From Halorubrum trapanicum (lineage in GTDB: Archaea; Halobacteriota; Halobacteria; Halobacteriales; Haloferacaceae): a stretch of DNA of 64,000 nucleotides. The notes below the pieces were generated by a model. The model was given only the letters and a program-made list of their open reading frames with translations, was not told where the DNA came from and did not search any database. The DNA is taken from positions 62,001-126,000 of the forward strand of contig NZ_JAGGKE010000003.1 in the NCBI RefSeq assembly GCF_017873555.1. Reading direction: 5' to 3'. This document shows, one piece after another, positions 1 through 64,000 of this stretch (its first letter is position 1; every line of letters begins with the position of its first letter). Both the position numbers and the translations under genes were made by a program.

Positions 1-1068
1 TCCCACCGGGTGAAGCCCGTCGAACTCCAGGCCGGCGGTCTCGGGCAGCCCGAGCGCGACGTTCGCCGCGTGGACCGCCTGCCCCGCCGACCCCTTGGTC
101 ATGTTGTCGATCGCCGAGAAGACGACGACGCGCCGGTTGCCGGGGTCGAGTTCGAAGCCGACCTCGCCGTGGTTCGTCCCCGCGACCGACTTCGGCTCGG
201 GGTAGCGGTAGACGCCGCCCCCGCCCGAGACGATCCGCATGAACGGCTCGTCGGCGTAGGCGTCGCGGTACGCGCCCCACAGGTCCCCCTTCGAGACCGG
301 CCCGTCGGGGAAGACGTGACAGGTCGCGCTCGCGCCGCGGACCATGTCGACCGCGTGGACGGTGAAGGAGACGGAGAGGCCGAGGTACGCCTCGATCTCC
401 GCCTCGTGGCGGTGGCCCGTCGGCGCGTACGGGCGCACGACGCCCGAGCGCTCCGGGTGCGAGGAGGCCGCGCCGCCGCCGGCACCCCCCTCCGAGGACC
501 CGACCTTCACGTCGACGACGACCTCGCCGGTCTCCGGGCCGAGCGCGCCCGCGTCGACGAGCGGCTTCAGCCCGAGGATCGTCGCGGTCGCGTTGCAGCC
601 GCCGCCGGCGATCAGGTCGGCGCCGGGGAGGTTCTCGCGGTTGATCTCGGGGAGCGCGTACTCGGCGCGCTCCAGGTACTCGGGCGACTCGTGGCCGTCG
701 TACCACTCGTCGTAGGCGTCGGCCTCCGGCAGCCGGAAGTCCGCCGAGAGGTCGACGACGGTGTCGGCCGCGTCGAAGAACTCGTCGATCCGGCCCATCG
801 AGACGCCGTGGGGCGTCGCCGCGAACAGCACGTCGACCGACTCTAAGTCGTCGGGGTCCGAGAAGCGCAGGTCCAGCCCGCGCAGGTTCGGGTGCGAGCG
901 CCCGACGGTCATGTTGTCGGCCGACCGCGAGGTGGCCTGAACGACCTCGAAGTTCGGGTGGCCGGCGAGGAGCCGCAGCAGCTCGCCGCCGGTGAATCCC
1001 GTCCCGCCGACGACGCTCGCGGTGTACGTCTCCGCGGCCGCTTCGTCGGTCTCGGCGTCCGCGGTCAC
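1..1068 (-). CDS. argC: ArgC/LysY-type N-acetyl-gamma-glutamyl-phosphate (or LysW-linked) reductase, 3' end cut by window
   Basis: NADPH-dependent reductase that converts the acyl phosphate made by the ArgB/LysZ kinase to a semialdehyde. In this locus the substrate is probably LysW-bound glutamate or aminoadipate. The N-terminus has the nucleotide-binding loop SVVGGTGFTGGELLRLL, and the catalytic cysteine lies in AGGGCNATA. The GTG start at 1068 overlaps the lysX stop by four bases (GTGA), which implies translational coupling and fixes the start. The frame stays open to position 1, so the C-terminus is outside the window. The family call is certain; the Arg versus Lys preference cannot be read here, though argG and argH in the same block favour arginine. 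Confidence 0.93.
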   Translation of the reverse strand, partial: MTADAETDEAAAETYTASVVGGTGFTGGELLRLLAGHPNFEVVQATSRSADNMTVGRSHPNLRGLDLRFSDPDDLESVDVLFAATPHGVSMGRIDEFFDAADTVVDLSADFRLPEADAYDEWYDGHESPEYLERAEYALPEINRENLPGADLIAGGGCNATATILGLKPLVDAGALGPETGEVVVDVKVGSSEGGAGGGAASSHPERSGVVRPYAPTGHRHEAEIEAYLGLSVSFTVHAVDMVRGASATCHVFPDGPVSKGDLWGAYRDAYADEPFMRIVSGGGGVYRYPEPKSVAGTNHGEVGFELDPGNRRVVVFSAIDNMTKGSAGQAVHAANVALGLPETAGLEFDGLHPVG

Positions 1069-1985
1069 GCGTCCACCTCCGAAACCCCTCCGTCGGCCAG
1101 CTCGACCGCCTTCGCCTCCAGCCAGTCGACGACCCGCGCGGGGACGTCGACCTCGGTGGCCGAATCGAGCGCCTTGAACTCGACGGTGTGGTTCACCTCG
1201 TGGACGGTGTACTCGCCGGGGCCGCCGATCTCGGCGGGGTCCGCGTCCGCCTCGACTCCCACCTCCATCAGGTCGACGCCGAGCATCCCGCCGCCGACCG
1301 CCTCGGAGGCGCGCTCGACAAGTTCGGTCGCGCGCTCGTCGAGGTCGAACGACTTCGTCTCACCGCCCTTCGCGGCGTTCGTGAGCCAGTGGTCCGACGA
1401 GCGCGTCATCGCGGCGATCGGCTCGCCGTCGACCGCCAGCACGCGGACGTCGCGGCCGGGCTTGTCGACGAACTCCTGGACGTAGAACACCTTGTGCTCG
1501 TAGTGGCCGAGCGTCTCCTTGTGTTCGAGGATGGCCTCGGCGGCGTTGCGCGAGTCGATCTTCGCCATCAGCCGCCCCCACGAGCCGGTGACCGGCTTGA
1601 GGACGCAGGGGTAGCCGAACGACTCGATCGCCTCCAGCGCGGCGTCCTTCGTGAACGCGACCTCCGTCGCCGGGGTCGGAATATCGGCCGCCGCGAGCGC
1701 GAGCGAGTTCTTCGCCTTGTCGGCGCAGACGTCGCCCGTCTCCGGGGAGTTGATCACGGGAACGCCGTAGCTGTCGAGGAACTTGGTCGCGTACAGCGAC
1801 CGGCTCGTCGACAGGCACCGGTCGACGACGATATCGAGGTCGTCGACGTCGGCCGTGGTCGACTCCAGCCCGAACCGCTCCTTGCGGACGTCGATCTTCT
1901 CGACCTCGTGGCCGCGGTCGCGGAGCTCGCCGAGCAGGAGCTTCTCGTCCTTCCGGATCCGCGAGTAGAGGATCCCTATACGCAT
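1065..1985 (-). CDS. lysX: LysX/ArgX family ATP-grasp ligase joining LysW to glutamate/aminoadipate
   Basis: A 306-residue ATP-grasp enzyme (RimK/LysX type) that ligates the C-terminal Glu of LysW to the alpha-amino group of glutamate or alpha-aminoadipate, protecting the amino group during arginine or lysine synthesis. ATP-grasp features include PCVLKPVTGSWGRLM in the nucleotide-binding region and HEVNHTVEFKAL near the C-terminus. The frame is open further upstream, but MRIGILYSRIRKDEKLL at 1985 is the usual N-terminus of the family. It lies 40 bases after lysW and overlaps argC, so the three genes form one transcription unit. Confidence 0.93.
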   Translation of the reverse strand: MRIGILYSRIRKDEKLLLGELRDRGHEVEKIDVRKERFGLESTTADVDDLDIVVDRCLSTSRSLYATKFLDSYGVPVINSPETGDVCADKAKNSLALAAADIPTPATEVAFTKDAALEAIESFGYPCVLKPVTGSWGRLMAKIDSRNAAEAILEHKETLGHYEHKVFYVQEFVDKPGRDVRVLAVDGEPIAAMTRSSDHWLTNAAKGGETKSFDLDERATELVERASEAVGGGMLGVDLMEVGVEADADPAEIGGPGEYTVHEVNHTVEFKALDSATEVDVPARVVDWLEAKAVELADGGVSEVDA

Positions 1986-2025
1986 ATCGACCACTCGCGT
2001 GTCGCGGCCGTGGCGGTCGTCGCCA

Positions 2026-2214
2026 TTACTCGCCCCAGTCCTCCTCCAGTTCGGGCGCCTCCTCCAAGACGACCGGATCGAGCGAGATGACCTCAAGCTC
2101 GGTCCCGGTGACCGGACTGTCGATGATCTCGCCGACCTCGACGTCGGCCGGGATCTCGATTTCCTCGCCCGTGATCGGGTCCTCCGCGGTCAGCGTGTCG
2201 GTGTCGCTCGTCAT
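2026..2214 (-). CDS. lysW: LysW amino-group carrier protein, lacking the usual zinc-binding cysteines
   Basis: A 62-residue acidic carrier protein ending in the diagnostic EDWGE; its terminal Glu carries the biosynthetic intermediate. Homologues such as Thermus LysW have two Cys-x-x-Cys knuckles that bind zinc. Here the corresponding stretches read TAEDPITGEE and IIDSPVTGTE, and the protein has no cysteine at all, while the rest of the fold (EVGEIIDSPVTGTELEVISLDP) aligns well. A methionine 10 residues further upstream is possible but would fall upstream of the likely transcription start. The position directly before lysX supports the assignment. Confidence 0.9.
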   Translation of the reverse strand: MTSDTDTLTAEDPITGEEIEIPADVEVGEIIDSPVTGTELEVISLDPVVLEEAPELEEDWGE

Positions 2215-2240
2215 CGTGGCAGACACTCGTCCTCGAATAG

Positions 2241-2250
2241 GCATAAAGGC
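2241..2250 (-). promoter_or_regulatory. TATA box of the lysW-lysX-argC operon
   Basis: On the minus strand this reads GCCTTTATGC, about 27-36 bases before the lysW ATG. That is the spacing expected for a nearly leaderless haloarchaeal transcript. Inferred from position and sequence only. Confidence 0.5.
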
Positions 2251-2436
2251 TTCGAACTTATTGGATAGTTTACATAAAACGGATCGGACGCTAACGGGAG
2301 CAGTTCGACGAAATCGTGCCGTATCGAGATCGGATGTCAGATCTCGGTAGTAACTGTGTCCCCCTACGGGGACGGTCGCCGGCGTCGGTCGGATCGGCGC
2401 CGACCGAGCCGACGGTGGCCTCGCGGCCGTCGCGGC

Positions 2437-3957
2437 TCAGACATAGCGATCGACCTCCGCGTCCAGCGCCTCGCTCGCGGCGTCGAGCGCGTCGCGCTCG
2501 GCCGTCAGCGCGGCCTCGTCGTCTTCGATCCGGGAGCCGGCGGCGGCGAGTTCGTCGTCGACCGCCTCGGGGGCCGGTCCCCCGGCGGAGTCGCGGCTCG
2601 CGACGCTTTCGGCCGGGTCGAGCGCAGACTCCACGTCCTCGCGACTCACGTACGCGGAGAGGGGCTCGCCGGTCACCTTTCGAGTGGCCTCGTCAACTTT
2701 TGCGGCCGCCGCGTCCGGCGAGTCGCCGTCGTCGACCGCCTCCGCGGCCGCCGCGACGATCTCGTGGGCCGTGCGGAAGGGCATCCCGCCCATCGCGAGC
2801 AGGTCGGCGACGCCCGTCGCCGTCGAGAACCCCTCGCCCGCCGCGGCCGCGAGGGCGGCCTCGTCCCAGTCGGCGGTCGCGACCGCGCCCGCGACGACTT
2901 CCGTCGCGTCGCTCACGGAATCGACCGCGGTCCACGCGTGCGGCGTCGCCTCCTGTAAGTCGAGGTTGTACGCGCGCGGCAACCCCTTCAGCGTCGTCAG
3001 CAACCCGGTCACCTCTCCGGTCGCGGTGCCGGCCGTGGCACGGACCAGCTCGACCGGGTCCGGGTTCTTCTTCTGGGGCATGATCGATGACGTCGACGAG
3101 TAGTCGTCCGACAGCTCCACGAGCCCCCTGTTCGCGTAGATGATCAGGTCTTCCGCGATCCCCGAGAGCGTCGTCGCGTGCGTCGCGAGCGTCGCCGTCG
3201 TCTCCACGAGAAAGTCGCGTCCGGCCGAGGCGTCCATCGAGTTCCGGACAGTCCCGTCGAACCCAAGCAGCTCGGCGGTGCGGTCGCGGTCGATCTCGAA
3301 CGGCGTCCCCGCGAAGGCGGCCGCGCCGAGCGGCGACCGGTTGACCCGGTCGTACGCGTCGAGCAGGCGTTCGGTGTCGCGGGCCACCGCTCCCTCGTAG
3401 GAGAGCAGGTAGTGCGCGACGGTCGTCGGCTGGGCCGGCTGGAGGTGCGTGTACCCCGGCATCACCGTCTCCGCGTGTTCGCTCGCGACCTCGACGAGCG
3501 CCTCGCGGGCGGCGACGGTCGCCTCGACCGCGTCCAGCAGGTCCTCGCGCAGGCGGTAGCGGATACAGGTCGCCACCTCGTCGTTGCGCGAGCGGGCGGT
3601 GTGCATCCGGCCGCCGTCGGGACCGATCCGGTCGATGACGGCGGTCTCGATCGCTTCGTGAACGTCCTCGCCGTCCGGGAGCGCGCCGTGGCCGGCGGTC
3701 TCCACGTCGTCGAGCGCGGCGAGTATCTCGCCCGCGACCGCGCTATCGACGATCCCCTGTTCCGCGAGCATCACCGTGTGCGCGCGGTCGACCGCGAGGT
3801 CGGCCGTGAAGATGCGCTCGTCGGCGTCGAGGCTCGACATGAACTCGCGGGCCGGACCGCCGCTGAAGCGGTCGCGGCGGACGGCGGTGTCGCCCTCGTC
3901 GGCGCCGCTCGCTCCCGCATCGGCGTCCGTCGCGGCGTCGGGATCGTCGTCGGTCAT
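2437..3957 (-). CDS. argH: Argininosuccinate lyase
   Basis: Cytoplasmic enzyme of the last arginine step, splitting argininosuccinate into arginine and fumarate. The 506-residue product carries the fumarase/aspartase-superfamily signature SSIMPQKKNPD with the mobile-loop serine, plus TARSRNDEV and GYTHLQPAQPTT motifs. The N-terminal ~25 residues are an acidic, low-complexity haloarchaeal extension. The start is one base downstream of the argG stop, so argG and argH are co-transcribed. About 220 bases separate its end from lysW, which has its own promoter. Confidence 0.97.
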   Translation of the reverse strand: MTDDDPDAATDADAGASGADEGDTAVRRDRFSGGPAREFMSSLDADERIFTADLAVDRAHTVMLAEQGIVDSAVAGEILAALDDVETAGHGALPDGEDVHEAIETAVIDRIGPDGGRMHTARSRNDEVATCIRYRLREDLLDAVEATVAAREALVEVASEHAETVMPGYTHLQPAQPTTVAHYLLSYEGAVARDTERLLDAYDRVNRSPLGAAAFAGTPFEIDRDRTAELLGFDGTVRNSMDASAGRDFLVETTATLATHATTLSGIAEDLIIYANRGLVELSDDYSSTSSIMPQKKNPDPVELVRATAGTATGEVTGLLTTLKGLPRAYNLDLQEATPHAWTAVDSVSDATEVVAGAVATADWDEAALAAAAGEGFSTATGVADLLAMGGMPFRTAHEIVAAAAEAVDDGDSPDAAAAKVDEATRKVTGEPLSAYVSREDVESALDPAESVASRDSAGGPAPEAVDDELAAAGSRIEDDEAALTAERDALDAASEALDAEVDRYV

Positions 3958-3958
3958 C

Positions 3959-5206
3959 TTAGCTCTGATCGTCGATCTCGTCGGTCTCGTTTTCCTTGCC
4001 GGAGCCGTCCGTCGCGAGCTCGGGCTTCGAGACGCTCGCCTTCACGTCGTTGGCGAGGCGCTCCTGGAGCCCGTGGTACTTCGCGACGCCCGTCGCGTCC
4101 GACTGGGCGATACCGGCCACGTCCTCGGTGTTGAACGAGGCCATCTCCTCGGAGTAGACGGCGTACTCGGAGTCGCGCGCGACGACGCGGCAGTCGCCGC
4201 CGGAGACCTTCACGGTCGCCGTGCCGGTCACCACGTCCTGCGTCTCGTCGACGAAGGCGTTCAGCGCGTCGACGACGGGCGCGAAGACGAGGCCCTCGTA
4301 GGCCTTCTCGGACCACTCCTGTTCGATCCCCTTCTTGAACGAGCGCTCGTTCTTCGTCAAGACGAGGTCTTCGAGCGCCTGATGGGCCGTCAGGAGGACG
4401 GTCGCGGCCGGATGTTCGTAGTTCTCGCGCACCTTCAGCCCGAGCATGCGGTCCTCCATCACGTCGGTGCGGCCGACGCCGTAGCCGCCGGCGTACTCGT
4501 TGAGGTGCTGGATGAGCGGGACCGGGTCCATCGCCTCGCCGTCGACCGCGACCGGGACGCCCCCCTCGAAGGTGACCTCGATGGTGGTCTCCCCTTCCGG
4601 CTCCGCGGTCCACTCGTAGATGTCCTCCGGCGGCTCGTAGTCCGGGTTCTCCAGCTTCCCGCCCTCGACCGCGCGCGACCAGATGTTCTCGTCGATGGAC
4701 CAGACGCCGCCGTCGCCGGCCTCGACGGGCAGGTCCTTCTCCGCGGCGTAGTCGATCTCCCACTCGCGGGTGAGACCGAGCTCGCGCACGGGGGCGATCA
4801 CTTCGAGGTCGGAGCCGCGCCAGACGGCCTCGAACCGGAGCTGGTCGTTGCCCTTGCCCGTACAGCCGTGGGCGATGGCGTCACAGCCCTGCTCCTCGGC
4901 GACGCCGAGGATCGCCTCGGCGATGACCGGGCGCGCGAGGGCGGTGCCGAGCGGGTAGCCCTGATAGCTGGCGTTGGATTTCACCGCGTCGAAACAGAGG
5001 TCCGCGAACTCCGCTTTCGCGTCGACGACGTGGATGTCGAGTCCGAGCGCCTCGGCGGTCTCCTCGGCCTCGTCGAACTCCTCGGTCGGCTGGCCGACGT
5101 CGACGTTGACGCCGATGACCTCGTCGTAGCCGTACTCCTCTTTCAGCAGCGGTACGCAGACGGTCGTGTCGAGTCCCCCACTGAACGCGAGTGCAACGGT
5201 TGCCAT
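3959..5206 (-). CDS. argG: Argininosuccinate synthase
   Basis: Joins citrulline and aspartate using ATP. The 415-residue protein starts MATVALAFSGGLDTTVCVPLL, containing the PP-loop SGGLDTT of N-type ATP pyrophosphatases, and has the downstream GCTGKGNDQLRFE motif for citrulline/aspartate binding. It is the first gene of the argGH operon, and a TATA element sits about 25-35 bases before the ATG. Length is normal for the family. The C-terminal tail (GSGKENETDEIDDQS) is a short acidic extension. Confidence 0.97.
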   Translation of the reverse strand: MATVALAFSGGLDTTVCVPLLKEEYGYDEVIGVNVDVGQPTEEFDEAEETAEALGLDIHVVDAKAEFADLCFDAVKSNASYQGYPLGTALARPVIAEAILGVAEEQGCDAIAHGCTGKGNDQLRFEAVWRGSDLEVIAPVRELGLTREWEIDYAAEKDLPVEAGDGGVWSIDENIWSRAVEGGKLENPDYEPPEDIYEWTAEPEGETTIEVTFEGGVPVAVDGEAMDPVPLIQHLNEYAGGYGVGRTDVMEDRMLGLKVRENYEHPAATVLLTAHQALEDLVLTKNERSFKKGIEQEWSEKAYEGLVFAPVVDALNAFVDETQDVVTGTATVKVSGGDCRVVARDSEYAVYSEEMASFNTEDVAGIAQSDATGVAKYHGLQERLANDVKASVSKPELATDGSGKENETDEIDDQS

Positions 5207-5230
5207 TACCAGTGTACACCCGGTCTACAC

Positions 5231-5240
5231 TCTTAAATTC
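5231..5240 (-). promoter_or_regulatory. TATA box of argGH
   Basis: The minus strand reads GAATTTAAGA, 25-34 bases upstream of the argG ATG. This fits a leaderless or near-leaderless mRNA. Confidence 0.5.
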
Positions 5241-5659
5241 AGTGGTTTTAGTTTTGGAAGAAATTGGTGGAGCGGTCGCTCACGGCGACGAGAGTCGAGA
5301 CTCTCCGGAACGAAACGGCGCGGACGCGACGAGGGATAGAGATTACTGGCCCGAGAGGGGCCGTCGTCGCGCCGCGCCGGAAGCCGGTCGCGGCGGTCGG
5401 ACGCCTCGTCGCGGTCGCAGGACTCGTCGGTCTCGGAGAAGGGCGGCGTCGAGACGAGCCGCTGCGGTCATCTCGTGGAGATAGGCGTATTCGGGTATAA
5501 AAAAATTCCGTAACTCACGTCAGAACGCGGCGCGTGGTCGGGCGGCCGCGTCCGTGCCGCACGCGTTCGCCGTCGTCTCGGTACCGGTCCATAGCTCTCT
5601 GTCGCCGTACACCGGGTTCATAGTTCGTTTTACGTCTCTCTCGGGCATAACCCGATCTC
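5241..5659. other. Intergenic region without a convincing gene
   Basis: The 419 bases between the divergent argG and the small gene at 5660 contain short open frames, but these are Arg-rich and lack recognisable domains or haloarchaeal acidic bias. An AT-rich GTATAAAAAAATTCC near 5495-5510 could be a promoter. Nothing else stands out. Confidence 0.5.
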
Positions 5660-5968
5660 ATGGGGGCAAACGACAGGGTCAGACGGCGGTGTCGAGTCGT
5701 GACGGAACCGCGCCGCGACGGGGCCGTCACGCTGTACGGGTCCGGCGGCCGGATATATCAGGTCATCGACGCGGCCGAAGGCGTCCGCGGGCGGCTGGAC
5801 GGGCTTCGCTCCGGAGACGTGGTCGAGGCCGTCTTGGAGCCGGTCCGCTGCCGAGGTGACGGCTGGCGGATCGCGCGGATTTGCGAGGCCCCGTCGTCCG
5901 CGTCCCCGCCTCGACGGTCGGAGCCGGACGCGGACGACGGCAGCGTCACGCGGTCGCGTCCGCGGTAG
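5660..5968 (+). CDS. Small haloarchaeal protein of unknown function
   Basis: A 102-residue protein. The core GAVTLYGSGGRIYQVIDAAEGVRGRLDGLRSGDVVEAVLEPVRCRGDGWR looks like a compact beta-rich domain and resembles a haloarchaeal family of unknown function. The C-terminal ~30 residues are low complexity and probably disordered. A possible TATA-like TTTTACG lies about 30 bases before the ATG. No membrane segment or catalytic motif is visible. The gene is convergent with hemL. Function unknown; existence is supported by the conserved-looking core and coding bias. Confidence 0.65.
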   Translation: MGANDRVRRRCRVVTEPRRDGAVTLYGSGGRIYQVIDAAEGVRGRLDGLRSGDVVEAVLEPVRCRGDGWRIARICEAPSSASPPRRSEPDADDGSVTRSRPR

Positions 5969-6065
5969 CAGCGCCGCTCCCCGTCGTCTCTCGTGCCCGC
6001 GCGGTGGCGCGGTCGCGCGCCTCGGGGTACAACTCGCGGGCCTCCGAGCGCGCGACGGCGCCGAC

Positions 6066-7403
6066 TCAGATCGCCTCTCGGTACGCCTCCAGCGTCTTCT
6101 CGACGTCCGCCTCCGTGTGCGCGTAGGAGGTGAACTGGCACTCGAACTGGTTCGCCGTGAGGAACACCCCCTGCTCTTTCATCTCCTGCCAGAACACGCG
6201 CTCCCAGCGGTCGGTCGCGGCCGCGGCCACGTCGGCGCCGTTCTTCGGACAGGAGTCGTAGCGGTCGCAGTCGGGGTCCTGCCGGCAGCCGCCCGCACAG
6301 CAGTCGTCCGGGTCGTCGGGCGCCTCGCGGGTGAACACCGTCTTGAACATCGAGTCGGTGCCGACGACGGTGTACTCGGGGGCGCGCTCCGCGCAGATCT
6401 CCGCGATCCCCTCGCGGAGCTTTCGGCCGAGCCGGTTGACGTGTTCGTACACGTCGTTTTCGGCCGCGTACTCCAAGGTGGCCTTCCCCGCCGCCATCGT
6501 CACGGGGTGGCCGGAGAACGTTCCGGACTGGAACACGTCGCCCGCGGGCGTGAACTCCTCGACGATCTCCGCTTTCCCGCCGATCGCGCCGACCGGGAAA
6601 CCGCCGCCGATGATCTTGCCGAACGTCGTCACGTCGGGAGTGACGCCGAACTTCGACTGCGCGCAGCCGAGACCGCCGACCCGGAACCCGGTGATCACCT
6701 CGTCGAAAACCAACAGCGAGCCGTAGTCGTCACAGAGGTCTCGGAGCGTCTCGTGGTAGCCGGCGACCGGGGTGACGATCCCGGTGTTGGCTAAGATCGG
6801 CTCGACGAGGACGGCCGCGATATCGTCGCCGTGTTCCGCGAACACCTCCTTGGCGGCCTGCGGGTCGTTAAAGGGGATCGGGAGGGTGTGCTGCGCGAAC
6901 TCCTCCGGGATCCCCGTCGTCGACGGGTGGTGATCGTCCGGCGACCCCTCCACCAGCGTCGACTCCTGTGCGCCGTGGTAGCCGCCCTGCATCACGACGA
7001 TCTTGTCGCGGTCGGTGTGGCCGCGGGCCAGTCGCACCGCCGAGACGGTCGCCTCCGTCCCGGAGTTGACGAAGCGGATCGACTCCACGCTCGGGACGTG
7101 TCGCGCCACGAACTCGGCGTGTTCGACCTCGATCTCCGTCGGCGCGCCGTACATCGGTCCCTCCGCGACGTGCGACTGGATCGCCGCCTCGACCGGGTCC
7201 GGCAGGTCGTGGCCGTACAGCAGCGGGCCGTACCCCATCACCCAGTCGACGTAGCGGTTGCCGTCGGCGTCGATCACGTGGCCGCCGTCGCCGCGCTCGA
7301 CGAAGAACGGGTGCGGCATCGTCGCCCGGACCGAGGAGTTGACCCCGCCCGGCATCACCGACAGCGCGCGGTCGTACAGCCCGCGCGAGCGCTCGTGGTT
7401 CAT
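6066..7403 (-). CDS. hemL: Glutamate-1-semialdehyde 2,1-aminomutase
   Basis: PLP enzyme that converts glutamate-1-semialdehyde to 5-aminolevulinate, the committed step to haem, sirohaem and cobalamin precursors. The 445-residue protein has the class III aminotransferase fold. PLP lysine lies in [17 protein letters not shown], with [14 protein letters not shown] and FDEVITGFR nearby. Near residue 360-385 it carries an insertion with five cysteines ([20 protein letters not shown]) that is absent from typical bacterial enzymes and could bind metal. The start [14 protein letters not shown] matches family N-termini. Confidence 0.96.
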
Positions 7404-7516
7404 ACCGACCGGTTGGAGCGTCGGGCTGAAAGTAGTTGCCGAACCGTCGTCCGGTTCGGCCCGCGAAAAAGCGTCTCCGTTGTTCGTGTCGCCTCCGCTG
7501 GTCGCGCGCTGTCCGC

Positions 7517-9196
7517 TTACACCGCCTCCGGACCGCTCGCGCCCGTGCGGACCTGGAGCGCGTCCTCGACCGGGAGGATGAACACCTTGCCGTCTCCCGG
7601 CTCGCCGGTCTTCGCTGCGCCGGCGATCGCCTCCGCGACCTCATCGGCCGGGATGTCGGCGACGACGACCTCGACTTTCACCTTCTGGTGGAGGTCGACG
7701 GTGAACTCCTCGCCGCGCCACTGGCCCTTCTTCGCGGGCTGAGAGCCGCGGCCGGAGACGTTCGTTACGGTGAGCGAGGGGGCGTTAACCTCCGCGAGCG
7801 ACTGCTTGATGGCCCCGAGCTTGTCGGGACGGACGACCGCGGTGACCATCTTGATCTCCGAGCCAGTCTCCTCGCCGCCGTCGGCGCGCGGGGACTCGTC
7901 GGTCGTGTCGACGACGGAGGCACCGCCGTCGGTCGCGACGTTCGTCTTCCCGAACTCGGGGTACGTCTCGACGCCGTGCTCGCTGACGTCGAGCCCGTCG
8001 CGCTCGTGGTCGGGGGTGACGCGGGCCTGCCCGACGGCCTTGAACGCGCCGAAGACAAGGGCGGTCGCGACGACCGTCCACGCGGTGATGACGACGACGC
8101 CGATGACCTGCGAGACGAGCAGGTCCATCGAGAAGCCGTCGACGTGGATGAACGGCAGCGCGAGGACGCCGATGACGCCCGCGGAGCCGTGAACCGGGAA
8201 GACCGCGCACACGTCGTCGATCTTCATCTTGTCCGAGACGAACTCGAACACGAGCGGGAGCTGGAGACCGCAGATCAGCGCGACCGCGATGGCGCCCCAC
8301 CAGGTGATCGCGTTGGCGGTGCCGGTGACGGCGACGAGTCCCGCCAGCACGCCGTTGGCGACGTACAGGGTGTCGACCTTCTTCGTGAGGTACATCGAGC
8401 CGAGCGCCGCACCGACCGCCCCGGCACCCATGCCGAGCGTCGTCGTCAGGGAGACGCGGCCGACCGCGGCGTAGCCGCCGAGCGCGAGTTCGCCGGACTC
8501 CGTGACCGAGAAGACGGTCGCGGTCGTCCCGACGTTGAACCCGTACCAGCCGAACGCCAGGACGAGGGTCCCGAGCACCGCGAACGTCATCGAGTGACCG
8601 GGGATGACGTTCGTGGAGCCGTCCTCGGCGTAGCGGTCCATGCGCGGTCCGAGCATGTACGCCGCGGTGAGGCCGGCGATGCCGCCGACGCCGTGGACGA
8701 TCATCCCGCCCGCGAAGTCGGTGAAGCCGAGCCCGGCACCGCCGAGGAAGCCGCCGCCCCAGGTGATGCCCGCCACGACCGGGTAGATGACCGCGGAGAT
8801 GGCGACCGTGTACGCCACGTACGCGCGGAGCTTCGCCCGTCCGGCGACCGCGCCGGAGACGATCGTCGCCGCCGTCATCGCGAAGACGGCGCCGAACAGC
8901 CAGCTGTTGACCCACCCGCCGTCGCTGAGGGCCGTCGCCGGAGAGAAGCCGCCTCCGGAGGCGAGTCCCTCGACGCCGAACCCGATCAGGAAGTACACCA
9001 GGACGCCGACCCCCCAGGTGAGGAGGTTCTTCGTGAGCTGGTTCGCGACGTTCTTCGCGCGCACCTGCCCCGCTTCGAGCATCGCGAAGCCGGCGTGCAT
9101 GAAGAAGATGAGGAAACAGACCACCGCGACCCACATCAGGTTCACGCCCTCCGCGAGGACGCTCGGATCGATCGAGGCGAGCACGCCGCCCGTCAC
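7517..9196 (-). CDS. Ammonium transporter fused to a C-terminal PII (GlnK-like) domain
   Basis: A 559-residue fusion in one uninterrupted frame. Residues ~1-410 are an Amt/MEP/Rh channel with about 11 membrane segments and typical motifs ([30 protein letters not shown]). A charged linker of ~40 residues follows, then residues ~448-559 form a complete PII domain: [15 protein letters not shown]-loop [17 protein letters not shown], and B-loop [26 protein letters not shown] normally is a separate trimeric regulator that plugs the trimeric Amt pore. The usual uridylylated T-loop tyrosine is Phe, as expected where GlnD is absent. No separate glnK is in the window. The fusion would tether the regulator to its channel. 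Confidence 0.92.
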
Positions 9197-9287
9197 GTGT
9201 CGGTCACCTCTACTGAACGCTCGTTCGGTTCAAACCGCACTTCGCTCGGATTCATGTGTTGAATCACGTTTCCACTCCCGGGAACGG

Positions 9288-9300
9288 CTATATATAAACG
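9288..9300 (-). promoter_or_regulatory. TATA box of the amt-PII gene
   Basis: The minus strand reads CGTTTATATATAG, giving a predicted start about 25 bases downstream and a leader of roughly 70 bases. That is longer than most promoters here and leaves room for nitrogen-responsive control, though no specific operator is recognised. Confidence 0.55.
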
Positions 9301-9691
9301 TTCGAGTTGGGTTTCACAAAAAATCTGCTTGATAATACTGCGCCCGTCCGATATAAGGATATAGCTATGGAATATAAGGACGTTTCCTCGGGTGTTTCGT
9401 GGCAATCATTGCGCTCGAAGCCAACGATCGTTGTGTAAGATGACTAACTGTTCTGTTGCGATCCCCCCTCGACGGCCGTTTCCGGACCGTGCGCGGCCCC
9501 TTCTGGCGAGTATTGCCACAGCGCTGTCCCGCGATCGGACGCGGTACGGACTGTCCGTCTCGAATTCGGGCGATACGGACCTCGTCGACAGAAATTAACG
9601 TTTGTCAACCAGTCTCTCGCTCGACCGATCGGATCGATCGATCGACGGCGGGTTCGACGCGACACCGCCGACCGATTCCGGGGAAACCCGG
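9301..9691. other. Intergenic region between amt-PII and radA without a clear gene
   Basis: About 390 bases between the amt promoter and the radA stop codon. Locally AT-richer near 9300-9440. The short frames present have no family resemblance. It should contain the amt upstream activating region and the radA 3' untranslated region. Confidence 0.5.
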
Positions 9692-10723
9692 CTATTCGGG
9701 CTTCAGACCCTCGTTCTGGACGCGCATCACGGCCTCGCCGTCTGCGAGGTTCGGCGCGTCGACGAGGCGGACGATCCGCTTGTCGCCCTTCGACTTCCGG
9801 AGGTAGATCCGGAACGTGGAGGCGTGGCCCAGGATGTTGCCGCCGATCGCCTGTGTCGGGTCACCGAAGTAGGAGTCCGGGTTCGACGCCACCTGGTTCG
9901 TGACGAGGATGGCGGTGTTGTACAGGTCGCCGAGTCGCATCAGGTCGTGGAGGTGTTTGTTGAGCTTCTGCTGTCGCTCCGCGAGTTCGCCCCGGCCGAC
10001 GTACTCCGCGCGGAAGTGCGCGGTGAGCGAGTCGACGCAGACGATCCGGATCGGCCACTCCGTCTCCTCGTGTTCGCCGGCCAGCTCCTTCGCCTTCTCG
10101 GCGAGCAGGATCTGGTGGTTGGAGTTGAACGCCTTCGCGACGTGGATCTGGTCTAAGAACGCGTCGACCAGGTCCTCCAGGGCCTCCTCGTCGCTCGGGG
10201 TGCCCTCGATCTCGCGGCGCTCCATCTCGTCGGCGAGGATCTCGTCGTCGAGTCCGCGGACCATGTCGTCGATCCGCTCCGGGCGGAACGTGTCCTCGGA
10301 GTCGACGAAGATACACCCGCCCTCCAGTCCGCCGTTCTCCTTCGAGAGCTGGACGTTGACGGCCATCTGGTGGGTGACCTGCGACTTCCCGGAGCCGAAC
10401 TCGCCGTACACTTCCGTGATCGACTGGGTCTCGATGCCGCCGCCGAGCAGGTCGTCGACCTCGTCGATCTGCCAGGAGAGCTTGCCGATCTCCTGCCGGC
10501 GTTCGAGCACGGTCGCGCCCGTCTCGAAGCCGCCGACGTCGGCGGCCTCGCGGGCGGCGTTGATGATGTCGCTGGCGGACGACTCGCCGATGTCGGCGGT
10601 GTTCGACATCTCGCCGGGGCTGGCGACCGCGATCGACTGGTAGCTCTCGAATCCGTTGTCCACGAGCTTGTCCGCGGTCGCCGGGCCGACGCCGGGGAGG
10701 TCCTCGAGTTCGTCTTCAGGCAT
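9692..10723 (-). CDS. radA: DNA repair and recombination protein RadA
   Basis: Archaeal RecA/Rad51-family recombinase that forms filaments on single-stranded DNA and drives strand exchange. An N-terminal helix-hairpin-helix domain ([20 protein letters not shown]) precedes the ATPase core with Walker [13 protein letters not shown] and Walker [15 protein letters not shown]. The 343-residue length from [13 protein letters not shown] is typical. A GTG two codons upstream is also possible. A TATA box lies about 26-34 bases before the ATG. Confidence 0.97.
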
Positions 10724-10748
10724 GTACACGACCCTTGTTCGCCATCGG

Positions 10749-10757
10749 GTATAAAGG
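10749..10757 (-). promoter_or_regulatory. TATA box of radA
   Basis: The minus strand reads CCTTTATAC, 26-34 bases before the radA ATG, consistent with a leader of only a few bases. Confidence 0.55.
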
Positions 10758-10898
10758 CTGGTTTACACCCCAGTGAAAGTGAAATTCGAGAGGCGCCGTC
10801 CCTCGGTCGCGGCTCTCTCTCTCAAAAGCGCTCGCCGGGGCGACTCGGCCCACCGGGCGGTGAAACTGGTCGGCGGTCCCGAAAACGGTCCTCGACTG

Positions 10899-11399
10899 TC
10901 AAAACCCCACGCGGCGGACGTAGTCGAGGTCGCGGATCTCAACGAGCAGGTCGCCCGGCAGCTCGGCGTCGGTGATCACGTACAGCTTCGGGTCGTCGGT
11001 GAACTCGGGGTCCTCGCTCAACACCTGCCGGATCGAGACGTCGCGGTCGGCCAGGATCGAGGTCACCTCGGCGACGATCCCGGCCTCGTCGGCGGCCGCG
11101 ACCTCGATGGTGAGCACCGTGAGATCCAACACCGGGGCGAGATCCATCAGGCTCGGGATCGACGAGATGTTGGTGAAGATACGCTTCAGTTCGGGGTCGG
11201 CGAGGATCGCGTCCGTCGTCGAGTCCACGACGCGCCGGTCGACGTCGAGTTCGCGCGCGATGCCGGTGTACGGGATCTCGATCCCGCCGGAGACGACCCG
11301 CCCCTCCTCGTTGACCGAGAAGCCGCGCTCCAAGAACAGCCGGATCACCGCCTGCTGGCTGGGTGATCCCTCGAACTTCTCGAGGATCTCGTCGAACAT
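10899..11399 (-). CDS. ACT-domain regulator of amino acid metabolism (COG2150-like)
   Basis: A 166-residue cytoplasmic protein. Residues 1-85 contain a predicted winged-helix DNA-binding region (SQQAVIRLFLERGF, IARELDVDRRVVDSTTDAIL). Residues ~93-166 form an ACT domain (LTIEVAAADEAGIVAEVTSILADRDVSIRQVLSE) of the kind that binds amino acids. It probably adjusts transcription to amino-acid level. A TATA-like AATTTAACAG lies about 30 bases before the start. Targets cannot be inferred from the context. Confidence 0.8.
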   Translation of the reverse strand: MFDEILEKFEGSPSQQAVIRLFLERGFSVNEEGRVVSGGIEIPYTGIARELDVDRRVVDSTTDAILADPELKRIFTNISSIPSLMDLAPVLDLTVLTIEVAAADEAGIVAEVTSILADRDVSIRQVLSEDPEFTDDPKLYVITDAELPGDLLVEIRDLDYVRRVGF

Positions 11400-11559
11400 T
11401 CGTCTCCCGATGCTCGCCGCGCGCTGTTAAATTGGCGGGTGCGTCGCCGGTGGTCGGGCGGTACGGGCAGCGAGGGCGACGGCGGATCGACCGCGGCGAC
11501 GCGACCACTTCCGCTCCGCCACCCGACCCCTTTTGGCCGGTGGCGACGAACCCCACCCC

Positions 11560-13788
11560 GTGTCAGAGTCGCCGCACCTGCGGTTCTTCCCGTACGAGGA
11601 GCCGTACCCGAACCAGCGCGAGGCGATGGACAGGGTCGCCAACGCGCTGGACCGCGGACAGGACGTGCTGTTCGAGGGCGCGCCCGGGACGGGGAAGACC
11701 CTCTCCGCGCTCGTGCCCGCGCTCGAACACGCCCGCGAGCACGACCGCACGGTCGTCATCACGACCAACGTCCACCAGCAGATGCGGCAGTTCGTCGAGG
11801 ACGCCCGCGCGATCACCCGCGAGGAGCCGATCCGCGCGGTCGTCTTCAAGGGGAAGTCGTCGATGTGTCACATCGACGTCGACTACCAGGAGTGTCAGAC
11901 CCTCCGCGACACCACCCGCGAGATGGTGGAGACGGAAAACGAGGTCCGCGAGCTGGAGTCGCGGCAGCGCGAGCTGCTGGCCGAGAGCCGCGAGGGCGAC
12001 GCGAGCGCCGCCGAGGCCCGCGAGGCGATCATGGACGAACTCGACGAGCTGGAGGCCGAGGTCGACGAGTTCGAGGCCGCGAACGTCTGCGAACACTACC
12101 GCAACAACCTCACCCGCGACACCGAGGAGTTCTTCGGGTGGCTCTTCGAGGACGTCCGGACTCCCGACGACGTGTACGAGTACGCCGACGAGCGCGAGCT
12201 GTGCGGCTACGAGCTGTTAAAGGAGGGGATGGAGGGCGTCGACCTGGTCGTCTGTAACTACCACCACCTGCTCGACCCGAACATCCGCGAGCAGTTCTTC
12301 CGCTGGATCGACCGCGACCCGAGCGAGATAATCACCGTCTTCGACGAGGCGCACAACATCGAGGACGCCGCCCGCGACCACGCCACCCGGACGCTGACGG
12401 AGAACACCCTCGACGCCGCGCTCGACGAGCTGGCCGACAGCGACGACTCCCGCGCGGCGCCGGCCGAGAACGTCCTCCGGGCGTTCCGCGACGCCCTCGC
12501 CGAGACGTACGAGGACGCGCTCGGGTTCGGCGGGGTCGACGAGAACTGGGAGGACGTCTCCATCGCCAACGACGATCGCCGCGACGACCTCACGCTGGCG
12601 TTCCTCCGCAACTACGAGGGGAACGGAATCGACGCCGAGACCGAGCTCGCCGTACAGCTCGGGCAGGCGATAGACGAGGAGTACGAGCGCCGCTACCGCG
12701 ACGGGGAGGCGACGACGCGGTCGGAGTCGCAGACGCTTCAGGCCGCCCGCTTCGTCTCGACGTGGATGGACGAGGGGGCGGAGTTCGGGCAGTACCCGGT
12801 GGTCTCCGTCCGCCGGGACGCCGGCACCGACGAGGCTTACGGTCGGGCGGAGCTGTACACCTGTATCCCGCGGAGCGTCACCAGCGAGCTGTTCGACGAG
12901 GTGGCCGCCTCGGTCCTGATGAGCGCGACGCTGCGCCCGTTCGACGTGACCGAGGACGTGCTGGGACTGGAGGACGTCGCGTCGATGGCCTACGAGATGG
13001 GCTACCCCGAGGAGAACCGCCGGACGTTCGCCGCCGACGTGCCGCCGCTTTTCGCCTCCGACCGCAACGACCCGGAGACCCAGGAGGCGGTGGCGTCGCT
13101 GCTCCGCGACGCGATCCGGTTTACGCCCGGCAACACGCTCGCCTTCTTCCCGTCGTACGCGGAGGCGGAGCGCTACCACGAGCGCCTCACCGGCGGGAGT
13201 CTGGGAGGCGGCCCGGGCGGCGGGAGCGACGCGAGCGGCGGGCCGACCGGAGGCGAAGACGCCGACCTCGGCCCGATCCACCTCGACGGTCCCGGCGAGG
13301 ACGAGGAGCGGATCCGTCGCAAGTTCGTCGAGAGCGACGGCGCCGCGCTGTTCACCTCGCTGTGGGGAACGCTCGGCGAGGGGGTGAGCTTCGACGGCGA
13401 CGACGCCCGCACGGTCGTCGTGGTCGGCGTCCCGTACCCGCACCTCTCGGACCGCACCGAGGCGGTCCAAGACGCCTACGACCGGGCGTTCGCCGACCGC
13501 GACCGCTCCCGCGATCCGGGGTGGACGTACGCGGTCGAGATCCCGACGATCCGCAAGACGCGACAGGCACTCGGCCGGGTGATCCGCGGGCCGGAGGACT
13601 TCGGCGTCCGGATCCTCGCCGACCGCCGCTACACGACCGCCGACATGGGGAAGTACTCGGTCCGGTCGGCGTTTCCCCCGGAGGAGCGCGAGGAGCTGCT
13701 CGACGTCGACCCCGAGAAGCTGAAGTTCGCGACCCTGAACTTCTATCAGGACCACGACGCGTACGACGGGCCGCCGCCGTCGCCGTGA
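11560..13788 (+). CDS. XPD/DinG-family ATP-dependent DNA helicase with Fe-S cluster motif
   Basis: Superfamily 2 5'-3' helicase, 742 residues. Motifs: Walker A EGAPGTGKTLSAL, DEAH box TVFDEAHNIED, and motif VI TRQALGRVIRGPEDFG. Four cysteines between motifs I and II (SMCHIDVDYQEC, NVCEHYRNN, ELCGYELL) match the Fe-S domain of XPD. A Gly-rich acidic insert lies near residue 550. The GTG start at 11560 (VSESPHLRFFPYEEPYPNQREAM) begins directly at the conserved N-terminal Q-motif region. A TTG nine codons earlier is open but less likely. Expected role: repair or transcription-coupled DNA unwinding. Confidence 0.9.
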   Translation: MSESPHLRFFPYEEPYPNQREAMDRVANALDRGQDVLFEGAPGTGKTLSALVPALEHAREHDRTVVITTNVHQQMRQFVEDARAITREEPIRAVVFKGKSSMCHIDVDYQECQTLRDTTREMVETENEVRELESRQRELLAESREGDASAAEAREAIMDELDELEAEVDEFEAANVCEHYRNNLTRDTEEFFGWLFEDVRTPDDVYEYADERELCGYELLKEGMEGVDLVVCNYHHLLDPNIREQFFRWIDRDPSEIITVFDEAHNIEDAARDHATRTLTENTLDAALDELADSDDSRAAPAENVLRAFRDALAETYEDALGFGGVDENWEDVSIANDDRRDDLTLAFLRNYEGNGIDAETELAVQLGQAIDEEYERRYRDGEATTRSESQTLQAARFVSTWMDEGAEFGQYPVVSVRRDAGTDEAYGRAELYTCIPRSVTSELFDEVAASVLMSATLRPFDVTEDVLGLEDVASMAYEMGYPEENRRTFAADVPPLFASDRNDPETQEAVASLLRDAIRFTPGNTLAFFPSYAEAERYHERLTGGSLGGGPGGGSDASGGPTGGEDADLGPIHLDGPGEDEERIRRKFVESDGAALFTSLWGTLGEGVSFDGDDARTVVVVGVPYPHLSDRTEAVQDAYDRAFADRDRSRDPGWTYAVEIPTIRKTRQALGRVIRGPEDFGVRILADRRYTTADMGKYSVRSAFPPEEREELLDVDPEKLKFATLNFYQDHDAYDGPPPSP

Positions 13789-13818
13789 GGCGGTCGCGCG
13801 GGACCACTCGCCGCGACC

Positions 13819-14178
13819 TCACCCCGGCATCGACGCGAGCAGGATCGAGACCAGGAGCAGCACGCCGATGAGCAGCGTCGTGACCACGGCGTGGATCAGC
13901 GTCATCGCGGCCACGAGCCGCCGCGGCTGCTCGTAGCTCCACCAGAACATCGTTCCGTCCACGAGGAGCGCGGCGAGGAGGATGAGTCCCGCGGGGAGTT
14001 CGAGCGCGTTCCCGACGACGCTTATCACCGCGGGCAGCGGGCCGATGTAGAGGGCGCGCCGCGGGTCGACGTCGCCGAGGACGTTCCGGGCCGCGACGTG
14101 CGCGGTGATGGAGAGGAACAGCGCCAACAGGACGGTCGTCCCGAGCACGGAGACCGGCGTCACCGTCTGTAAGAGCAT
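13819..14178 (-). CDS. Small integral membrane protein of unknown function
   Basis: A 119-residue protein with about four hydrophobic segments (roughly 9-30, 45-70, 73-82 and 90-115), of a haloarchaeal family without known activity. No signal peptide, metal site or catalytic motif is recognisable. It is convergent with the helicase gene. Coding bias and clean membrane topology support it as real. Confidence 0.7.
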   Translation of the reverse strand: MLLQTVTPVSVLGTTVLLALFLSITAHVAARNVLGDVDPRRALYIGPLPAVISVVGNALELPAGLILLAALLVDGTMFWWSYEQPRRLVAAMTLIHAVVTTLLIGVLLLVSILLASMPG

Positions 14179-14296
14179 GGGCGACCTACGGGGCGAGGGG
14201 TAAAAGTGGCCGCGGAACGCGTCCGCGGCGCCGCCGTTTCGAAGCCGTGTCGCCGTCGCTTCGAGTTCTCGTCGCCGTCGTTTCGGGTCCGCGGCG

Positions 14297-14857
14297 TCAG
14301 TCCAGCAGGCCCAGCCCGTTCAGCTCCTCGACTATCACGTCGACGGCGGCCGCGGCGTCTTCGGGACTCGTCCCGCCCGTGACGACGACCTTGCCGCTGC
14401 CGAACAGCAGCGCGACGACCTCCGGCTCGTCGAGCCGGTAGACGAGCCCGGGGAACTGCTCCGGCTCGTACTCGATGTGTTCCAAGCCCAGCCCGATCGC
14501 GATCGCGTTCAGGTTCAGGCTCTCGCCCAGATCGGCCGACGTGACGATGTTCTGGACCGTTATCTCCGGATCCTCGATCGGGATCTGGAGGGCGCGAAGC
14601 TCCTCGAACACGATGTCGAGGCTCTCGTGGACCGCCTCGATCGAGTTCGCGCCGGTACAGACGATCTTCCCCGACCGGAAGATCAGCGCGGCCGACTTCG
14701 GGTCGGTGGTGCGGTAGACGAGTCCGGGGAACTGCTCGGGGTCGTAGTCGGCGCCTTCGAGGTCCATCGCGACGCTCTGGAGATCGAGCTCTTGTCCGAT
14801 CCCCGTGGAGGCAACGACGTTCTCTACGGTGATCGTCTCCTTCGGATCGGCCGTCAT
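14297..14857 (-). CDS. tbp: TATA-box-binding protein
   Basis: General transcription initiation factor that binds archaeal TATA boxes and recruits TFB and RNA polymerase. The 186-residue protein shows the classic internal duplication: residues ~10-95 (ENVVASTGIGQELDLQSVA, FPGLVYRTTDPKSAALIF) and ~100-183 (QNIVTSADLGESLNLNAIA, FPGLVYRLDEPEVVALLF). Each half carries a saddle-forming phenylalanine pair region. A TATA-like CTTTTTACG lies about 23-31 bases upstream of the ATG. It is divergent from the tRNA methyltransferase gene. Haloarchaea often encode several TBPs; which paralogue this is cannot be said. Confidence 0.96.
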   Translation of the reverse strand: MTADPKETITVENVVASTGIGQELDLQSVAMDLEGADYDPEQFPGLVYRTTDPKSAALIFRSGKIVCTGANSIEAVHESLDIVFEELRALQIPIEDPEITVQNIVTSADLGESLNLNAIAIGLGLEHIEYEPEQFPGLVYRLDEPEVVALLFGSGKVVVTGGTSPEDAAAAVDVIVEELNGLGLLD

Positions 14858-14941
14858 TACCTTCTTTCTCGCCCGAACGCCGTAAAAAGGTGGCTGGTCG
14901 GAACCGCCACGCTATTGCCGTCGCCGCGCGGAGACGTCGGC

Positions 14942-16081
14942 GTGTACTGGCTCGAACTCGCCGGCGAGACCGACGCCTTCGCCGCCCGCGAGGCCGCGAC
15001 CGCCGCGACGGGCGTCGACCTCCTCGCGCCGGGGATCGCGCGGACCGGCGGTATCGACCGTTCCCACGCTCGCCGGCTCGCGTACACCCGCGCCGCGCAC
15101 GAGGCGGTCGCCCGCACGGACGCCGACGTCGACGCCGCGGCCGCCGCGCTCCGGGCGGCGTCGCTCGACCGGTCCGGCAGCGTCGCGGTCCGCGCCCGGA
15201 ACGTCCGGGGAACGTCCGGAATTTCCACCGAGGCGGCCGAGCGCGAACTCGGCGGCGTCCTCGTCGACCGCGGGTTCGACGTCGACCTCGACGACCCCGA
15301 CCACGTCCTCCGCGCGCTCTTTTCGGCCGGCGCGCGCGCCGAACACGACGCGATAGCCGGCGCCGACGGCGGCGACGCGGATCTCTGCGCGCTCGGGTGG
15401 GTCGCGGTCGAGGCCGCCCGCGACTTCGCGCCGAAGCCCACCGACCGGCCCTTCTTCCAGCCGGGGAGCATGGCCCCGGCGGACGCCCGCGCCTACGCCA
15501 ACCTCGCGGGCGCCGCCCCCGGGCGGACCCTGCTCGACCCGATGTGCGGCACCGGCGGTCTCCCGCTGGAGGCCGGCCTCGTCGGCGCGGACGCCGTCGC
15601 CTGCGACGCGCAGGCGAAGATGGTCCGCGGCGCGCGGGAGAACTTCCGCGAGTACCTGGGCGGCGACGGCGCCCCCGACGCGGGCGCGACCGACGACGCC
15701 GAGCGATCCCCCGACTGGCACGTCGCGCGCGGCGACGCGACCGCGCTCCCCGTCCCGGACGACGCGGTCGACGGCGTCGCCTTCGACGCCCCCTACGGCC
15801 GGCAGTCGAAGATCGCCCGTCACGAGCTCGCGGACCTCGTCGCGGGCGCGCTCGACGAGGCCGCCCGGGTCGCGCCGCGCGCGGTGATCGTCGCCGACCG
15901 CGACTGGCGCGGTCCCGCCCGCGAGGCCGGCTGGACCGTCGACGCGGCGTTCGAGCGCCGGGTTCACCGGTCGCTGACGCGCCACGTGCTGGTGTTGCGC
16001 CGCGGGGACGCGAGCGGGGTTACGGCGACCGAGACCGCGATCCGGGCGGAGGGAACCGAGACCCGGCCGGACCGAGAGTGA
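14942..16081 (+). CDS. THUMP-domain tRNA (guanine(10)-N2)-dimethyltransferase
   Basis: A 379-residue S-adenosylmethionine-dependent enzyme that methylates G10 of tRNAs. An N-terminal ferredoxin-like plus THUMP region (residues ~1-150) is followed by a Rossmann methyltransferase domain with LLDPMCGTGGLPLEAGLVGADAVACDA as motif I. The motif IV equivalent is FDAPYGRQSK, where the usual DPPYG proline is alanine. The GTG at 14942 (VYWLELAGETDAFAARE) matches the normal N-terminus. The frame is open far upstream, but that stretch is antisense to tbp. Archaeal Trm-G10 is a well-defined family. Confidence 0.9.
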   Translation: MYWLELAGETDAFAAREAATAATGVDLLAPGIARTGGIDRSHARRLAYTRAAHEAVARTDADVDAAAAALRAASLDRSGSVAVRARNVRGTSGISTEAAERELGGVLVDRGFDVDLDDPDHVLRALFSAGARAEHDAIAGADGGDADLCALGWVAVEAARDFAPKPTDRPFFQPGSMAPADARAYANLAGAAPGRTLLDPMCGTGGLPLEAGLVGADAVACDAQAKMVRGARENFREYLGGDGAPDAGATDDAERSPDWHVARGDATALPVPDDAVDGVAFDAPYGRQSKIARHELADLVAGALDEAARVAPRAVIVADRDWRGPAREAGWTVDAAFERRVHRSLTRHVLVLRRGDASGVTATETAIRAEGTETRPDRE

Positions 16082-16186
16082 ACGAGCGATCGGCGGAATC
16101 GCTCCGATCGGGCGCTCGCGCGACAAGTTTCAGTTTCGCCCCGCCGCCGGGCAACGGTTAAGTGCGCGGCCTCTCGTGGTACTCGC

Positions 16187-17311
16187 ATGACCGGGGACGC
16201 CGGGGACATGCTCTCGTGGGACGAGTCGGTGTTCCGCGACGAGTCGGTGTTCGAGATCGACCACGTCCCCGAGACGTTCCGTCACCGCGAGAGCCAGCTG
16301 GAGAACCTGAAGTACGCGCTCCGCCCCGCGGTGCGCGGCTCCCGCCCGCTCAACACGATGGTCCGCGGGCCGCCCGGGACCGGCAAGACCACCGCGGTCC
16401 AGAAGCTGTTCGGCGAGCTGGGCGCCCGGACCGAGGTGCGGACGGTGCGGGTCAACTGTCAGGTCGACTCGACGCGCTACGCGGTGTTCTCCCGGCTGTT
16501 CGAGGGGATCTTCGAGTACGAACCCCCCTCCTCGGGCATCTCCTTCAAGAAGCTGTTCGGCCAGATCACCGACCGCCTCGTCGAGGAGGACGAGGTCTTG
16601 GTCGTCGCCCTCGACGACGTGAACTACCTCTTCTACGAGAACGAGGCGTCCGACACGCTCTACTCGCTACTCCGCGCCCACGAGGCCCACTCCGGCGCGA
16701 AGATCGGCGTGATCGTCGTCTCCTCGGACCTCGGTCTCGACGTGATCGACGACCTCGACACCCGGGTCCAGTCGGTCTTCCGCCCCGAGGAGGTGTACTT
16801 CCCCGTCTACGACGCGACCGAGATCTACGACATCCTCGCCGAGCGCGCCAAGCGCGGCTTCCACGAGGGGGTCATCGGCGACGCCGAACTGGAGCGCGTC
16901 GCCGACCTCACCGCAGACAGCGGCGACCTCCGGGTCGGGATCGACCTCCTGCGCCGGGCCGGACTCAACGCCGAGATGCGCGCCTCGAAGACGATCTCGG
17001 AGGAGGACGTCGAGGAGGCGTACGACAAGTCGAAGCACGTCCACCTCTCGCGGTCGCTCCGTGGTCTCTCGGAGTCCGAGCGCGACCTCGTCCGCGTCCT
17101 CGCCGCCAACGACGGCGAGCGCGCCGGCGCGGTGTACGACGCGTTCAACGACGAGACCGACCTCGGCTACACCCGCTACTCCGAGATCATCAACAAGCTC
17201 GACCAGCTCGGCGTGATCGACGCGGAGTACGCCGACGTCGACGGCCGCGGCCGCTCCCGCGAGCTCTCGCTCGCGTATGACGCGGAGGCGGTGTTAGACC
17301 GGCTGGAGTGA
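16187..17311 (+). CDS. Orc1/Cdc6-family replication initiator-type AAA+ ATPase
   Basis: A 374-residue AAA+ protein of the Orc1/Cdc6 family that recognises origins and loads MCM. Walker A is RGPPGTGKTTAVQKL, Walker B-like VVALDDVNYLFYENE, and sensor 2 lies in GDLRVGIDLLRRAG. A C-terminal winged helix (ERDLVRVLAANDGERAGAVYDAF...YTRYSEIINKLDQLG) serves DNA binding. GGTTAAGTGC about 26-30 bases before the ATG may be the TATA box. No array of origin-recognition repeats is seen in the 105 bases upstream, so this may be one of several paralogues not tied to an origin. Confidence 0.93.
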   Translation: MTGDAGDMLSWDESVFRDESVFEIDHVPETFRHRESQLENLKYALRPAVRGSRPLNTMVRGPPGTGKTTAVQKLFGELGARTEVRTVRVNCQVDSTRYAVFSRLFEGIFEYEPPSSGISFKKLFGQITDRLVEEDEVLVVALDDVNYLFYENEASDTLYSLLRAHEAHSGAKIGVIVVSSDLGLDVIDDLDTRVQSVFRPEEVYFPVYDATEIYDILAERAKRGFHEGVIGDAELERVADLTADSGDLRVGIDLLRRAGLNAEMRASKTISEEDVEEAYDKSKHVHLSRSLRGLSESERDLVRVLAANDGERAGAVYDAFNDETDLGYTRYSEIINKLDQLGVIDAEYADVDGRGRSRELSLAYDAEAVLDRLE

Positions 17312-17398
17312 GCGGTCTCGTCCCGTTCCGGTGGGCCGCGTCCCGCCCGTCCGCACGTCGCCGACGCCTTTTCAACGACCCCGCCCGCACCCGAGCGT

Positions 17399-18133
17399 AT
17401 GAAGACGAGCGGCGGGAGCGACGCGATGAAGCGACGCGCCGGGGAGTCGGCGGCCGAGAGGGTGACCGACGGCGACGTGGTCGGCTTGGGGACCGGGTCG
17501 ACGGCGGCCCACGCGATCCGGCGGCTCGGCGACCGGGTCGACGCCGGTCTCGACGCGCGCGGCGTCCCGACCTCCTTCGCGAGCCGCGAACTCGCGACCG
17601 ACCGCGGGATTCCCCTGATCGACCTCGACGAGGCGATCGGTCCCGACGGTCCGGGGATCGACCTCGCGATCGACGGCGCCGATCAGGTGGCGACCGGCGG
17701 CGAGGGATCCGAAATCTCCGAGACCGGCGGGGCGCTGATAAAGGGCGGCGGCGCGGCCCACGCCCGCGAGAAGCTCGTCGACGCCGCGGCCGACCGGTTT
17801 CTGGTCGTCGCCGACCCCTCGAAGGAGTCGCCGCGGCTGGACCGCTCGGTTCCGGTCGAGGTGTTGCCCGCGGGGCGCACCGCGGTCGCCGCCGCGGTTC
17901 GGGAGGCGGGCGGCGAACCGACGCTGCGGCGCGCGGAGCGGAAGGACGGCCCGGTCGTCACGGACAACGGGAACCTCGTGCTCGACTGCGCGTTCGGCGA
18001 GCTCGCCGATCCGGCCGCGCTGTCGGCGACGCTGTCGGCGACTCCGGGCGTCGTCGAACACGGACTGTTCGTCGGGCTGGCGGACGAAATCCACGTCGGC
18101 ACGGACTCCGGCGTCCGGGTCGACGAGGTGTGA
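17399..18133 (+). CDS. rpiA: Ribose-5-phosphate isomerase A
   Basis: Interconverts ribose-5-phosphate and ribulose-5-phosphate for nucleotide and aromatic precursor supply. The 244-residue protein has the RpiA fingerprints VVGLGTGSTAAHAI, the DLAIDGADQV active-site loop and LIKGGGAAHAREK with the catalytic Lys region. Start ATG at 17399 gives the extended MKTSGGSDAMKRRAGESAAERV; an internal Met ten residues later is also possible. Monocistronic, 87 bases after orc. Confidence 0.95.
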   Translation: MKTSGGSDAMKRRAGESAAERVTDGDVVGLGTGSTAAHAIRRLGDRVDAGLDARGVPTSFASRELATDRGIPLIDLDEAIGPDGPGIDLAIDGADQVATGGEGSEISETGGALIKGGGAAHAREKLVDAAADRFLVVADPSKESPRLDRSVPVEVLPAGRTAVAAAVREAGGEPTLRRAERKDGPVVTDNGNLVLDCAFGELADPAALSATLSATPGVVEHGLFVGLADEIHVGTDSGVRVDEV

Positions 18134-18219
18134 CCCTGCCGAAAAACGACGACACGACCGACAGCGCGGCCGCTCGGCGGTCGGCGTCCAAATAAAGTGA
18201 AACGGAAACGAGTTCCGTC

Positions 18220-18387
18220 TTAGAGGTCGCGCGGCTGGACCGTCTTCCGGTCGTTGGCCTCGGCGCGGCGCGCGGCGTCTTCGAGCAGCTCGTCCACTTC
18301 GTCGTCCAGCGCGTCGTAGAAGTCCGAAGCGACGTTCTTGTCGTCCAGGGCTTCCTTGACGGCCGCTTTGACAATAAGGTCTGCCAT
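18220..18387 (-). CDS. DUF1931-type histone-fold protein
   Basis: A 55-residue protein too short for usual gene finders. It begins MADLIVKAAVKEALDDKN and ends KTVQPRDL. The sequence fits one histone-fold helix pair as in the archaeal DUF1931 family; residues VASDFYDALDDEVDELLEDAARRAEAN form the long central helix. It is expected to dimerise and may bind DNA, but the family is not functionally settled. A TATA element lies about 24-33 bases upstream of the ATG. Confidence 0.85.
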   Translation of the reverse strand: MADLIVKAAVKEALDDKNVASDFYDALDDEVDELLEDAARRAEANDRKTVQPRDL

Positions 18388-18410
18388 GCGTCCGGCTCTA
18401 CCCGGTGATG

Positions 18411-18420
18411 GTTAATAAGA
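18411..18420 (-). promoter_or_regulatory. TATA box of the histone-fold gene
   Basis: The minus strand reads TCTTATTAAC, 24-33 bases before the ATG at 18387. Confidence 0.5.
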
Positions 18421-18484
18421 GTTCCTGAATTCGACCGCGAGGGGCGCCGTGCCGCCGGTTCGCGGGGGTGCGCGAACACAACCC

Positions 18485-18494
18485 CTTATAAATC
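18485..18494 (+). promoter_or_regulatory. Strong TATA box upstream of larB
   Basis: CTTATAAATC is a near-consensus TATA, but it lies about 150 bases before the larB ATG. It implies a leader of roughly 120 bases, or a small untranslated RNA, between 18520 and 18640. No start codon with a convincing frame lies between. Confidence 0.45.
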
Positions 18495-18639
18495 TTGTGA
18501 GATTCCTATCTCCGCACCGACTCGAATCCGCCCCGAACGCGACCCGAACCCGCCCCGAACTCGGCTCGACCGCATCGCGCGCCCGACCGACGGGCGTCGA
18601 ACCGACAGGTTCGACCGGGTCCGCCTCCCACAGTCGCCC

Positions 18640-19407
18640 ATGCGAGAGACGTTAGCGGCGCTCGAAGCGGGCGAGATCGGCGTCGAGGAGGCGGAGTCGC
18701 GGCTCGCGGGCTACGCGACCACGGACGCGGGGCGGTTCGACGCCGCCCGCGAGCGACGGCGCGGGATCCCGGAGGCGATCCTCGCCGAGGGGAAGACGCC
18801 GGCGGAGGTCGCCGCGCTGGCGACGACCGCGCTCGAAACCACCGGCAGAGCGCTGGTGACGCGCGCGGACGAGGCGACCGCGGCGGCGGTCGCGTCTACG
18901 GTCGGCGACGGCGACGCGGACGCGACGGTCGACCGCGACGACCGGACGGGAACCGTCGTCGCGCACGCCGCCGACTTCGAGCCGCCGTCGCTCGACGCCG
19001 CGGTCGCGGTCGTGGCCGCCGGCACCGCGGACGCGCCCGTCGCCGGCGAGGCGGCGGTCGTCGCCCGCGAAATCGGGGCGACGGTCGACCGGGTCGACGA
19101 CGTGGGCGTCGCCAACCTCGACCGGATCTTAGACCAGGTCGATCGGGTTCGCGAGGCCGACGCCGTCGTCGTCGCGGCCGGTCGCGAGGGCGCGCTCCCG
19201 ACCGTCGTCGCCGGACTCGTCGACGCCCCCGTGATCGCGCTCCCCGTCTCGACCGGGTACGGCGTCGGCGGCGAGGGGGTCGCGGCCTTGGAGGGCGCCC
19301 TCCAGTCGTGTTCCGTGCTCACGACCGTCAACGTCGACGCCGGGTTCGTCGCCGGCGCGCAGGCCGGGCTGATCGCCCGCGCGGTCGACGCGGCGCGGGC
19401 CGAGTGA
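18640..19407 (+). CDS. larB: LarB-like nickel-pincer cofactor biosynthesis protein
   Basis: LarB carboxylates and hydrolyses nicotinic acid adenine dinucleotide to make the precursor of the nickel-pincer nucleotide cofactor used by LarA-type racemases. The 255-residue protein has a PurE-like domain: AVAVVAAGTADAPVAGEAA, GREGALPTVVAGLVDAPVIALPVSTGYG and LQSCSVLTTVNVDAGFVAG. Length matches the family. No larC, larE or larA is in the window, so the pathway is probably scattered. The start MRETLAALEAGEI is the usual N-terminus. Confidence 0.88.
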   Translation: MRETLAALEAGEIGVEEAESRLAGYATTDAGRFDAARERRRGIPEAILAEGKTPAEVAALATTALETTGRALVTRADEATAAAVASTVGDGDADATVDRDDRTGTVVAHAADFEPPSLDAAVAVVAAGTADAPVAGEAAVVAREIGATVDRVDDVGVANLDRILDQVDRVREADAVVVAAGREGALPTVVAGLVDAPVIALPVSTGYGVGGEGVAALEGALQSCSVLTTVNVDAGFVAGAQAGLIARAVDAARAE

Positions 19408-19541
19408 GCGGGTCGGTACTTCGTCGATCCGGCCGGAATTCGGATCCGGGCGACCGAGCGAACACCGGCAGCCGACGGGGTCGAAAAAGGGTATTTGTTC
19501 GTCGAGTCCGTATGGTAGTTGCCGACGTACGTCGGCATCAC

Positions 19542-19694
19542 ATGCCACGCTGTGACCACTGCGGGTCGCACGTCTCGGACCGCTTCGCTCGCGTCTTCGC
19601 GGACGAGCACGGCGACCTGAACGCGTGCCCGAAGTGCTCCGCGAACGCGGGCATCGCCGAGGTGTCTCGCGAGCGGACGCGAACCGGGGACTGA
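19542..19694 (+). CDS. Small zinc-ribbon protein
   Basis: A 50-residue protein, MPRCDHCGSHVSDRF...NACPKCSANAG, with two Cys-x-x-Cys pairs about 24 residues apart, expected to bind one zinc ion. It resembles a haloarchaeal family of unknown function. The frame is open further upstream, including a Met ten codons earlier, but the zinc knuckle normally begins directly after Met-Pro. A TATA-like AAAAAGGGTATTTG lies around 19484-19497. Function unknown. Confidence 0.75.
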   Translation: MPRCDHCGSHVSDRFARVFADEHGDLNACPKCSANAGIAEVSRERTRTGD

Positions 19695-19802
19695 CCGGTC
19701 GAACGCCGGCCGAAGACCGAGCGCACCGAGAGCGACGGCTCCGTCTGCCTCCGGTTCGGGCACATCCGCACACACTTTGCGCTCGCGCTCGCACGGCGTC
19801 CC

Positions 19803-20069
19803 GTGGCCGACCACCACGTGTACGTGATCGAGTGCGCCGACGGCACCCTCTACACCGGGTACACGACCGACGTCGAGCGCCGCGTCGCCGAACACGACGC
19901 CGGGGAGGGGGCGAAGTACACCCGCGGGCGGACGCCCGTCACCCTGCGCCACGTCGAGTCGTTCGACTCGAAGTCGGCCGCGATGTCGCGGGAGTACGCC
20001 ATCAAGTCGCTGTCGCGGGCGGAGAAGGAGCGGCTGATCGGCGAGGGCGACGGTATTGAGAGGGAGTGA
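19803..20069 (+). CDS. GIY-YIG nuclease-domain protein (UPF0213-like)
   Basis: An 88-residue single-domain protein. [18 protein letters not shown] carries the GIY-YIG motif variant (YVI...YTG), followed by Arg and the ...[17 protein letters not shown] helix with the catalytic Glu/Lys region. Stand-alone members of this size (YhbQ/UPF0213) are probable DNA or nucleic-acid endonucleases of unclear role. The start is a GTG at 19803. Downstream it is convergent with hisG. Confidence 0.85.
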
Positions 20070-20084
20070 CCGCCTCGCGCCGCC

Positions 20085-20975
20085 TCACTCCACGAGCCGT
20101 TCGATCTCGGTGACGAGGATGCCGGTCGCGCCGACGGCCCGAAGCTCCGAGATGGTCTCGAACACGTCGCGCTCGTCGACGACCGCGTGGACCGCCACCA
20201 TCCCGTTGCCGTTCTCGTCGGCCTCCACGTCCATCACGGTCGGGCCGCCCAGCCCGGGGATCACTTCCTTCACCTCGTCGAGCCGGTCTTTCGGGGCGTT
20301 CATCATCAGGTAACGCCGGCCGTCCGCCGCGAGCACGGACTCGAAGGCGGTCACGACCTGCTCGACCTTCGCGTCGTCGACCACGTCCGGGCGGGCGAAC
20401 AGTCGGACGGAGGAGTCGAGCACGTCGTCGATCACCGCCAGCCGGTTGACCTTCAGCGTCGTCCCCGTGGAGGTGATGTCGACGATGGCGTCGGCCATGT
20501 CGACGTGGGGGGTCAGCTCCGTCGCGCCCGTCACGGTGACCACGTCGGCGTCGACGCCCACGCGGTCGAGGTACGCGCGGGTGACGTTCGGGAACTCCGT
20601 TGCGACCGTCCTGTCAGCCAGATCCTCGACGGCCGACACGTCGCCGTCCTCGGGGGCCGCGAGGACGAGCCGACAGGAGCCGTACCCCAGGTCGAGCAGG
20701 TCGACGAGGTCGCCCTCGGCCGCCGCGGCCGCGTCGTCGACGACGCCGCCCGACTCGGCCGCCTGGTCGAGACCGGTGACGCCGAGGTCGGCCGCGCCGT
20801 CGCGGACGTACTCGGGGATGTCGGCCGCCCGCGCGAACAGCACCGTCACGTCCTCGTCGACGGTGTCGGCGTACAGCTGGCGGTCGGCGGTCTCCTCGAC
20901 GTGGAGTCCCGCGCGCTCGAGGAGCGAGAGCGTCGGCTCGTGTAGGCGGCCCTTGTTGGGGACGGCGATGCGCAT
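20085..20975 (-). CDS. hisG: ATP phosphoribosyltransferase (long form)
   Basis: First step of histidine synthesis, condensing ATP with [27 protein letters not shown] is the diagnostic N-terminus and fixes the start at 20975, although the frame is open for 145 more codons. The catalytic core includes [20 protein letters not shown] and [16 protein letters not shown]-terminal ACT-like regulatory domain ([26 protein letters not shown]) marks the long form, normally feedback-inhibited by histidine. The product is 296 residues. No other his gene is nearby. Confidence 0.95.
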
Positions 20976-21035
20976 ACCCGTAGCGTCGCGGGGACAGGGG
21001 GAAACGTTTTCGTCCTCGGTGCTCCGCCCGTACGC

Positions 21036-21398
21036 ATGGACGAGGAAACGGGAGCAGCCCTCCTCTCGCTCGCTATCGGCGTCCCGATCGCCGGCGCTCT
21101 CCTCCTGTCCGGCACCGTCTCCGGCGCGGTCCTCACCGGACTCATCGTCGGCACGATCGCGGTGTCGTTCGTCCTCGCCGATCGGATCGACGACGAGGAA
21201 GACGAGACCGCGACCGACGCCGAACCGGACCCGCTGGAGTCGCTTCGAGACCGCTACGCGCGCGGCGAGCTGACGGAAGACGAGTTCGAGCGCCGCGTCG
21301 AGCGACTCCTCGAAACCGAGGACCGGTCCGCGGCCCGCGACCACCTCCTGGACGAGCGCGACGACGCGGTCGAGACGGAACCGGTCCGCGAGCGCTGA
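21036..21398 (+). CDS. Membrane protein with C-terminal SHOCT domain
   Basis: A 120-residue protein. Two hydrophobic segments (about 8-26 and 28-48) are followed by an acidic linker and a SHOCT motif ([29 protein letters not shown]), a short helical module often at the ends of membrane proteins. The biochemical role of such haloarchaeal proteins is not known. It is divergent from hisG with 60 bases between them. Confidence 0.8.
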
Positions 21399-21461
21399 CG
21401 CGGGGAACACGGTCGGCTCACACGACCCCGGACAACAGCGCTCGGTGGTGGGCTATCCGGG

Positions 21462-21899
21462 TCACACGCCTCGGTCCCGGAACCGACGAACGTCGACCTC
21501 GACGGGCAGTTCGTCGAAGTCGTCGTCCGCACCGGCGACGAGCGTCGCGTCCCGCTCGCTCGCGAGCGCGACGGCGTACGCGTCGGCGAGCGAGATGCTC
21601 CCGTGGGCCTTCACCTCGGCCGCCAGCCGCCAGTCGGCCGACTCAATCTCCAGCCCTCGCCGCTCAAGCGCGCGGAGGTCCCGATCGGCCTCCCGAAGCG
21701 AGGCGTCCGTCGGGGCGTCGTCGATCCCCTCGAACCGCGAGACGAGGTAGAACGCCTCGCCGGCGTTCGTCTCGGCGAGCGAGCCCGCTGACTCGCCGGC
21801 GAACACCTCGTCGAGGAGCCGGGCGACCGCCTCGTGACCGGGTTCCCCGTAGAGGTAGGCGACGACGGCCTCGGTGTCGAAGACGTAGCCGCCGCTCAT
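21462..21899 (-). CDS. VapC-type PIN-domain toxin
   Basis: A 145-residue PIN-domain ribonuclease. Conserved acids: Asp in YVFDTEAVVAYL, Glu in SLAETNAGEAFY, Asp in ISLADAYAVALA, and the last Asp region in LVAGADDDFDEL. VapC toxins cleave tRNA or rRNA. The start overlaps the stop of the AbrB-type gene by four bases, the usual antitoxin-first order. Length and motif order match the family. Confidence 0.9.
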   Translation of the reverse strand: MSGGYVFDTEAVVAYLYGEPGHEAVARLLDEVFAGESAGSLAETNAGEAFYLVSRFEGIDDAPTDASLREADRDLRALERRGLEIESADWRLAAEVKAHGSISLADAYAVALASERDATLVAGADDDFDELPVEVDVRRFRDRGV

Positions 21900-22192
21900 T
21901 CGTCCTCGGAGGGGCGAAGCCGGTCGGTCCGCTCCGCTTCCCGACGCTTCTCCTCGGCTTTCAACTCGCGAACCCGTTCCAACGCCTCCCCGCGCTCGTG
22001 CCCCTCGGCGTGGATCCCGTGGAGTTCGTCCGGCGAGGGGACCGGCTCGACGACGATCCGCCCCTCCGCCTCGTAGATGAACACCTCGCCGGGCGTCTCG
22101 ATCCCGAACTTCTCGCGAAGCCCCTTCGGGATCGTGGCCTGTCCCTTCTGCGAGACGCGTACTACCGTTGGTTCGTTTGTACTACTCGCCAT
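21896..22192 (-). CDS. AbrB/SpoVT-fold antitoxin (VapB-type)
   Basis: A 98-residue protein with an N-terminal swapped-hairpin AbrB domain (VVRVSQKGQATIPKGLREKFGIETPGEVFIYE) for DNA binding, and a charged C-terminal helix likely to wrap the toxin. The start MASSTNEPTVVRV at 22192 is chosen over a non-standard start 13 codons upstream because the domain begins directly after it. It is translationally coupled to the PIN toxin and probably autoregulates. Confidence 0.88.
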   Translation of the reverse strand: MASSTNEPTVVRVSQKGQATIPKGLREKFGIETPGEVFIYEAEGRIVVEPVPSPDELHGIHAEGHERGEALERVRELKAEEKRREAERTDRLRPSEDE

Positions 22193-22259
22193 TCTTAGTT
22201 GTACCTGAAATTTCTGTATTACTAAATCCACCGCCGAACGAGCGGCGTGGCTCTCTCGT

Positions 22260-22664
22260 TCAGCGACCGGCGCCCTCTCCTCCGGGGGCGTCGAATCTCC
22301 TTTTAACCACCCAGTACGCGACGGGGAGACAGCAGGCGAACGCGACCGGCCACGTGGTCAACTGCGAGACCGGATCGGGCGGGGAGACGAGGCCCCCGGC
22401 GACCAGTCCACCGAGACCGGCGAGGACGACGACGGCGGTGGCTCGCTCCAACCGAGACGGCGGGTACTCGCGAGGGCGTCCGCGACGCCACCAGAGGAGA
22501 TAGTAGAACAGCACAATTCCCGAGAGCGGCGCGAAGACGCCCCAAACGGCCGGATGATCGCTTCCGCGAGCGTGCGCGTCGGAGTTGACCCAGACGCCGG
22601 ACGCGAGCCAGACGAACAGAACGAGGGCGGCACCGAACGCGACGGCGGGTGTGAGGAGGGACAC
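22260..22664 (-). CDS. Four-segment membrane protein of unknown function
   Basis: About 134 residues from a GTG at 22664 (VSLLTPAVAFGAALVLFVWLA). Hydrophobic segments lie at roughly 5-22, 38-58, 75-95 and 102-120, separated by short polar loops (WWRRGRPREYPPSRLERA). The frame is open 39 codons further upstream, but that part is Arg-rich and unlike a leader. No family recognised. It lies between the VapBC pair and uvrB. Confidence 0.6.
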   Translation of the reverse strand: MSLLTPAVAFGAALVLFVWLASGVWVNSDAHARGSDHPAVWGVFAPLSGIVLFYYLLWWRRGRPREYPPSRLERATAVVVLAGLGGLVAGGLVSPPDPVSQLTTWPVAFACCLPVAYWVVKRRFDAPGGEGAGR

Positions 22665-22792
22665 GGGTGGGCGTTCAGCCCGATCCGTAATCGGTCTTCC
22701 CCCGAGCGGAACCGTCCCCGCGGGACCGGTTTCGTCGCCGCCACTTGCGCGGCCGCGCCGCTCAAGTGTCTCGCCGCCCAACGACGCGTATC

Positions 22793-24847
22793 GTGAGCGA
22801 CGCCGACTCCCCCCTCTCCGAGGACCGCCCGACCGTCGACCGCCCCCTCCGCGTCGACGCCCCGTTCGAGCCGGCGGGCGACCAGCCGGAGGCGATCGAA
22901 GGGCTGGTCGAGGGGTTCGAGTCGGGCGCGAAAAAGCAGACGCTGCTCGGCGTGACGGGCTCCGGGAAGACGAACACCGTCTCGTGGGTCGCCGAGGAGT
23001 TAGACCAGCCGACCCTCGTGCTCGCCCACAACAAGACGCTCGCGGCCCAGCTGTACGAGGAGTTCCGCGAGCTGTTCCCGGACAACGCCGTCGAGTACTT
23101 CGTCTCGTACTACGACTACTACCAGCCGGAGGCGTACGTCGAGCAGACGGACACGTTCATCGACAAGGAGATGTCGATAAACGAGGAGATCGACCGCCTG
23201 CGCCACTCCGCGACGCGCTCGCTGCTCACCCGCGACGACGTGATCGTCGTCGCCTCCGTCTCGGCCATCTACGGGCTGGGCGACCCGCAGAACTACCGCG
23301 ACATGGCCCTGCGATTGGAGGTCGGCGAGGAGATCGGTCGCGAGGAGCTGCTCGCCCGGCTCGTCGACCTGAACTACGAGCGCAACGACGTGGACTTCAC
23401 GCAGGGCACGTTTCGGGTGCGCGGCGACACTGTCGAGATCTATCCGATGTACGGGCGGTACGCGGTCAGAGTTGAGCTGTGGGGCGACGAGATCGATCGG
23501 ATGATCAAGGTCGACCCGATGCACGGCGAGGTCGTCTCGGAGGAGCCGGCGGTCATGCTCCACCCCGCCGAGCACTACTCGATCCCGGACGATCAGCTCG
23601 AACAGGCGGTCGCGGAGATCGAGGACCTGATGGAAAAGCGGGTCAGCTACTTCGAGCGGCAGGGCGACCTCGTGGCGGCCCAGCGCATCGAGGAGCGCAC
23701 CACCTTCGACCTGGAGATGCTCCGCGAGGCGGGCTACTGCTCCGGGATCGAGAACTACTCGGTCCACATGGACGACCGCGAGTCCGGCGACGCCCCCTAC
23801 ACCCTGCTCGACTACTTCCCCGACGACTTCCTCACCGTGGTCGACGAGTCCCACCAGACGATCCCCCAGATCAAAGGCCAGTACGAGGGCGACAAGTCGC
23901 GGAAGGACTCGCTGGTCGAGAACGGGTTCCGGCTCCCGACCGCCTACGACAACCGCCCGCTCACCTTCGAGGAGTTCGAGGAGAAGACGGACCGAACCCT
24001 CTACGTCTCGGCGACGCCGAGCGACTACGAGCGCGAGACCTCCGACCGGATCGTCGAGCAGATCGTCCGCCCGACGCACCTCGTCGACCCGAAAGTGGAG
24101 GTGACGGGGGCGACGGGACAGGTCGACGACCTCCTCGAACGCGTCGACGAGCGGATCGAGCGCGACGAGCGCGTGCTCGTCACCACGCTCACCAAGCGGA
24201 TGGCCGAGGACCTCACCGAGTACCTCGAGGAGGCCGGCGTCGACGTGGCGTACATGCACGACGAGACGGACACCCTCGAACGCCACGAGATCATCCGCGA
24301 CCTCCGGCTGGGCAACATCGACGTGCTCGTCGGCATCAACCTGCTCCGGGAGGGACTCGACATCCCGGAGGTGAGCCTCGTCGCCATCCTCGACGCCGAC
24401 CAGGAGGGGTTCCTCCGCTCCACCACGACGCTCGTCCAGACGATGGGGCGGGCCGCCCGCAACGTCAACGGCGAGGTCGTCCTCTACGCCGACGAGGTGA
24501 CCGACTCGATGGAAGAAGCCATCGAGGAGACCCAGCGCCGCCGCGAGATCCAACTGGAGTACAACGAAGAGCACGGTTACGAGGCGACCACCATCGACAA
24601 GCCGGTCAGCGAGACGAACCTCCCCGGCTCGAAGACGGACACCTCGAACGTGAGCGTCGGCGACGTGGAGAGCGCCGAGGAGGCGAAAGCGCAGATCGAG
24701 GCGCTCGAAGACCGGATGGACGAGGCCGCGAGCAACCTGGAGTTCGAGCTGGCGGCCGACATCCGCGACCGGATCGCGGAGCTGCGGCGTGCCTTCGAGC
24801 TCGACGCGGGCGACGAGGGCGTCCCGGCGCCGGCGATGGACGAGTAA
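22793..24847 (+). CDS. uvrB: Excinuclease ABC subunit B
   Basis: Damage-verifying helicase-like subunit of bacterial-type nucleotide excision repair, which haloarchaea possess. The 684-residue protein has Walker [15 protein letters not shown], the beta-hairpin region [24 protein letters not shown]-like [11 protein letters not shown], motif [14 protein letters not shown] and a C-terminal UVR domain that binds UvrC. The GTG start at 22793 ([19 protein letters not shown]) is preferred; an upstream start is open but Arg-rich. uvrA and uvrC are not in this window. Confidence 0.96.
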
Positions 24848-24987
24848 CGGTCGAAATCGGCCGCACGAGCGGGCGTTCGAGACATATCTGGCCGACGCTC
24901 CCCCACGTCGCCCCGACCCCGATCCGATTCTCAGTCCGCGTCACTGTGGGGGCGGGGTTTTTACCTCGCTGCGTCACAGTCGGGCAC

Positions 24988-25518
24988 ATGTATCGTCGCG
25001 CGGTCGTCGCCGGCGCACTCTCCCTCGCTACTGCCGGGTGCGTCGATCGCCTCCACGACGTCGCCGCCTCGACCCCCCGCGACCTCGGCGTGCGGAGCCG
25101 GTACGTCGACGGCAACCCGATGGTCGACAGCCGCAGCGTCCTCGCCCGGCCCGAGGAGCTGTTGACGCACGCGGCCTCGTTCCGGTCCGCCTCGGCGGTT
25201 CGGGGCGTCCTCAAGCCCGACGCGACCGAGTCGCAGGAGTTCGTCGAGCGCACGGAGTTCGTCGGCGACGGCGGCGACGCGATCCTCGTGATCGCCCAGC
25301 GGCTCACGGTGCCCGAGGCCAAACTCCGACTCGGCGGGATCAGCCGCACGGGCGATCACTCTCTCCGGATCGCCGTCGACCAGGGCGGCGTCCGCGGTGA
25401 GGTCGAGACCGAGGATCCGGTCGTCAAGACGCTTCTGATACGACTCATCGACGAGCGCGGGCCGCCGGAGCGGGTGATCGTCTCCATCGGCGACGAGCGC
25501 GCCGGCGTCACGGTGTGA
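24988..25518 (+). CDS. Putative lipoprotein of unknown function
   Basis: A 176-residue protein beginning MYRRAVVAGALSLATAGC. The Arg-Arg pair and lipobox LATAGC suggest export and lipid anchoring at Cys18. The mature part is a soluble domain with no recognised family; it contains AILVIAQRLTVPEAKLRLGGISRTG and ends VIVSIGDERAGVTV. It stands alone between uvrB and a membrane-protein gene. Confidence 0.75.
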   Translation: MYRRAVVAGALSLATAGCVDRLHDVAASTPRDLGVRSRYVDGNPMVDSRSVLARPEELLTHAASFRSASAVRGVLKPDATESQEFVERTEFVGDGGDAILVIAQRLTVPEAKLRLGGISRTGDHSLRIAVDQGGVRGEVETEDPVVKTLLIRLIDERGPPERVIVSIGDERAGVTV

Positions 25519-25607
25519 CGGGCGGGGCTTCTCCAGCGCGTCGAGCGCGACCCCGGACGCGGCTCCGTCCCGCGATCGTTTTGTGGTCGGAACGCGTCTG
25601 ACCGTCC

Positions 25608-26198
25608 ATGTCACTCCGCAGTCGCCTCCTCGGATCGGCCCTCCTCGTCGCCGCTGTGGCCGTGTTCGCGGCTACCGTTTCCGTCGCGCCCACGGTTCCT
25701 CCCGAATCGGCGACCGACTCCGTATCGCTCATCGCCCCAACGCCGTACTCCTTCATCGCCACGCCGCCCCTCCTCGCGGTCGGGTCGGTGCTTCTGGTCG
25801 GCGGCGTCGCCGCGCTCGCGGGCGTCGACCTCTCGGCGCGCGCGACGCTTCTCGCACCCGTCTTCGGCGGGATGGCCGCCTTCGCGGTCGTCGCCGGCGC
25901 CCTCGCCGCGCCCGCGGCGGTCCTCCCCGCGCTCGTCGACCCGGAGACGCTCTCGGCCGCGATCACCGGGCGGCGCGGCGAGATTGCGCTCGGTACCGTC
26001 GCCGGGGCGACGGTCGCGCCGGTCGTCCGCGCGACCACCACGGAGGACACCGCCGCCCTCCTCGTCGGGTCGGTCCTGCTGCTCGCGGCGCTCGCGGCGG
26101 GGGCGTCCGACCCCCTCTCGCTGGTCGGCGGCGGCGTCGGCGGCGCGGTCGCCGTCGCGCTCCTCTGGGCGGTCGACCCCGAGCGCTGGCGGCCGTGA
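25608..26198 (+). CDS. Polytopic membrane protein of unknown function
   Basis: A 196-residue Ala/Gly/Val-rich protein with about six hydrophobic segments, the first possibly a signal anchor (SRLLGSALLVAAVAVFAATVSV). It ends ...GGAVAVALLWAVDPERWRP. A diverged duplicate of this C-terminus occurs at 29593-29664, next to the SPFH gene, so the two genes were once convergent neighbours before the ribonucleotide reductase cassette arrived. No functional motif is seen. Confidence 0.7.
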   Translation: MSLRSRLLGSALLVAAVAVFAATVSVAPTVPPESATDSVSLIAPTPYSFIATPPLLAVGSVLLVGGVAALAGVDLSARATLLAPVFGGMAAFAVVAGALAAPAAVLPALVDPETLSAAITGRRGEIALGTVAGATVAPVVRATTTEDTAALLVGSVLLLAALAAGASDPLSLVGGGVGGAVAVALLWAVDPERWRP

Positions 26199-26430
26199 GC
26201 CGGGGCTGCCCTCGCTCGCCTCCCGCCGCGTCGACCGCGCTGCCAGCCGATCGGTCGCCCGGCCGCTCGCGTTCGGTCTCCAGCTCGCTGTCGCGGTCGG
26301 CCTCGCGCGTCGCCGCCTCCTGCTCGGCGAGGTCGACGTTGTCCGGGTCTCACGTTTCGTCGGTCTCTCGCTCGCGCCCGGCTCCTGGTTCGCGCTTCTC
26401 GCCGAACTGCTCGGCGACGCCCTCGTAACT
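26199..26430 (-). pseudogene. Fragment of the SPFH/band 7 gene 3' end
   Basis: On the minus strand one frame reads NVDLAEQEAATREADRD then SELETERERPGD, closely matching the C-terminal tail of the intact SPFH protein encoded at 29672-30901. A TGA interrupts it after ETDET and no upstream gene body remains. It lies directly behind the membrane-protein stop. This is a decayed copy of a neighbour's 3' end flanking the ribonucleotide reductase genes on the left. Confidence 0.8.
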
Positions 26431-26598
26431 GGACTAGCGTGGGGCTTGACGCCGCCAGTTGGGCACCGTAGCGACCACCCGTAACCGGGGATCACCGCTC
26501 AGTCCCCGTCTCGGCACCGCCCGTTCGTGGATCGGAGGAGCGGCTCCGCTCCCCTCTTATGAAAGTTAACTTGTTGTACTACAATTTCGTTGGTAATG

Positions 26599-26607
26599 CT
26601 TATACCA
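26599..26607 (+). promoter_or_regulatory. TATA box of the ribonucleotide reductase genes
   Basis: GCTTATACC within an AT-rich stretch (26570-26610). It predicts a transcript start near 26630 and a leader of about 135 bases before nrdB, unusually long for this genome. Confidence 0.5.
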
Positions 26608-26629
26608 GTGGAGTCTGTGTGGTCCGATA

Positions 26630-26765
26630 CGGTTCACACGGCTACCCGCAGGTTACGCTGTAAGACCGTCTCCCGAGCGACACGACTGCGGTCGGACTCA
26701 CCGGACTGATGTAGACAGTGGCAGCGGCAACCCAACGCAATCGGTCACGTTTGAGATGGCCAACG
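26630..26765 (+). other. Long, potentially structured leader of the nrdB-nrdA mRNA
   Basis: About 135 untranslated bases. Possible stems: GTGTG/CACAC around 26631-26660 and GACCG/CGGTC around 26665-26695. A segment near 26640-26667 (CTACCCGCAGGTTACGC then TGTAAG) loosely recalls the CCCGCAAC...GTAA core of cobalamin riboswitches. That resemblance is weak and such riboswitches are not established in haloarchaea. It is recorded as a leader with structure potential only. Confidence 0.3.
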
Positions 26766-27794
26766 ATGAGTGAACGCGAAAACGCAAACACGAACGCCGG
26801 TACAGGCACGGAGACAGAGACGGACATCTTCTCGGAGCGAACACAGCTGAAACCCTACGAGTACAGCGAGTTCCTCGACTACGTCGAGGCGATCCGGAAC
26901 AGCTACTGGGTACACACGGAGTTCAATTTCGACGGCGACGTCCAAGACTTCAAGGTCAACACGACTCCCGCCGAGCAGACCGTTATCAAGCGGACGATGT
27001 TGGCTATCGCGCAGATCGAGGTGCAGGTGAAGACGTTCTGGTCGGACATCTACGAGGAGATGCCCAAAGCCGAGGTCGGGAACGTGGGGATGACCTTCGC
27101 GGAAAGCGAGGTGCGGCACATGGACGCCTACAGTCACCTCCTCGACGTCTTAGGAATCACGGACGACTTCGAGCAGGTGACTGCGGAGCCGGCGATGAAA
27201 AAGCGGATCGAGTACCTCGACGAGTATCTGGAGAAGAGCGAGAGCGACGACGAACGAGAGTACGTGATGAGCATCCTGCTGTTCAGTACGTTCGTCGAAC
27301 ACGTCTCGCTGTTCAGCCAGTTCCTCATCATGACGAGCTTCGACAAGCACGAAAAGAAGTTCACGGGGATAGCGAACGCCGTCGAAGCGACCAGCAAAGA
27401 GGAGCAGATTCACGGGCTGTTCGGAGTCGAGTTGGTGGAGACGATCAGCGAGGAGTACCCGGACCTCTTCGACGAGGAGTTCGAGGAAGACGTCCAAGAA
27501 GCGTGTCAGCAGGCCTACGAGGCAGAGACGGAGATTCTGGACTGGATATTCGGTGACGGCGAGCTGGCGTTCCTTCCCAGGGCGCACGTCGACGCGTTCC
27601 TGCGGGACCGGTTCAATCAGAGCCTCGAAAACGTCGGCGTGGAACCGATATTCGAGACGGACGACGACCTGCTCGAGGAGACGCGCTGGTTCGACGAGGA
27701 CATCATGATGACGAAGGATAACGACTTCTTCAGCAAGCGGTCGACCACGTACAACAAACACACGCAGAGCGTTACCGCCGAGGACATGTTCTAA
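26766..27794 (+). CDS. nrdB: Class I ribonucleotide reductase small subunit (NrdB-like)
   Basis: Generates the radical for reduction of ribonucleotides to deoxyribonucleotides. The 342-residue ferritin-like protein has the carboxylate/His metal ligands Glu85, Glu115, His118 (ESEVRHMDAY), Glu in FVEHVSLF, and Glu/His in SKEEQIHG. Tyr122 occupies the tyrosyl-radical position (H-M-D-A-Y). The C-terminus is the flexible tail that docks in NrdA. An ATG at 26766 (MSERENANTN) is chosen because upstream codons are leader-like. It is two bases before nrdA. Codon use (AGC, AGA, fewer GC-ending choices) differs from neighbours, suggesting transfer. Confidence 0.92.
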   Translation: MSERENANTNAGTGTETETDIFSERTQLKPYEYSEFLDYVEAIRNSYWVHTEFNFDGDVQDFKVNTTPAEQTVIKRTMLAIAQIEVQVKTFWSDIYEEMPKAEVGNVGMTFAESEVRHMDAYSHLLDVLGITDDFEQVTAEPAMKKRIEYLDEYLEKSESDDEREYVMSILLFSTFVEHVSLFSQFLIMTSFDKHEKKFTGIANAVEATSKEEQIHGLFGVELVETISEEYPDLFDEEFEEDVQEACQQAYEAETEILDWIFGDGELAFLPRAHVDAFLRDRFNQSLENVGVEPIFETDDDLLEETRWFDEDIMMTKDNDFFSKRSTTYNKHTQSVTAEDMF

Positions 27795-27796
27795 CG

Positions 27797-29485
27797 ATGG
27801 CACAAACTGAACTCGAAAGCGTCGCGCAACAGCACACCGAACCGTTCTACTGGCTGAACGAGGACAGCAGGGAGTTCCTCAGAGAGGGCTACCTGCTTGA
27901 GGGCGTCGAAGCGGAAGAGAGAGTCAGGCAGATAGCCGAGCGCGCCGAAGAGATCCTGGGTGAGGAGGGGTTCGCGGACAGGTTCTACGAGTACATGAGC
28001 CGCGGCTTCTACAGTCTCGCCAGCCCGATATGGTCCAACTTCGGCCTGGACAGAGGACTTCCTATCAGCTGCTTCGGCAGCCACATGGAGGATTCCATCG
28101 AGAGCATCCTCCACACCCAGGCCGAGGTGGGCGAGATGACCAAGCAGGGCGGCGGCACGAGCGGGTACTTCGGTGAGCTGCGGCCGCGGGGCAGTCCGAT
28201 AACGAACAACGGCAAGAGCAACGGGAGTTACAGCTTCACGGAGCTGTTCGACACGATCATCAACGTCATCAGTCAGGGCGAAACCCGGCGGGGGCAGTTC
28301 GCCGGCTACATCGATGTCGAACACGACGACCTGGACGAGTGGCTTAACATCAAAACCGAGGGAGACCCGGTACAGGACATCTACTACGGCGTCATCATCG
28401 GTGACGACTGGTTTCAGGCGATGGTCGACGGCGACGAAGCGAAGCGAGAGACCTGGGCAGACATCATCGAGACCCGGATCAACATCGGCGTTCCGTATAT
28501 CATCTTCCGGGGGAACATGAACGAGGGAAAGCCGCAGGTGTACAAGGACAAGGGCTACCAGATAAACGCGTCCAACCTGTGTACCGAGATCGCGTTGCCG
28601 GCCACGGCAGACGAGAGCTTCGTCTGCTGTCTCTCGAGTATGAACGCGCTCCACTACGACGAATGGAAGGACACCGACGCGGTGGAGACGCTGACCCGGT
28701 TCCTGGACGCGGTGATGGAGGAGTTCATCCAGCGCACGGAGGGAGTACAGTTCATGGACCGGGCCGTGCGGTTTGCGAAGCGACACAGAGCGATAGGGAT
28801 CGGCGTCCTCGGGTGGCACAGCTACCTCCAGAGCAACATGATCCCCTTCGACAGCATGGAGGCGATGGAGAAGAACGGGGAGCTGTTCCGGACGATCAAA
28901 GAGCGGAGTTACGAGGCGAGCGAAGCGCTCGCCGACGAGTTCGGCGAGCCGGAGGTTCTCGAGGGGTACGGCAGGCGGAACACGACGACGATGAGCGTGG
29001 CGCCGACGAAATCGAGCAGCGTCATTCTGGGCCAGGTCAGTCCCAGCATCGAGCCGCTGAAATCGAACTACTTCGTCCGAGACGGTGCGAAGCTGAAGTC
29101 GACGCAGAAGAACAGATTCCTTCAGGCGATACTGGCGGAAAAGGGCAAAGACACCCGAGAAGTCTGGGACAGCATCGCGAACAGAGACGGGAGCGTTCAA
29201 CATCTCGAGTGTCTGACGGACGAAGAGAAAGATGTGTTCAAGACGTTCGCCGAGATACCGCAGATGGCGATCATCAATCAGGCGGCACAGAGACAGAAAC
29301 ACATCGACCAAGCACAGAGCCTGAACGTCTCGATCGACCCGAGCGAAGTGAGCGTCAAGGAGATCAATCAGCTCTACATCGAAGCGTGGAAGAAGGGCGT
29401 CAAGAGCCTCTACTATCAGCACAGCGTGAACGCCGCACAGAAATTCAGTCGAGACATTCTCGAGTGTAGAGCCTGTGAGAGCTGA
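27797..29485 (+). CDS. nrdA: Class I ribonucleotide reductase large subunit, compact form without ATP cone
   Basis: Catalytic subunit, 562 residues, much shorter than the ~760 of E. coli NrdA. The N-terminal ATP-cone overall-activity domain is absent. Active-site features are intact: first redox Cys in PISCFGSHMED, radical Cys262 with Asn/Glu in NLCTE, the second redox Cys at 277/278 (VCCLSS), the Tyr pair in SLYYQHS for radical transfer, and C-terminal shuttle cysteines C557/C560 (ECRACES). Compact forms like this occur in phages and some NrdE-type enzymes. Its 3' end abuts neighbour-gene debris, consistent with acquisition as a cassette with nrdB. Confidence 0.92.
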   Translation: MAQTELESVAQQHTEPFYWLNEDSREFLREGYLLEGVEAEERVRQIAERAEEILGEEGFADRFYEYMSRGFYSLASPIWSNFGLDRGLPISCFGSHMEDSIESILHTQAEVGEMTKQGGGTSGYFGELRPRGSPITNNGKSNGSYSFTELFDTIINVISQGETRRGQFAGYIDVEHDDLDEWLNIKTEGDPVQDIYYGVIIGDDWFQAMVDGDEAKRETWADIIETRINIGVPYIIFRGNMNEGKPQVYKDKGYQINASNLCTEIALPATADESFVCCLSSMNALHYDEWKDTDAVETLTRFLDAVMEEFIQRTEGVQFMDRAVRFAKRHRAIGIGVLGWHSYLQSNMIPFDSMEAMEKNGELFRTIKERSYEASEALADEFGEPEVLEGYGRRNTTTMSVAPTKSSSVILGQVSPSIEPLKSNYFVRDGAKLKSTQKNRFLQAILAEKGKDTREVWDSIANRDGSVQHLECLTDEEKDVFKTFAEIPQMAIINQAAQRQKHIDQAQSLNVSIDPSEVSVKEINQLYIEAWKKGVKSLYYQHSVNAAQKFSRDILECRACES

Positions 29486-29590
29486 TCGCTACCCGTAGCC
29501 GGCTCGCCTCGCGTCTCGGACTCCGTCTCCGACTCCAGACCGATGTCCCGGTCCGCCTCGGGATCGACGGCTTCGGGCCCGGGAACGTCA
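29486..29590 (-). pseudogene. Second fragment of an SPFH gene 3' end
   Basis: On the minus strand the frame reads EAVDPEADRDIGLESETES, matching the tail EADRDIELETES of the intact SPFH protein 3' of it. It begins one base after the nrdA stop and has no upstream gene body. Together with the fragment at 26199-26430 it brackets the ribonucleotide reductase cassette. Confidence 0.7.
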
Positions 29591-29592
29591 GC

Positions 29593-29664
29593 GATCCGTG
29601 CGGCGCCGGCGGCGCGACCGCGGTGGCGCTGATCACCTCCGTCGACGACGCGTGGCGGCCGTGA
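29593..29664 (+). pseudogene. Fragment of the membrane-protein gene 3' end
   Basis: The plus strand encodes GGATAVALITSVDDAWRP followed by TGA, a diverged copy of the C-terminus GGAVAVALLWAVDPERWRP of the gene at 25608-26198, including the same TGGCGGCCGTGAG stop context. Only the last 24 codons remain. It marks the original convergent junction between that gene and the SPFH gene. Confidence 0.8.
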
Positions 29665-29671
29665 GTCGGGC

Positions 29672-30901
29672 TTACGTTCCCGGTCGCTCGCTTTCGGTCT
29701 CCAGTTCGATGTCGCGGTCGGCCTCGCGGGTCTCCGCCTCCTGCCGGGCGAGGTCGACGTCGCGCGCCGTGTCCGCGTCCCGCGTCTCGTCGGTCCGGAG
29801 GTCGCTGTCGGCCACGGTGTCGAGCTGTTCGAGGGCGCTCTCGATGTCCTCCAGCCCGAGCAGCTTCTCCGTCTCCTCGTCGAACTCTTTGCCCTCCAGC
29901 CCCTCCATCTCCTGAACGTCGGAGCCGGAGAGCGCCTTGCCGTAGCGGCCGACGAGGCTGGTGAGTTCCTGCGGGAGGACGAAGGTGGTCGACTCGCCCT
30001 TGCCGATCTCTTCTAAGGTCTCCATGCCGCGCTCGATGATGGCGCGCTCGCCCATCGACTCGGCGGAGCGCGCCCGCAGCACGGTCGAGATGGCGTCCCC
30101 CTGCGCTTCGAGGATCTGGCTCTGTTTCTCCCCCTGCGCGCGGATGATGTTCGACTGCTTGTCGCCCTCCGCCTGCTCGACCGCGGAGCGGCGTTCCCCC
30201 TGCGCTTCGAGGATCATCGCGCGACGGCGGCGCTCCGCGCCGGTCTGTTGCTCCATCGCGCGCTGGACCTCCTGTGAGGGACTGACCTCGCGGACCTCGA
30301 CGGCCTCGACGCGGATCCCCCACTCGTCGGTGGGTTCGTCCAGCTCCTCGTTGATCCGGTTGTTGATCAGCTCCCGCTGCGAGAGCGTGTCGTCGAGCTC
30401 CATGTCGCCGATGACGGCCCGGAGGGTGGTCTGCGCGAGGTTCGAGACGGCGTTCTTGTAGTCGTCGACCTCGAGGAAGGCCTTCTTCGCGTCCATCACC
30501 TTGATGTAGACGACGGCGTCGGCGGTCACCGGGGAGTTGTCCCGCGTGATCGCCGACTGGCTCGGCACGTCGATCGTCTGGGTTCGCATGTCGAACGCGT
30601 ACGTCCGCGAGACGAACGGCGGAATGAGGTGGACGCCCGGTTCGAGCAGCTCGCGGTACTCGCCGAACACCGTGAGCGCTTCCTTGTCGTAGGCGTCGAC
30701 GATCTCGACGGCGCTGACGACCGTGACGGCCGCGAGCAACACCGCGAGCGCCGCGACACCGTAGACGAGGCTCTGCCCGAGGAGGGCGACCCCGACGAGG
30801 AGGGCGACGCCGAGCGCGAGGTACTGCCAGACCCCGTCCGGGATCTCCGCTAACAGCTCCTCCATCTCGGCGGACTCGCCGCGCGGACCTTGTGTTCCCA
30901 T
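29672..30901 (-). CDS. SPFH/band 7 membrane protein
   Basis: A 409-residue stomatin/prohibitin-like protein. Two N-terminal hydrophobic segments (about 27-48 and 50-66) are followed by the SPFH domain (EYRELLEPGVHLIPPFVSRTY, QTIDVPSQSAITRDNSPVTADAVVYIKV). A long Ala/Glu/Gln-rich coiled coil (AMEQQTGAERRRRAMILEAQGERRSAVEQ) and an acidic tail come next. Such proteins form membrane microdomain scaffolds and often regulate membrane proteases; no NfeD or protease partner is adjacent. Debris of its 3' end is present twice nearby. Confidence 0.9.
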   Translation of the reverse strand: MGTQGPRGESAEMEELLAEIPDGVWQYLALGVALLVGVALLGQSLVYGVAALAVLLAAVTVVSAVEIVDAYDKEALTVFGEYRELLEPGVHLIPPFVSRTYAFDMRTQTIDVPSQSAITRDNSPVTADAVVYIKVMDAKKAFLEVDDYKNAVSNLAQTTLRAVIGDMELDDTLSQRELINNRINEELDEPTDEWGIRVEAVEVREVSPSQEVQRAMEQQTGAERRRRAMILEAQGERRSAVEQAEGDKQSNIIRAQGEKQSQILEAQGDAISTVLRARSAESMGERAIIERGMETLEEIGKGESTTFVLPQELTSLVGRYGKALSGSDVQEMEGLEGKEFDEETEKLLGLEDIESALEQLDTVADSDLRTDETRDADTARDVDLARQEAETREADRDIELETESERPGT

Positions 30902-31101
30902 ACGCGGCGTTACGGCCCGACGCTGTTAACGGTTGGCACGAGTCGCGGTCTCGACCGCGTCGCGCCCGCCGATCTCACCTCCGGCGACGCGTCGCCGACC
31001 CTCCGCGTCCGCCACCCGAATCGGTTCGGCGCCGTCTGAGGTACCGGAAACGCCCGCACAGGCCGGTCGTCTTTAACTACGCAGCGGCGGAACACGGAGC
31101 C

Positions 31102-32406
31102 ATGCCATCCGACGACGGGGACGACGGCCGCCGGTTCAGCACGCGAAGCGTTCACGCCGGGTCGGACCCGGACCCGACCACGGGCGCCCGCGCGACGCCC
31201 ATCTACCAGACGACCGCCTACCAGTTCGACGACGCCGACCACGCCGCGGACCTCTTCGCCTTAGAGGAGGCCGGAAACGTTTACTCCCGGCTGATGAACC
31301 CGACCAACGCCGCCCTCGAAGAGCGGATCGCCTCGCTGGAGGGCGGCGTCGGCGCGGTCGCGACCGCCTCGGGCATGGCCGCGCTCGACGTGACCACGTT
31401 CCTGCTCGCCTCGGCGGGCGACAACATCGTCTCGTCGTCGGCGCTGTACGGCGGCACCTACACCTACCTCACCCACTCCGTCGAGCGCCGCGGGATCTCG
31501 ACCCGGTTCGTCGACCCGCTCGACTACGAGGGGTACGCCGAGGCCATCGACGAGGACACCGCCTACGTCCACCTCGAAACGATCGGGAACCCGGCGCTGG
31601 TCACGCCCGACATCGAGCGGATCGCGGAGATCGCACACGACCACGGCGTCCCGCTGTTCGTCGACAACACGTTCGCGACGCCGTACCTCTGCCGGCCGCT
31701 CGACCACGGCGCGGACCTCGTCTGGGAGTCGACGACGAAGTGGCTCACCGGCAACGGCACCACGGTGGGCGGGGTCGTCGTCGACGGCGGCTCGTTCCCG
31801 TGGGCGGAGCACGCCGAGAAGTACCCGGAGATCGCGCAGGACAATCCCGCGTACCACGGGATCAACTTCGCCGAGCGGTTCGGCGACGCGGCGTTCACGT
31901 TCGCGGCGGTCACCCGCGGCCTGCGCGACCTGGGCGACCAGCAGTCGCCGTTCGACGCGTGGAACACGCTCCAGCAGACGGAGTCGCTCCCGCTGCGGAT
32001 GGACCGCCACTGCGAGAACGCGGGCGTCGTCGCGGAGTACCTCCAAGACCACGACGACGTGGCGTGGGTGAACTACCCCGGCTTAGCGAGCCACGAGACC
32101 CACGCGGAGGCCAGCGAGTACTTGGAGGGCGGCTACGGCGGGATGCTCACCTTCGGGCTGGAGGCGGGCTACGAGGCCGCGCGGGCGACCGTCGAGGAGG
32201 CGGACCTCGCCTCGCTGCTCGCGAACGTCGGCGACTCGAAGACGCTCGTCATCCACCCGGCGTCGACGACCCACCAGCAGCTGACGGACGAGGAGAAAGA
32301 GGCCGCCGGCGTCACCGACGACATGGTGCGCCTGTCGGTCGGCATCGAGGACCCCGCGGACATCGTCGCCGACCTGGAGGCCGCCATCGAGGCGGCGACG
32401 GAGTAG
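31102..32406 (+). CDS. metY: O-acetylhomoserine sulfhydrylase family PLP enzyme
   Basis: Cys/Met-metabolism PLP enzyme, 434 residues, that makes homocysteine from O-acetylhomoserine and sulfide (O-acetylhomoserine aminocarboxypropyltransferase). Features: N-terminal RFSTRSVHAGSDPDPTTGARATPIYQTTAY, GNVYSRLMNPTNAALEERIASLEGG, PLP-lysine STTKWLTGNG, and C-terminal IHPASTTHQQL. The ~430 length with the central loop fits MetY rather than the shorter MetB. The frame is open 70 codons upstream, but MPSDDGDDGRRFSTRSVH is the family start. Confidence 0.92.
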   Translation: MPSDDGDDGRRFSTRSVHAGSDPDPTTGARATPIYQTTAYQFDDADHAADLFALEEAGNVYSRLMNPTNAALEERIASLEGGVGAVATASGMAALDVTTFLLASAGDNIVSSSALYGGTYTYLTHSVERRGISTRFVDPLDYEGYAEAIDEDTAYVHLETIGNPALVTPDIERIAEIAHDHGVPLFVDNTFATPYLCRPLDHGADLVWESTTKWLTGNGTTVGGVVVDGGSFPWAEHAEKYPEIAQDNPAYHGINFAERFGDAAFTFAAVTRGLRDLGDQQSPFDAWNTLQQTESLPLRMDRHCENAGVVAEYLQDHDDVAWVNYPGLASHETHAEASEYLEGGYGGMLTFGLEAGYEAARATVEEADLASLLANVGDSKTLVIHPASTTHQQLTDEEKEAAGVTDDMVRLSVGIEDPADIVADLEAAIEAATE

Positions 32407-32443
32407 TCGCGACGCCGGAGCCGTCGCGGACGCGTTTCGGGTT

Positions 32444-33619
32444 CTACTGTTCGAACCCCTCTTCCCACCGGAACGTCCCGTCCCGCTGGACGACCTCGTC
32501 GTCGACTTCCATCCGGGAGTCCGCACTCACGTCCGAGATCATGTCGACGTGGACCGCGCTGTCGTTGCCGGACTCGCCCTCGGGTAGGCAGGCGTCGTAG
32601 GCGCGGCCGACCGCGAGGTGGACGGTGTCGCCCATCTTCTCGTCGAAGAGGATCGAGTCGGTGAAGCGGTCGATTCCACGGTTCATCCCGATACCGAGTT
32701 CCCCCAGCCGCCGCGCGCCGTCGTCGGTGTCGAGGATGTCCGCGAGTGCGTCCTCGCCCGCCTCCGCCGCGAAGTCGACGACTTCGCCGCCCTCGAAGAC
32801 GAGGCGGACGTTCCGGACGCGCGTCGCGTCGATCGTCATCGGCACGTCGAAGAACACCTCGCCCGCCGTGTCGTAGGGGGCGGTGAACACCTCGCCCGAG
32901 GGGAGGTTGTGGGAATCATACGCGACGGAGGCGGCGGAGTTGACCGCGGTGCGACCCGCGATCGACATCTGAACGTCGGTGTCGGGCGCGTCGTCGCGCT
33001 CGGTGACGATCCGGACTTCGTCGCCGGAATCGAGGATCTCCTTCATCCGCGCCATCTCGTCGGCGAGCGCCTCCCAGTCGCGGAGGACGGCGTCGTAGAC
33101 GAACTCTTGGTACTCCTCGTAGGCCATTCCCGCCTGCTGGGCGAGGCTCCGCGTGGGGTGGACCGTCGACACCCAGTCGGTGTCCATCCGCGCCTCGCGG
33201 ACGCCCTGCCGGGCCTTCGCGTACGCCTGCCGCGTCGGGCGGTCGACGTCCGCGGTCGCGGTGGTGTTGCGCCCGCCGCCGATCCGGAGGTAGGCGTCGG
33301 CGGCCTCGAAGATCGCGCGGTCGACCGCCGGGTCCGAGTCGAAGTCGGCGGCGTCGACCGCGGCGTCGTCGTCGTTCTCGTCGCAGCCGTCGCCCTCGCC
33401 GGAGACCCTCGCCTCGACGCCCTTCAGGTAGGCCCGGGAGAGTTCGTCGGAGCCGTACAGCGTCGTGACGTTCGCCCCGCGCTCGCCGAGCGCCTCGGCG
33501 ACCGCGACGCCCAGTTCGTGGGCGTCCTCCGCGACGCTGACGACGACGTCGTCGCCGGTCTCGACCCGCGCGCTCCAGTCGACGAGCACCGCGGCGTGCT
33601 CGCGTACGCGTTCGTCCAT
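32444..33619 (-). CDS. M29-family aminopeptidase
   Basis: A 391-residue metallo-aminopeptidase of the AmpS/PepS (M29) family, releasing N-terminal residues from peptides in the cytoplasm. Metal-binding signatures: LPSGEVFTAPYD (Glu), GELGIGMN (Glu), GDTVHLAVGRAYD (His/Tyr) and AVHVDMISD (His/Asp). An acidic insert (GEGDGCDENDDDAAVDAADFD) near residue 75 is a haloarchaeal elaboration. It is convergent with metY. Confidence 0.92.
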   Translation of the reverse strand: MDERVREHAAVLVDWSARVETGDDVVVSVAEDAHELGVAVAEALGERGANVTTLYGSDELSRAYLKGVEARVSGEGDGCDENDDDAAVDAADFDSDPAVDRAIFEAADAYLRIGGGRNTTATADVDRPTRQAYAKARQGVREARMDTDWVSTVHPTRSLAQQAGMAYEEYQEFVYDAVLRDWEALADEMARMKEILDSGDEVRIVTERDDAPDTDVQMSIAGRTAVNSAASVAYDSHNLPSGEVFTAPYDTAGEVFFDVPMTIDATRVRNVRLVFEGGEVVDFAAEAGEDALADILDTDDGARRLGELGIGMNRGIDRFTDSILFDEKMGDTVHLAVGRAYDACLPEGESGNDSAVHVDMISDVSADSRMEVDDEVVQRDGTFRWEEGFEQ

Positions 33620-33689
33620 TATCCGGTGTGTGGCGGGGAAACGGTAAATCGGTGCCGGGACGGCGAGTCCCGTTTAGGCGTCTCGGGAG

Positions 33690-34103
33690 TCACTCCTCAA
33701 CCGAACTGTCGTACATCGCTTCGAACTCCGCTTCGCCGCGGATCAGTTCGTCGACGCCACTCGTGAGGGTTACTCCACCGAACACTGTCGCTCGGTAGTA
33801 CGTGTAGAGGCCGTCCGCTCCTCGCTCGGTCTGTTGGCGCTTTTCAACGAGGCCGACGTCGACGAGTTTGTTGAGGTGGTAGTGGAGGGTGCTGTCGTCG
33901 ACCTCGATCGCGTCCTCCAGTTCTTTGGGGCTCATGTCGTCGCCGTGGACGAGTCGGTAGAGGATTTCGTACCTGGTGCGGTGTCCGACCGTCGCGTGCA
34001 TCGCCAGGTACTCGTCGAGGCTGAGGACGCTGTCCTCGGGCAGCAGGTCTTCGGGGTCCTCCGGGAATCCTGCGCCGGCGGGCTGCGAGTGATTCGTCGC
34101 CAT
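33690..34103 (-). CDS. ArsR-like winged-helix transcriptional regulator
   Basis: A 137-residue protein. HTH region: LAMHATVGHRTRYEILYRLVHGDDMSPKELEDAIEVDDSTLHYHLNKLVDVGLVEKRQ, with a wing RGADGLYTYYRAT. The N-terminal 35 residues are acidic/Pro-rich. The frame extends 19 codons upstream, but MATNHSQPAG is the plausible start. Target unknown; the next upstream region is the structured repeat, the downstream neighbour is the M29 aminopeptidase. Confidence 0.82.
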   Translation of the reverse strand: MATNHSQPAGAGFPEDPEDLLPEDSVLSLDEYLAMHATVGHRTRYEILYRLVHGDDMSPKELEDAIEVDDSTLHYHLNKLVDVGLVEKRQQTERGADGLYTYYRATVFGGVTLTSGVDELIRGEAEFEAMYDSSVEE

Positions 34104-34169
34104 CGTAATGTTCCGTACGGGGGAGAGATGCTTAGGCTCTGTTAGGCCGAAGTTTCTCAAAAACGCCGT

Positions 34170-34283
34170 CTTTTAAATACTGACGGCAGTTCATCGGTGA
34201 AGACCGCTAAAGCCCCAGCCGCTCGCTTATAAATAGTTGACAGGCGATCAGCGGTGAACACCTCCAAAGCCCCAGCCGTGAGG
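34170..34283. repeat. Two tandem degenerate ~56-base repeats with TATA-like motifs
   Basis: Unit 1 (34170-34225) and unit 2 (34226-34283) share the order: TTTAAATA/TTATAAATA, then TGAC-GGC, a TCATCGGTGAA/TCAGCGGTGAA block, and AAAGCCCCAGCCG. They match at most positions over about 56 bases. No coding frame is preserved. It resembles repetitive intergenic elements I associate with Halorubrum-type genomes; that recollection is not checked here. Confidence 0.75.
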
Positions 34284-34359
34284 GCGGCGCACGCTCGCTG
34301 CGCTCCTTGCTCGCGTTGCTCGCTGCGGTGCTTACGTCGCCTGCGCCGCCCTCACGGCT
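34274..34359. repeat. Perfect 18-base inverted repeat forming a large foldback
   Basis: Arms at 34274-34291 (AGCCGTGAGGGCGGCGCA) and 34342-34359 are exact reverse complements, 50 bases apart. Imperfect complementarity extends outward through the flanking CAAAG blocks. The loop is itself made of CGCTCGCTGCG-like short repeats. Either a mobile-element end, a folded RNA or a strong terminator-like structure. Confidence 0.85.
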
Positions 34360-34551
34360 GCCCCTTTGAGTCCCACCCGACCGCACAGCGACCGCACCTC
34401 ACACCTCCCCAGCCTCGTCGGTCGCCGTCGCTTCGCTCGGCGACCGACTCCCTCGCGCGGTGCTGCTCGGCCGCGAAGCGGCCTCGCAGGCACGCGCCAC
34501 CGTAGGCTCACTTATAAAAGAGAAACGTCCGTCAGATCGTGGCCGAACGAA
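34360..34551. other. Non-coding remainder of the repeat region
   Basis: Contains further small palindromes, for example CGGTCGCC...GGCGACCG (about 34418-34445) and GCCGCGAAGCGGC (about 34470-34482), then a TATA-like CACTTATAAAAGAG at 34509-34522. No plausible gene. It probably belongs to the same repetitive element as the adjoining repeats. Confidence 0.55.
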
Positions 34552-36351
34552 CTACTCCAGGTCGAGCAGCGTCGCGATCTCGTCGAGGTACTCGTCGTAG
34601 ACGCCGACGGCGGACTCGATCGGGTCGGGCGACGCCATGTCGATGCCGGCGAGTTCGACCACGTCGAGGGGGTAGTCGGAGCCGCCCGCCTTCAGCATCT
34701 CGCGGTAGTCGGCGGCCGCGGACTCGCCCTCGTCGAGGACGCGTTCGACGATAGCGGCCGCGGCGGAGATACCGGTCGCGTACTGGTAGACGTAGAAGTC
34801 GTAGTAGAAGTGCGGGATCCGCTGCCACTCGCGCTCGATGCCGCCGGTCAGTTCGGCGGGCGCGTAGTAGTCGCCCTTGAGGTCGGCGTACATCTCGTCG
34901 AAGGCGTCGGGAGTGAGCGCGTCGCCGGTCTCCACGCGCTCGTGGATCCGCTGTTCGAAGGCGGCGAACATCGTCTGGCGGAACAGAGTGGAACGGAAGC
35001 GTTCGAGGTACTCGTCGAGGACGTGCGTCCGGAGCTCGTCGTCCTCGGCGGTGTCGAGCAGGTGGTGGGTGAGCAGGGTCTCGTTGACCGTGGAGGCGAT
35101 CTCCGCGACGAAGATCTCGTAGCTGGCGTCGTGCCACGGCTGGGCGTCGCCCGCCAGCTCCGAGTGCATCGAGTGCCCGAGCTCGTGGGCCAGCGTGTAC
35201 ATCGAGGCGATGTCGTCCTGGTAGTTCATCATGATGTACGGCTGGGTGTCGTACGTGCCCGACGAGAACGCGCCCGAGCGCTTCCCGCGGTTCTCGTACA
35301 CGTCGACCCACCGCGAGTCGAGCCCCTCGGCCAGCCGCTCCTGGTAGGCGTCGCCCAGCGGCGCGACCGCCTCGATCACCCACTCGCGGGCCTGCTCGTA
35401 CTCCACGTCGGGACCCTGATCCCCCGTCAGCGACATGTAGAGGTCGTGGCTCTGGAGCTGGTCGACGCCGAGCGCCGCCTCCTTCAGCTCCGCATGGCGG
35501 TGGAGCACGTCGAGGTTGTCGTCGACGGAGTCGACGAGGGTGTCGTACACCTCGACGGGGACGTTCGAGCCGTCGAGCGCGGCGGCGCGCGCGGAGTCGT
35601 AGTCGCGGATCTCGGCGCTTGTCACGTGTTCGCGGACGGCCTTCTCCAGCGACGTGCCGACCGTGTTGCGGACGCCTTCCCACTCGTCGTAGAACGTCTC
35701 GTGGACGCGCTCGCGGAACTCGCGGTCCGGGTTCGTCTGGAGCTTCGTGAAGTTCGCCTGCGTGATCTCGACGTCCTCGCCGTCGGGGTCCTCGACGACG
35801 CCGTAGGTCATGTCGGCGTTCGTCAGCATCGAGTAGATCTCGCTCGGCGCGTCGGTGACCTCCGAGAGGTCCGCGAGCACCTCCTCGACCTCGCTCGACC
35901 GCGTGTGCGGCTTCTTCCGCAGGACGTCGTCGAGGTAGTGCTCGTACTCGGCGAGGGCCAGCTCGTCGTCGACGAACGCCTCGACGTCGGACTCCGTGAG
36001 CGTCTGGAGCTCCGGTTCGAGATAGGAGATCGCGCTCGACGCCTCCGAGCCGAGCGACGACGCCCGCGCGGACATCGCCTGGTACTCCTGGTTCCGCGTG
36101 TCTTCGGCGCTTCGCAGCCGGGCGTACGTGGTCACCTGCTGTAGCTCGCGGAAGATCTCCTCGCGCAGTTCGAGCAGTTCGAGCAGGGTCGCGGCGTCCT
36201 CGGTGACGCGCCCCTCGTAGTCGCGCAGCTCGTCGATCCGGGCTTCGACCGTCTCGCGGGCCGCCTCCCACGCCTCGTCGTCGGCGTAGATGCCGTCGAG
36301 GTCCCACTTGTACTCGGCGTCGATCTCGGACCGCTCGGGAACCGAACTCAT
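34552..36351 (-). CDS. pepF: Oligoendopeptidase F
   Basis: M3-family zinc oligopeptidase, 599 residues, degrading short peptides in the cytoplasm. The HEXXH motif appears as LAHELGHSMHSELAG, with the third ligand Glu in FVAEIASTVNE; SSGTYDTQPYIMMNYQD and GIEREWQRIPHFYYDFYVYQYATG are typical PepF blocks. Start MSSVPERSEIDAEYKWDLDGIY at 36351 is favoured; two upstream Met/Val choices precede the expected transcription start. Confidence 0.95.
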   Translation of the reverse strand: MSSVPERSEIDAEYKWDLDGIYADDEAWEAARETVEARIDELRDYEGRVTEDAATLLELLELREEIFRELQQVTTYARLRSAEDTRNQEYQAMSARASSLGSEASSAISYLEPELQTLTESDVEAFVDDELALAEYEHYLDDVLRKKPHTRSSEVEEVLADLSEVTDAPSEIYSMLTNADMTYGVVEDPDGEDVEITQANFTKLQTNPDREFRERVHETFYDEWEGVRNTVGTSLEKAVREHVTSAEIRDYDSARAAALDGSNVPVEVYDTLVDSVDDNLDVLHRHAELKEAALGVDQLQSHDLYMSLTGDQGPDVEYEQAREWVIEAVAPLGDAYQERLAEGLDSRWVDVYENRGKRSGAFSSGTYDTQPYIMMNYQDDIASMYTLAHELGHSMHSELAGDAQPWHDASYEIFVAEIASTVNETLLTHHLLDTAEDDELRTHVLDEYLERFRSTLFRQTMFAAFEQRIHERVETGDALTPDAFDEMYADLKGDYYAPAELTGGIEREWQRIPHFYYDFYVYQYATGISAAAAIVERVLDEGESAAADYREMLKAGGSDYPLDVVELAGIDMASPDPIESAVGVYDEYLDEIATLLDLE

Positions 36352-36507
36352 ACCCATCGAGTCGGTCCCCCGCACACTAAGCCTTGTCAAACCCCGCGCA
36401 ACGAGCCGATAGGCGTGGGATCCACCGACAAACGCGGCGTGTCAACACGCCCCGCTCAGCGCGTCACCGCCCGCCGTCCGACGCCTCTCACTATCCGACG
36501 CCTCCCA

Positions 36508-36987
36508 CTACCCGACATCTCCGTCGGCCCACGCCGCGAGGTCGACGACGAGCACGAGCGCGTCCTCGCCGTCGGGGTAGTAGCCGCCCACCCGCCGGAT
36601 CGGGTCGAACCCCTCGTCGGCGTACAGCGACCGAGCGGGGTCGTTTCCTTCGCGCACCTCCAGCCGCGCGACGGCCACCCCGGTCGCGCGGAGCCGGGCC
36701 AGCGCCGACCGGAGGAGGGTCCGCCCGATCCCTTCGCCGCGGGCGTCGGGGTGGACGGCGAGGTCCTTGACGTGGCCGATGTCGCGGCCGTGGTTCGGCG
36801 TCCGGTCCGCGACGACGAACCCGACGACCGCGCCCGCCCGTTCGGCGACGAGGAACGCCGGCTCCTCCAGCAGCCGCTCGAAGGCGTCGTGCGGCCACGG
36901 GTCCGAGAAGCAGGCGCGCTCGATCCGGACCACCGCGAGGAGGTCGGCGCGCTCGGCCCGTCGGATCGTCACGTCGGCGACGCTCAC
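36508..36987 (-). CDS. rimI: GNAT acetyltransferase, RimI-like
   Basis: A 159-residue N-terminal acetyltransferase. GNAT signatures: VTIRRAERADLLAVVRIERACF, acetyl-CoA loop DLAVHPDARGEGIGRTLL, and LEVREGNDPARSLYADEGFDPI. The motif FSDPW after the first helix is characteristic of RimI/NAT proteins acting on ribosomal or other protein N-termini. Archaeal members have broad specificity, so the exact substrate is open. Confidence 0.88.
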   Translation of the reverse strand: MSVADVTIRRAERADLLAVVRIERACFSDPWPHDAFERLLEEPAFLVAERAGAVVGFVVADRTPNHGRDIGHVKDLAVHPDARGEGIGRTLLRSALARLRATGVAVARLEVREGNDPARSLYADEGFDPIRRVGGYYPDGEDALVLVVDLAAWADGDVG

Positions 36988-37059
36988 GGACCGGGTTGAC
37001 GGTCGCGGGGAATAAACGCGCCGGGTCGGAACCGCGGCGGCGGTGCGCCGGCCGGTCTC

Positions 37060-38796
37060 TCACCCGTCGATCCAGGGTTCGTCCGGGTCGGCCTCCGCCG
37101 GACCGGGGGCGCACACCTCGAAGCACGCGCCCTCGGGCGGTCGGAGCCGCCGCCCGTCCGGGAGACCGACGGGACCCTCGGACTCGCAGCGAAGCTCGAC
37201 GCTCCAGCCGTGCGACTCGACCACTTCGCGGACGATGTCCAGCCCGTACCCGGTCCCGTCCGCCCGGGTGGTGAACCCCGAGTCGAACACCGACTCCCGG
37301 TCCTCGGGGTCGACCCCGGTGCCGTCGTCGGCGACGAGGAACCCCCCGTCGGTGGCGGTGACGAGGACGGTGAGCGCGTCGTCGGTCGGGTCGGGTTCGC
37401 CGCCGCCGGTCGGATCGGCTTCACCGCCGGTCGGACCGGTCTCGCCCTCGTCGATCGCTTCCGGGCCGCCGTCGGGGAGCTCGGCCGCCGAGCCGTCCGG
37501 CTTCGCGTGTTCGGTCGCGTTGCGGAACAGGTTCTCGAGGGCCTGCCGCACCCGGCCGCGGTCGCCGCACACCTGCGCGTCGCGGGCGACGACCAGCTCC
37601 GCGTCGTCGTCGCCCTCGGCGGCGGTCTCCCACGCGTCGCGGGCGACGCTCGCGAGCGCGAACTCGGTCGGCTCGTCCATCCCCGTCCCCTGTCGCGCGA
37701 GGGTGAGCAGCTCCGAGACGAGCTGGTCGATCCGGTCGACGGCGCGCTCGCCGCGTTCGAGCGGCTCCGTCTCGCCGCGCAGCCGCGCCATCTCGATGGA
37801 GCCGCGGATCACGGACAGCGGGTTCCGGAGGTCGTGCGAGACGATGCTCGCGAAGCGGTCGAGCCGCTCGTTGCGGTCGGTGAGTCGCCGCTCGCGCGCC
37901 TTCCGCTCGCTGACGTCCCGGGAGTTGATGAGCAGTTTGCCGACGGGACTGTCGGCCGGCAGCGACCGGGTCCGCGACTCCAGCCAGACCCAGTCGCCGT
38001 CGGCGGTGCGGTAGCGGTACTCAAGGGTGGGGGAGGCGTCCGGCTCGGTGAGCGCGCGGTAGAACCGCTCCGTCACGCGCTCGCGGTCGTCCGGGTGGAC
38101 GTAGCCGAGCGGGGAGCGGCCGACCGTCGACCCCTGCTCGTAGCCGAGCACCTCCGCGACGGACGGGCTCTCGTAGACGACCAGCCCGTCGTCGTCGACG
38201 ACGGTGACCAGATCGCTGCCGTACTCCAAGAAGGCGCGGTAGCGCTCCGGGAAGGTGCGGTCGGTGTCGATCTGCCGGACGGTGACGATCCGCCCGCCGA
38301 ACTCCGGGGCCAGCTCCTCGTCGACGACGGACTCGACCCACGCGTAGCCGCCGCTCGCGCGCCGGATCCGGTGGGTGACCGTCCGGCTCGTCGCGACCGC
38401 CGACAGCGCGTCCGCCACCGGCTCGCGGTCGCTCGGGTGGACGCGGTCGAGGAGGTCGCTCCCGACGAGCGCGTCGCGCTCGACGCCGACGACGTCCGGC
38501 ACCGACGGCCCGGCGAACAGCACCTCGCCGTCCACGGCGACCGCGAGGAGGAAGCGATCGGCCTCGAGCGGGCGCGACGCGCCTTTCGCGGGCGTTACGT
38601 CGACGTCCCCCGAGGCCCGGTCGGCGTCGAGCGTCCCCGCCGACGCCGACCCGGACTCGGCGCGGTCCTCCGGGCGGGCCGCTCCGTCTCTGGCGCCGCT
38701 CGGCGCGTCGACCGCGGATCGGTCGTCGGTGTCGGGGGACTCCCCCTCGTCGGCGTCGCGGCCGCGCGTCGACGTGTCGGATGGACGGAGGGTCAC
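37060..38796 (-). CDS. PAS-domain sensor histidine kinase
   Basis: A 578-residue soluble kinase. An N-terminal acidic disordered region (~1-75) is followed by two PAS domains (about 80-180 and 190-310; the second includes GYEQGSTVGRSPLGYVHPDDRERV). HisKA has the phosphoacceptor in IVSHDLRNPLSVIRG. HATPase_c has N-box ENLFRNATEHA, G1 VADDGTGVD and G2 GTGYGLDIV. Between the N- and G1-boxes sits a low-complexity repeat of the PTGGxxDPTGGG type. No membrane segment, so the signal is intracellular. No response regulator is adjacent. Confidence 0.92.
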   Translation of the reverse strand: MTLRPSDTSTRGRDADEGESPDTDDRSAVDAPSGARDGAARPEDRAESGSASAGTLDADRASGDVDVTPAKGASRPLEADRFLLAVAVDGEVLFAGPSVPDVVGVERDALVGSDLLDRVHPSDREPVADALSAVATSRTVTHRIRRASGGYAWVESVVDEELAPEFGGRIVTVRQIDTDRTFPERYRAFLEYGSDLVTVVDDDGLVVYESPSVAEVLGYEQGSTVGRSPLGYVHPDDRERVTERFYRALTEPDASPTLEYRYRTADGDWVWLESRTRSLPADSPVGKLLINSRDVSERKARERRLTDRNERLDRFASIVSHDLRNPLSVIRGSIEMARLRGETEPLERGERAVDRIDQLVSELLTLARQGTGMDEPTEFALASVARDAWETAAEGDDDAELVVARDAQVCGDRGRVRQALENLFRNATEHAKPDGSAAELPDGGPEAIDEGETGPTGGEADPTGGGEPDPTDDALTVLVTATDGGFLVADDGTGVDPEDRESVFDSGFTTRADGTGYGLDIVREVVESHGWSVELRCESEGPVGLPDGRRLRPPEGACFEVCAPGPAEADPDEPWIDG

Positions 38797-38973
38797 GGTC
38801 AGTTCTACCGACGGTACGGACGCGGGATGATAAAGCTGCGCGCCGAGGGTCTCAGAACTGATAACTAACGGCGGTCGACCGGCGGATACGGGTGAGGGGG
38901 AGCCGTCGTTCCCCGCGGCTTTCTCACGTGCCGCGAACGCGCACGTCGATCGGATCTCGACCGCCGCGAACCC

Positions 38974-39780
38974 TCACACTTCGTCGACGACGGTTCCCTC
39001 GGCCCACGCGGCCTCGAACCCGTCGCTCACGCGGGTCGCGAACCCGCGGTCGCGCAAGTCGAGCATGCCGAACAGCCGGTCGGGCGCGAGCGGGTCGGCG
39101 ACCTCAAGACACACCTCCTCGCCGTCGATGAGGTAGAAGTTCCCGTACGCGTCGTCCGTGATACGCAGTTCGAAGGGCCCCTGCGCGATCGTCAGCGTCG
39201 CGCGGTCCTCGTCGACCGCGGCGCGCGCGTCGTCGAACACGTCCGGCGAGAGCAGCACGGAGACGTCGACGCCGCTCCGGACGACGCCGAGGAGCCGGTC
39301 GAGCAGCTCCGGTCCCTCGCGGTCGACGTCGAACTGCGCGGAGACGTCGGTGGCGACGACGACGATCGACTCCTCGGCGGCGTCGATCCGCTCGAAGAGC
39401 AGGTCGAGGGAGTCGTCGGCGCCGACCGCGGCGGTCCAGAACTGGTCGTCGGTCGTCTCGGCGTCGGCCAGTCGGTCGATCAGCTCCGACTTGCCCGACT
39501 CGTACGTCTCGATCCGCTGTCGTAGCTCCCGCCGCTTCGCCTCGACAAGGCGGTCGACGGCGACCGCCGGCTCGACGGGCGCGTACCGCTTTGGCTCCCG
39601 GTCGGTCTGGACGCGGACCAGTCCGCGCGATTCGAGGCCGCCGAGCGCGTCGTAGATGCGCCCCTTCGGCACCTCGCTCTCGTCGGCGACCGCCGCGGCG
39701 GTCCCGGTGCCCAGCGCGAGCAGCGCGCGGTACGCCCGGTCCTCGTAGCTCGACAGCCCCAGATCGCGAAGCGACTCCAT
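38974..39780 (-). CDS. TrmB-family transcriptional regulator
   Basis: A 268-residue regulator. An N-terminal winged helix (MESLRDLGLSSYEDRAYRALLALGTGTAAAVADESEVPKGRIYDALGGLESRGLV), a short coiled coil (RRELRQRIETYESGKSELIDRL) and a C-terminal PLD-like/sensor domain typical of haloarchaeal TrmB proteins. The sugar-binding TrmB domain of Thermococcus is not obvious. It is divergent from the CARDB/MMPL exporter operon and may control it. Confidence 0.85.
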   Translation of the reverse strand: MESLRDLGLSSYEDRAYRALLALGTGTAAAVADESEVPKGRIYDALGGLESRGLVRVQTDREPKRYAPVEPAVAVDRLVEAKRRELRQRIETYESGKSELIDRLADAETTDDQFWTAAVGADDSLDLLFERIDAAEESIVVVATDVSAQFDVDREGPELLDRLLGVVRSGVDVSVLLSPDVFDDARAAVDEDRATLTIAQGPFELRITDDAYGNFYLIDGEEVCLEVADPLAPDRLFGMLDLRDRGFATRVSDGFEAAWAEGTVVDEV

Positions 39781-39831
39781 GCCCTCCGTAGGCGCGGCCC
39801 CCACAAAGCGTCGGCGCTCGATGTCGCCGAT

Positions 39832-39842
39832 CTATATAAAAG
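39832..39842. promoter_or_regulatory. Near-palindromic TATA element between trmB and the exporter operon
   Basis: CTATATAAAAG on the plus strand reads CTTTTATATAG on the minus strand. The latter is placed about 52-62 bases before the trmB ATG, giving a ~25-base leader. On the plus strand it is over 200 bases from the next gene, so assignment to trmB is preferred. Confidence 0.45.
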
Positions 39843-40064
39843 GACGGAGCGACAACGCCCGACCGTTTCGTCGATCGCCCGCGGTGTCCGGTGACGGGTT
39901 TCGTCTCGAATTCCGGTAACGCCGCCTGTATCCGACGAATAACCGTGTTCGTCCGTCCCGCACACATCTCTTCCGCCGACAGATACTCTCCGAAAACGGA
40001 TACATTGTTGTCACGGGTTCCCGAAGGGTATTACGTCGCAGTCCCGTACGCGGACGCAACCAAC

Positions 40065-41867
40065 ATGAGTCGAATCCGGACCGTCGCCGTCCTCCTTCTC
40101 GTCGCGTCCCTTCTCGCGACCGGAACGGTCGTCGCGCAGCAGGCCAACGACACGGTGCGCGGCGACCCCGACATCGAGGCGTTCGCGCCGGAGACCGCGT
40201 TCGTCCCCGGCGAGGAGTCGACGCTCCAGGTGAACCTGAACAACCGCGGCAACATCGATGAACAGGGGGCCGACAACCTCGAGAGCGAGGTGGTGACCGC
40301 CCACGAAACGACGGCGCGGATCCTCACCGGCGACGCGACGAACCGGCAGGTCCCCTTCGACGTGCGCACCGGCGAGCAGACGGTCGGCGACGTCGCGCGC
40401 GGCGTCACCGGGCCGATCGAGTTCACGGTCGTCCCCGACGAGGACGCCGAGCCGGGCGTTTACCGCGTCCCGATCCGGCTGGAGTACCGGAACGTGGAGA
40501 GCGCCGAGGTCGACAACGGCAACACCGTCCGCGACGAGGAGATCACGGCCGAGACGGTGACCGTCTCGGTGGAGATCACCGACCGCGCGCAGTTCGCGGT
40601 CGTCGACGTCGACGGCGTCGTTCAGGCCGGCGACAACGGTCTCGTCGACGTGACGATGCGGAACGTCCAGAACGAGACCGCCCGCGAGGCCTCCGTCGCC
40701 GCGAACCCGGTCGACCCCGATCTCTCCTTCGCCACCGACGCGGGCACGACCGAGACGTACGTCGAGTCGTGGGCGCCGGGCGAGAACCGGACGTTCACCT
40801 ACCGGTTCGCGGCCGCGGGCGAGGCCACCGCGCGGGCGTCGACGCTGGAGTTCGAGGTCGACTACCGCGACGCCGCGCGCGCCAACGCGGCCGCCCGGAC
40901 GGTCCGGACGGGCGTGACGCCGCTCTCCCAACAGGCGTTCTCCGCGGCGGGGCTGAACAGCACGCTGCGCGTCGGCGAGGACGGCTCGTTCACCGTCGAG
41001 GTGCGCAACCGCGGTCCCCGCGACGTCGAGAACGCGGTCGTCGTGTTCAGCAACGAGGCGCCCGCCCCCGACGGGGTCGGGCAGGAGACGGTCCAGTCGG
41101 ACCCGAACATCGTCCCCCGCTCGACGCGGGACACGGTCGGCGACCTCGCGGTCGGCGAGACGGCCACCGCCACGTTCGACGCCGGTCTCCGCACGGACGC
41201 GAACCCCGGCGAGCGGACGGTCAACGTGGCGGTCCGCTACCGCGGACTCGGCACCGACGAGGGCGTGAGCGCGAGCAAGGGCGACGACGGCACCGTCTCG
41301 CTCGTGTCGACGGGGTCGGCCGGCGACGTCATCGTCTCCGACACGCTCGACGTCGTCGTCGACGTCGCGCCCGAGGCGGACACCTTCGCGGTGTCGCCGG
41401 CGGAGCCGAACGCCACCGACCCGTCGACGGTCACGCCGGGGTCGACGGTCCGGTACGACGCGGTCGTCCGCAACACCGGTCCCGAGCCGATCTCGGACGT
41501 TCAGGCGAAGCTGTTCGTCGACTCGCCGCTCTCCTCGTCCGACGACGAGGCGTTCGTCACCTCGCTCGACCCGGGCGAGGAGACGACGGTCACCTTCGAG
41601 GTCGCGGTCGACGGCGGCGCGACGCCGAAGACGTACGCGGCCGCGGTCGACTTCCGCTACGACGACGCCGACGGCGACGAACAGCTCTCGGACACCTACC
41701 GGCTGCCTGTCGAGGTGGTCGAAGACGACGAGGGCGGGGCGCTCTCGTCGCCGCTCGGGATCGTCGCCCTGCTCGGCGCCGTCGCGGTCGGCGGCGCCTT
41801 GGTCTGGCAGCGCGGTCGGGTGAGCCGGGCGATATCCGACTTCCGCCGTCGGCTCCGCGACCGATAG
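40065..41867 (+). CDS. Exported CARDB/COG1361-type surface protein
   Basis: A 600-residue protein. The signal peptide MSRIRTVAVLLLVASLLATGTVVAQQ precedes several Ig-like CARDB repeats (for example FVPGEESTLQVNLNNRGNID, LRVGEDGSFTVEVRNRGPRD, VTPGSTVRYDAVVRNTGPEP). A C-terminal membrane anchor (LGIVALLGAVAVGGALVW) ends in basic residues, so the bulk faces outside. It ends exactly where the MMPL exporter gene begins, so the two probably act together at the envelope. COG1361 members are often S-layer-associated. Confidence 0.9.
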   Translation: MSRIRTVAVLLLVASLLATGTVVAQQANDTVRGDPDIEAFAPETAFVPGEESTLQVNLNNRGNIDEQGADNLESEVVTAHETTARILTGDATNRQVPFDVRTGEQTVGDVARGVTGPIEFTVVPDEDAEPGVYRVPIRLEYRNVESAEVDNGNTVRDEEITAETVTVSVEITDRAQFAVVDVDGVVQAGDNGLVDVTMRNVQNETAREASVAANPVDPDLSFATDAGTTETYVESWAPGENRTFTYRFAAAGEATARASTLEFEVDYRDAARANAAARTVRTGVTPLSQQAFSAAGLNSTLRVGEDGSFTVEVRNRGPRDVENAVVVFSNEAPAPDGVGQETVQSDPNIVPRSTRDTVGDLAVGETATATFDAGLRTDANPGERTVNVAVRYRGLGTDEGVSASKGDDGTVSLVSTGSAGDVIVSDTLDVVVDVAPEADTFAVSPAEPNATDPSTVTPGSTVRYDAVVRNTGPEPISDVQAKLFVDSPLSSSDDEAFVTSLDPGEETTVTFEVAVDGGATPKTYAAAVDFRYDDADGDEQLSDTYRLPVEVVEDDEGGALSSPLGIVALLGAVAVGGALVWQRGRVSRAISDFRRRLRDR

Positions 41868-44468
41868 ATGGACCCCGTCACCCGGCTGTTCGGCGCGATC
41901 ACCGACCGGGTCATCGAGCAGCCGCGCCGGGTCGTGATCGCCTGTCTCGTCGTCACCGCCCTGTTCGCGCCCGGCATGGCGCTGTTGGAGGCGAGCGCGG
42001 GCAGCGACCAGTTCACCGACGGGCTCGACGAGGCGGACGCGCTCGACCGCGTGAACGAGCGGTTCGAGCCGGCGTTCGGCGGCGATGAGCCGACGACGCA
42101 GCTGATCCAGCGCGACGTCAACGTGCTCGACCGCCGCGGCCTCCTCGACATGCTGGCGACCGCCGAACGGCTCTCGGACCGCGACGGGTTGCGGGTGACG
42201 GACGTCTCCGCGCCAGCGATGGACGTCGCGGCCGAACTCGACGAGGACGCCGACACCCCGGCGGCGGCCCGCGACGCGATCGAGCGCGCCAGCGACGGCG
42301 AGATCGACGACGCGGTCGACGACGCGGCCGAGGACCCCGGGTTCGCGACGCTGCTCGCCGACGACTTCAACCGCGAGTCCGGGACCGCCTCGGCGGCGCT
42401 CGGCGTCGTCAGCCACTCGTTCCCGGCCTCGGCCGACACGCAGTCGATCCAGCGCGAGGCGCAGACGATCGCCGAGGAGGCTCCGGGCGACGTCACCGCG
42501 TTCGGCGGCGGCATCGTCGACGGCGAGTTCGAGCGCGTCATCTTCGACTCGCTCGCCATCGTCGTGCCCGCGGCGCTCGCCGTCATCCTCGGGCTGTTGG
42601 CGTACGCCTACCGCGACCCCTTCGACTTCGTGCTCGGCGGGATCGCGCTTTTGATGACGGTCGTGTGGACGTTCGGCTTCACCGGCTACGCCGGGATCGC
42701 CTTCTCGGAGGTGCTGATCGCGGTGCCCGTCCTCCTCCTCGCGATCGGGATCGACTTCGGGATCCACACGGTGAACCGCTACCGCGAGGACCGCGCCGCG
42801 GGCGCGCCGCCGGAGACGGCCATGCGCGGCGCCCTCGGACAGCTCGTGGTGGCGTACTCGATCATCGCCGGGACGACGATCATCGGTTTCCTCGCGAACC
42901 TCACCAGCTCGCTGGCCCCGCTCCGGGAGTTCGGCGTCGTCGCCGGACTGGGGATCTGTTTCACGCTCGTCATCTTCGTCGGCTTCCTCCCGGCCGCCAA
43001 GCTGGTCGTCGACCGCTGGCGCGCCGAGCGCTCGTTGCCTGAGTTCGGATCGCGCCCGCTCGGCTCCGAGGAGTCGACGCTCGGCCGGTTCCTCCCCCGA
43101 CTGTCCGCGATCTCGCGGCCCGCGCCCGTCGTCTTCCTCCTCGTCGTCCTCCTGATCTCCGCGGGCGCCGCGGGCTACGGCGCGGGCGTCGACACGACCT
43201 TCGAGGACGACGACTTCCTCCCGCCGAGCGAGCAGCCGGCCTACGTCGACTACTTCCCCGGGCCGCTCCAGCCCGGCGAGTACACCGCGACGGAGACGAT
43301 CAACTTCCTCTCCGACAACTTCGCCACGAGCGAGGACGACACCGTCACGATATACGTCGAGCGGCGCATGACCAGCGACGCGGCCCTGCGCAGCCTCGCA
43401 CGCGCCGAGCGCGACCCCCCCGACACGTTCGTCACCGTCGACGGCCGCGCCAGCACCGACAGCGTCCAGAGCGCGATCGACGGCTACGCCGCGGAGGACC
43501 CCGAGTTCGCCCAGCTCGTCGACGAGTCCGCGCTCGACGACGGCCGCCCGAACCGCAACCTCGACCGGATCTACGCCGAGCTGCGGAGCTCGCCGTACGA
43601 CGACTTCACCGGCGAGTACCTCGCGGACGACGACCGCTCGACCCGGATCGTGTACGCCGTCGAGTCCGACGCCAGCGACGCCGCGATCACCGCCGACGCC
43701 CGACAGGTGGCCGACCGCTACCGCGGGGACGCGACCGCGACCGGCCAGATCGTCGTGTTCCAGGCGGTCGCCGACACGATCTTCGAGTCCGCGATCGTCT
43801 CGCTGGCGGCCGCGCTCGGGCTCTCCGCGGTGTTCCTCGTGATCTTGTTCTGGCTGCTGCTCGGCAGCCCGACGCTCGGGCTCGTCACGCTCGTCCCGGT
43901 GACGGTCGCCGTCGCGACGCTCACCGCCACGATGCGGCTCGTCGGCATCCCCTTCAACGCGATCACCGCGACGATCCTCGCGATCACCATCGGACTCGGG
44001 GTGGACTACACCGTCCACGTCGCGCACCGCTTCCACGACGAGTACGCTCACGGCGGCGATGTCGAGGCCGCGGTGGTCACCACGCTCCGCGGGACCGGCG
44101 GCGCGCTCACCGGCACGTGGGCGACGACCGCGCTCGGCACGGGCGTCCTCGTCCTCGCTATCACCCCGATCCTCGGCCAGTTCGGGCTGCTCACGGCCGC
44201 CAGCATCACGCTCGCGTACCTGGCGTCGCTCATCGTCTTACCCCCGGCGCTCGTCGTCTGGGTCGCCGTCGTCGAGCGCCGCCCCGGACTGCTGTTCGTC
44301 GGCCGCTTCCTCGACGCCGCCGGTGCTATCGACGTCGACGACGGTCGCGACGCGACCGAGCGGCCGCGGACCGACGGCGGAACGGACGAGTCGGGCGCCG
44401 CCGACGGGGCCGACGCCGACGCCTTCGAGTGGCAGAGCGATCCCAAACCGCGGGACGACGATGACTGA
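41868..44468 (+). CDS. MMPL/RND-type exporter with two SSD-like membrane blocks
   Basis: An 866-residue transporter. One membrane helix near residue 20-45, a large extracellular loop, a five-to-six-helix block (~225-385), a second helix (~415), a second loop, then a second block (~640-800). Motif AIGIDFGIHTVNRY in block 1 and ITIGLGVDYTVHVAHRF in block 2 are typical MMPL/SSD GxxxDY motifs with the proton-relay Asp. It starts immediately after the CARDB gene stop. The substrate is unknown; lipids or hydrophobic molecules are usual for MMPL proteins. The IS200/605 element sits a few bases beyond its stop codon. Confidence 0.92.
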   Translation: MDPVTRLFGAITDRVIEQPRRVVIACLVVTALFAPGMALLEASAGSDQFTDGLDEADALDRVNERFEPAFGGDEPTTQLIQRDVNVLDRRGLLDMLATAERLSDRDGLRVTDVSAPAMDVAAELDEDADTPAAARDAIERASDGEIDDAVDDAAEDPGFATLLADDFNRESGTASAALGVVSHSFPASADTQSIQREAQTIAEEAPGDVTAFGGGIVDGEFERVIFDSLAIVVPAALAVILGLLAYAYRDPFDFVLGGIALLMTVVWTFGFTGYAGIAFSEVLIAVPVLLLAIGIDFGIHTVNRYREDRAAGAPPETAMRGALGQLVVAYSIIAGTTIIGFLANLTSSLAPLREFGVVAGLGICFTLVIFVGFLPAAKLVVDRWRAERSLPEFGSRPLGSEESTLGRFLPRLSAISRPAPVVFLLVVLLISAGAAGYGAGVDTTFEDDDFLPPSEQPAYVDYFPGPLQPGEYTATETINFLSDNFATSEDDTVTIYVERRMTSDAALRSLARAERDPPDTFVTVDGRASTDSVQSAIDGYAAEDPEFAQLVDESALDDGRPNRNLDRIYAELRSSPYDDFTGEYLADDDRSTRIVYAVESDASDAAITADARQVADRYRGDATATGQIVVFQAVADTIFESAIVSLAAALGLSAVFLVILFWLLLGSPTLGLVTLVPVTVAVATLTATMRLVGIPFNAITATILAITIGLGVDYTVHVAHRFHDEYAHGGDVEAAVVTTLRGTGGALTGTWATTALGTGVLVLAITPILGQFGLLTAASITLAYLASLIVLPPALVVWVAVVERRPGLLFVGRFLDAAGAIDVDDGRDATERPRTDGGTDESGAADGADADAFEWQSDPKPRDDDD

Positions 44469-44486
44469 GTCAGAAGCGGTGAACTA

Positions 44487-44534
44487 CCCCTGCCTACTTC
44501 GCTCGCCTGACGGTTCGCTTCGTTGAGGCAGGGG
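44487..44534. repeat. Subterminal hairpin at the tnpB end of the IS
   Basis: CCCCTGCCT (44487-44495) pairs perfectly with AGGCAGGGG (44526-44534). The stem overlaps the tnpB stop codon. In this family such a hairpin is the right-end recognition structure, and RNA from this region typically serves as the guide (omega) RNA of TnpB. Confidence 0.85.
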
Positions 44535-45651
44535 CTTCCAAGTCGGCTCGCAAGCGTACCGTTGTAGAGGCTCGGTCAGCACCGCTCGGTTCGAGCACAG
44601 GTTCACAAACTGCGCCGAGACTGGATAGCGGGCACGCGATGTCCTTACCCAGTCCTTTCTTTGCGATGTTCGTCGCACCGTTCTTGTCCGCATTGTCGTC
44701 CAACCCGCACTCATGGCACAGGTGTCGTCCCTGTCCCTTCCGAGTAGTCGTGTCTTGTTCGCCACACCGCCAACACGTTTGACTCGTCATATACTCGTTC
44801 ACGGACTTCACCGCGATACCCGCGAACGTCGCCTTATACCCGATGTAGTTCTTGAGCGTATGGTGTGGCATCGAATGGAGCCGACGATTCATCTCCGCTC
44901 CGAGGTCTTGATTCTGGATTCCTTCGAGGTTCCCGACCACGATGAGCGCGTTGCGCTCTTTAGCTTCCTCCACGATAGCGCGGGAAATCTTGTGGAGGCG
45001 GTCGTTCACTCGGCGATGCTCTTTCGCCCTGACCGACTGGAGCGTGTCGTAGGCTCCCTTCTCTTGTAGACGAGTGCGAAGATTGTGATGGTGACGGCGG
45101 ATACGGCGAATCTCCCGACCGTAGAACTCGGTGTTACGGGAAGGCAACGCCACCGACGTTGCCACCCATCGAATACCGAAATCCACGCCGATAACACCGT
45201 CGTACTCCTCGCTAACTTCCACCTCTTGCCGAACCGTCAGGTGCGCGTAGTAGTCGCCACCCTCTCGAACGATTTTCGAGTCCTTCACGTCGGCCTCGTC
45301 GGGGATCTCATCGTGCGGTTGAATCGGGACGTTCACGCCACCCCAGACCTGTGAGACGGGGAGTTTCAGCCACCAGTCCGTCAGGTCGGTGTCGTGCTGT
45401 TCCACATCCACGCCAACGTCGAACACGTCGTTGCGGATAAACCACGGGTAGTCGTGGTCGTCGCGCAGGTTGTCGGTGTCCACGTAGGCGTCGGCGCATT
45501 GTTTCGTGGCCGAGTAGAGGTCGGCGTCCTCGTCGCCACGAATGTATCGTTGGAACGCTTCGTACTCGTGGTTGATGGCGTCGAGTTTCGACTGCGTAAG
45601 GTCGTCGGTGAGGATTTTCGCCACGACCGTCTTCTCGGCAGTCTGTTTCAT
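44494..45651 (-). CDS. tnpB: TnpB RNA-guided nuclease of IS200/IS605
   Basis: A 385-residue TnpB, ancestor-type of Cas12 nucleases. RuvC catalytic acids lie in GVDFGIRW (Asp), VVGNLEGIQNQ (Glu) and DDNADKNGATNIA (Asp). A zinc ribbon CWRCG...CHECG is between the last two. The N-terminal ~150 residues form the WED/REC-like part (IRGDEDADLYSATKQCADAY). It overlaps tnpA by four bases. It appears full length, so the nuclease may be active, with a guide derived from its own 3' end. Confidence 0.93.
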   Translation of the reverse strand: MKQTAEKTVVAKILTDDLTQSKLDAINHEYEAFQRYIRGDEDADLYSATKQCADAYVDTDNLRDDHDYPWFIRNDVFDVGVDVEQHDTDLTDWWLKLPVSQVWGGVNVPIQPHDEIPDEADVKDSKIVREGGDYYAHLTVRQEVEVSEEYDGVIGVDFGIRWVATSVALPSRNTEFYGREIRRIRRHHHNLRTRLQEKGAYDTLQSVRAKEHRRVNDRLHKISRAIVEEAKERNALIVVGNLEGIQNQDLGAEMNRRLHSMPHHTLKNYIGYKATFAGIAVKSVNEYMTSQTCWRCGEQDTTTRKGQGRHLCHECGLDDNADKNGATNIAKKGLGKDIACPLSSLGAVCEPVLEPSGADRASTTVRLRADLEAPASTKRTVRRAK

Positions 45652-46064
45652 TCGTCGTCACGCTCCCGTTGGGTCTCGACGTATTCTTTCAGTACGTCCA
45701 GCGATACTTGTCCCGTGCTGATGAGGCAGTACGAGTCTGTCCAAAACGAGTCGCCCCACAGTTTGTCCTCGATGTGGTCGGCATATTCGTTGCGGATGCG
45801 TCGAGCAGACGCGCCTTTGAGGACGTTGATGAATTTGGCAAGGTCGGTCGTGGGCGTGGCTTTGAACAGGAGGTGAACGTGGTCGCGGTCGGCTTCGAGG
45901 TTTGTGATTTCGACACCGTAGTTGTCAGCGAACCCACTCACGACCTCGCGGAAGAAATCTCGGAGTTCTTCGTTGAACACCTCGCGTCGGTATTTCACGA
46001 CGAGGACGAGGTGGTAGTGTAGGGAGTATGTCGAGTGCGCTCCCGTATTGAGGTCGTGTTCCAT
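45648..46064 (-). CDS. tnpA: TnpA Y1 transposase of IS200/IS605
   Basis: A 138-residue HUH single-strand transposase. The HUH motif is ADRDHVHLLF, and the catalytic tyrosine lies in the C-terminal helix LKEYVETQRE. The N-terminus STYSLHYHLVLVVKYRREVF is typical. The ATG at 46064 (MEHDLNTGAHSTYSLHYH) is chosen; the longer upstream frame crosses the element's end. The gene looks intact. Confidence 0.93.
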   Translation of the reverse strand: MEHDLNTGAHSTYSLHYHLVLVVKYRREVFNEELRDFFREVVSGFADNYGVEITNLEADRDHVHLLFKATPTTDLAKFINVLKGASARRIRNEYADHIEDKLWGDSFWTDSYCLISTGQVSLDVLKEYVETQRERDDE

Positions 46065-46174
46065 TGGGTTCAATTCTACTATCGGGCTACAGTCATATGA
46101 TTCTTTACTTGGGTTATACGGTTTCTTAGATAGCCTAATTTCGTGTCGGCTGTATCCCCGCCCTACTGCGTCCT

Positions 46175-46221
46175 CAGAACGCGGAGCGTTCTGATGTGCG
46201 AACGAGAGCTTCGCTCTCGTT
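46175..46221. repeat. Pair of perfect hairpins at the tnpA end of the IS
   Basis: CAGAACGC-GGA-GCGTTCTG (46175-46193) and AACGAGAGC-TTC-GCTCTCGTT (46201-46221), with 8- and 9-base stems and 3-base loops. They sit where the left-end recognition hairpin of the element is expected; having two is more than the family minimum. Confidence 0.85.
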
Positions 46222-46316
46222 AACGCTACCCGGTCGCTTGGCTCACTGCGTTGCTCCTTGAAATGAGAACTTAGCCTCGCAAAACTTAAAGGCGCGCCGG
46301 GGATATCCGGTCGTGA

Positions 46317-46389
46317 GGGCGCGTAGCTCAGCGGACAGAGCACTTGGTTCCGGACCAAGATGCCGCGGGTTCAAATCCCGTCGCGCCCG
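46317..46389 (+). tRNA. tRNA-Arg (anticodon CCG)
   Basis: Complete cloverleaf: acceptor GGGCGCG/CGCGCCC, D-stem GCTC/GAGC, anticodon stem CTTGG/CCAAG with loop TTCCGGA (anticodon CCG, reading CGG), T-stem GCGGG/CCCGT with one G-T pair and loop TTCAAAT, discriminator G at 46389. No intron. Its 3' end, from 46377, is duplicated at 49362, so it served as an integration target. Confidence 0.96.
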
Positions 46390-46409
46390 TATCGTTCTAA
46401 TCGCATGAC
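46377..46409. repeat. attL: tRNA 3'-end copy, left boundary of an island
   Basis: A 33-base sequence covering the last 13 bases of the tRNA gene and 20 bases beyond, exactly repeated at 49362-49394. After a short divergent stretch both copies continue with GGGGTAG. Typical attachment site of a tRNA-targeted integrative element. Confidence 0.88.
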
Positions 46410-46873
46410 TCCGGCGGGGTAGACACCGGAATACTCCAAGGCGCGTGCTTTCGTTCGACGAGTGACTGCCCGCGGGTTCAGTGGGATTCACGTACAGCCA
46501 AACTAGACTGGGTAGAGAAAATCAATCGCTGATTGACCTCTCTAAACGGATTTGACTAACGATTACTCAGTACAGTCGGACATGTATTGTAGACCGGCTA
46601 TCCATCGATCAGTGTTGGTTTCTCGCGTTTCTCAGCTGGGACTAGATTAACGCATTTTAGATCTTCACTCTCACAAAGATTGCCGAAAATCAACGTCAGT
46701 CGTAATGGGGTAATCGGCGTCATATGGTCGTATAAGCGCAGCGAGGAACAAACCGCACACGTCGTGGTTTTTTGTACTAGTCTCTGGCGATGGTTGTTTA
46801 AATTCGTTAACCCGCGTGAACACAAACCGAGTTTGATTATCTGGTGTGTCATTAGTTGACGAGAGAACAACCT
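46410..46873. other. AT-rich leader segment of the island, no convincing gene
   Basis: About 460 bases. A 98-codon minus-strand frame exists (46598-46894) but has no family resemblance and overlaps the transposase start. TTTAAATTCG near 46796-46805 may be the promoter of the transposase. The upstream end of the IS66-type element should lie here, but I could not identify terminal inverted repeats by eye. Confidence 0.45.
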
Positions 46874-48286
46874 ATGGCTGACAACAGACAGCAATTTGCT
46901 CTCAGAGAGGATGGCGAAGAAGCCAGTGTTTTCAGAGGAAATACTCCGAGACAGGCGGCATTAAAAGCTGCTCGACGACTTGACCCAGCAAAAACTGAGG
47001 AGGAGGCCATGACAAGTTCGGAGCGAATACGCCTCCGAGAACACGGAACTATCAAGATTCACGTGTATGAGGCGTGGGCCTGGCAGGAGATAACAACTCA
47101 AGATGACCCAGAGTGGCTCGGAGATAGTGTCACAAGAGCTAATGTGGAAAAAGTACGTGTCGAAACCGTCACAAAAGCAGAAGATGAGTTCGAATATAAC
47201 CGTATATCTCCTCTCCTTTCTGACCAGCCAATCAAGATTACACAAGATAAGTGTGATAATTGTGGTAGTTCATTAGAAGGAGGGTTCAAGATAGCTGTCG
47301 GTGTCAGAGATGTACCTGATCCCCCGATTGTTCGACACAGTCGCTACTACTATGAATGTGATAGCTGCGATGAAGAGGTGGTTGCTGAAAAAGAATATCT
47401 CCCTTCGAAGGGCAGATACGGTGCTAATCTCCTTGCCCAAGCTGTTCTCTTCCGGTACGAGTACCGGATTCCGTACCGAAAGGTCTCAAACTTATTTGAA
47501 CAGCTGTACGGCTGTAGCATCAGTGAAGCAGGTGTGCTACAACTCTGTGAACGGATGGCAACTACCGCTCGTTCCGAATATGAGGATATCCAAAAACGGA
47601 TACAGTCTGCTGATGTACTCTTTGCTGATGAAACTCCTCACTTAGTCGATGGGTCAAAAAGTTGGCTGTGGGTATTCACAACCGATAATAGAACCTTTTA
47701 CGCCTTCAGAGATAGTCGTGGGAGCGAAGTTCTGGAAGACGTTCTTGGAGACGCCTTCACTGGTGTGATCGTCTGTGACGGTCATCGCTCATATCCTGCG
47801 TATCACTCGTGGTTACAAAGATGCTGGACTCACCTGCTTCGTGGGACTGATAAACTGTCTGATAATGACACTGAGGCGTGGTCAATCTATAATCGTCTGT
47901 TTGAGATTTTCGAAGGTCTGAAAGCTTTTTTACAGACTGATCCCACACCAGTTCAGCGTCTTGTTGTTCAAAGTAATGCACGTGAAGAACTGAGAAGGTT
48001 GGCGAGGACTGAAGTTCAATCAGAGGACGCTAATGACGTTCTGACGATGCTTGAGAATGGTATCGGACACTGGCTCACGTTCGTCGTTCATCCAGATGTC
48101 GAACCGACGAATAACACGGCTGAGGCTATATTGCGTGAACCAATAGCGATGCGAAGAATAATCCGAACACTCCAAAATCAAAAAGGAATGCGATTGCACG
48201 AGACTTTCCTCTCCCTAATTAAGACTTGGAAACAACAAGGTGCTAATCCCTACACTGAACTCCAACGACTGGCTCGTAATGTATGA
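46874..48286 (+). CDS. MC1 chromosomal-protein domain fused to an IS66-type DDE transposase
   Basis: A 470-residue protein with two parts. Residues ~1-100 match archaeal non-histone chromosomal protein MC1: QFALREDGEEASVFRGNTPR, QAALKAARR, IRLREHGTIKIHVYEAW and DPEWLGD, including the aromatic residues and Arg/Lys face that bend DNA. Residues ~120-470 are an IS66 TnpC-like transposase: zinc knuckles C127/C130 and C162/C165, the HTH-like KVSNLFEQLYGCSISEAGV, and DDE acids Asp252 (FADETPH), Asp302 (VCDGHRSYPAY) and Glu417 (NNTAEAILREP), with RCWTHLLR between. The frame is uninterrupted. No tnpA/tnpB partner, as in ISBst12-type elements. An in-frame start six codons earlier (46856) is possible. 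The MC1 domain presumably supplies end binding or bending. Confidence 0.88.
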   Translation: MADNRQQFALREDGEEASVFRGNTPRQAALKAARRLDPAKTEEEAMTSSERIRLREHGTIKIHVYEAWAWQEITTQDDPEWLGDSVTRANVEKVRVETVTKAEDEFEYNRISPLLSDQPIKITQDKCDNCGSSLEGGFKIAVGVRDVPDPPIVRHSRYYYECDSCDEEVVAEKEYLPSKGRYGANLLAQAVLFRYEYRIPYRKVSNLFEQLYGCSISEAGVLQLCERMATTARSEYEDIQKRIQSADVLFADETPHLVDGSKSWLWVFTTDNRTFYAFRDSRGSEVLEDVLGDAFTGVIVCDGHRSYPAYHSWLQRCWTHLLRGTDKLSDNDTEAWSIYNRLFEIFEGLKAFLQTDPTPVQRLVVQSNAREELRRLARTEVQSEDANDVLTMLENGIGHWLTFVVHPDVEPTNNTAEAILREPIAMRRIIRTLQNQKGMRLHETFLSLIKTWKQQGANPYTELQRLARNV

Positions 48287-48290
48287 GAGT

Positions 48291-48467
48291 TCAGATACTC
48301 AACGGATTCAGTCTTTTTCCTCTGTATTCTGGTTTTGCCTTCTTGAACCCGTCCCGATAGCAGGGCCAACAGAGAAAGCATTCAAAAAGTGAACAGTCGT
48401 AATCAACCGGTTTCAGAGCCGATGTCATCTCGAACTGTCCACAAGCAAGGGCTATTATCTGAGTCAC
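48291..48467 (-). CDS. Possible Cys-rich small protein or gene remnant
   Basis: From a GTG at 48467 the minus strand encodes about 58 residues including ALACGQFEMTSALKPVDYDC and SLFECFLCWPCYRDGFKK, ending NPLSI. The cysteine/aromatic pattern looks protein-like, with possible metal ligands C-x-x-W/C-x-x-C. The frame is open upstream only to a TGA near 48496, without an ATG before FEM. It could be a truncated gene inside the island or chance. It is convergent with the transposase, four bases after its stop. Confidence 0.3.
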   Translation of the reverse strand: MTQIIALACGQFEMTSALKPVDYDCSLFECFLCWPCYRDGFKKAKPEYRGKRLNPLSI

Positions 48468-48565
48468 GGTAATCTCTGAATCCGTCTCCGCGTATCGTCT
48501 GACTCACCGATATGTTCGAGGTGATCTCGTTTTTCGGTCCTGTGACGGGTACGGTACACTTCCGG

Positions 48566-48706
48566 TTATTCGTCTTCGAGAGCGTCGTAGATGTCCCGGT
48601 TCAAATCTCGGTCGTCGGCTGCGACCCGTCGAACCAGTTCCTGGCGGATATCCTCCATCACGTTGTCAAGCGGAGATACTGTTTCCGTCTCTTCCTCGGT
48701 GGCCAT
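48566..48706 (-). CDS. 46-residue partner protein of the Doc-type toxin (candidate antitoxin)
   Basis: Encodes MATEEETETVSPLDNVMEDI followed by RQELVRRVAADDRDLNRDIY and ends DALEDE. A small acidic, helical protein without known domain. It lies 25 bases downstream of doc on the same strand. A second copy of the same pair, with identical spacing, exists at 58462-58712, so the two belong together. Antitoxins more often precede the toxin, so the role is inferred. Confidence 0.6.
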   Translation of the reverse strand: MATEEETETVSPLDNVMEDIRQELVRRVAADDRDLNRDIYDALEDE

Positions 48707-48731
48707 ATCTGAACGGACGCTTCGAAGGCCG

Positions 48732-49220
48732 TTAATCGTTCGGGTCCGATGAATCGCCGGTCAGCCGGTCTAGCCCGTACCGGACGAGTTCGTCTCGCCA
48801 CGCTTCGATCTCACCGGCCAGATCGAGTGCTTCGGTGTGGGATCGGAGATAGTCGGTGGTTTCCTCCTCATCGACGGCCGCTTCGTCGGTGCCGAACGCT
48901 TTCAGTATCGTCCTCACTTCGCTGTCGTACTCGAACCGATACCCGTTGAGGAAGTAGAAGACGACCGTCACGTTGAGTGCAGTTCGTTTGTTCGCATCGA
49001 CGAAGGGGTGGTTAGCGACGAGGAGACGGAGGAGGTGATACGCTTTCTCGTGGATGGTGTTCGGTGTGGAACCGAAACTGCCCTCTTTGATGTAGTTCAA
49101 CGCGAACTCGATGTCACCACGGTTCCGAACACCGGCGGGAGTGTCGGGGTACTCCGCGACGACGTCGTCGTGGATGGTGACGACGTCTTCGACGGACGGG
49201 TACCACAACGAGTCGGCCAT
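48732..49220 (-). CDS. Doc/Fic-type death-on-curing toxin
   Basis: About 162 residues. Fic core HPFVDANKRTALNVTVVFYF matches Hx[FP]x[DE][AG]NKR; in Doc proteins this site phosphorylates EF-Tu-like targets, in Fic it AMPylates. The N-terminal WYPSVEDVVTIHDDVV is Doc-like and supports the ATG at 49220 (MADSLWYPSV). The frame is open further up, through the attR repeat to 49391, which would add 57 residues. It is paired with the 46-residue gene downstream. Confidence 0.88.
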   Translation of the reverse strand: MADSLWYPSVEDVVTIHDDVVAEYPDTPAGVRNRGDIEFALNYIKEGSFGSTPNTIHEKAYHLLRLLVANHPFVDANKRTALNVTVVFYFLNGYRFEYDSEVRTILKAFGTDEAAVDEEETTDYLRSHTEALDLAGEIEAWRDELVRYGLDRLTGDSSDPND

Positions 49221-49361
49221 TTGCTCCAATCTCGATACTACACCAGTGTAGATGTTGCTATGATGAGACGGGAGAGTGATGTCAGAAATCGCTTTTTTCA
49301 GGACGCCGATTTCGACCGTCTCACGCCTGAAAGGTCGATCCGTTCGACAGTCGAACCAGCG

Positions 49362-49394
49362 CCCGTCGCGCCCGTATCGTTCTAATCGCATGAC
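49362..49394. repeat. attR: second copy of the tRNA-Arg 3' end
   Basis: Exact 33-base match to 46377-46409. Only the terminal 13 bases of the tRNA are present, so this copy is not a functional tRNA. It marks the right edge of the island and lies upstream of the SWIM gene. Confidence 0.88.
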
Positions 49395-49502
49395 AGCGAC
49401 GGGGTAGTGACTTCCTTCAGAAAGAGGGCGTTACGATTTGGAACGAAAGCGAAATTCATGTCTCGACTTTTTTTGGACCGCGGCAGAATACTGCTCACAC
49501 CC

Positions 49503-50324
49503 ATGGACGTGACGGAGGGAACAGTTCGAAAGATCTGTACTGACGCGGTTTTCGAACGCGGCGAGCGGTACCTTGCTGAGGACCGCATCCTCGATATTCA
49601 TCGCGTTGATACTACCGTGGCCGCCGTCGTGAGCGGCAGTCGTCAGTACGACGTGCGTGTCGACCTCGAAGCCGATGGGTTCGACCCGTGGTGTGACTGT
49701 CCGTACGACGGACCGGAGGCGTGTAAGCACGTCGTCGCCGTGTTGCTTCGATGTGCCGACGACTGTCCCCCAGACGAGGGCGATCGGCTTGACGCCGCAC
49801 TTGAGGCTGCCGACGCCGACGACCTCCAGAATTTCCTCCGAGAGACGTTGGCGACCGACGCTGCCGTCCGCGACCGCTTTTTCGCCCGGTTCGGCGAGTC
49901 GACGACGCGGTCGGTCGACGATCTGCGCGCGGCGATCGACCGGAAGTTCGAGGAGACGAACCCTGACTACTTCGTCGTCTTTGAGCCGATCGACTTCTCG
50001 GGGTTGTTCGACCTCGCGAGCGAGTATCGCGATCAGGGACGGTACGCGTCGGCGGCGACAGTGTATCGTGCCCTCGTCGAATCGCTCGACGACAACATGG
50101 AGCGCGTCGATGGGGCGTACGACCACTTCTCGCAGGCGTTCACGCGAGCGCTCGACGAGTACGTCGACTGCGTGGCGGCCGGAGATATCGACACTGACGA
50201 GGCCGCCGATGCGGTCGCGTTCCTTGAGGACCGGGCGACATCCGGGTCGCAGTTGCTCAGCGAGCACTTCGAGCGCGCAGCGACGGAGTTAGAGGAGTCG
50301 CTCACTGAACGGCGAGATCAGTAA
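49503..50324 (+). CDS. SWIM zinc-finger protein
   Basis: A 273-residue protein. The SWIM motif CDCPYDGPEACKHVVAVLL (CxCx7CxH) lies at about residues 65-85, preceded by the usual RGERYLAEDRILDIHRVDTTVAAVVSGSRQYDV. The C-terminal 170 residues are helical and acidic. SWIM domains bind zinc and mediate DNA or protein contacts. ATG at 49503 (MDVTEGTVRKICTDAVFERGERY) is chosen; an upstream Met at 49458 adds 15 residues of weaker character. Convergent with the PHP gene. Confidence 0.82.
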   Translation: MDVTEGTVRKICTDAVFERGERYLAEDRILDIHRVDTTVAAVVSGSRQYDVRVDLEADGFDPWCDCPYDGPEACKHVVAVLLRCADDCPPDEGDRLDAALEAADADDLQNFLRETLATDAAVRDRFFARFGESTTRSVDDLRAAIDRKFEETNPDYFVVFEPIDFSGLFDLASEYRDQGRYASAATVYRALVESLDDNMERVDGAYDHFSQAFTRALDEYVDCVAAGDIDTDEAADAVAFLEDRATSGSQLLSEHFERAATELEESLTERRDQ

Positions 50325-50391
50325 CTGGTCGCTTCGAGGGTCACCGCGTTTCATCCGCATAGCGAGCCGCGGGTGTGCCGGACTGGGTAGC

Positions 50392-51180
50392 TCACGGAGA
50401 ACTTTGAGGGTGTCTGTCACGAAGTTCGCTAACAACGGGGGACAGGTCGCGTGTTTCGGTCAGCGTTCGGAGGATGGGCACTCGCTGTGAGAGTTCCGAA
50501 GGCGTGTGACTGTCCGATCCGAGAACGAATTGGATGCCGTATTCGGTGAACAAATCGAGCATCGCTGGGTCAGGATGTACGCGACCAAGTGAGCGATGAA
50601 CACGGCCAGCATTCACTTCGGGAATCGTCTCAGACTCGGTGAGCGCTCGCGCGACCCGGTCGTAGTCCGCTCGGGTAGTGTGTCGTCGTAACGCTGGAAT
50701 TCGTTCCGGAAGATCGAGATGTCCAACCACGTCGAAGAGCTCAGATTCGATGAGCGCAACGACCGCATCATAGTATCGTTCGACGGCGGCTCGACGCTGA
50801 GTTGTCTCTGTAGTCGCGTACTGCGTCGCGCTCGTGTAGTTGTACTTGCCGGCGAAGTGGACGCTCCCGATCGTGTACGCGAAGTCGGCCGTCTCCAGAA
50901 ACGCCGCAATCCGTGATTCGGTCCCCTCCACATAGCTTACCTCGGCAGCATCGTACAGCCGGAGGTCGGTCGAGTCTCTGGCGGCAGTAATATCCTCTCG
51001 GCGCTGTTGATACGTTTCGACCAGATCGTATTTCGCTCGGCGGCCAAAATTGTCGTTGGTCACAATACAGTGATCCGTCAATCCGAGCGCAGTCAAGCCA
51101 GCCTGCTCGGCCGCCGTAATCATCTCATCAAGATCTGCCCCGTCCGAGTACGCTGTGTGCGTGTGGACATCGGTCTGCAT
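50392..51180 (-). CDS. PHP-domain phosphoesterase (histidinol-phosphatase-like)
   Basis: A 262-residue metal-dependent phosphoesterase. PHP motifs: DVHTHTAYSDGADL (HxH), LGLTDHCIV (Asp/His), YDAAEVSYVEG (Glu), VGHLDLPERIP (His), NAGRVHRSLG and FVLGSDSH (DxH). It is the last gene of the block: its start overlaps the ComB-like stop. No his genes are adjacent, so the substrate is probably not histidinol phosphate but something linked to the importer upstream. Confidence 0.85.
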   Translation of the reverse strand: MQTDVHTHTAYSDGADLDEMITAAEQAGLTALGLTDHCIVTNDNFGRRAKYDLVETYQQRREDITAARDSTDLRLYDAAEVSYVEGTESRIAAFLETADFAYTIGSVHFAGKYNYTSATQYATTETTQRRAAVERYYDAVVALIESELFDVVGHLDLPERIPALRRHTTRADYDRVARALTESETIPEVNAGRVHRSLGRVHPDPAMLDLFTEYGIQFVLGSDSHTPSELSQRVPILRTLTETRDLSPVVSELRDRHPQSSP

Positions 51181-51926
51181 CAGTTCGGTGCCTCGTCGCT
51201 GACATCATAGAGTCGCTGCCCATCCAATTTTGGCACGACATTCCGACTGTCAAACGCGAGCGTGTATTCATACAGATCCGTGCGCTTGATCTGTGGTTTC
51301 TCCTCGTACTTTGGTCCCTTCCCGAACTGGACGACTTCCCGGTAGATGTCGCGCTGTTCGGGCGTAAGCGGCTCGTCGTGTAATTGTCGAGCGATATACA
51401 GCGCGCCAACGAGGTCCTCCGGTGACGGTTTGCCTTTCGACCCGGCAGCGACGAAGTACGTCTCACGATCACTGTCTGCGAGGTGGTTGGCCACTGCCTT
51501 CCCGTTTGTTAGGCCGCCGACGTAGATGTCGATGTCGTCACCGCCGGCTAAGCGAAGGTCCGTGACTGCATTCCCACCGTTTGTCGATGTCATCGCTGTC
51601 GGCCGCCCATCAACATCGACGTCTTGAACGAAACTCGGCGAATTGAAGAAGTCGTAGCCCTCCTCACCCTGATAGTTTGGACCGGAACTTCCACCAATTT
51701 TGGCGTCCGGATGGTCAGCCTTGAACGCCGGTTCGTTCCCCCGCTCCTCAGTGATGTAGATGTACGCTGTACCGTTCGCAAACAGTTCCGGGACCGTTGT
51801 TGAGAACTGCGCGACATCGACGACGACATAGTTCCCGGGATCGGGGTCGTCCGGAATCTTCGATCGCCCCAGAATCACCGTCTCCAGCAGCTTCGATTCG
51901 AACGGGTCGCCGGTAACCAAACTCAT
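51180..51926 (-). CDS. ComB-like 2-phosphosulfolactate phosphatase family protein
   Basis: A 248-residue protein. Alignment with ComB is by motif: GNYVVVDVAQFSTTVPELFANG, EGYDFFNSPSFVQDVDVDGR, MTSTNGGNAVTDL and DIDIYVGGLTNGKAVANHLA. ComB hydrolyses 2-phosphosulfolactate in coenzyme M synthesis, a pathway not expected in haloarchaea, so the true substrate is uncertain. The start MSLVTGDPFES at 51926 is preferred over a Met three codons upstream. Overlap with the PHP gene indicates coupling; 115 bases with a TATA-rich palindrome separate it from ecfT. Confidence 0.75.
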   Translation of the reverse strand: MSLVTGDPFESKLLETVILGRSKIPDDPDPGNYVVVDVAQFSTTVPELFANGTAYIYITEERGNEPAFKADHPDAKIGGSSGPNYQGEEGYDFFNSPSFVQDVDVDGRPTAMTSTNGGNAVTDLRLAGGDDIDIYVGGLTNGKAVANHLADSDRETYFVAAGSKGKPSPEDLVGALYIARQLHDEPLTPEQRDIYREVVQFGKGPKYEEKPQIKRTDLYEYTLAFDSRNVVPKLDGQRLYDVSDEAPN

Positions 51927-51965
51927 GTCTTTCAACTCTGACCATCGTCGTAAAAAGACCGCTAA

Positions 51966-52005
51966 GAGTGCTATACACCCGATATACTCGGTATATATCG
52001 CTCAA
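51966..52005 (-). promoter_or_regulatory. Promoter with palindromic operator candidate before the ComB-like gene
   Basis: ATATAC-TCG-GTATAT (51982-51996) is a perfect inverted repeat, next to GTGTATAG (51970-51977, minus strand), which sits at TATA distance from the ComB-like start. The overlap suggests repressor or activator binding over the core promoter. Confidence 0.45.
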
Positions 52006-52041
52006 TAGATCCGCAACTACAGGACCGTCTACTGAAACGCG

Positions 52042-52851
52042 TCAGAGGAAGCGTGCGAGCCCGGCCACGACGAGGAGGGAGCCGACGAAGAACCCGACAT
52101 CGATGGGTCGGAGCTGCATCTCTGCCAATCGAAGCTTTGTGCTCGCCTCGTCATTCAGCGAGTGTGAGAACCCGCGAGCCTCCATCGCCTCGACAGTGAC
52201 GCGACTTCGCTTGGCGACGTTGAATATCATGGGATAGAACGCTCGCATTGAGAGTTTCAGCAGATACGCATAGTGCCGCCAGCGGAACCATCCCGGTGAG
52301 TTAGGGGCTGTACTCCGTAGTCGAAAGGAGTTCACTAAGTCGTGGTATTCTTCGAACAGCACCGGAAGCATCCGGTAGCCGTAGGTGATGAGGAACGTGA
52401 ACTGCCGTGGAATCCCGAGACTTCGAAGCCCTTGGGAGAGGGTCTTCGGACCCATACTTGAGAAGACTGCCAAACTCGACACAGAGATGATCGTCAACTT
52501 CAGCGTGAACGGAACTAGCGCTCGAACTGCCGCGACTGGGTCACCCGTGAAGACGGTCACCACGGCGTACGACGCCAACGTCGATGCGACAGTAAACGCC
52601 ATCAACCCGACGAGAAACAGACTGACGCGTGAAAGTACTGCGAGCACCGACACAAATGCTAAGAGTCCGAGGAGAACTGCTGTGTCGTAGAACAGCCACG
52701 GCACGAACAGGAAGACGACGTACCAGAGCAACAGGACTCTGGGGTCCAAGCGGTGGAGAAACGACCCCTCGTTTTCGTAGGCCGTCCGGAGCAGGTCAGC
52801 CTTAATCGTCTCAACGGACGTCGCATCACGGAGCTTGTCGAGTGCCGGCAT
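52042..52851 (-). CDS. ECF-type transporter T component
   Basis: A 269-residue membrane protein (EcfT/CbiQ family) with about five to six helices. The conserved coupling helices include GFSHSLND after the MEARG motif (ARG box) and the earlier SMGPKTLSQGLRSLGIP. It transmits ATPase motion to the S component. The ATG at 52851 overlaps the ATPase stop by one base; a GTG one codon upstream is possible. Confidence 0.9.
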   Translation of the reverse strand: MPALDKLRDATSVETIKADLLRTAYENEGSFLHRLDPRVLLLWYVVFLFVPWLFYDTAVLLGLLAFVSVLAVLSRVSLFLVGLMAFTVASTLASYAVVTVFTGDPVAAVRALVPFTLKLTIISVSSLAVFSSMGPKTLSQGLRSLGIPRQFTFLITYGYRMLPVLFEEYHDLVNSFRLRSTAPNSPGWFRWRHYAYLLKLSMRAFYPMIFNVAKRSRVTVEAMEARGFSHSLNDEASTKLRLAEMQLRPIDVGFFVGSLLVVAGLARFL

Positions 52852-54596
52852 CACTGCTCTCCCACGATCGGCTTTGTCGTTTCCGTTGCCGACGAACCTG
52901 TGGTACCGAATCGGTTTACGAACGCCTCAACCGTAAGTGGCGCAGGGTCGAGACCGAGTTCCGTCCCCAAACGAACGACCTGCGGTGGGCGAAGATTTGC
53001 TTGTTCGAGCACACCGAGGTCCGCAAACACGTCGCCTGGCGGGCCGTCAGCGATGACCTCACCGCCGTCAAGCACTACCATACGCGTCGCCCATGACGCT
53101 GCGAGTTCAAGGTCGTGGGTTGCAATCACGACCGTCTCGACCCGCTCGCCGGCCCTGTTGATGGTACGACCGACCTCTTCACGGCTTGCGAGGTCGAGAC
53201 TCCCCGTTGGTTCGTCGAGCAAAACGATCGACGGGTTCGTCGCAAGTCCAATTGCCAGCGACGCCCGTCGCTGTTGGCCAACACTGAGCAGTCGGCCATC
53301 CCGCGTCTGTAGGTCTTCCAAGTCGAGAAATTCGATCACGTCGTCGACGCGTTGCTCAACATTCGGGTAGCTTCTGTCAGCGAGATAGTGAGCGACATCA
53401 GCGCGGACACTATCGTCGATGAACATCTCCTCCGGATTCTGCTTGACATAGACCACTTCCTCGGCCAGTTGTTCCGGGAGTACACCTGTAGTGTCTGTTC
53501 CATCCACAGTCACAGTGCCTTCGTCGGGCGTCTCCAAGCCGGTAACCAGTTGTATGAGCGTGGATTTCCCAGCACCGTTGCTGCCGACGAGCACCACCCG
53601 TTCGTCCGGGTACAGGTCTACTGAAAGGTTATCGAGGACATCTTTCGTCCCGCTTCTAAGTGTGTCGTACGAATGCGACACGTTATCGAAGGAGATGACA
53701 GGCTCTCCCGTCGGGTTTGTTTCCGGTGCGCCATCAGTTCGCACCCCACCGTCGACGGAGCGATCGATGAATTGAGCGAGACCGTCCGCGAGTGTCACCG
53801 GTAGCGGGCCATCATCACCGAGGACACGCTCAGCGATTCGCGTGACCTGTGGCGGATGAACGTCCTGAGCTCTGAGGTCTTCTAACTGGTTGAGCGCTGT
53901 CTCCACAGGTAACTTCCAGCTGACAACGCCGTCTTCCACGAGGACCACGCTATCACAGTACTCCGCGATGAACTCCGTCTGATGCTCGATCGTGACGACT
54001 GTCTTCCCGTGGTCTTCGTTGAGGGTGGCGAGACGGTCGTAGGTTTCACGAGCATTGACCGGGTCAAGTTGGGCTGCTGGTTCGTCGACGACGAGGATGT
54101 CTGGATCAAGTGATAATGCTGCTGCCAGCGCAATCAAGTGCTTTTGCCCACCGGAGAGCTCCCAGACGAAACGGTCTTCGAGCCCGTCTAGGTCGAGCAG
54201 ATCTAGTGTACGATGGACGCGTTCGCGGTAGTCCTCGTGTCCGTAGTTCATCGGAGCGAATGCGACTTCCTCGAACACCGTGGGGCTGACGAGCTGGTTG
54301 TCGAATTCCTGAAACACGTAGCCAACGTGCTGGGAGAGTTCCGAGACAGAGCTCTCAGAGACATCATGCCCCGCGACAGTAACCTGTCCTTGCATGTCAC
54401 CCTCGTAAAAATGGGGGATAATCCCATTGAACGCCTTACACAGCGTTGTCTTACCCGAGCCGTTTCCCCCGATAACGGCGACGAACTCGCCTGGCTCAAT
54501 CGCCAGATCTGCGCCGTCCAACACGGCTTCATCAGTCCCAGGATACCGGAACTGTAACTTCTCAACATCGATACGAGAGTTGTGTGTGGCTGTCAT
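52851..54596 (-). CDS. ECF-type transporter ATPase with two fused nucleotide-binding domains
   Basis: A 581-residue fusion of two ABC ATPases. Domain 1: Walker A GGNGSGKTT, Q-loop VGYVFQEFDNQ, signature LSGGQK, Walker B ILVVDEPAAQLD. Domain 2: Walker A GSNGAGKST, Q-loop VYVKQNPEEM, signature degenerate LSVGQQRR, Walker B IVLLDEPTGSLD. This tandem arrangement corresponds to EcfA1-EcfA2 in one chain. Start MTATHNSRIDVEKLQFRYPG at 54596 is four bases after the S-component stop; the frame upstream overlaps that gene. Confidence 0.93.
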   Translation of the reverse strand: MTATHNSRIDVEKLQFRYPGTDEAVLDGADLAIEPGEFVAVIGGNGSGKTTLCKAFNGIIPHFYEGDMQGQVTVAGHDVSESSVSELSQHVGYVFQEFDNQLVSPTVFEEVAFAPMNYGHEDYRERVHRTLDLLDLDGLEDRFVWELSGGQKHLIALAAALSLDPDILVVDEPAAQLDPVNARETYDRLATLNEDHGKTVVTIEHQTEFIAEYCDSVVLVEDGVVSWKLPVETALNQLEDLRAQDVHPPQVTRIAERVLGDDGPLPVTLADGLAQFIDRSVDGGVRTDGAPETNPTGEPVISFDNVSHSYDTLRSGTKDVLDNLSVDLYPDERVVLVGSNGAGKSTLIQLVTGLETPDEGTVTVDGTDTTGVLPEQLAEEVVYVKQNPEEMFIDDSVRADVAHYLADRSYPNVEQRVDDVIEFLDLEDLQTRDGRLLSVGQQRRASLAIGLATNPSIVLLDEPTGSLDLASREEVGRTINRAGERVETVVIATHDLELAASWATRMVVLDGGEVIADGPPGDVFADLGVLEQANLRPPQVVRLGTELGLDPAPLTVEAFVNRFGTTGSSATETTKPIVGEQ

Positions 54597-54600
54597 CGTC

Positions 54601-55455
54601 TCAGGCCGGTTTGGTCGCGCGGTACCAGATGGCGACCGCAACGATGGCGGAAACGACGATCGGGACCGCAATGTAGCTCTGTCCGTACATTGCTAGGAAC
54701 TCCGGCTCCCAAACCACGTTGATCGCCCCACCGACTTCGCTGGCAGCCTCAGCGATGAAGGCGATGGGGAACGCGATGAGCACCGCCGCCAGCGCCTTGA
54801 ACGAGAAGCCACTCAGCATCGACGCTCCACGTTCGCCTTTGAACGGTTCCATGCCGAGCAGCGGTTCAACTTTGCCGTGGAGTTTGGGATAGAGGTACAG
54901 CGCCGGAATCACTCCGAAAATGATGCCGGTGATAAGCATCTGGGTGATGAAGTCGACGCCTTCGAGAACGATGATACTCTCGGGGAGACCGGGCACGGCT
55001 TCTAATTCCTCGACGCCGACGTACACCTTCCCGATGTCGATGAACGTGGCGAAGAGTTCTTCCAGCGCCTCAGCCAGGAACACGACAATTGCCAACTGTG
55101 TGGTGTTTTCCGGATCCTGGAGCAGTTTCGCCGCGAAGTAATAACAGACCGGAATTAGAAGCAGTCCTTCCATCGCTCCCAGTCCGTCGAACTCTCCGAG
55201 CAGTATTTCACCGAACACGATTTCGCCGACTGGGACAGCCAGTGCGGCCCAGTACGTTCTGAAGAGCAGCACCAAGACTATCGGGATGAAGATAAACCCG
55301 CCCACGCCCAGTTCCACCGGGCCGACGGTGAACTCGGGCATAATCTCCGTGAAGGCGTTCTGTAACCCAGTAAGAGACATGACGAGAATGAACACCATCA
55401 TGTCCTGTTTGTCGAACGAGAACAAGTTCTCCGTATCTGCCGACAGTGTGCTCAT
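54601..55455 (-). CDS. Putative ECF transporter substrate-binding (S) component
   Basis: A 284-residue membrane protein with about six to eight hydrophobic segments (for example FILVMSLTGLQNAF, FIFIPIVLVLLF, MLITGIIFGVIPALYLY and FKALAAVLIAFPIAF). Its position as first gene before the double ATPase and T gene identifies it as the probable substrate-capturing subunit. It is larger than usual S components (~180-220) and I do not recognise a vitamin-specific subfamily. ATG at 55455 is chosen because upstream codons contain the AT-rich promoter. Confidence 0.7.
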   Translation of the reverse strand: MSTLSADTENLFSFDKQDMMVFILVMSLTGLQNAFTEIMPEFTVGPVELGVGGFIFIPIVLVLLFRTYWAALAVPVGEIVFGEILLGEFDGLGAMEGLLLIPVCYYFAAKLLQDPENTTQLAIVVFLAEALEELFATFIDIGKVYVGVEELEAVPGLPESIIVLEGVDFITQMLITGIIFGVIPALYLYPKLHGKVEPLLGMEPFKGERGASMLSGFSFKALAAVLIAFPIAFIAEAASEVGGAINVVWEPEFLAMYGQSYIAVPIVVSAIVAVAIWYRATKPA

Positions 55456-55697
55456 ACTACACCGGAACGCATACTGGACACCTATTTGAATGATTATAAT
55501 ATTTCTACTTATTGATATGAAACATCCACGGCAGCATATATGACTATATATCAATTATCTGTCTCTATTGACCTCCTCTTCTTTAGATCTATTTTTGACT
55601 GAAATTGTGGGTCGCTGATTGATCACAGAGGGGATCGAGTTTTCTTTACAAAAAACGCGACTGGGAGTGGACGATTGAAGTAGGGATTCGCCGTCAC
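55456..55697. other. AT-rich intergenic region upstream of the ECF operon
   Basis: Contains several TATA-like stretches (about 55490-55500, and 55536-55555 with ATATATGACTATATATC) that could serve as ECF operon promoter elements. No gene is evident. It borders the decayed mobile-element zone that follows. Confidence 0.5.
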
Positions 55698-55762
55698 TTG
55701 GCTGGTATGTCGCTTCGTGAAGTAAGTAAACCTCTCGAAAGCTTTGGGGTCGATCGGAGCCA
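55698..55762 (+). pseudogene. IS6-like transposase remnant
   Basis: Encodes MAGMSLREVSKPLESFGVDR then SH, resembling the helix-turn-helix start of haloarchaeal IS6-family transposases, then loses similarity at the first copy of a 24-base repeat. The DDE domain is missing. Confidence 0.5.
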
Positions 55763-55852
55763 CGGACCCTTGTGGGGTCGAAGCCGAAAGCGCGGCCGCA
55801 TCCAAGTCGGCGCGACCATGTGTTTCAGACGGACCCTTGTGGGGTCGAAGCC
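55762..55852. repeat. 24-base direct repeat inside the degenerate zone
   Basis: The sequence at 55762-55785 (begins ACGGACCCTTGTGGGGTCG) recurs exactly at 55829-55852, 67 bases later. Each copy contains the palindromic GACCCTTGTGGGGTC. It may be a trace of repeated insertion or a small mobile repeat. Confidence 0.85.
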
Positions 55853-56151
55853 TCTACGGCGCCGATGTCGACAGCGCTCGGATCGACATCCAGTGGAGCG
55901 ACCAGGAGATGTATTCGTTTCACTACGTCGATGCCAACGATGTCAACTAGCGATTCGATCGCCACCCCAATACACACTCACCCGAGAGTCATTTCCACCC
56001 TCCACCTGACGCCGCGACGACGGCCACCGAACCATCCTGTATCGATGTGACCGAGGTGTCACTCGTGACGCGTGCCGTCCATGCGATGTGGCGAGCAGCG
56101 TACGAGAATGAGGATTTAGATCGATTGAACAGCGCATCACATCCACCGTGA
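55853..56151 (+). pseudogene. Haloarchaeal gene interrupted by an in-frame TAG
   Basis: One frame reads YGADVDSARIDIQWSDQEMY then SFHYVDANDVN, a TAG at 55948-55950, and continues in the same frame with RFDRHPNTHSPESHFHPPPD, EPSCIDVTEVSLVTRAVHAM and YENEDLDRLNSASHPP to a TGA at 56149-56151. Protein-like sequence on both sides of the stop implies a single ancestral gene of about 100 residues or more. The 5' part was replaced by the repeat zone. No function known. Confidence 0.65.
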
Positions 56152-56359
56152 CCTCGAGTCGATTTACAAGTATGCTAGTTCGTTGCGAAGCAGATCCAAA
56201 GTCGACGGGGCCAGATTGAACGACCGTGTGTCTTATCTACACGCCACCTGGCTACGAGATACACCAACATTCAACATATCCGTCTGGGAGCCTGACTAAG
56301 CGTAGATGCGGTCCGATCCACGACCCGCTCTGCGACGACTCGACAGGCAACTACTCCCC

Positions 56360-56970
56360 ATGGACCTCACAGAACCCCAAATCAGAGAGTACGACCGTCG
56401 TGCGATAGAGAGAAACGAGACCGAGACGGCGACGTTCGGACTCGGGTGCTTCTGGGGTCCAGATGCGCGGTTCGGCGCCATCGACGGCGTGGTCCGCACT
56501 CGCGTGGGTACGCTGGCGGCACGACACGCGACCCAACGTATCACTCCTTAGGAGATCACACCGAAGTGTTCCAAGTCGAGTTCGATCCCGACACTATCAC
56601 GTACCGGGATCTGCTGAACCTGGTCTTTGAGTCGCACACCCCACACCATCAGACCAGAAACACGCAGTGCCAAAATGTCGTCCTCACGGCGACAGGAGCC
56701 CAGCAAGCGACCCTCGAAGAGTTCCTTCTCTCACAGGGCTTTACAGCCGATGGCATCGGCACACGTATCGAACAGCTCTCGCGGTTCTCCCCGGCGGAAG
56801 ACTACCATCACAAGTACAAGCTCCGGGCCGTCTCCTCGCTCATGGACGCGTTCGACGCGGCGGACTACGACGACGAAGCACTGCGTGGGTCGCTGATCAC
56901 CGCCACGCTGAACGGCTACGCCGCCGGACACGATGTCGCGCTGGTCGAAGAGCCCTCGGCGTCTGGGTAA
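56360..56970 (+). pseudogene. msrA: Peptide methionine sulfoxide reductase A, frameshifted
   Basis: MsrA repairs oxidised methionine. The first frame gives MDLTEPQIREYDRRAIERNE and TATFGLGCFWGPDARFGAID (catalytic Cys in GCFW) up to VVRTRVG. One base is missing near 56506-56512, and the second frame resumes with YAGGTTRDPTYHSLGDHTEV and continues to the normal end ALVEEPSASG. Both halves align with the family without further gaps. Either a recent null mutation or a sequencing error. Confidence 0.85.
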
Positions 56971-57051
56971 GCCCGCTGGTTCTCGATTTGCGTGGGGTAC
57001 CTGCTGTCCACAGATGCCACAGCCTTTCCGTGTGGCACGTCTCGTGTTCGT

Positions 57052-57522
57052 ATGTCGATAGCTACTGGCGATTCTGTGACGCTTGAGTACACTGGCAAAC
57101 TAGACGATGGGACCGTGTTCGACACCTCCAAGGAGTCAGTCGCCGAGGAAGCCGGCCTCGCCGAAGCGCAGCCCGACCGCGAGTATACACCGCTGACGGT
57201 CGAAATCGGTGGCGGACAAGTGATCGAGGGGATGGAGGAAGGGCTACTCGGATTGGAAGCTGGCGAGACAGAGACGCTGACCATCCCGCCGGAGAAGGCC
57301 TACGGGCAGCCCAGCGAGGAGAATATTGAGGAGTTTGAGACTGATGAGCTCCGAGAGATGCTCGGTGGACAGCTCCCCGAGGAGGGAGCCTATCTCGAGG
57401 CCCAAGACGGCAGCCAAGGCGAAATCATCCACGTCGACGAGGACGTCATCCGCGCGGATTTCAACCCGCCGCTCGCCGGGGAGACGCTGACGTTCGACGT
57501 CGAAATCATCGAGACCAACTAA
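57052..57522 (+). CDS. FKBP-type peptidyl-prolyl isomerase (SlyD-like)
   Basis: A 156-residue cytoplasmic foldase. FKBP core: VTLEYTGKLDDGTVFDTSKE, TVEIGGGQVIEGMEEGLLGLEAGETETLTIPPEKAYG, and an inserted IF domain (EENIEEFETDELREMLGGQLPEEG). It catalyses prolyl isomerisation and acts as a chaperone. Start MSIATGDSVTLEY at 57052. Its stop overlaps the convergent permease gene by four bases. Confidence 0.93.
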   Translation: MSIATGDSVTLEYTGKLDDGTVFDTSKESVAEEAGLAEAQPDREYTPLTVEIGGGQVIEGMEEGLLGLEAGETETLTIPPEKAYGQPSEENIEEFETDELREMLGGQLPEEGAYLEAQDGSQGEIIHVDEDVIRADFNPPLAGETLTFDVEIIETN

Positions 57523-58409
57523 GTCCCACGTAGCGCCCGCCACTTCGCGGCGACGAACCCCGCGAGGATGAACACGAATCCGACGACAGTTGCGGGCGTC
57601 ACTTCCTGCCCGAGCACGAGCCAGCCCGCCAGCGCCGCGAACACGGGAATCACGTACTCGATGAAGCTCACCTCGATGGGACCGAGATCCTCGAGGAGCG
57701 TGAAGTACAGCAGGAAGCCGCCGACGCCGGCGACCGCGGAGAGGTACGCGAGTGCGCCGAGCGCGGACGGCGTCCACGTGGCGGTCGCGAACGACTGGCC
57801 AGGGAGGACGAGCACGGCGGCGTGAAGGACGACCGCGCCGACGGCCATCATCCACGCCTGCGTGGAGAGGAACGGCATCGACGGCGAGCGGCTGTGGGTG
57901 ACGACCGCGGCGACGGCGAACGCGAGCGCGGCGGCGAGCACGAGCGCGACACCGAAGACGCTGTCCGCGAGGTTTGCCGGGTCGGGGTTGGCGATGATGA
58001 CAACGCCGACGAACCCAAGGGAGACGCCGAGCGCGGTGGCGGCGGTGAACTCCTCGTCGGTGGCGACGAGCCGCGTGAGCGCGGGGGTCACCACCGGGAC
58101 GAGACCCAACAGCACCGCGGCGACGCCGCCCGTGACGTACTGCTGGCCGGCGAAGAGAAACGCGTGATGGGCGCCGATGATGAGCGCGCCACCGACGAGC
58201 ACGTAGACGTAGTCATCCCGAGTCCGGGGGCGGATGTCCACGCCGGCGACGAGCACGGCGGCGAACAGCAGTCCGGCAGCGACGTCAAAGCGCACGGCGG
58301 CGAACGGGACCGCGGGGAGGTCCACGAGACCGACGTCCGTCGCCATGAACGCCGTCCCCCAAACTGCACACAACAACACAAAGCGGCCGGCCGTCCGGGA
58401 GCGACTCAT
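57519..58409 (-). CDS. EamA/DMT-superfamily permease 1
   Basis: A 296-residue transporter with ten predicted membrane helices in two EamA repeats (first repeat includes GGALIIGAHHAFLFAGQQYVTGGVAAVLLGLVPVV; second AYLSAVAGVGGFLLYFTLLEDLGPIEVSFIEYVIPVFAALAGWLVLGQE). Such DMT proteins usually export amino acids or metabolites. Start MSRSRTAGRFVLLCAVWGTAF at 58409; the longer frame overlaps the decayed Doc-partner copy and is rejected. It is paralogous to the permease at 58755. Confidence 0.9.
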   Translation of the reverse strand: MSRSRTAGRFVLLCAVWGTAFMATDVGLVDLPAVPFAAVRFDVAAGLLFAAVLVAGVDIRPRTRDDYVYVLVGGALIIGAHHAFLFAGQQYVTGGVAAVLLGLVPVVTPALTRLVATDEEFTAATALGVSLGFVGVVIIANPDPANLADSVFGVALVLAAALAFAVAAVVTHSRSPSMPFLSTQAWMMAVGAVVLHAAVLVLPGQSFATATWTPSALGALAYLSAVAGVGGFLLYFTLLEDLGPIEVSFIEYVIPVFAALAGWLVLGQEVTPATVVGFVFILAGFVAAKWRALRGT

Positions 58410-58461
58410 CCACGCGGAGGTCGCCGCCAACGACGAAAGGTGCTTCGAACCGCTTTCGCGA

Positions 58462-58599
58462 TTCGTCTTCGAGAGCGTCGTAGATGTCTCGGTTCGCATC
58501 GCGGTCGTCCGCCGCGACCCGCCGAACCAGTTCCCGCCGGGTGTCCTCCATCACGTTGTCAAGCGGGGAGGTCGTTTCTGCGCCTTCTTCGGTAGCCAT
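58462..58599 (-). pseudogene. Second copy of the Doc partner gene, stop lost
   Basis: Encodes MATEEGAETTSPLDNVMEDT and continues RRELVRRVAADDRDANRDIY...DALEDE, about 85% identical to the 46-residue protein at 48566-48706. Homology ends exactly at DALEDE; the stop codon is absent and the frame runs into unrelated sequence before permease 1. Spacing to the doc remnant is the same as in the intact copy. Confidence 0.8.
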
Positions 58600-58624
58600 G
58601 CCTGAACGGACGCTTCGCAGGCCG

Positions 58625-58712
58625 TTAATCGTTCGAGTCCGTCGAATCGCCGGTCAACTGGTCGACCCCGTACCGGACGACCCCGGCGGGAGTGTCGGGG
58701 TACTCGCGCCGA
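58625..58712 (-). pseudogene. Doc toxin remnant with a large internal deletion
   Basis: The frame reads EYPDTPAGVVRYGVDQLTGD then STDSND. EYPDTPAGV matches residues near the N-terminus of the intact Doc and RYGVDQLTGDS matches its extreme C-terminus; the ~120 residues with the Fic core are deleted. ACCGG-type microhomology at the junction suggests a slip or recombination event. Confidence 0.82.
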
Positions 58713-58754
58713 CGTCGTCTTCGTGTAGCTGTTGCCATCGATGAGAGAAACCGG

Positions 58755-59699
58755 TCAAGCGGATCTATCCTCGACGAACCGTTTCGGGGCCACCGAGCGG
58801 ATGATCGTCGACACCCGAACAGAGAGACCACTGACAAGCAGGAAGCCAACGAAAATCACACCGAATCCTGCGAGCGACAGCACGGAGAGGGTCTCTCCGA
58901 GCACTGCCCATCCGCCCACTGCGGATACGATCGGAACGAAGTAGAACAACAGGTTCGCTCGGGTCGCATCGGTCTCGTCGAGTAACGCAAAGTACGCGAG
59001 GTACGCGATGGCGCCCGAAAACACACCAACGTACAGTAATGCGGCGACCGCGACAGGCGGCACCGAGAGCGAGGCCACAGACTCACCAGCGCCGACACTG
59101 AGGACGTGCGAGAGGATAGCAGCCAGCGGAACCCCCCAGACGGTGCGGGCGGTACTCGACAACGTCGCATCGGCACGGCGAATCGCCACCGCACCGAACG
59201 CACTCGTCACCGCGGCCGCAAAGAGGAGCGGGACACCCAACCCACCACCGAGTATCGCCGACGGCGACGGATTCGCCACAAGGATGACACCGAGCAGTCC
59301 AACCCCCATCCCGACGACAGCGCGGCGGGAGAGTCGACTATTCGTAAGCAGGAGGCCGGCAAACACCGGTGTCAAGATCGGATTCAGGCTGAAGATGACG
59401 GCTGCCACTCCGCTCGTCACGTACTGTTGGCCGACGAATAGCAGCGCGTTCGTCAGTCCGATCACCAGCCCGCCGGTCGCGAGTATTCCGGCGATGTCGC
59501 CGACGGTCCGCGGACGGAGTTCCGCACGCGAGAGGTGCGTCATCGCGAACACGACGAGGACGACGGCCCCGATATCGAATCGAACGGCGACGAAGAACAG
59601 CGGTGGCAGGTGTGCGAGGCCGGTCTTCGCCGCAACGAACGTCCCGCCGAACAACAGCGCAGAGACGACAAACAGCAAAGCAGACCGTCGAGTGAACAC
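58755..59699 (-). CDS. EamA/DMT-superfamily permease 2
   Basis: A 314-residue ten-helix permease, paralogue of permease 1 (shared LFVGQQYVTSGVAAVIFSLNPILTPVF). The start is taken as GTG at 59699 (VFTRRSALLFVVSALLFGGTF), just before the first helix; a GTG 10 codons or TTG 14 codons upstream would add a polar extension. Its C-terminal tail is basic/acidic mixed (KRFVEDRSA). The Doc-module debris separates the two permease genes. Confidence 0.88.
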   Translation of the reverse strand: MFTRRSALLFVVSALLFGGTFVAAKTGLAHLPPLFFVAVRFDIGAVVLVVFAMTHLSRAELRPRTVGDIAGILATGGLVIGLTNALLFVGQQYVTSGVAAVIFSLNPILTPVFAGLLLTNSRLSRRAVVGMGVGLLGVILVANPSPSAILGGGLGVPLLFAAAVTSAFGAVAIRRADATLSSTARTVWGVPLAAILSHVLSVGAGESVASLSVPPVAVAALLYVGVFSGAIAYLAYFALLDETDATRANLLFYFVPIVSAVGGWAVLGETLSVLSLAGFGVIFVGFLLVSGLSVRVSTIIRSVAPKRFVEDRSA

Positions 59700-59908
59700 G
59701 TTACCGTAACACCTCAGTCTTGCTGTCACGCGAGCGGACAATTGGAGGCAGCATATCAGTCACAATTCAACGAAAGTCTCCCAGACATATAACGAAACTC
59801 AGAAAATATTCGGTGTTGAGAAACGTCCGCCCATAGTGACAGCATTTCATGACGTGAAACCCACGCGGGGAGCGAAGCCGGTTTATCCGCGAGGTGATAG
59901 AAGCTTGT

Positions 59909-60703
59909 ATGGAGGCGCCGCTCGAAGAGATCGAGTTTCTCGCGCGCTCGAGTAACCGCGTTGAGGTACTCCGGCTGCTGGCGACCCGGCCCCATACTCG
60001 AGGAGAACTCGCGGCGACGACCGGGGCGTCACAGGCGACGCTCGGTCGCATCCTCGAAGACTTCGCTGAGCGGTCGTGGGTCACGCGAGAGGGAGGGAAA
60101 CACGTCGCAACCGCTACGGGAGAGCTGGTGGCAGACGGGATCGACGACCTCGTCGCCGTACTGGAGACTGAGGGCAAACTCCGTGATGTGGTCGCGTATC
60201 TTCCCACAGCAGAATTCGGATTCGACCTCCGTCATCTCGCCGACGCGACGGTCACAGTACCGAGTCGGACTCGACCAAGCGCCCCCCTTCAGCGCGTTCT
60301 TGAGGGAATGGACGGTGCGAGGACCGTGCGTGCGGTCTCGCATACACTAAACGAGCAGAGCCTCGCGACAGCCCATAGTGGCGTCACCGCGGGCCACCAA
60401 ACATTCGAGGCCGTGCTCTCGTCAAGCACGCTCGAGGCCCTCGCAGCCGAGGATCAGCTTTGGGCGCAGGTGCGAGCGCTCGCCGACCACGACGACGCAG
60501 CGATTCGAGTCGCCGACGGGAACGTACCGCTTTCAGTCACGATCGCCGACAACACGGTGTACCTCCTCGTTCGCGACGAGGGTGGGATCCTCCGCGCGGC
60601 GATCCACACCGACGACTCGGCGGTTCGCGACTGGGCCGCAGAGACGTTTTCGGACTACTGGGAGCACGCGACGCCATTTGATCCGACGCTCTTCGAGGAG
60701 TGA
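59909..60703 (+). CDS. HTH regulator with FilR1-like C-terminal domain
   Basis: A 264-residue regulator. Winged helix: EEIEFLARSSNRVEVLRLLATRPHTRGELAATTGASQATLGRILEDFAERSWVTREG. The C-terminal half (from FDLRHLADATVTVP to SDYWEHATPFDP) matches the FilR1/DUF1724-type domain of haloarchaeal regulators. ATG at 59909 (MEAPLEEIEFLARSS) is favoured over one five codons upstream. Divergent from permease 2, which it might control. Confidence 0.85.
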   Translation: MEAPLEEIEFLARSSNRVEVLRLLATRPHTRGELAATTGASQATLGRILEDFAERSWVTREGGKHVATATGELVADGIDDLVAVLETEGKLRDVVAYLPTAEFGFDLRHLADATVTVPSRTRPSAPLQRVLEGMDGARTVRAVSHTLNEQSLATAHSGVTAGHQTFEAVLSSSTLEALAAEDQLWAQVRALADHDDAAIRVADGNVPLSVTIADNTVYLLVRDEGGILRAAIHTDDSAVRDWAAETFSDYWEHATPFDPTLFEE

Positions 60704-60727
60704 TCTATCGGCGATCCGGTCTACAGA

Positions 60728-61147
60728 TCAGGTTTGACTCTGGTATAACAATACCACGATCGCAATCCCGATGAACAAGTCCGGAAGGAAGCCAAACACG
60801 CCGATATCCGGACGAGGACTGAACCCAAACACCACCTGTACGACAGGGTTCGACGTAAATGCATAGAGCAAAAGCGTGAGGCTAAGCAGAAGGAGACTCC
60901 GCGTGTACTTGTTCGGCAGATCACGATAGAGGGTGATGTAAATAGCCGTGAGAGTGAGGAGGAGGAGGAAATTGAGTGTCGTGATAAATACCTTAATCTG
61001 GAAGAGTATCGCTATTTCAGGCGGGAGCATACCCCACGGTGGCGAATACAATCGCTCGGGCAACACGAATACGAGGCCGAATGCCAGGATAATCGCTATG
61101 CCCGTTACGAGCGCTGTTATCGACCGCGGTTTGAGGTCACGCTTCAT
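60728..61147 (-). CDS. Four-helix membrane protein of unknown function
   Basis: A 139-residue protein with hydrophobic segments at about 10-30, 44-68, 80-98 and 112-135. It starts MKRDLKPRSITALVTGIAIIL, overlapping the stop of the small upstream gene (ATGA). Less GC-rich codon use than core genes. Function unknown. Confidence 0.6.
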   Translation of the reverse strand: MKRDLKPRSITALVTGIAIILAFGLVFVLPERLYSPPWGMLPPEIAILFQIKVFITTLNFLLLLTLTAIYITLYRDLPNKYTRSLLLLSLTLLLYAFTSNPVVQVVFGFSPRPDIGVFGFLPDLFIGIAIVVLLYQSQT

Positions 61148-61341
61148 TGGTATCGAAGTCCGTTTGCTCCACAACCTCTTCGAGAGGGATCGAGAATCTC
61201 TTCAGCACGATCGGAGTCGAGCATCACGTCGCGGACGTTCTGCCCGTCTCGCAACACGGGCGACCGCACCATCGTGTGGAGCTCGCCGACGACGGCGTCG
61301 ATGCTCTCGAGCCATTTCACGAAGACGCGAATCCTGTCCAT
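61144..61341 (-). CDS. Short helical protein or C-terminal remnant
   Basis: 65 residues, MDRIRVFVKWLESIDAVVGE LHTMVRSPVLRDGQNVRDVM in two consecutive helical blocks, ending GANGLRYQ. The four-base overlap with the membrane protein gene suggests the two are coupled. The frame upstream is open only 12 codons to a TAG, so it may be the tail of a decayed regulator rather than a whole gene. Confidence 0.45.
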   Translation of the reverse strand: MDRIRVFVKWLESIDAVVGELHTMVRSPVLRDGQNVRDVMLDSDRAEEILDPSRRGCGANGLRYQ

Positions 61342-61427
61342 CTGGGTCTTCTCCGTGGCTCGCGCGGGATCTCTCTTCTCGCAACGCTACCAGAGACGAT
61401 ACTCGTGAAGGGTCCGTCCGCTCGCGG

Positions 61428-61769
61428 TCACTCGTCGGACGCGGAGACCACGTCGTCGTCGCCCCTCGGCGCCTCGATATCGACGGTGTGGCGCGTGTGT
61501 CGCGCGTGGGTCCGCGCCCAGCGCCGCGCGGGGCGCTCCGAGAGGAACCGCTCGCCGTCCGGGCAGCGTCGACACCGAACGACCCACGGCGTCACGTCGT
61601 CCGGGTAGTGGCCCGTGTGACGCTCGTGGTCGAGCGCGAACTGCTCTCTCGCGTGTCCCCCCGCCTGGAGTTCGTCGAGTTCGCGGTCGAGATCCCACTC
61701 GCGGTCGCAGCGCGCACACGAGACGGTCGGTGCCTCGGTTCCGTCGTCGAGAGAGGAGTCGTTCGTCAC
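61428..61769 (-). CDS. Haloarchaeal zinc-binding small protein
   Basis: A 113-residue protein from GTG 61769 (VTNDSSLDDGTEAPTVSCARC). Cys pairs SCARCD and RCRRCPDGERF, together with His-rich DHERHTGHYPDDV and HARHTRHTVD, suggest one or two zinc sites. Related proteins in haloarchaea have no assigned function. The longer open frame upstream is Arg-rich and antisense to nothing conserved, so the GTG is preferred. Confidence 0.65.
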   Translation of the reverse strand: MTNDSSLDDGTEAPTVSCARCDREWDLDRELDELQAGGHAREQFALDHERHTGHYPDDVTPWVVRCRRCPDGERFLSERPARRWARTHARHTRHTVDIEAPRGDDDVVSASDE

Positions 61770-61855
61770 GGCTTCGTTTCGGTCCGCGGCCACTTGAACG
61801 CGGCCACGCCGCCGCGAACGGAACGCGCCGCTGCCGGGCCGCTCGATCGACTCGA

Positions 61856-62707
61856 TCAGGCCTCGCGCTCGAACTCCGGGTCGAACAGCCGCGCCGACAT
61901 CGGCGCCGGATCGCCCTCGGTGAGGTTGTACGCCGAGAAGTCGGCGACGCCCGCCTCGCGGAGCAGCTCCTCGTCGTAGAAGCTGTTGCCCGTACACTCG
62001 GCCGGGTCGCGCGAGAGGATCTCGAGGACCGCGTCGGAGACGACCTCCGGGGTGCGCCAGTCGTCTTCGGTCCCGAGTCCGAAGTAACGGGTCGCACGCG
62101 TGTCGATCGTCGTCACCGGCCAGAACGTGTTACAGCCGACGTCGTCGCCCGCCAGCTCCTCGGCGAGCGAGAGCGTGATGAACGACATGCCGAGCTTCGA
62201 CCACGCGTACGGCGCCTTCCCGGGCGAGCGGTCGGTCACGACCGGCGGCGAGTTCGACAGCAGCCACGCCCCGTCCTGTTCCGCGAGGTGGTTGGCGAAC
62301 GCGTGCGCGACGAGGTGGCTGCCGCGGACGTTCACGTCGGTCAGGAGGTCGAACCGGTCGGCGGGCAGGTCGGCGACGTTCGCCAGCTGGATCGCGCTCG
62401 CGTTGTTGACCACGATGTCGACCTCGCCGAAACGATCGATCGCCTCCTCGGCGACCGCCTCGACGCGATCCTCGTCGCGGAGGTCGAGTTCGAGCGCGAG
62501 CGCCTCCACCCCGCGGTCGCGCACCTCGCGGGCCGTCTGCTCGATCGATCCCTCCAGCTCGGAGTCGTCGTCGTCCGTCGTCTTCCCCGTCGAGACGACG
62601 TTACAGCCCTGGTCGGCCAGCGCGAGCGCGATCTGCTTGCCGATACCGCGAGTCGTTCCCGTGATGAACGCCGTCGAACCCGAGAGGTCTGGAGCCGCGA
62701 GTGCCAT
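61856..62707 (-). CDS. Short-chain dehydrogenase/reductase
   Basis: A 283-residue SDR. NAD(P)-binding TGTTRGIGKQIALAL, NNAS motif at VNNASAIQL, and the catalytic triad Ser (SNSPPVV), Tyr/Lys (YAWSK). The proline-rich SNSPP and C-terminal DLTEGDPAPMSARLF-like tail resemble the HSDL2/citronellol-type subgroup acting on fatty or branched alcohols. Substrate unknown. Start MALAAPDLSGSTAFITG at 62707. Divergent from the sugar dehydrogenase. Confidence 0.9.
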   Translation of the reverse strand: MALAAPDLSGSTAFITGTTRGIGKQIALALADQGCNVVSTGKTTDDDDSELEGSIEQTAREVRDRGVEALALELDLRDEDRVEAVAEEAIDRFGEVDIVVNNASAIQLANVADLPADRFDLLTDVNVRGSHLVAHAFANHLAEQDGAWLLSNSPPVVTDRSPGKAPYAWSKLGMSFITLSLAEELAGDDVGCNTFWPVTTIDTRATRYFGLGTEDDWRTPEVVSDAVLEILSRDPAECTGNSFYDEELLREAGVADFSAYNLTEGDPAPMSARLFDPEFEREA

Positions 62708-62861
62708 ACGCTCGGATCGGCCGACCGAACTATAATTCCCGGTGTCCGAGCCGAAGAACCGGGCGACCGGTTCGGCGGGGGCCGGCGACCCAGCGGCCGG
62801 AATCGACCGACGCCACCTGCCGGACACAAACCACTTGACCGGGGGGCGCGTCGCCCAGTTT

Positions 62862-63866
62862 ATGAGTACTCCGGCGACCAACTCGGACCGACTCGAATTC
62901 GGCGTCCTCGGCACCGCGGGCATCGCCCGCAAGGCGGTGATCCCCGCGATCGCCGCGAGCGACCACGCGGTCGGCGCGGTGGCGTCCCGGGACGCCGACC
63001 GCGCGGAGTCGTTCGCGACCGAGAACTCGATCCCCCGCAGCTACGGCTCCTACGAGGCGCTGCTCGGAGACGACGCGCTCGACGCGGTGTACGTCCCGCT
63101 CCCCAACGGCCGCCACGCGGAGTGGACCAAACGCGCCGCGGACGCCGGGTTGGACGTCCTCTGTGAGAAGCCGTTGGCTGCGGACGCCGACGAGGCGCGG
63201 GAGGTTGTCGACCACTGCGACGAGCGGGGCGTCACGCTGATGGAGGGGTTCATGTACCGGTATCACCCGCGCACCGAGCGCGCCCTCGCGCTCGCGGCGA
63301 GCGAACTCGACGACGTTCGTACGGTGACGGCGACGTTCCGCTTCCCGCTGTACGACCGCCCGAACGACGTGCGCCTCGACCCAGATCTCGCCGGCGGGTC
63401 GCTGATGGACGTCGGCTGCTACCCCGTCTCGCTGGCCCGGACGGTGCTCGGGACCCCCGACCGGGCGTACGCCCACGCCGGCGACACCCGGGACGCCGGC
63501 GTCGACACCGAGTTCGCGGGCGTGCTGGCCTACGACGACGGCCGGTCGGCGCGGGTCGCCGCCGGGTTCGACACGCAGCTCGTCCAGCGCTACCGGATCG
63601 AGGCGACGAACGGCTGGGTCGAGGTCGAGCGGGCGTTCGACGCGCCGACCGACGAGGCGGTGGAGCTGGCGTACGAGATCGACGGCCGACGCGGCGTCGA
63701 GACGTTCCCCGCCGTCGACCAGTACCGGCTTCAGGTCGAGCACTTCGCGGACCGCGTCGCCGACGGACACGCTCCCCTAACCGACGGCGAAGCGGCGATC
63801 GCGAACATGCGGGTCATCGACGCGCTCGCCGAGAGCGCCGCCGCCGGCGGTCCCGTCGACTGCTGA
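62862..63866 (+). CDS. Gfo/Idh/MocA oxidoreductase, probable D-xylose 1-dehydrogenase-type
   Basis: A 334-residue NAD(P)-dependent sugar oxidoreductase. Rossmann GVLGTAGIARKAVIPAIA, the conserved EKPLAADADEA, and active-site YRYHPRTE and GGSLMDVGCYPVSLAR match the family, including haloarchaeal xylose dehydrogenase (first step of pentose oxidation). ATG at 62862 (MSTPATNSDRLEFGVLG) is chosen; the earlier frame covers the divergent promoter. Glucose-fructose-oxidoreductase-like alternatives remain. Confidence 0.88.
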   Translation: MSTPATNSDRLEFGVLGTAGIARKAVIPAIAASDHAVGAVASRDADRAESFATENSIPRSYGSYEALLGDDALDAVYVPLPNGRHAEWTKRAADAGLDVLCEKPLAADADEAREVVDHCDERGVTLMEGFMYRYHPRTERALALAASELDDVRTVTATFRFPLYDRPNDVRLDPDLAGGSLMDVGCYPVSLARTVLGTPDRAYAHAGDTRDAGVDTEFAGVLAYDDGRSARVAAGFDTQLVQRYRIEATNGWVEVERAFDAPTDEAVELAYEIDGRRGVETFPAVDQYRLQVEHFADRVADGHAPLTDGEAAIANMRVIDALAESAAAGGPVDC

Positions 63867-63926
63867 CGCCGCCCCCGCTCGGCCCGCCGACCGCCGCGCT
63901 GGACGCCGCCGCTCGCTCGACGTCCG

Positions 63927-64000
63927 TTACCGCAGGGCGTCGAGGTCGAACTCGAAGGCGGCGACCGGCACTTCGAGGTCGTGTTCGACGAGCACCGCGG
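63927..64000 (-). CDS. C-terminal end of an unidentified gene
   Basis: The minus strand from the window edge reads AVLVEHDLEVPVAAFEFDLD then ALR and TAA at 63927-63929. Coding bias supports a real gene entering from the right, but too little is visible to identify it. Confidence 0.55.
   Translation of the reverse strand, partial: AVLVEHDLEVPVAAFEFDLDALR

Follow-up and report, generated by a model that had tools for sequence, protein, structure and literature searches.

We found a gene in Halorubrum trapanicum in which a chromosomal-protein MC1 domain is joined to an IS66-type transposase, and sequence comparisons confirm that the two are fused in frame, with the transposase complete, in a single gene. 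It lies on the forward strand at positions 46874..48286 of the 64,000-nucleotide stretch of DNA analyzed here (the window), starts at an ATG at 46874 (with a possible upstream TTG at 46856), and runs uninterrupted over 470 codons with a GC content of 47%, against 66% for the window. In the reading we prefer, to which we give a probability of about 0.5, the protein is a single-ORF, ISBst12-like IS66-type transposase in which the usual coiled-coil/PHTPPSK/GRKxGH N-terminal region has been replaced by a haloarchaeal MC1 domain. A sequence-only reading of the window had first noted the fusion and knew of no described MC1-transposase; none turned up in the papers searched, which is not proof that none has been described.

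The MC1 domain spans residues 5-98 (46886..47167, +), with a Pfam match to PF05854 (E 5.5e-32, 110 bits against a cut-off of 23) that covers positions 2-94 of the 96 in the profile, as expected from the earlier claim of a complete domain in the N-terminal ~100 residues. The only PDB relatives detected by sequence are MC1 proteins (1t23, 2khl, and 2nbj; E 4.3e-14 for 1t23). AlphaFold2 models the MC1 part with the published strand-helix order at fair to good confidence, while the mean pLDDT of the whole protein is 60.6 and the transposase half is poorly modeled. Foldseek searches with the full and MC1-only models did not retrieve MC1 entries, which counts against our reading, and the identification of the N-terminus as MC1 rests on sequence. 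The C-terminal part matches the IS66 DDE domain PF03050 over residues 179-440 (47408..48193, +; E 2.1e-37) and the NCBIfam equivalog transpos_IS66 (E 7e-74, 249 bits against a cut-off of 180), and the proposed catalytic residues Asp252, Asp302, and Glu417 are unchanged in all 24 aligned relatives. The ORF, the Pfam and NCBIfam matches, and this alignment show that the sequence-only reading had the coordinates, both domain identities, and the catalytic residues right. It had also described two zinc knuckles between the domains. Two CxxC pairs can indeed be read from the sequence (C127/C130 and C165/C168; 47252..47377, +), of which C127, C130, and C165 are invariant in the alignment of the fusion with its relatives, and together they would most simply form one zinc ribbon; such pairs occupy matching positions in ordinary IS66 relatives.

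Beyond residue 115, the protein resembles known elements. The ISBst12 group of the IS66 family encodes a single transposase ORF without TnpA or TnpB (PMC12898284), and this group and the ISH10-like elements of haloarchaea share with the fusion the DDE domain, its spacing, the CxxC pairs, and the single ORF, at ~41-46% identity over residues 116-470. No further IS66-type ORF appears beside the fusion in the ORF list for the insert described below. The lack of the usual accessory proteins, pointed out in the sequence-only reading, is not special to this gene, since the haloarchaeal IS66 elements we examined are all single-ORF. What differs is the N-terminus, which in ISH10-like transposases consists of the coiled-coil/PHTPPSK/GRKxGH region and in the fusion of MC1. 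The closest MC1-less genes are two sisters (in genomes G301 and G485) with a transposase part ~69% identical to that of the window fusion; they begin just before the CxxC pairs and have neither MC1 nor a coiled coil. That such close sisters manage without MC1 counts against our reading.

The fused MC1 domain shares its whole extent and most of its DNA-contact residues with Methanosarcina-type MC1 (PF05854), which is a free monomer of ~93-110 amino acids rather than the N-terminal domain of a 470-residue protein. The solved structure of Methanosarcina MC1 bound to DNA shows Trp74 intercalated and Pro72 inserted in the minor groove; where the major groove is compressed, Arg25 together with Gln23 and Gln26 neutralizes phosphates, and the backbone is gripped by residues that include Lys54, His56, and Lys86 (PMC6776556); the segment Pro24-Lys30 is completely conserved in the MC1 family (PMC3928310). 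All three fusions that we found keep P24, R25, Q26, K30, H56, W61, P72, W74, and K86 (MC1 numbering). The helix P24-K30, with its Arg25, reads PRQAALK in the window protein, and the intercalating arm retains Pro72 and Trp74 (P79 and W81 in window numbering), with Met75 replaced by leucine. Elsewhere the fusions carry Thr or Ala for Q23, Asp or Gly for R71, and Glu or Asn for K85; the R71 and K85 changes affect basic contacts and count against our reading, and some of these substitutions are also seen in stand-alone haloarchaeal MC1. Since most of the intercalating and kink-stabilizing residues are kept, the domain has likely retained DNA bending. In the host's own stand-alone MC1 (G000 C14:588-896; L044:582-992, -), Pro72 is replaced by Asp and there is an insertion ahead of Trp74, changes in the DNA-intercalating arm that are unusual among haloarchaeal MC1 proteins.

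The MC1-IS66 architecture is rare. Our sample comprised 391 genomes of the class plus searches by genus, family, and phylum, together ~830 different archaeal genomes, and the architecture was found in three of them, a count to be read with the fact that families with no match lacked a positive control genome. Up to 4 candidates per genome were scored in the class-wide search and more in the searches with the N-terminal half, so rare fusion copies in IS66-rich genomes may be missed. Plasmid and phage collections yielded ordinary IS66 transposases or weak matches as their best matches, with no fusion seen, and nothing was found in the viral contigs searched. The other two copies are in Halorubrum californiense (DSM 19288; G224) and in another genus of the same family (G014). 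The G014 copy is one ORF over residues 1-250, unbroken across the joint between MC1 and transposase and 52% identical to the window protein, and has a frameshift at about codon 250, adjoining the first catalytic Asp. The H. californiense copy is 82% identical to the window protein in the MC1 part and 90-91% in the transposase part; its joint is intact and in frame, and a 1-nt deletion at codon ~73, within MC1, puts the MC1 part and the remainder in different frames. This frame break sits in GAGAAAAAACTC (L032:5300-5330); slippage by -1 on the A6 run there would reunite the two frames, and the gene may thus use a programmed frameshift. Two facts about these copies count against our reading: two of the three carry frameshifts, leaving the window gene as the sole intact one, and the window gene is single-copy in its genome, where its upstream flank likewise has no second copy.

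Phylogenies suggest that the fusion is old. In a tree with haloarchaeal MC1 proteins, the three fused MC1 domains group as a single clade (support 100/99) on a long stem, and not with the host's own stand-alone protein, which makes a single ancestral fusion likely. The transposase parts of the fusions fall with the G301 and G485 sisters in one clade (100/100), to which the common coiled-coil ISH10-like transposases of haloarchaea do not belong; within this clade, G014 branches first. Together with the MC1 tree, this makes the simplest history a single fusion event, after which the line leading to G301 and G485 lost MC1. The G014 branch is long in the transposase tree, and constraining the fusions to group together there lowers the log-likelihood by 10.8 units (p-AU 0.06), so that on this tree alone two separate gains of MC1 would still be compatible with the data. 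Both halves of the fusion are under purifying selection: comparing the window with H. californiense gives dN/dS values of 0.22 in MC1 and 0.09 in the DDE domain, and comparing it with G014 gives 0.11 in MC1, with a dN of 0.22 that is below the 0.59 of the adjoining transposase segment. These values argue that MC1 has been kept under selection within the protein for at least much of its history. We conclude that the MC1-IS66 fusion is real, rare, and old.

The fusion gene also differs from its relatives in its surroundings. ISH10-like elements have GTAYGTGTTTA ends, which in the ordinary haloarchaeal IS66 elements we examined lie close to the gene, usually have perfect 8-bp target duplications (8/8 bp in five of six control elements), and occur in several copies per genome, whereas the fusion is single-copy with no detectable ends. 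We searched for ends with ungapped 20-mers, with GTR-anchored 14-mers combined with an 8-bp duplication, and with inverted-repeat scans; the shared end motif of control IS66 elements was recovered in 9/10 cases by one scan and in 6/6 by another. Around the window, H. californiense, G014, and G301 genes, the same approach gave only chance-level pairs of terminal inverted repeats. The ISH10-type motif GTAYGTGTTTA was not found near the fusion gene at the position and in the orientation expected of an end, terminal repeats starting with GTA or GTG, as is typical of the ISBst12 group, were not found at the window fusion, and the scan that finds target duplications in the controls found no clean one there. 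The lack of inverted repeats and of a clean target duplication counts against our reading. We also tried to read element ends from a comparison of G301 with G485, which share a 1248-bp block (94%), and rejected them, because sequence further downstream is also common to both and the block boundaries are therefore uninformative.

Empty sites offer a different view of the insert. In three genomes (G391, G310, and G226), a tRNA-proximal leader directly abuts an antitoxin-Fic module on the side of its small antitoxin-like gene, and comparison with these sites delimits an approximate insert of ~1980 bp carrying the fusion (46578..48561). Its borders show an imperfect 8-bp repeat plus one extra base: the left copy, AGTACAGT (46569..46576, +), and the right copy, GGTACACT (48553-48560), are identical at 6/8 positions. 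The empty site and border repeat fit a past insertion, and do not in themselves prove transposition by the fusion protein.

These observations bear on the strongest competing explanation, that of a dying element: the fusion was once mobile, none of the sampled copies retains its ends, which have decayed or disappeared, and the window gene survives in a tRNA-Arg island as an intact but immobile remnant. The failure to find ends, the frameshifts in both other copies, the single copy per genome, and an empty site marked just by an imperfect 8-bp repeat all speak for this explanation. Low between-species dN/dS in both domains and an intact window frame with all its catalytic residues are harder to reconcile with it, and we consider this explanation possible but doubtful.

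The setting of the gene raises a second competitor. The fusion lies just downstream of a tRNA-Arg(CCG) gene (46317..46389, +), flanked by attachment-like repeats of 46 bp that copy the 3' end of the tRNA (46377..46422 and 49362..49407, both +; 93% identical) and are 2985 bp apart. The same repeats recur across Halorubrum, so the gene occupies a hotspot of integration and may be carried along with islands of this kind. In other Halorubrum genomes, the tRNA-Arg(CCG) hotspot contains tandem tRNA 3'-end copies with a conserved leader of ~115 bp (also in L093, L095, L096, L102, and L103), and its units carry integrases, a DNA methylase-like gene, or just an antitoxin-Fic pair of ~1 kb; two units in H. 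californiense have tyrosine-integrase genes at their ends, next to the repeat. In the window, the insert adjoins a gene for a 46-aa antitoxin-like protein (48566..48706, -), conserved beside Fic in many Halorubrum genomes, which is followed by a Fic/Doc family gene (48732..49391, -; PF02661, E 2.7e-10) whose longest ORF begins within the attachment repeat. This pair (48566-49391, -) forms a small att-flanked module found in more than 10 Halorubrum genomes at this same tRNA. Directly upstream of the tRNA-Arg gene is an IS200/IS605-type pair (44494-46358, -) of a Y1 transposase and a TnpB-like protein.

In such a setting, the fusion could instead be a domesticated, non-transposing nuclease or regulator resident in tRNA-Arg islands, with MC1 tethering an IS66-derived enzyme to bent DNA. 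Purifying selection, the similar tRNA-derived modules occupied by both Halorubrum copies, and element ends that go unrecognized in the whole fusion clade are consistent with this role. We regard it as improbable given the very patchy distribution (3/~830 genomes), the two broken copies, the lack of a conserved partner gene, and a tRNA-derived setting seen for the two Halorubrum copies only and not for G014. That a sequencing or assembly error joined two separate genes, a concern raised in the sequence-only reading, has nothing in its favor and can be dismissed, since the homologue from another genus is a single ORF over the joint and the break in H. californiense lies in MC1 and not at the joint.

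If the fusion is a transposase with a replaced N-terminus, as we prefer, MC1 is probably its N-terminal DNA-binding module. Many transposases rely on host DNA-bending proteins supplied in trans. We tentatively suggest that this one carries its own chromatin-architecture protein in cis, with MC1 bending the element ends or the target in the transpososome, the role that IHF, HU, and similar host factors play in trans for other transposases. MC1 would bind double-stranded DNA largely regardless of its sequence, W81 would intercalate and P79 insert to produce a sharp turn, and this turn would help to fold the ends of the element, the target, or both into the transpososome; alternatively, MC1 may favor DNA that is already bent. 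Built-in end bending and access to host chromatin, the two functions put forward in the sequence-only reading, remain inferences, as the scan that recovered terminal repeats and target duplications in ordinary haloarchaeal IS66 elements found no such repeats and no clean duplication here. The sister transposases of G301 and G485, which lack MC1, provide a built-in domain-deletion comparison. The roles of MC1 beyond compaction have been described as unknown (PMC6776556). A transposase covalently linked to MC1 would offer a handle on these roles, and would let one ask in a natural system whether a DNA-bending protein exerts its effect at the ends of an element or in the selection of its target.

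Follow-up and report, generated by a model that had tools for sequence, protein, structure and literature searches.

Along the minus strand of the 64-kb window (the whole stretch of DNA that was analysed), genes for an S component, a fused double ATPase, a T component, a ComB-like protein and a PHP-domain protein follow one another in this order (Table 1). The locus raises the question of what an ECF-type importer so composed would bring into the cell, and whether the phosphoesterase-type genes beside it serve the same compound. The labels of the existing genome annotation ('hypothetical protein', '2-phosphosulfolactate phosphatase' and 'PHP domain-containing protein') place neither importer nor enzymes in a pathway when taken alone, and no description of this gene set was found in the parts of the literature covered (PMC7733943, PMC8305020, PMC9258230 and PMC11109136 among them).

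Table 1. Operon genes, intergenic gap and genomic island, with coordinates within the 64-kb window
Feature	Position	Strand	Basis
S component (substrate-binding membrane protein), 284 aa	54601..55455	-	resembles ECF S-component fold in AlphaFold2 model; no family match
Fused double ECF ATPase (A and A'), 581 aa	52851..54596	-	ECF_ATPase_1 and _2; motifs
T component (CbiQ/EcfT family), 269 aa	52042..52851	-	PF02361; EARG motif
ComB-like protein, 248 aa, PF04029 superfamily, altered motifs	51180..51926	-	Pfam; motif table
PHP-domain phosphoesterase, HisJ-like, 262 aa	50392..51180	-	PF02811; closest solved chain 2yxo
Gap between T and ComB-like genes, 115 nt	51927..52041	-	coordinates; putative second promoter
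Genomic island carrying the operon, ~12.4 kb, behind tRNA-Arg(CCG)	46397..58750		comparison with G272; low GC

The operon and its genomic island

The S and ATPase genes are 4 nt apart, and 1-nt overlaps join the ATPase to the T gene and the ComB-like to the PHP gene. Such close packing is what one would expect of two neighboring units, one made up of S-A-T and the other of ComB-like-PHP, with 115 nt between them, and the coordinates bear out the five-gene order with overlapping genes given in the preliminary description. A second promoter probably lies in the gap, because of the gap itself, a TATA-like sequence that recurs upstream of ComB-like genes, and the occurrence of stand-alone ComB-like genes elsewhere. 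An EM search over 79 upstream sequences returned a TATATA-centred palindrome at both S and ComB-like promoters, but the within-genome control was weak: with the divergent loci L041, L042 and L058 left out, 34 genomes were compared, and only in 3 of them (L038, L050 and L055, the word in L055 not being the palindrome) was the longest word common to both promoters longer than in every one of 20 shuffles, with a mean length of 8.65 vs. 8.03 in shuffles. Co-regulation of the S and ComB-like genes through a common motif is therefore not claimed.

About 300 bp upstream of the S gene, at 55755-55851, two CRISPR-type repeats surround a 37-nt spacer. The repeat at 55822-55851 is a full match to Rfam CRISPR-DR24, the other lacks its 5' part, and the repeat core occurs in two copies only in the genome, counting up to 3 mismatches. 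In CreA-type antitoxin RNAs a spacer-like sequence targets a promoter; the spacer gave no match as an RNA of this type directed at the operon promoter, and the repeats were set aside as a remnant.

The operon has been horizontally transferred and lies on an island. Among the 24 genomes of the genus searched, G272 holds the left and right flank genes (93 and 86% identity, respectively) only 273 bp apart, this interval contains the same tRNA-Arg(CCG), and according to BLAST the island replaces ~140 bp of G272. No S gene appeared in other genomes of the genus among the matches listed; the nearest S (92%) is encoded on plasmid pSTJ001 of Halobacterium hubeiense, and further copies are also plasmid-borne. 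Beside the tRNA-Arg where the island is inserted, IS200/IS605-type TnpA and TnpB genes occupy 44494-46358, and the island itself also harbors a single reading frame in which an MC1 chromosomal-protein domain is fused with an IS66-type transposase domain (46856-48286), as well as a Fic/DOC-family gene (48732-49391).

Components of the importer and of the enzyme module

The earlier proposal of an ECF-type importer agrees with all three components, as ATPase and T score above curated family cut-offs and the S model resembles an S-component fold. The ATPase exceeded the cut-offs of NCBIfam ECF_ATPase_1 (TIGR04520; 362 vs. 315 bits) and ECF_ATPase_2 (TIGR04521; 343.4 vs. 330 bits) on two stretches of the protein, which indicates two ECF-type ATPase domains, and each half bears a full set of Walker A, Walker B and signature motifs. 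The T component is above the cut-off of Pfam CbiQ (PF02361; 54.5 vs. 25 bits), below that of the cobalt-specific TIGR02454 (26.1 vs. 111.8 bits), and possesses an EARG motif.

The S component matched no Pfam or NCBIfam family at E ≤ 0.1, known vitamin-specific S families included, so that its identification as a known vitamin family, which would have counted against the preliminary description, did not come about; nor did a 16-row profile match any PDB sequence at E ≤ 10. An AlphaFold2 model built from 16 relatives reached moderate confidence (pLDDT 70.9, pTM 0.71) and gave no Foldseek match at E ≤ 0.001. With VIA-align the top nine rows were all ECF S components (RibU, FolT, ThiT, PanT and others; Z 8.5-11.5, rmsd 3.2-5.1, 157-189 residues aligned), and although helical bundles easily reach middling Z values, this top list is uniform; the rows below it, one Lnt chain at Z 8.2 and then 5.8 and lower, were disregarded. 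Since the alignment extends at most to about residue 209, the modeled protein resembles a six-helix ECF S-component fold of ~200 residues followed by ~80 extra C-terminal residues, in which two further helices are predicted. This extension would explain the large size noted earlier, 284 residues vs. ~163-207 in the solved S components that it resembles. Across 42 haloarchaeal and two bacterial rows the invariant charged residues are E37, D140, E165 and E197, with K143 and K195 invariant in at least 43 of the 44. The closest parallel in layout is offered by YkoEDC-type systems, ECF importers of the thiamine/HMP type with a fused double ATPase: there too S, fused A-A' and T stand in one operon as a dedicated rather than shared module, whereas the S component of the window is without Pfam or NCBIfam family, bears the ~80 additional residues and is linked to phosphoesterase-type genes.

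The name 'ComB-like' holds at the superfamily level but not as a ComB equivalog. The protein is above the cut-off of Pfam 2-ph_phosp (PF04029; 77.4 vs. 26.4 bits) and far below all NCBIfam equivalog cut-offs, those of the TIGR00298 and PRK00886 set included (best score 47.8 vs. 235 bits; TIGR00298 45.3 vs. 175.05). In a motif table of 69 proteins, with canonical ComB motifs taken from those two of the three solved matches that had printed alignments, the ECF-linked proteins mostly retained GYDFFNSP, TSxNGG and the late D, whereas the Arg of DxLRAT was replaced by Gln, His or others and the Glu of GGER by Ser, Gly or others, giving DxxQFSTT or DVTHFSTT-like and GGSS/GGGS-like sequences. They thus share the superfamily and the NSP and TNG motifs with the 2-phosphosulfolactate phosphatase ComB (1vr0, 2yyv), and differ from it in score and in both replaced residues. 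Judging from these motifs, they may possibly not be phosphatases.

In the case of the 'PHP-type phosphatase', membership in the PHP family stood (PF02811; 61.2 vs. 26.4 bits), while equivalence to histidinol phosphatase did not, and PHP proved to be only one of three interchangeable partner families. Like the HisJ-type histidinol phosphatases (2yxo, 4gc3), of which 2yxo is the closest solved chain, the protein has the PHP fold family and a full set of residues of metal-ligand type, nine of which (H6, H8, D13, H37, E80, H108, H154, D223 and H225) are invariant in the 22-row linked set. Unlike them, it falls just below the hisJ_fam cut-off (TIGR01856; 87.9 vs. 90.2 bits) and well under that of PRK07328 (120.7 vs. 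202), and at sister loci other families take its place. A role in histidine biosynthesis was rejected, as the candidate that a review names for the histidinol phosphatase of haloarchaea is a HAD protein (PMC8305020).

Linkage and exchange of partner families

Of 392 genomes of the order, 40 carry an S gene, and they represent 18 of 95 genera. Named relatives are also present in Haloarcula, Natrinema, Halovivax, Natrialba and others, and the surroundings of all these S genes were read. Elsewhere in the phylum none was found, either among 294 genomes with the 16-row profile or among 392 with a wider 14-row profile; both draws included genomes of the order, from which all matches came (4 and 9 genomes, respectively), so that fewer genomes than these totals lie outside it. 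Counting one locus per genome and neighbors within 7.5 kb of S, a ComB-like gene accompanies 35 of the 40 loci. Of the five loci without it, that of G007 runs into a contig end, and the ComB-like gene lies on a different contig, 218 bp from its end. The ComB-like gene stands downstream on the same strand (21 loci), upstream on the same strand (6), downstream on the opposite strand (5) or upstream on the opposite strand (3), and because of these four arrangements a single inherited operon does not explain the linkage. Exactly one of three unrelated phosphoesterase-type families, and never two kinds, occurs at all 40 S loci: PHP at 22 (one gene, in G244 at L060, being a remnant), an endonuclease-IV/CbiR-like TIM barrel at 14 and the inositol-monophosphatase (IMPase) family at 4, an arrangement that is not due to chance. 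The association of phosphatases with the importer, on which the preliminary description had made its reading depend, is thus found across the order, in the sense of phosphoesterase-type folds, to which each partner belongs; phosphatase activity of the partners is presumptive. A maximum-likelihood tree of 44 S proteins, built quickly, with weak support for several inner branches and with long end branches in places, requires at least 7 changes of partner label. The count leaves out Halegenticoccus L044, a locus outside the 40 that has a ComB-like gene and none of the three partner families.

The TIM-barrel partner (PF01261) shares with CbiR and endonuclease IV the AP endonuclease 2 superfamily, and its nine ligand positions of endonuclease-IV type are invariant in 14 of 14 proteins. 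CbiR is its best NCBIfam match, at 70.5 bits (next best 45.7); the partner stays below the cut-off of 105 and has the uncharacterised MJ1311 (3wqo) as its closest solved chain. Among the annotated members of the recurrent neighbor clusters, no cobamide gene was recognised. The IMPase-family partner (PF00459) carries the DPxDG and WDxA motifs shared with HisN and inositol monophosphatases, and differs in that the partners score below all equivalog cut-offs (164.1 bits at L043 and 119.6 at L059, vs. 275.15 for HisN) and that copies of a second type vary at the motif Thr; a family member that adjoins a ComB-like gene at L107, where there is no S, reaches 142 bits against the same cut-off. Within the 40 S loci, IMPase-family genes are confined to the 4 that have neither PHP nor TIM barrel, all of them also devoid of ComB-like genes, and are found at 0 of the 36 others; two such genes are present at L043 and at L056 (Halopiger xanaduensis plasmid pHALXA01, where S, A and T are accompanied by two adjacent copies), and a single one at the other two loci.

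ComB-family genes also occur without the importer, with or without PHP or TIM barrel: 40 of the 77 genomes matching the ComB-like family (P0004), distant matches down to 27% identity included, have no S match. In genus g84, ComB-like and PHP genes stand alone in one genome and as S-A-T-ComB-PHP in another, in both cases after the same SufU-like gene, and this, together with similar cases elsewhere, indicates that the enzymes also function where this importer is absent, and can part from it. In five genomes of genus g55 (L106-L109 and L123; established by gene order, with Pfam run on L109), at loci without S-A-T, the immediate neighbors of the ComB-like gene encode a phosphate ABC transporter, PhoU and an AbrB-domain protein; the ComB-like frame is interrupted in L123. 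At six further loci from four genera (L122, L125, L126, L128, L129 and L131) a distant ComB-family gene accompanies an APH-type phosphotransferase gene, possibly as a kinase/phosphatase pair, and near importer-less ComB-like genes at L104, L110, L115 and L118 there are one or two paralogous genes of ~250 aa, whose products appear ATP-grasp-like by eye; those of them that were compared with Pfam or NCBIfam gave no match.

Plasmid searches retrieved bacterial relatives of S from Streptomyces cavourensis (43% identity) and Niallia taxi (45%). The Streptomyces locus comprises a LacI-family gene, a gene whose 540-residue product combines two HAD hydrolase domains, and S, A and T, and in Niallia a divergent RpiR-like gene is followed by S, A, T and a PHP gene. 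LacI and RpiR regulators usually respond to sugars or sugar phosphates, and their presence beside both bacterial importers suggests that the compound may be carbohydrate-like; this hint at the type of cargo comes solely from the two regulators, the Niallia match being weak (helix-turn-helix 27.9 vs. a Pfam cut-off of 28.3 bits; SIS 16.7 vs. 25). No riboswitch was found beside the S genes of these relatives; near the Niallia importer, two guanidine-I riboswitches on the minus strand (L142:17054-17153 and 24123-24228) apparently belong to other genes.

Possible function of the system

Conserved linkage despite differing enzyme families suggests a nutrient-salvage system that has gone unrecognised. 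The explanation that we favor, and regard as evenly poised between right and wrong, is that an ECF-type importer takes up some small, polar and perhaps carbohydrate-like compound, and that the phosphatases work on this cargo or on its phosphate ester. The S component would capture the compound and dock on T, whereupon the double ATPase would hydrolyse ATP and so bring the compound into the cell. There a cytosolic phosphoesterase module, mostly of two enzymes (ComB-like and PHP in the window), would strip phosphate from the imported compound or its phosphorylated form, yielding a usable core and phosphate. Across lineages the importer would be kept and the enzymes replaced (PHP by the TIM barrel, the pair by two IMPase-family proteins, and a tandem-HAD protein in Streptomyces), because unrelated folds can do the chemistry. 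Gene content, the fold of S, the linkage, the exchange of partners and horizontal transfer form the observed part of this account; transport and its direction, the nature of the cargo and catalysis form its presumed part. Against this explanation speak the loss of Arg and Glu in ComB-like proteins, the ComB-family genes without importer, L044 without a partner, the single IMPase at two loci, the moderate confidence of the S model, and a sugar hint that derives from two bacterial loci with a weak match in one. Nor does any riboswitch or pathway gene point to the cargo, the guanidine-I riboswitches adjoining other genes. A bolder version can be put forward only tentatively: a new ECF class, present in haloarchaea, Bacillota and Actinomycetota alike, with an S component for a phosphorylated or carbohydrate-like cargo and with at least four unrelated sets of dephosphorylating enzymes that have replaced one another. 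To our knowledge, such a cargo has been reported for no ECF importer.

Known ECF substrates are mostly vitamins, and the importer might instead take up an unphosphorylated micronutrient precursor, the phosphatases having a separate task such as the clean-up of misphosphorylated forms or late steps of the same cofactor. The persistence of ComB-like genes with PHP or TIM barrel, and no S-A-T, in several genera is consistent with such separate roles, as are the mainly acidic invariant residues of S, which, with few basic ones (the nearly invariant K143 and K195), do not suggest a phosphate-binding pocket. We nevertheless consider this unlikely, since the presence of a partner at every one of the 40 loci, together with the repeated replacements, argues that enzymes and importer serve one flux. 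Even looser is the view of the phosphatases as unrelated passengers, for which the mobile island and a possible promoter of their own for the ComB-like and PHP genes could be invoked; it is scarcely credible, being already contradicted by the full linkage over 18 genera, in four arrangements and with at least seven partner swaps.

Two further alternatives are phosphorus scavenging and cobamide salvage. Import of an organic phosphate from which phosphatases free phosphate for the cell draws on the phosphate transporter and PhoU genes beside the ComB-like gene of g55; those loci, however, are without S-A-T and their synteny is confined to one genus, the clustered recurrent neighbors of S included no recognised Pst genes, and ECF importers usually serve trace nutrients, all of which makes phosphorus scavenging distinctly improbable. 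Salvage of cobamides (the vitamin B12 family), in which S would import a corrinoid whose nucleotide loop would then be cut by the TIM barrel or the PHP protein as by CbiR, is suggested by CbiR, a cobamide-remodelling phosphodiesterase, being the best TIM-barrel match, and by CbrT, a known ECF transporter of cobalamin. It seems very doubtful to us, as we know of no inositol monophosphatase or HAD family that performs this cleavage, and the CbiR score is below its curated cut-off. Moreover, the CbiR clade was defined by position beside cobamide genes (PMC7733943), none of which were recognised among the annotated recurrent neighbors here.

Returning to a common role of importer and phosphatases, what annotation labels alone do not provide is provided by the pattern of partner swaps, which joins these genes in a single system and brings tests of the cargo within reach in a few strains that can be cultured. 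Should the cargo prove to be a phosphate ester of sugar or polyol type, the range of compounds handled by ECF importers would be widened, and the family would show how, in nature, phosphatases of unrelated families can occupy the same position next to an importer that is itself conserved.
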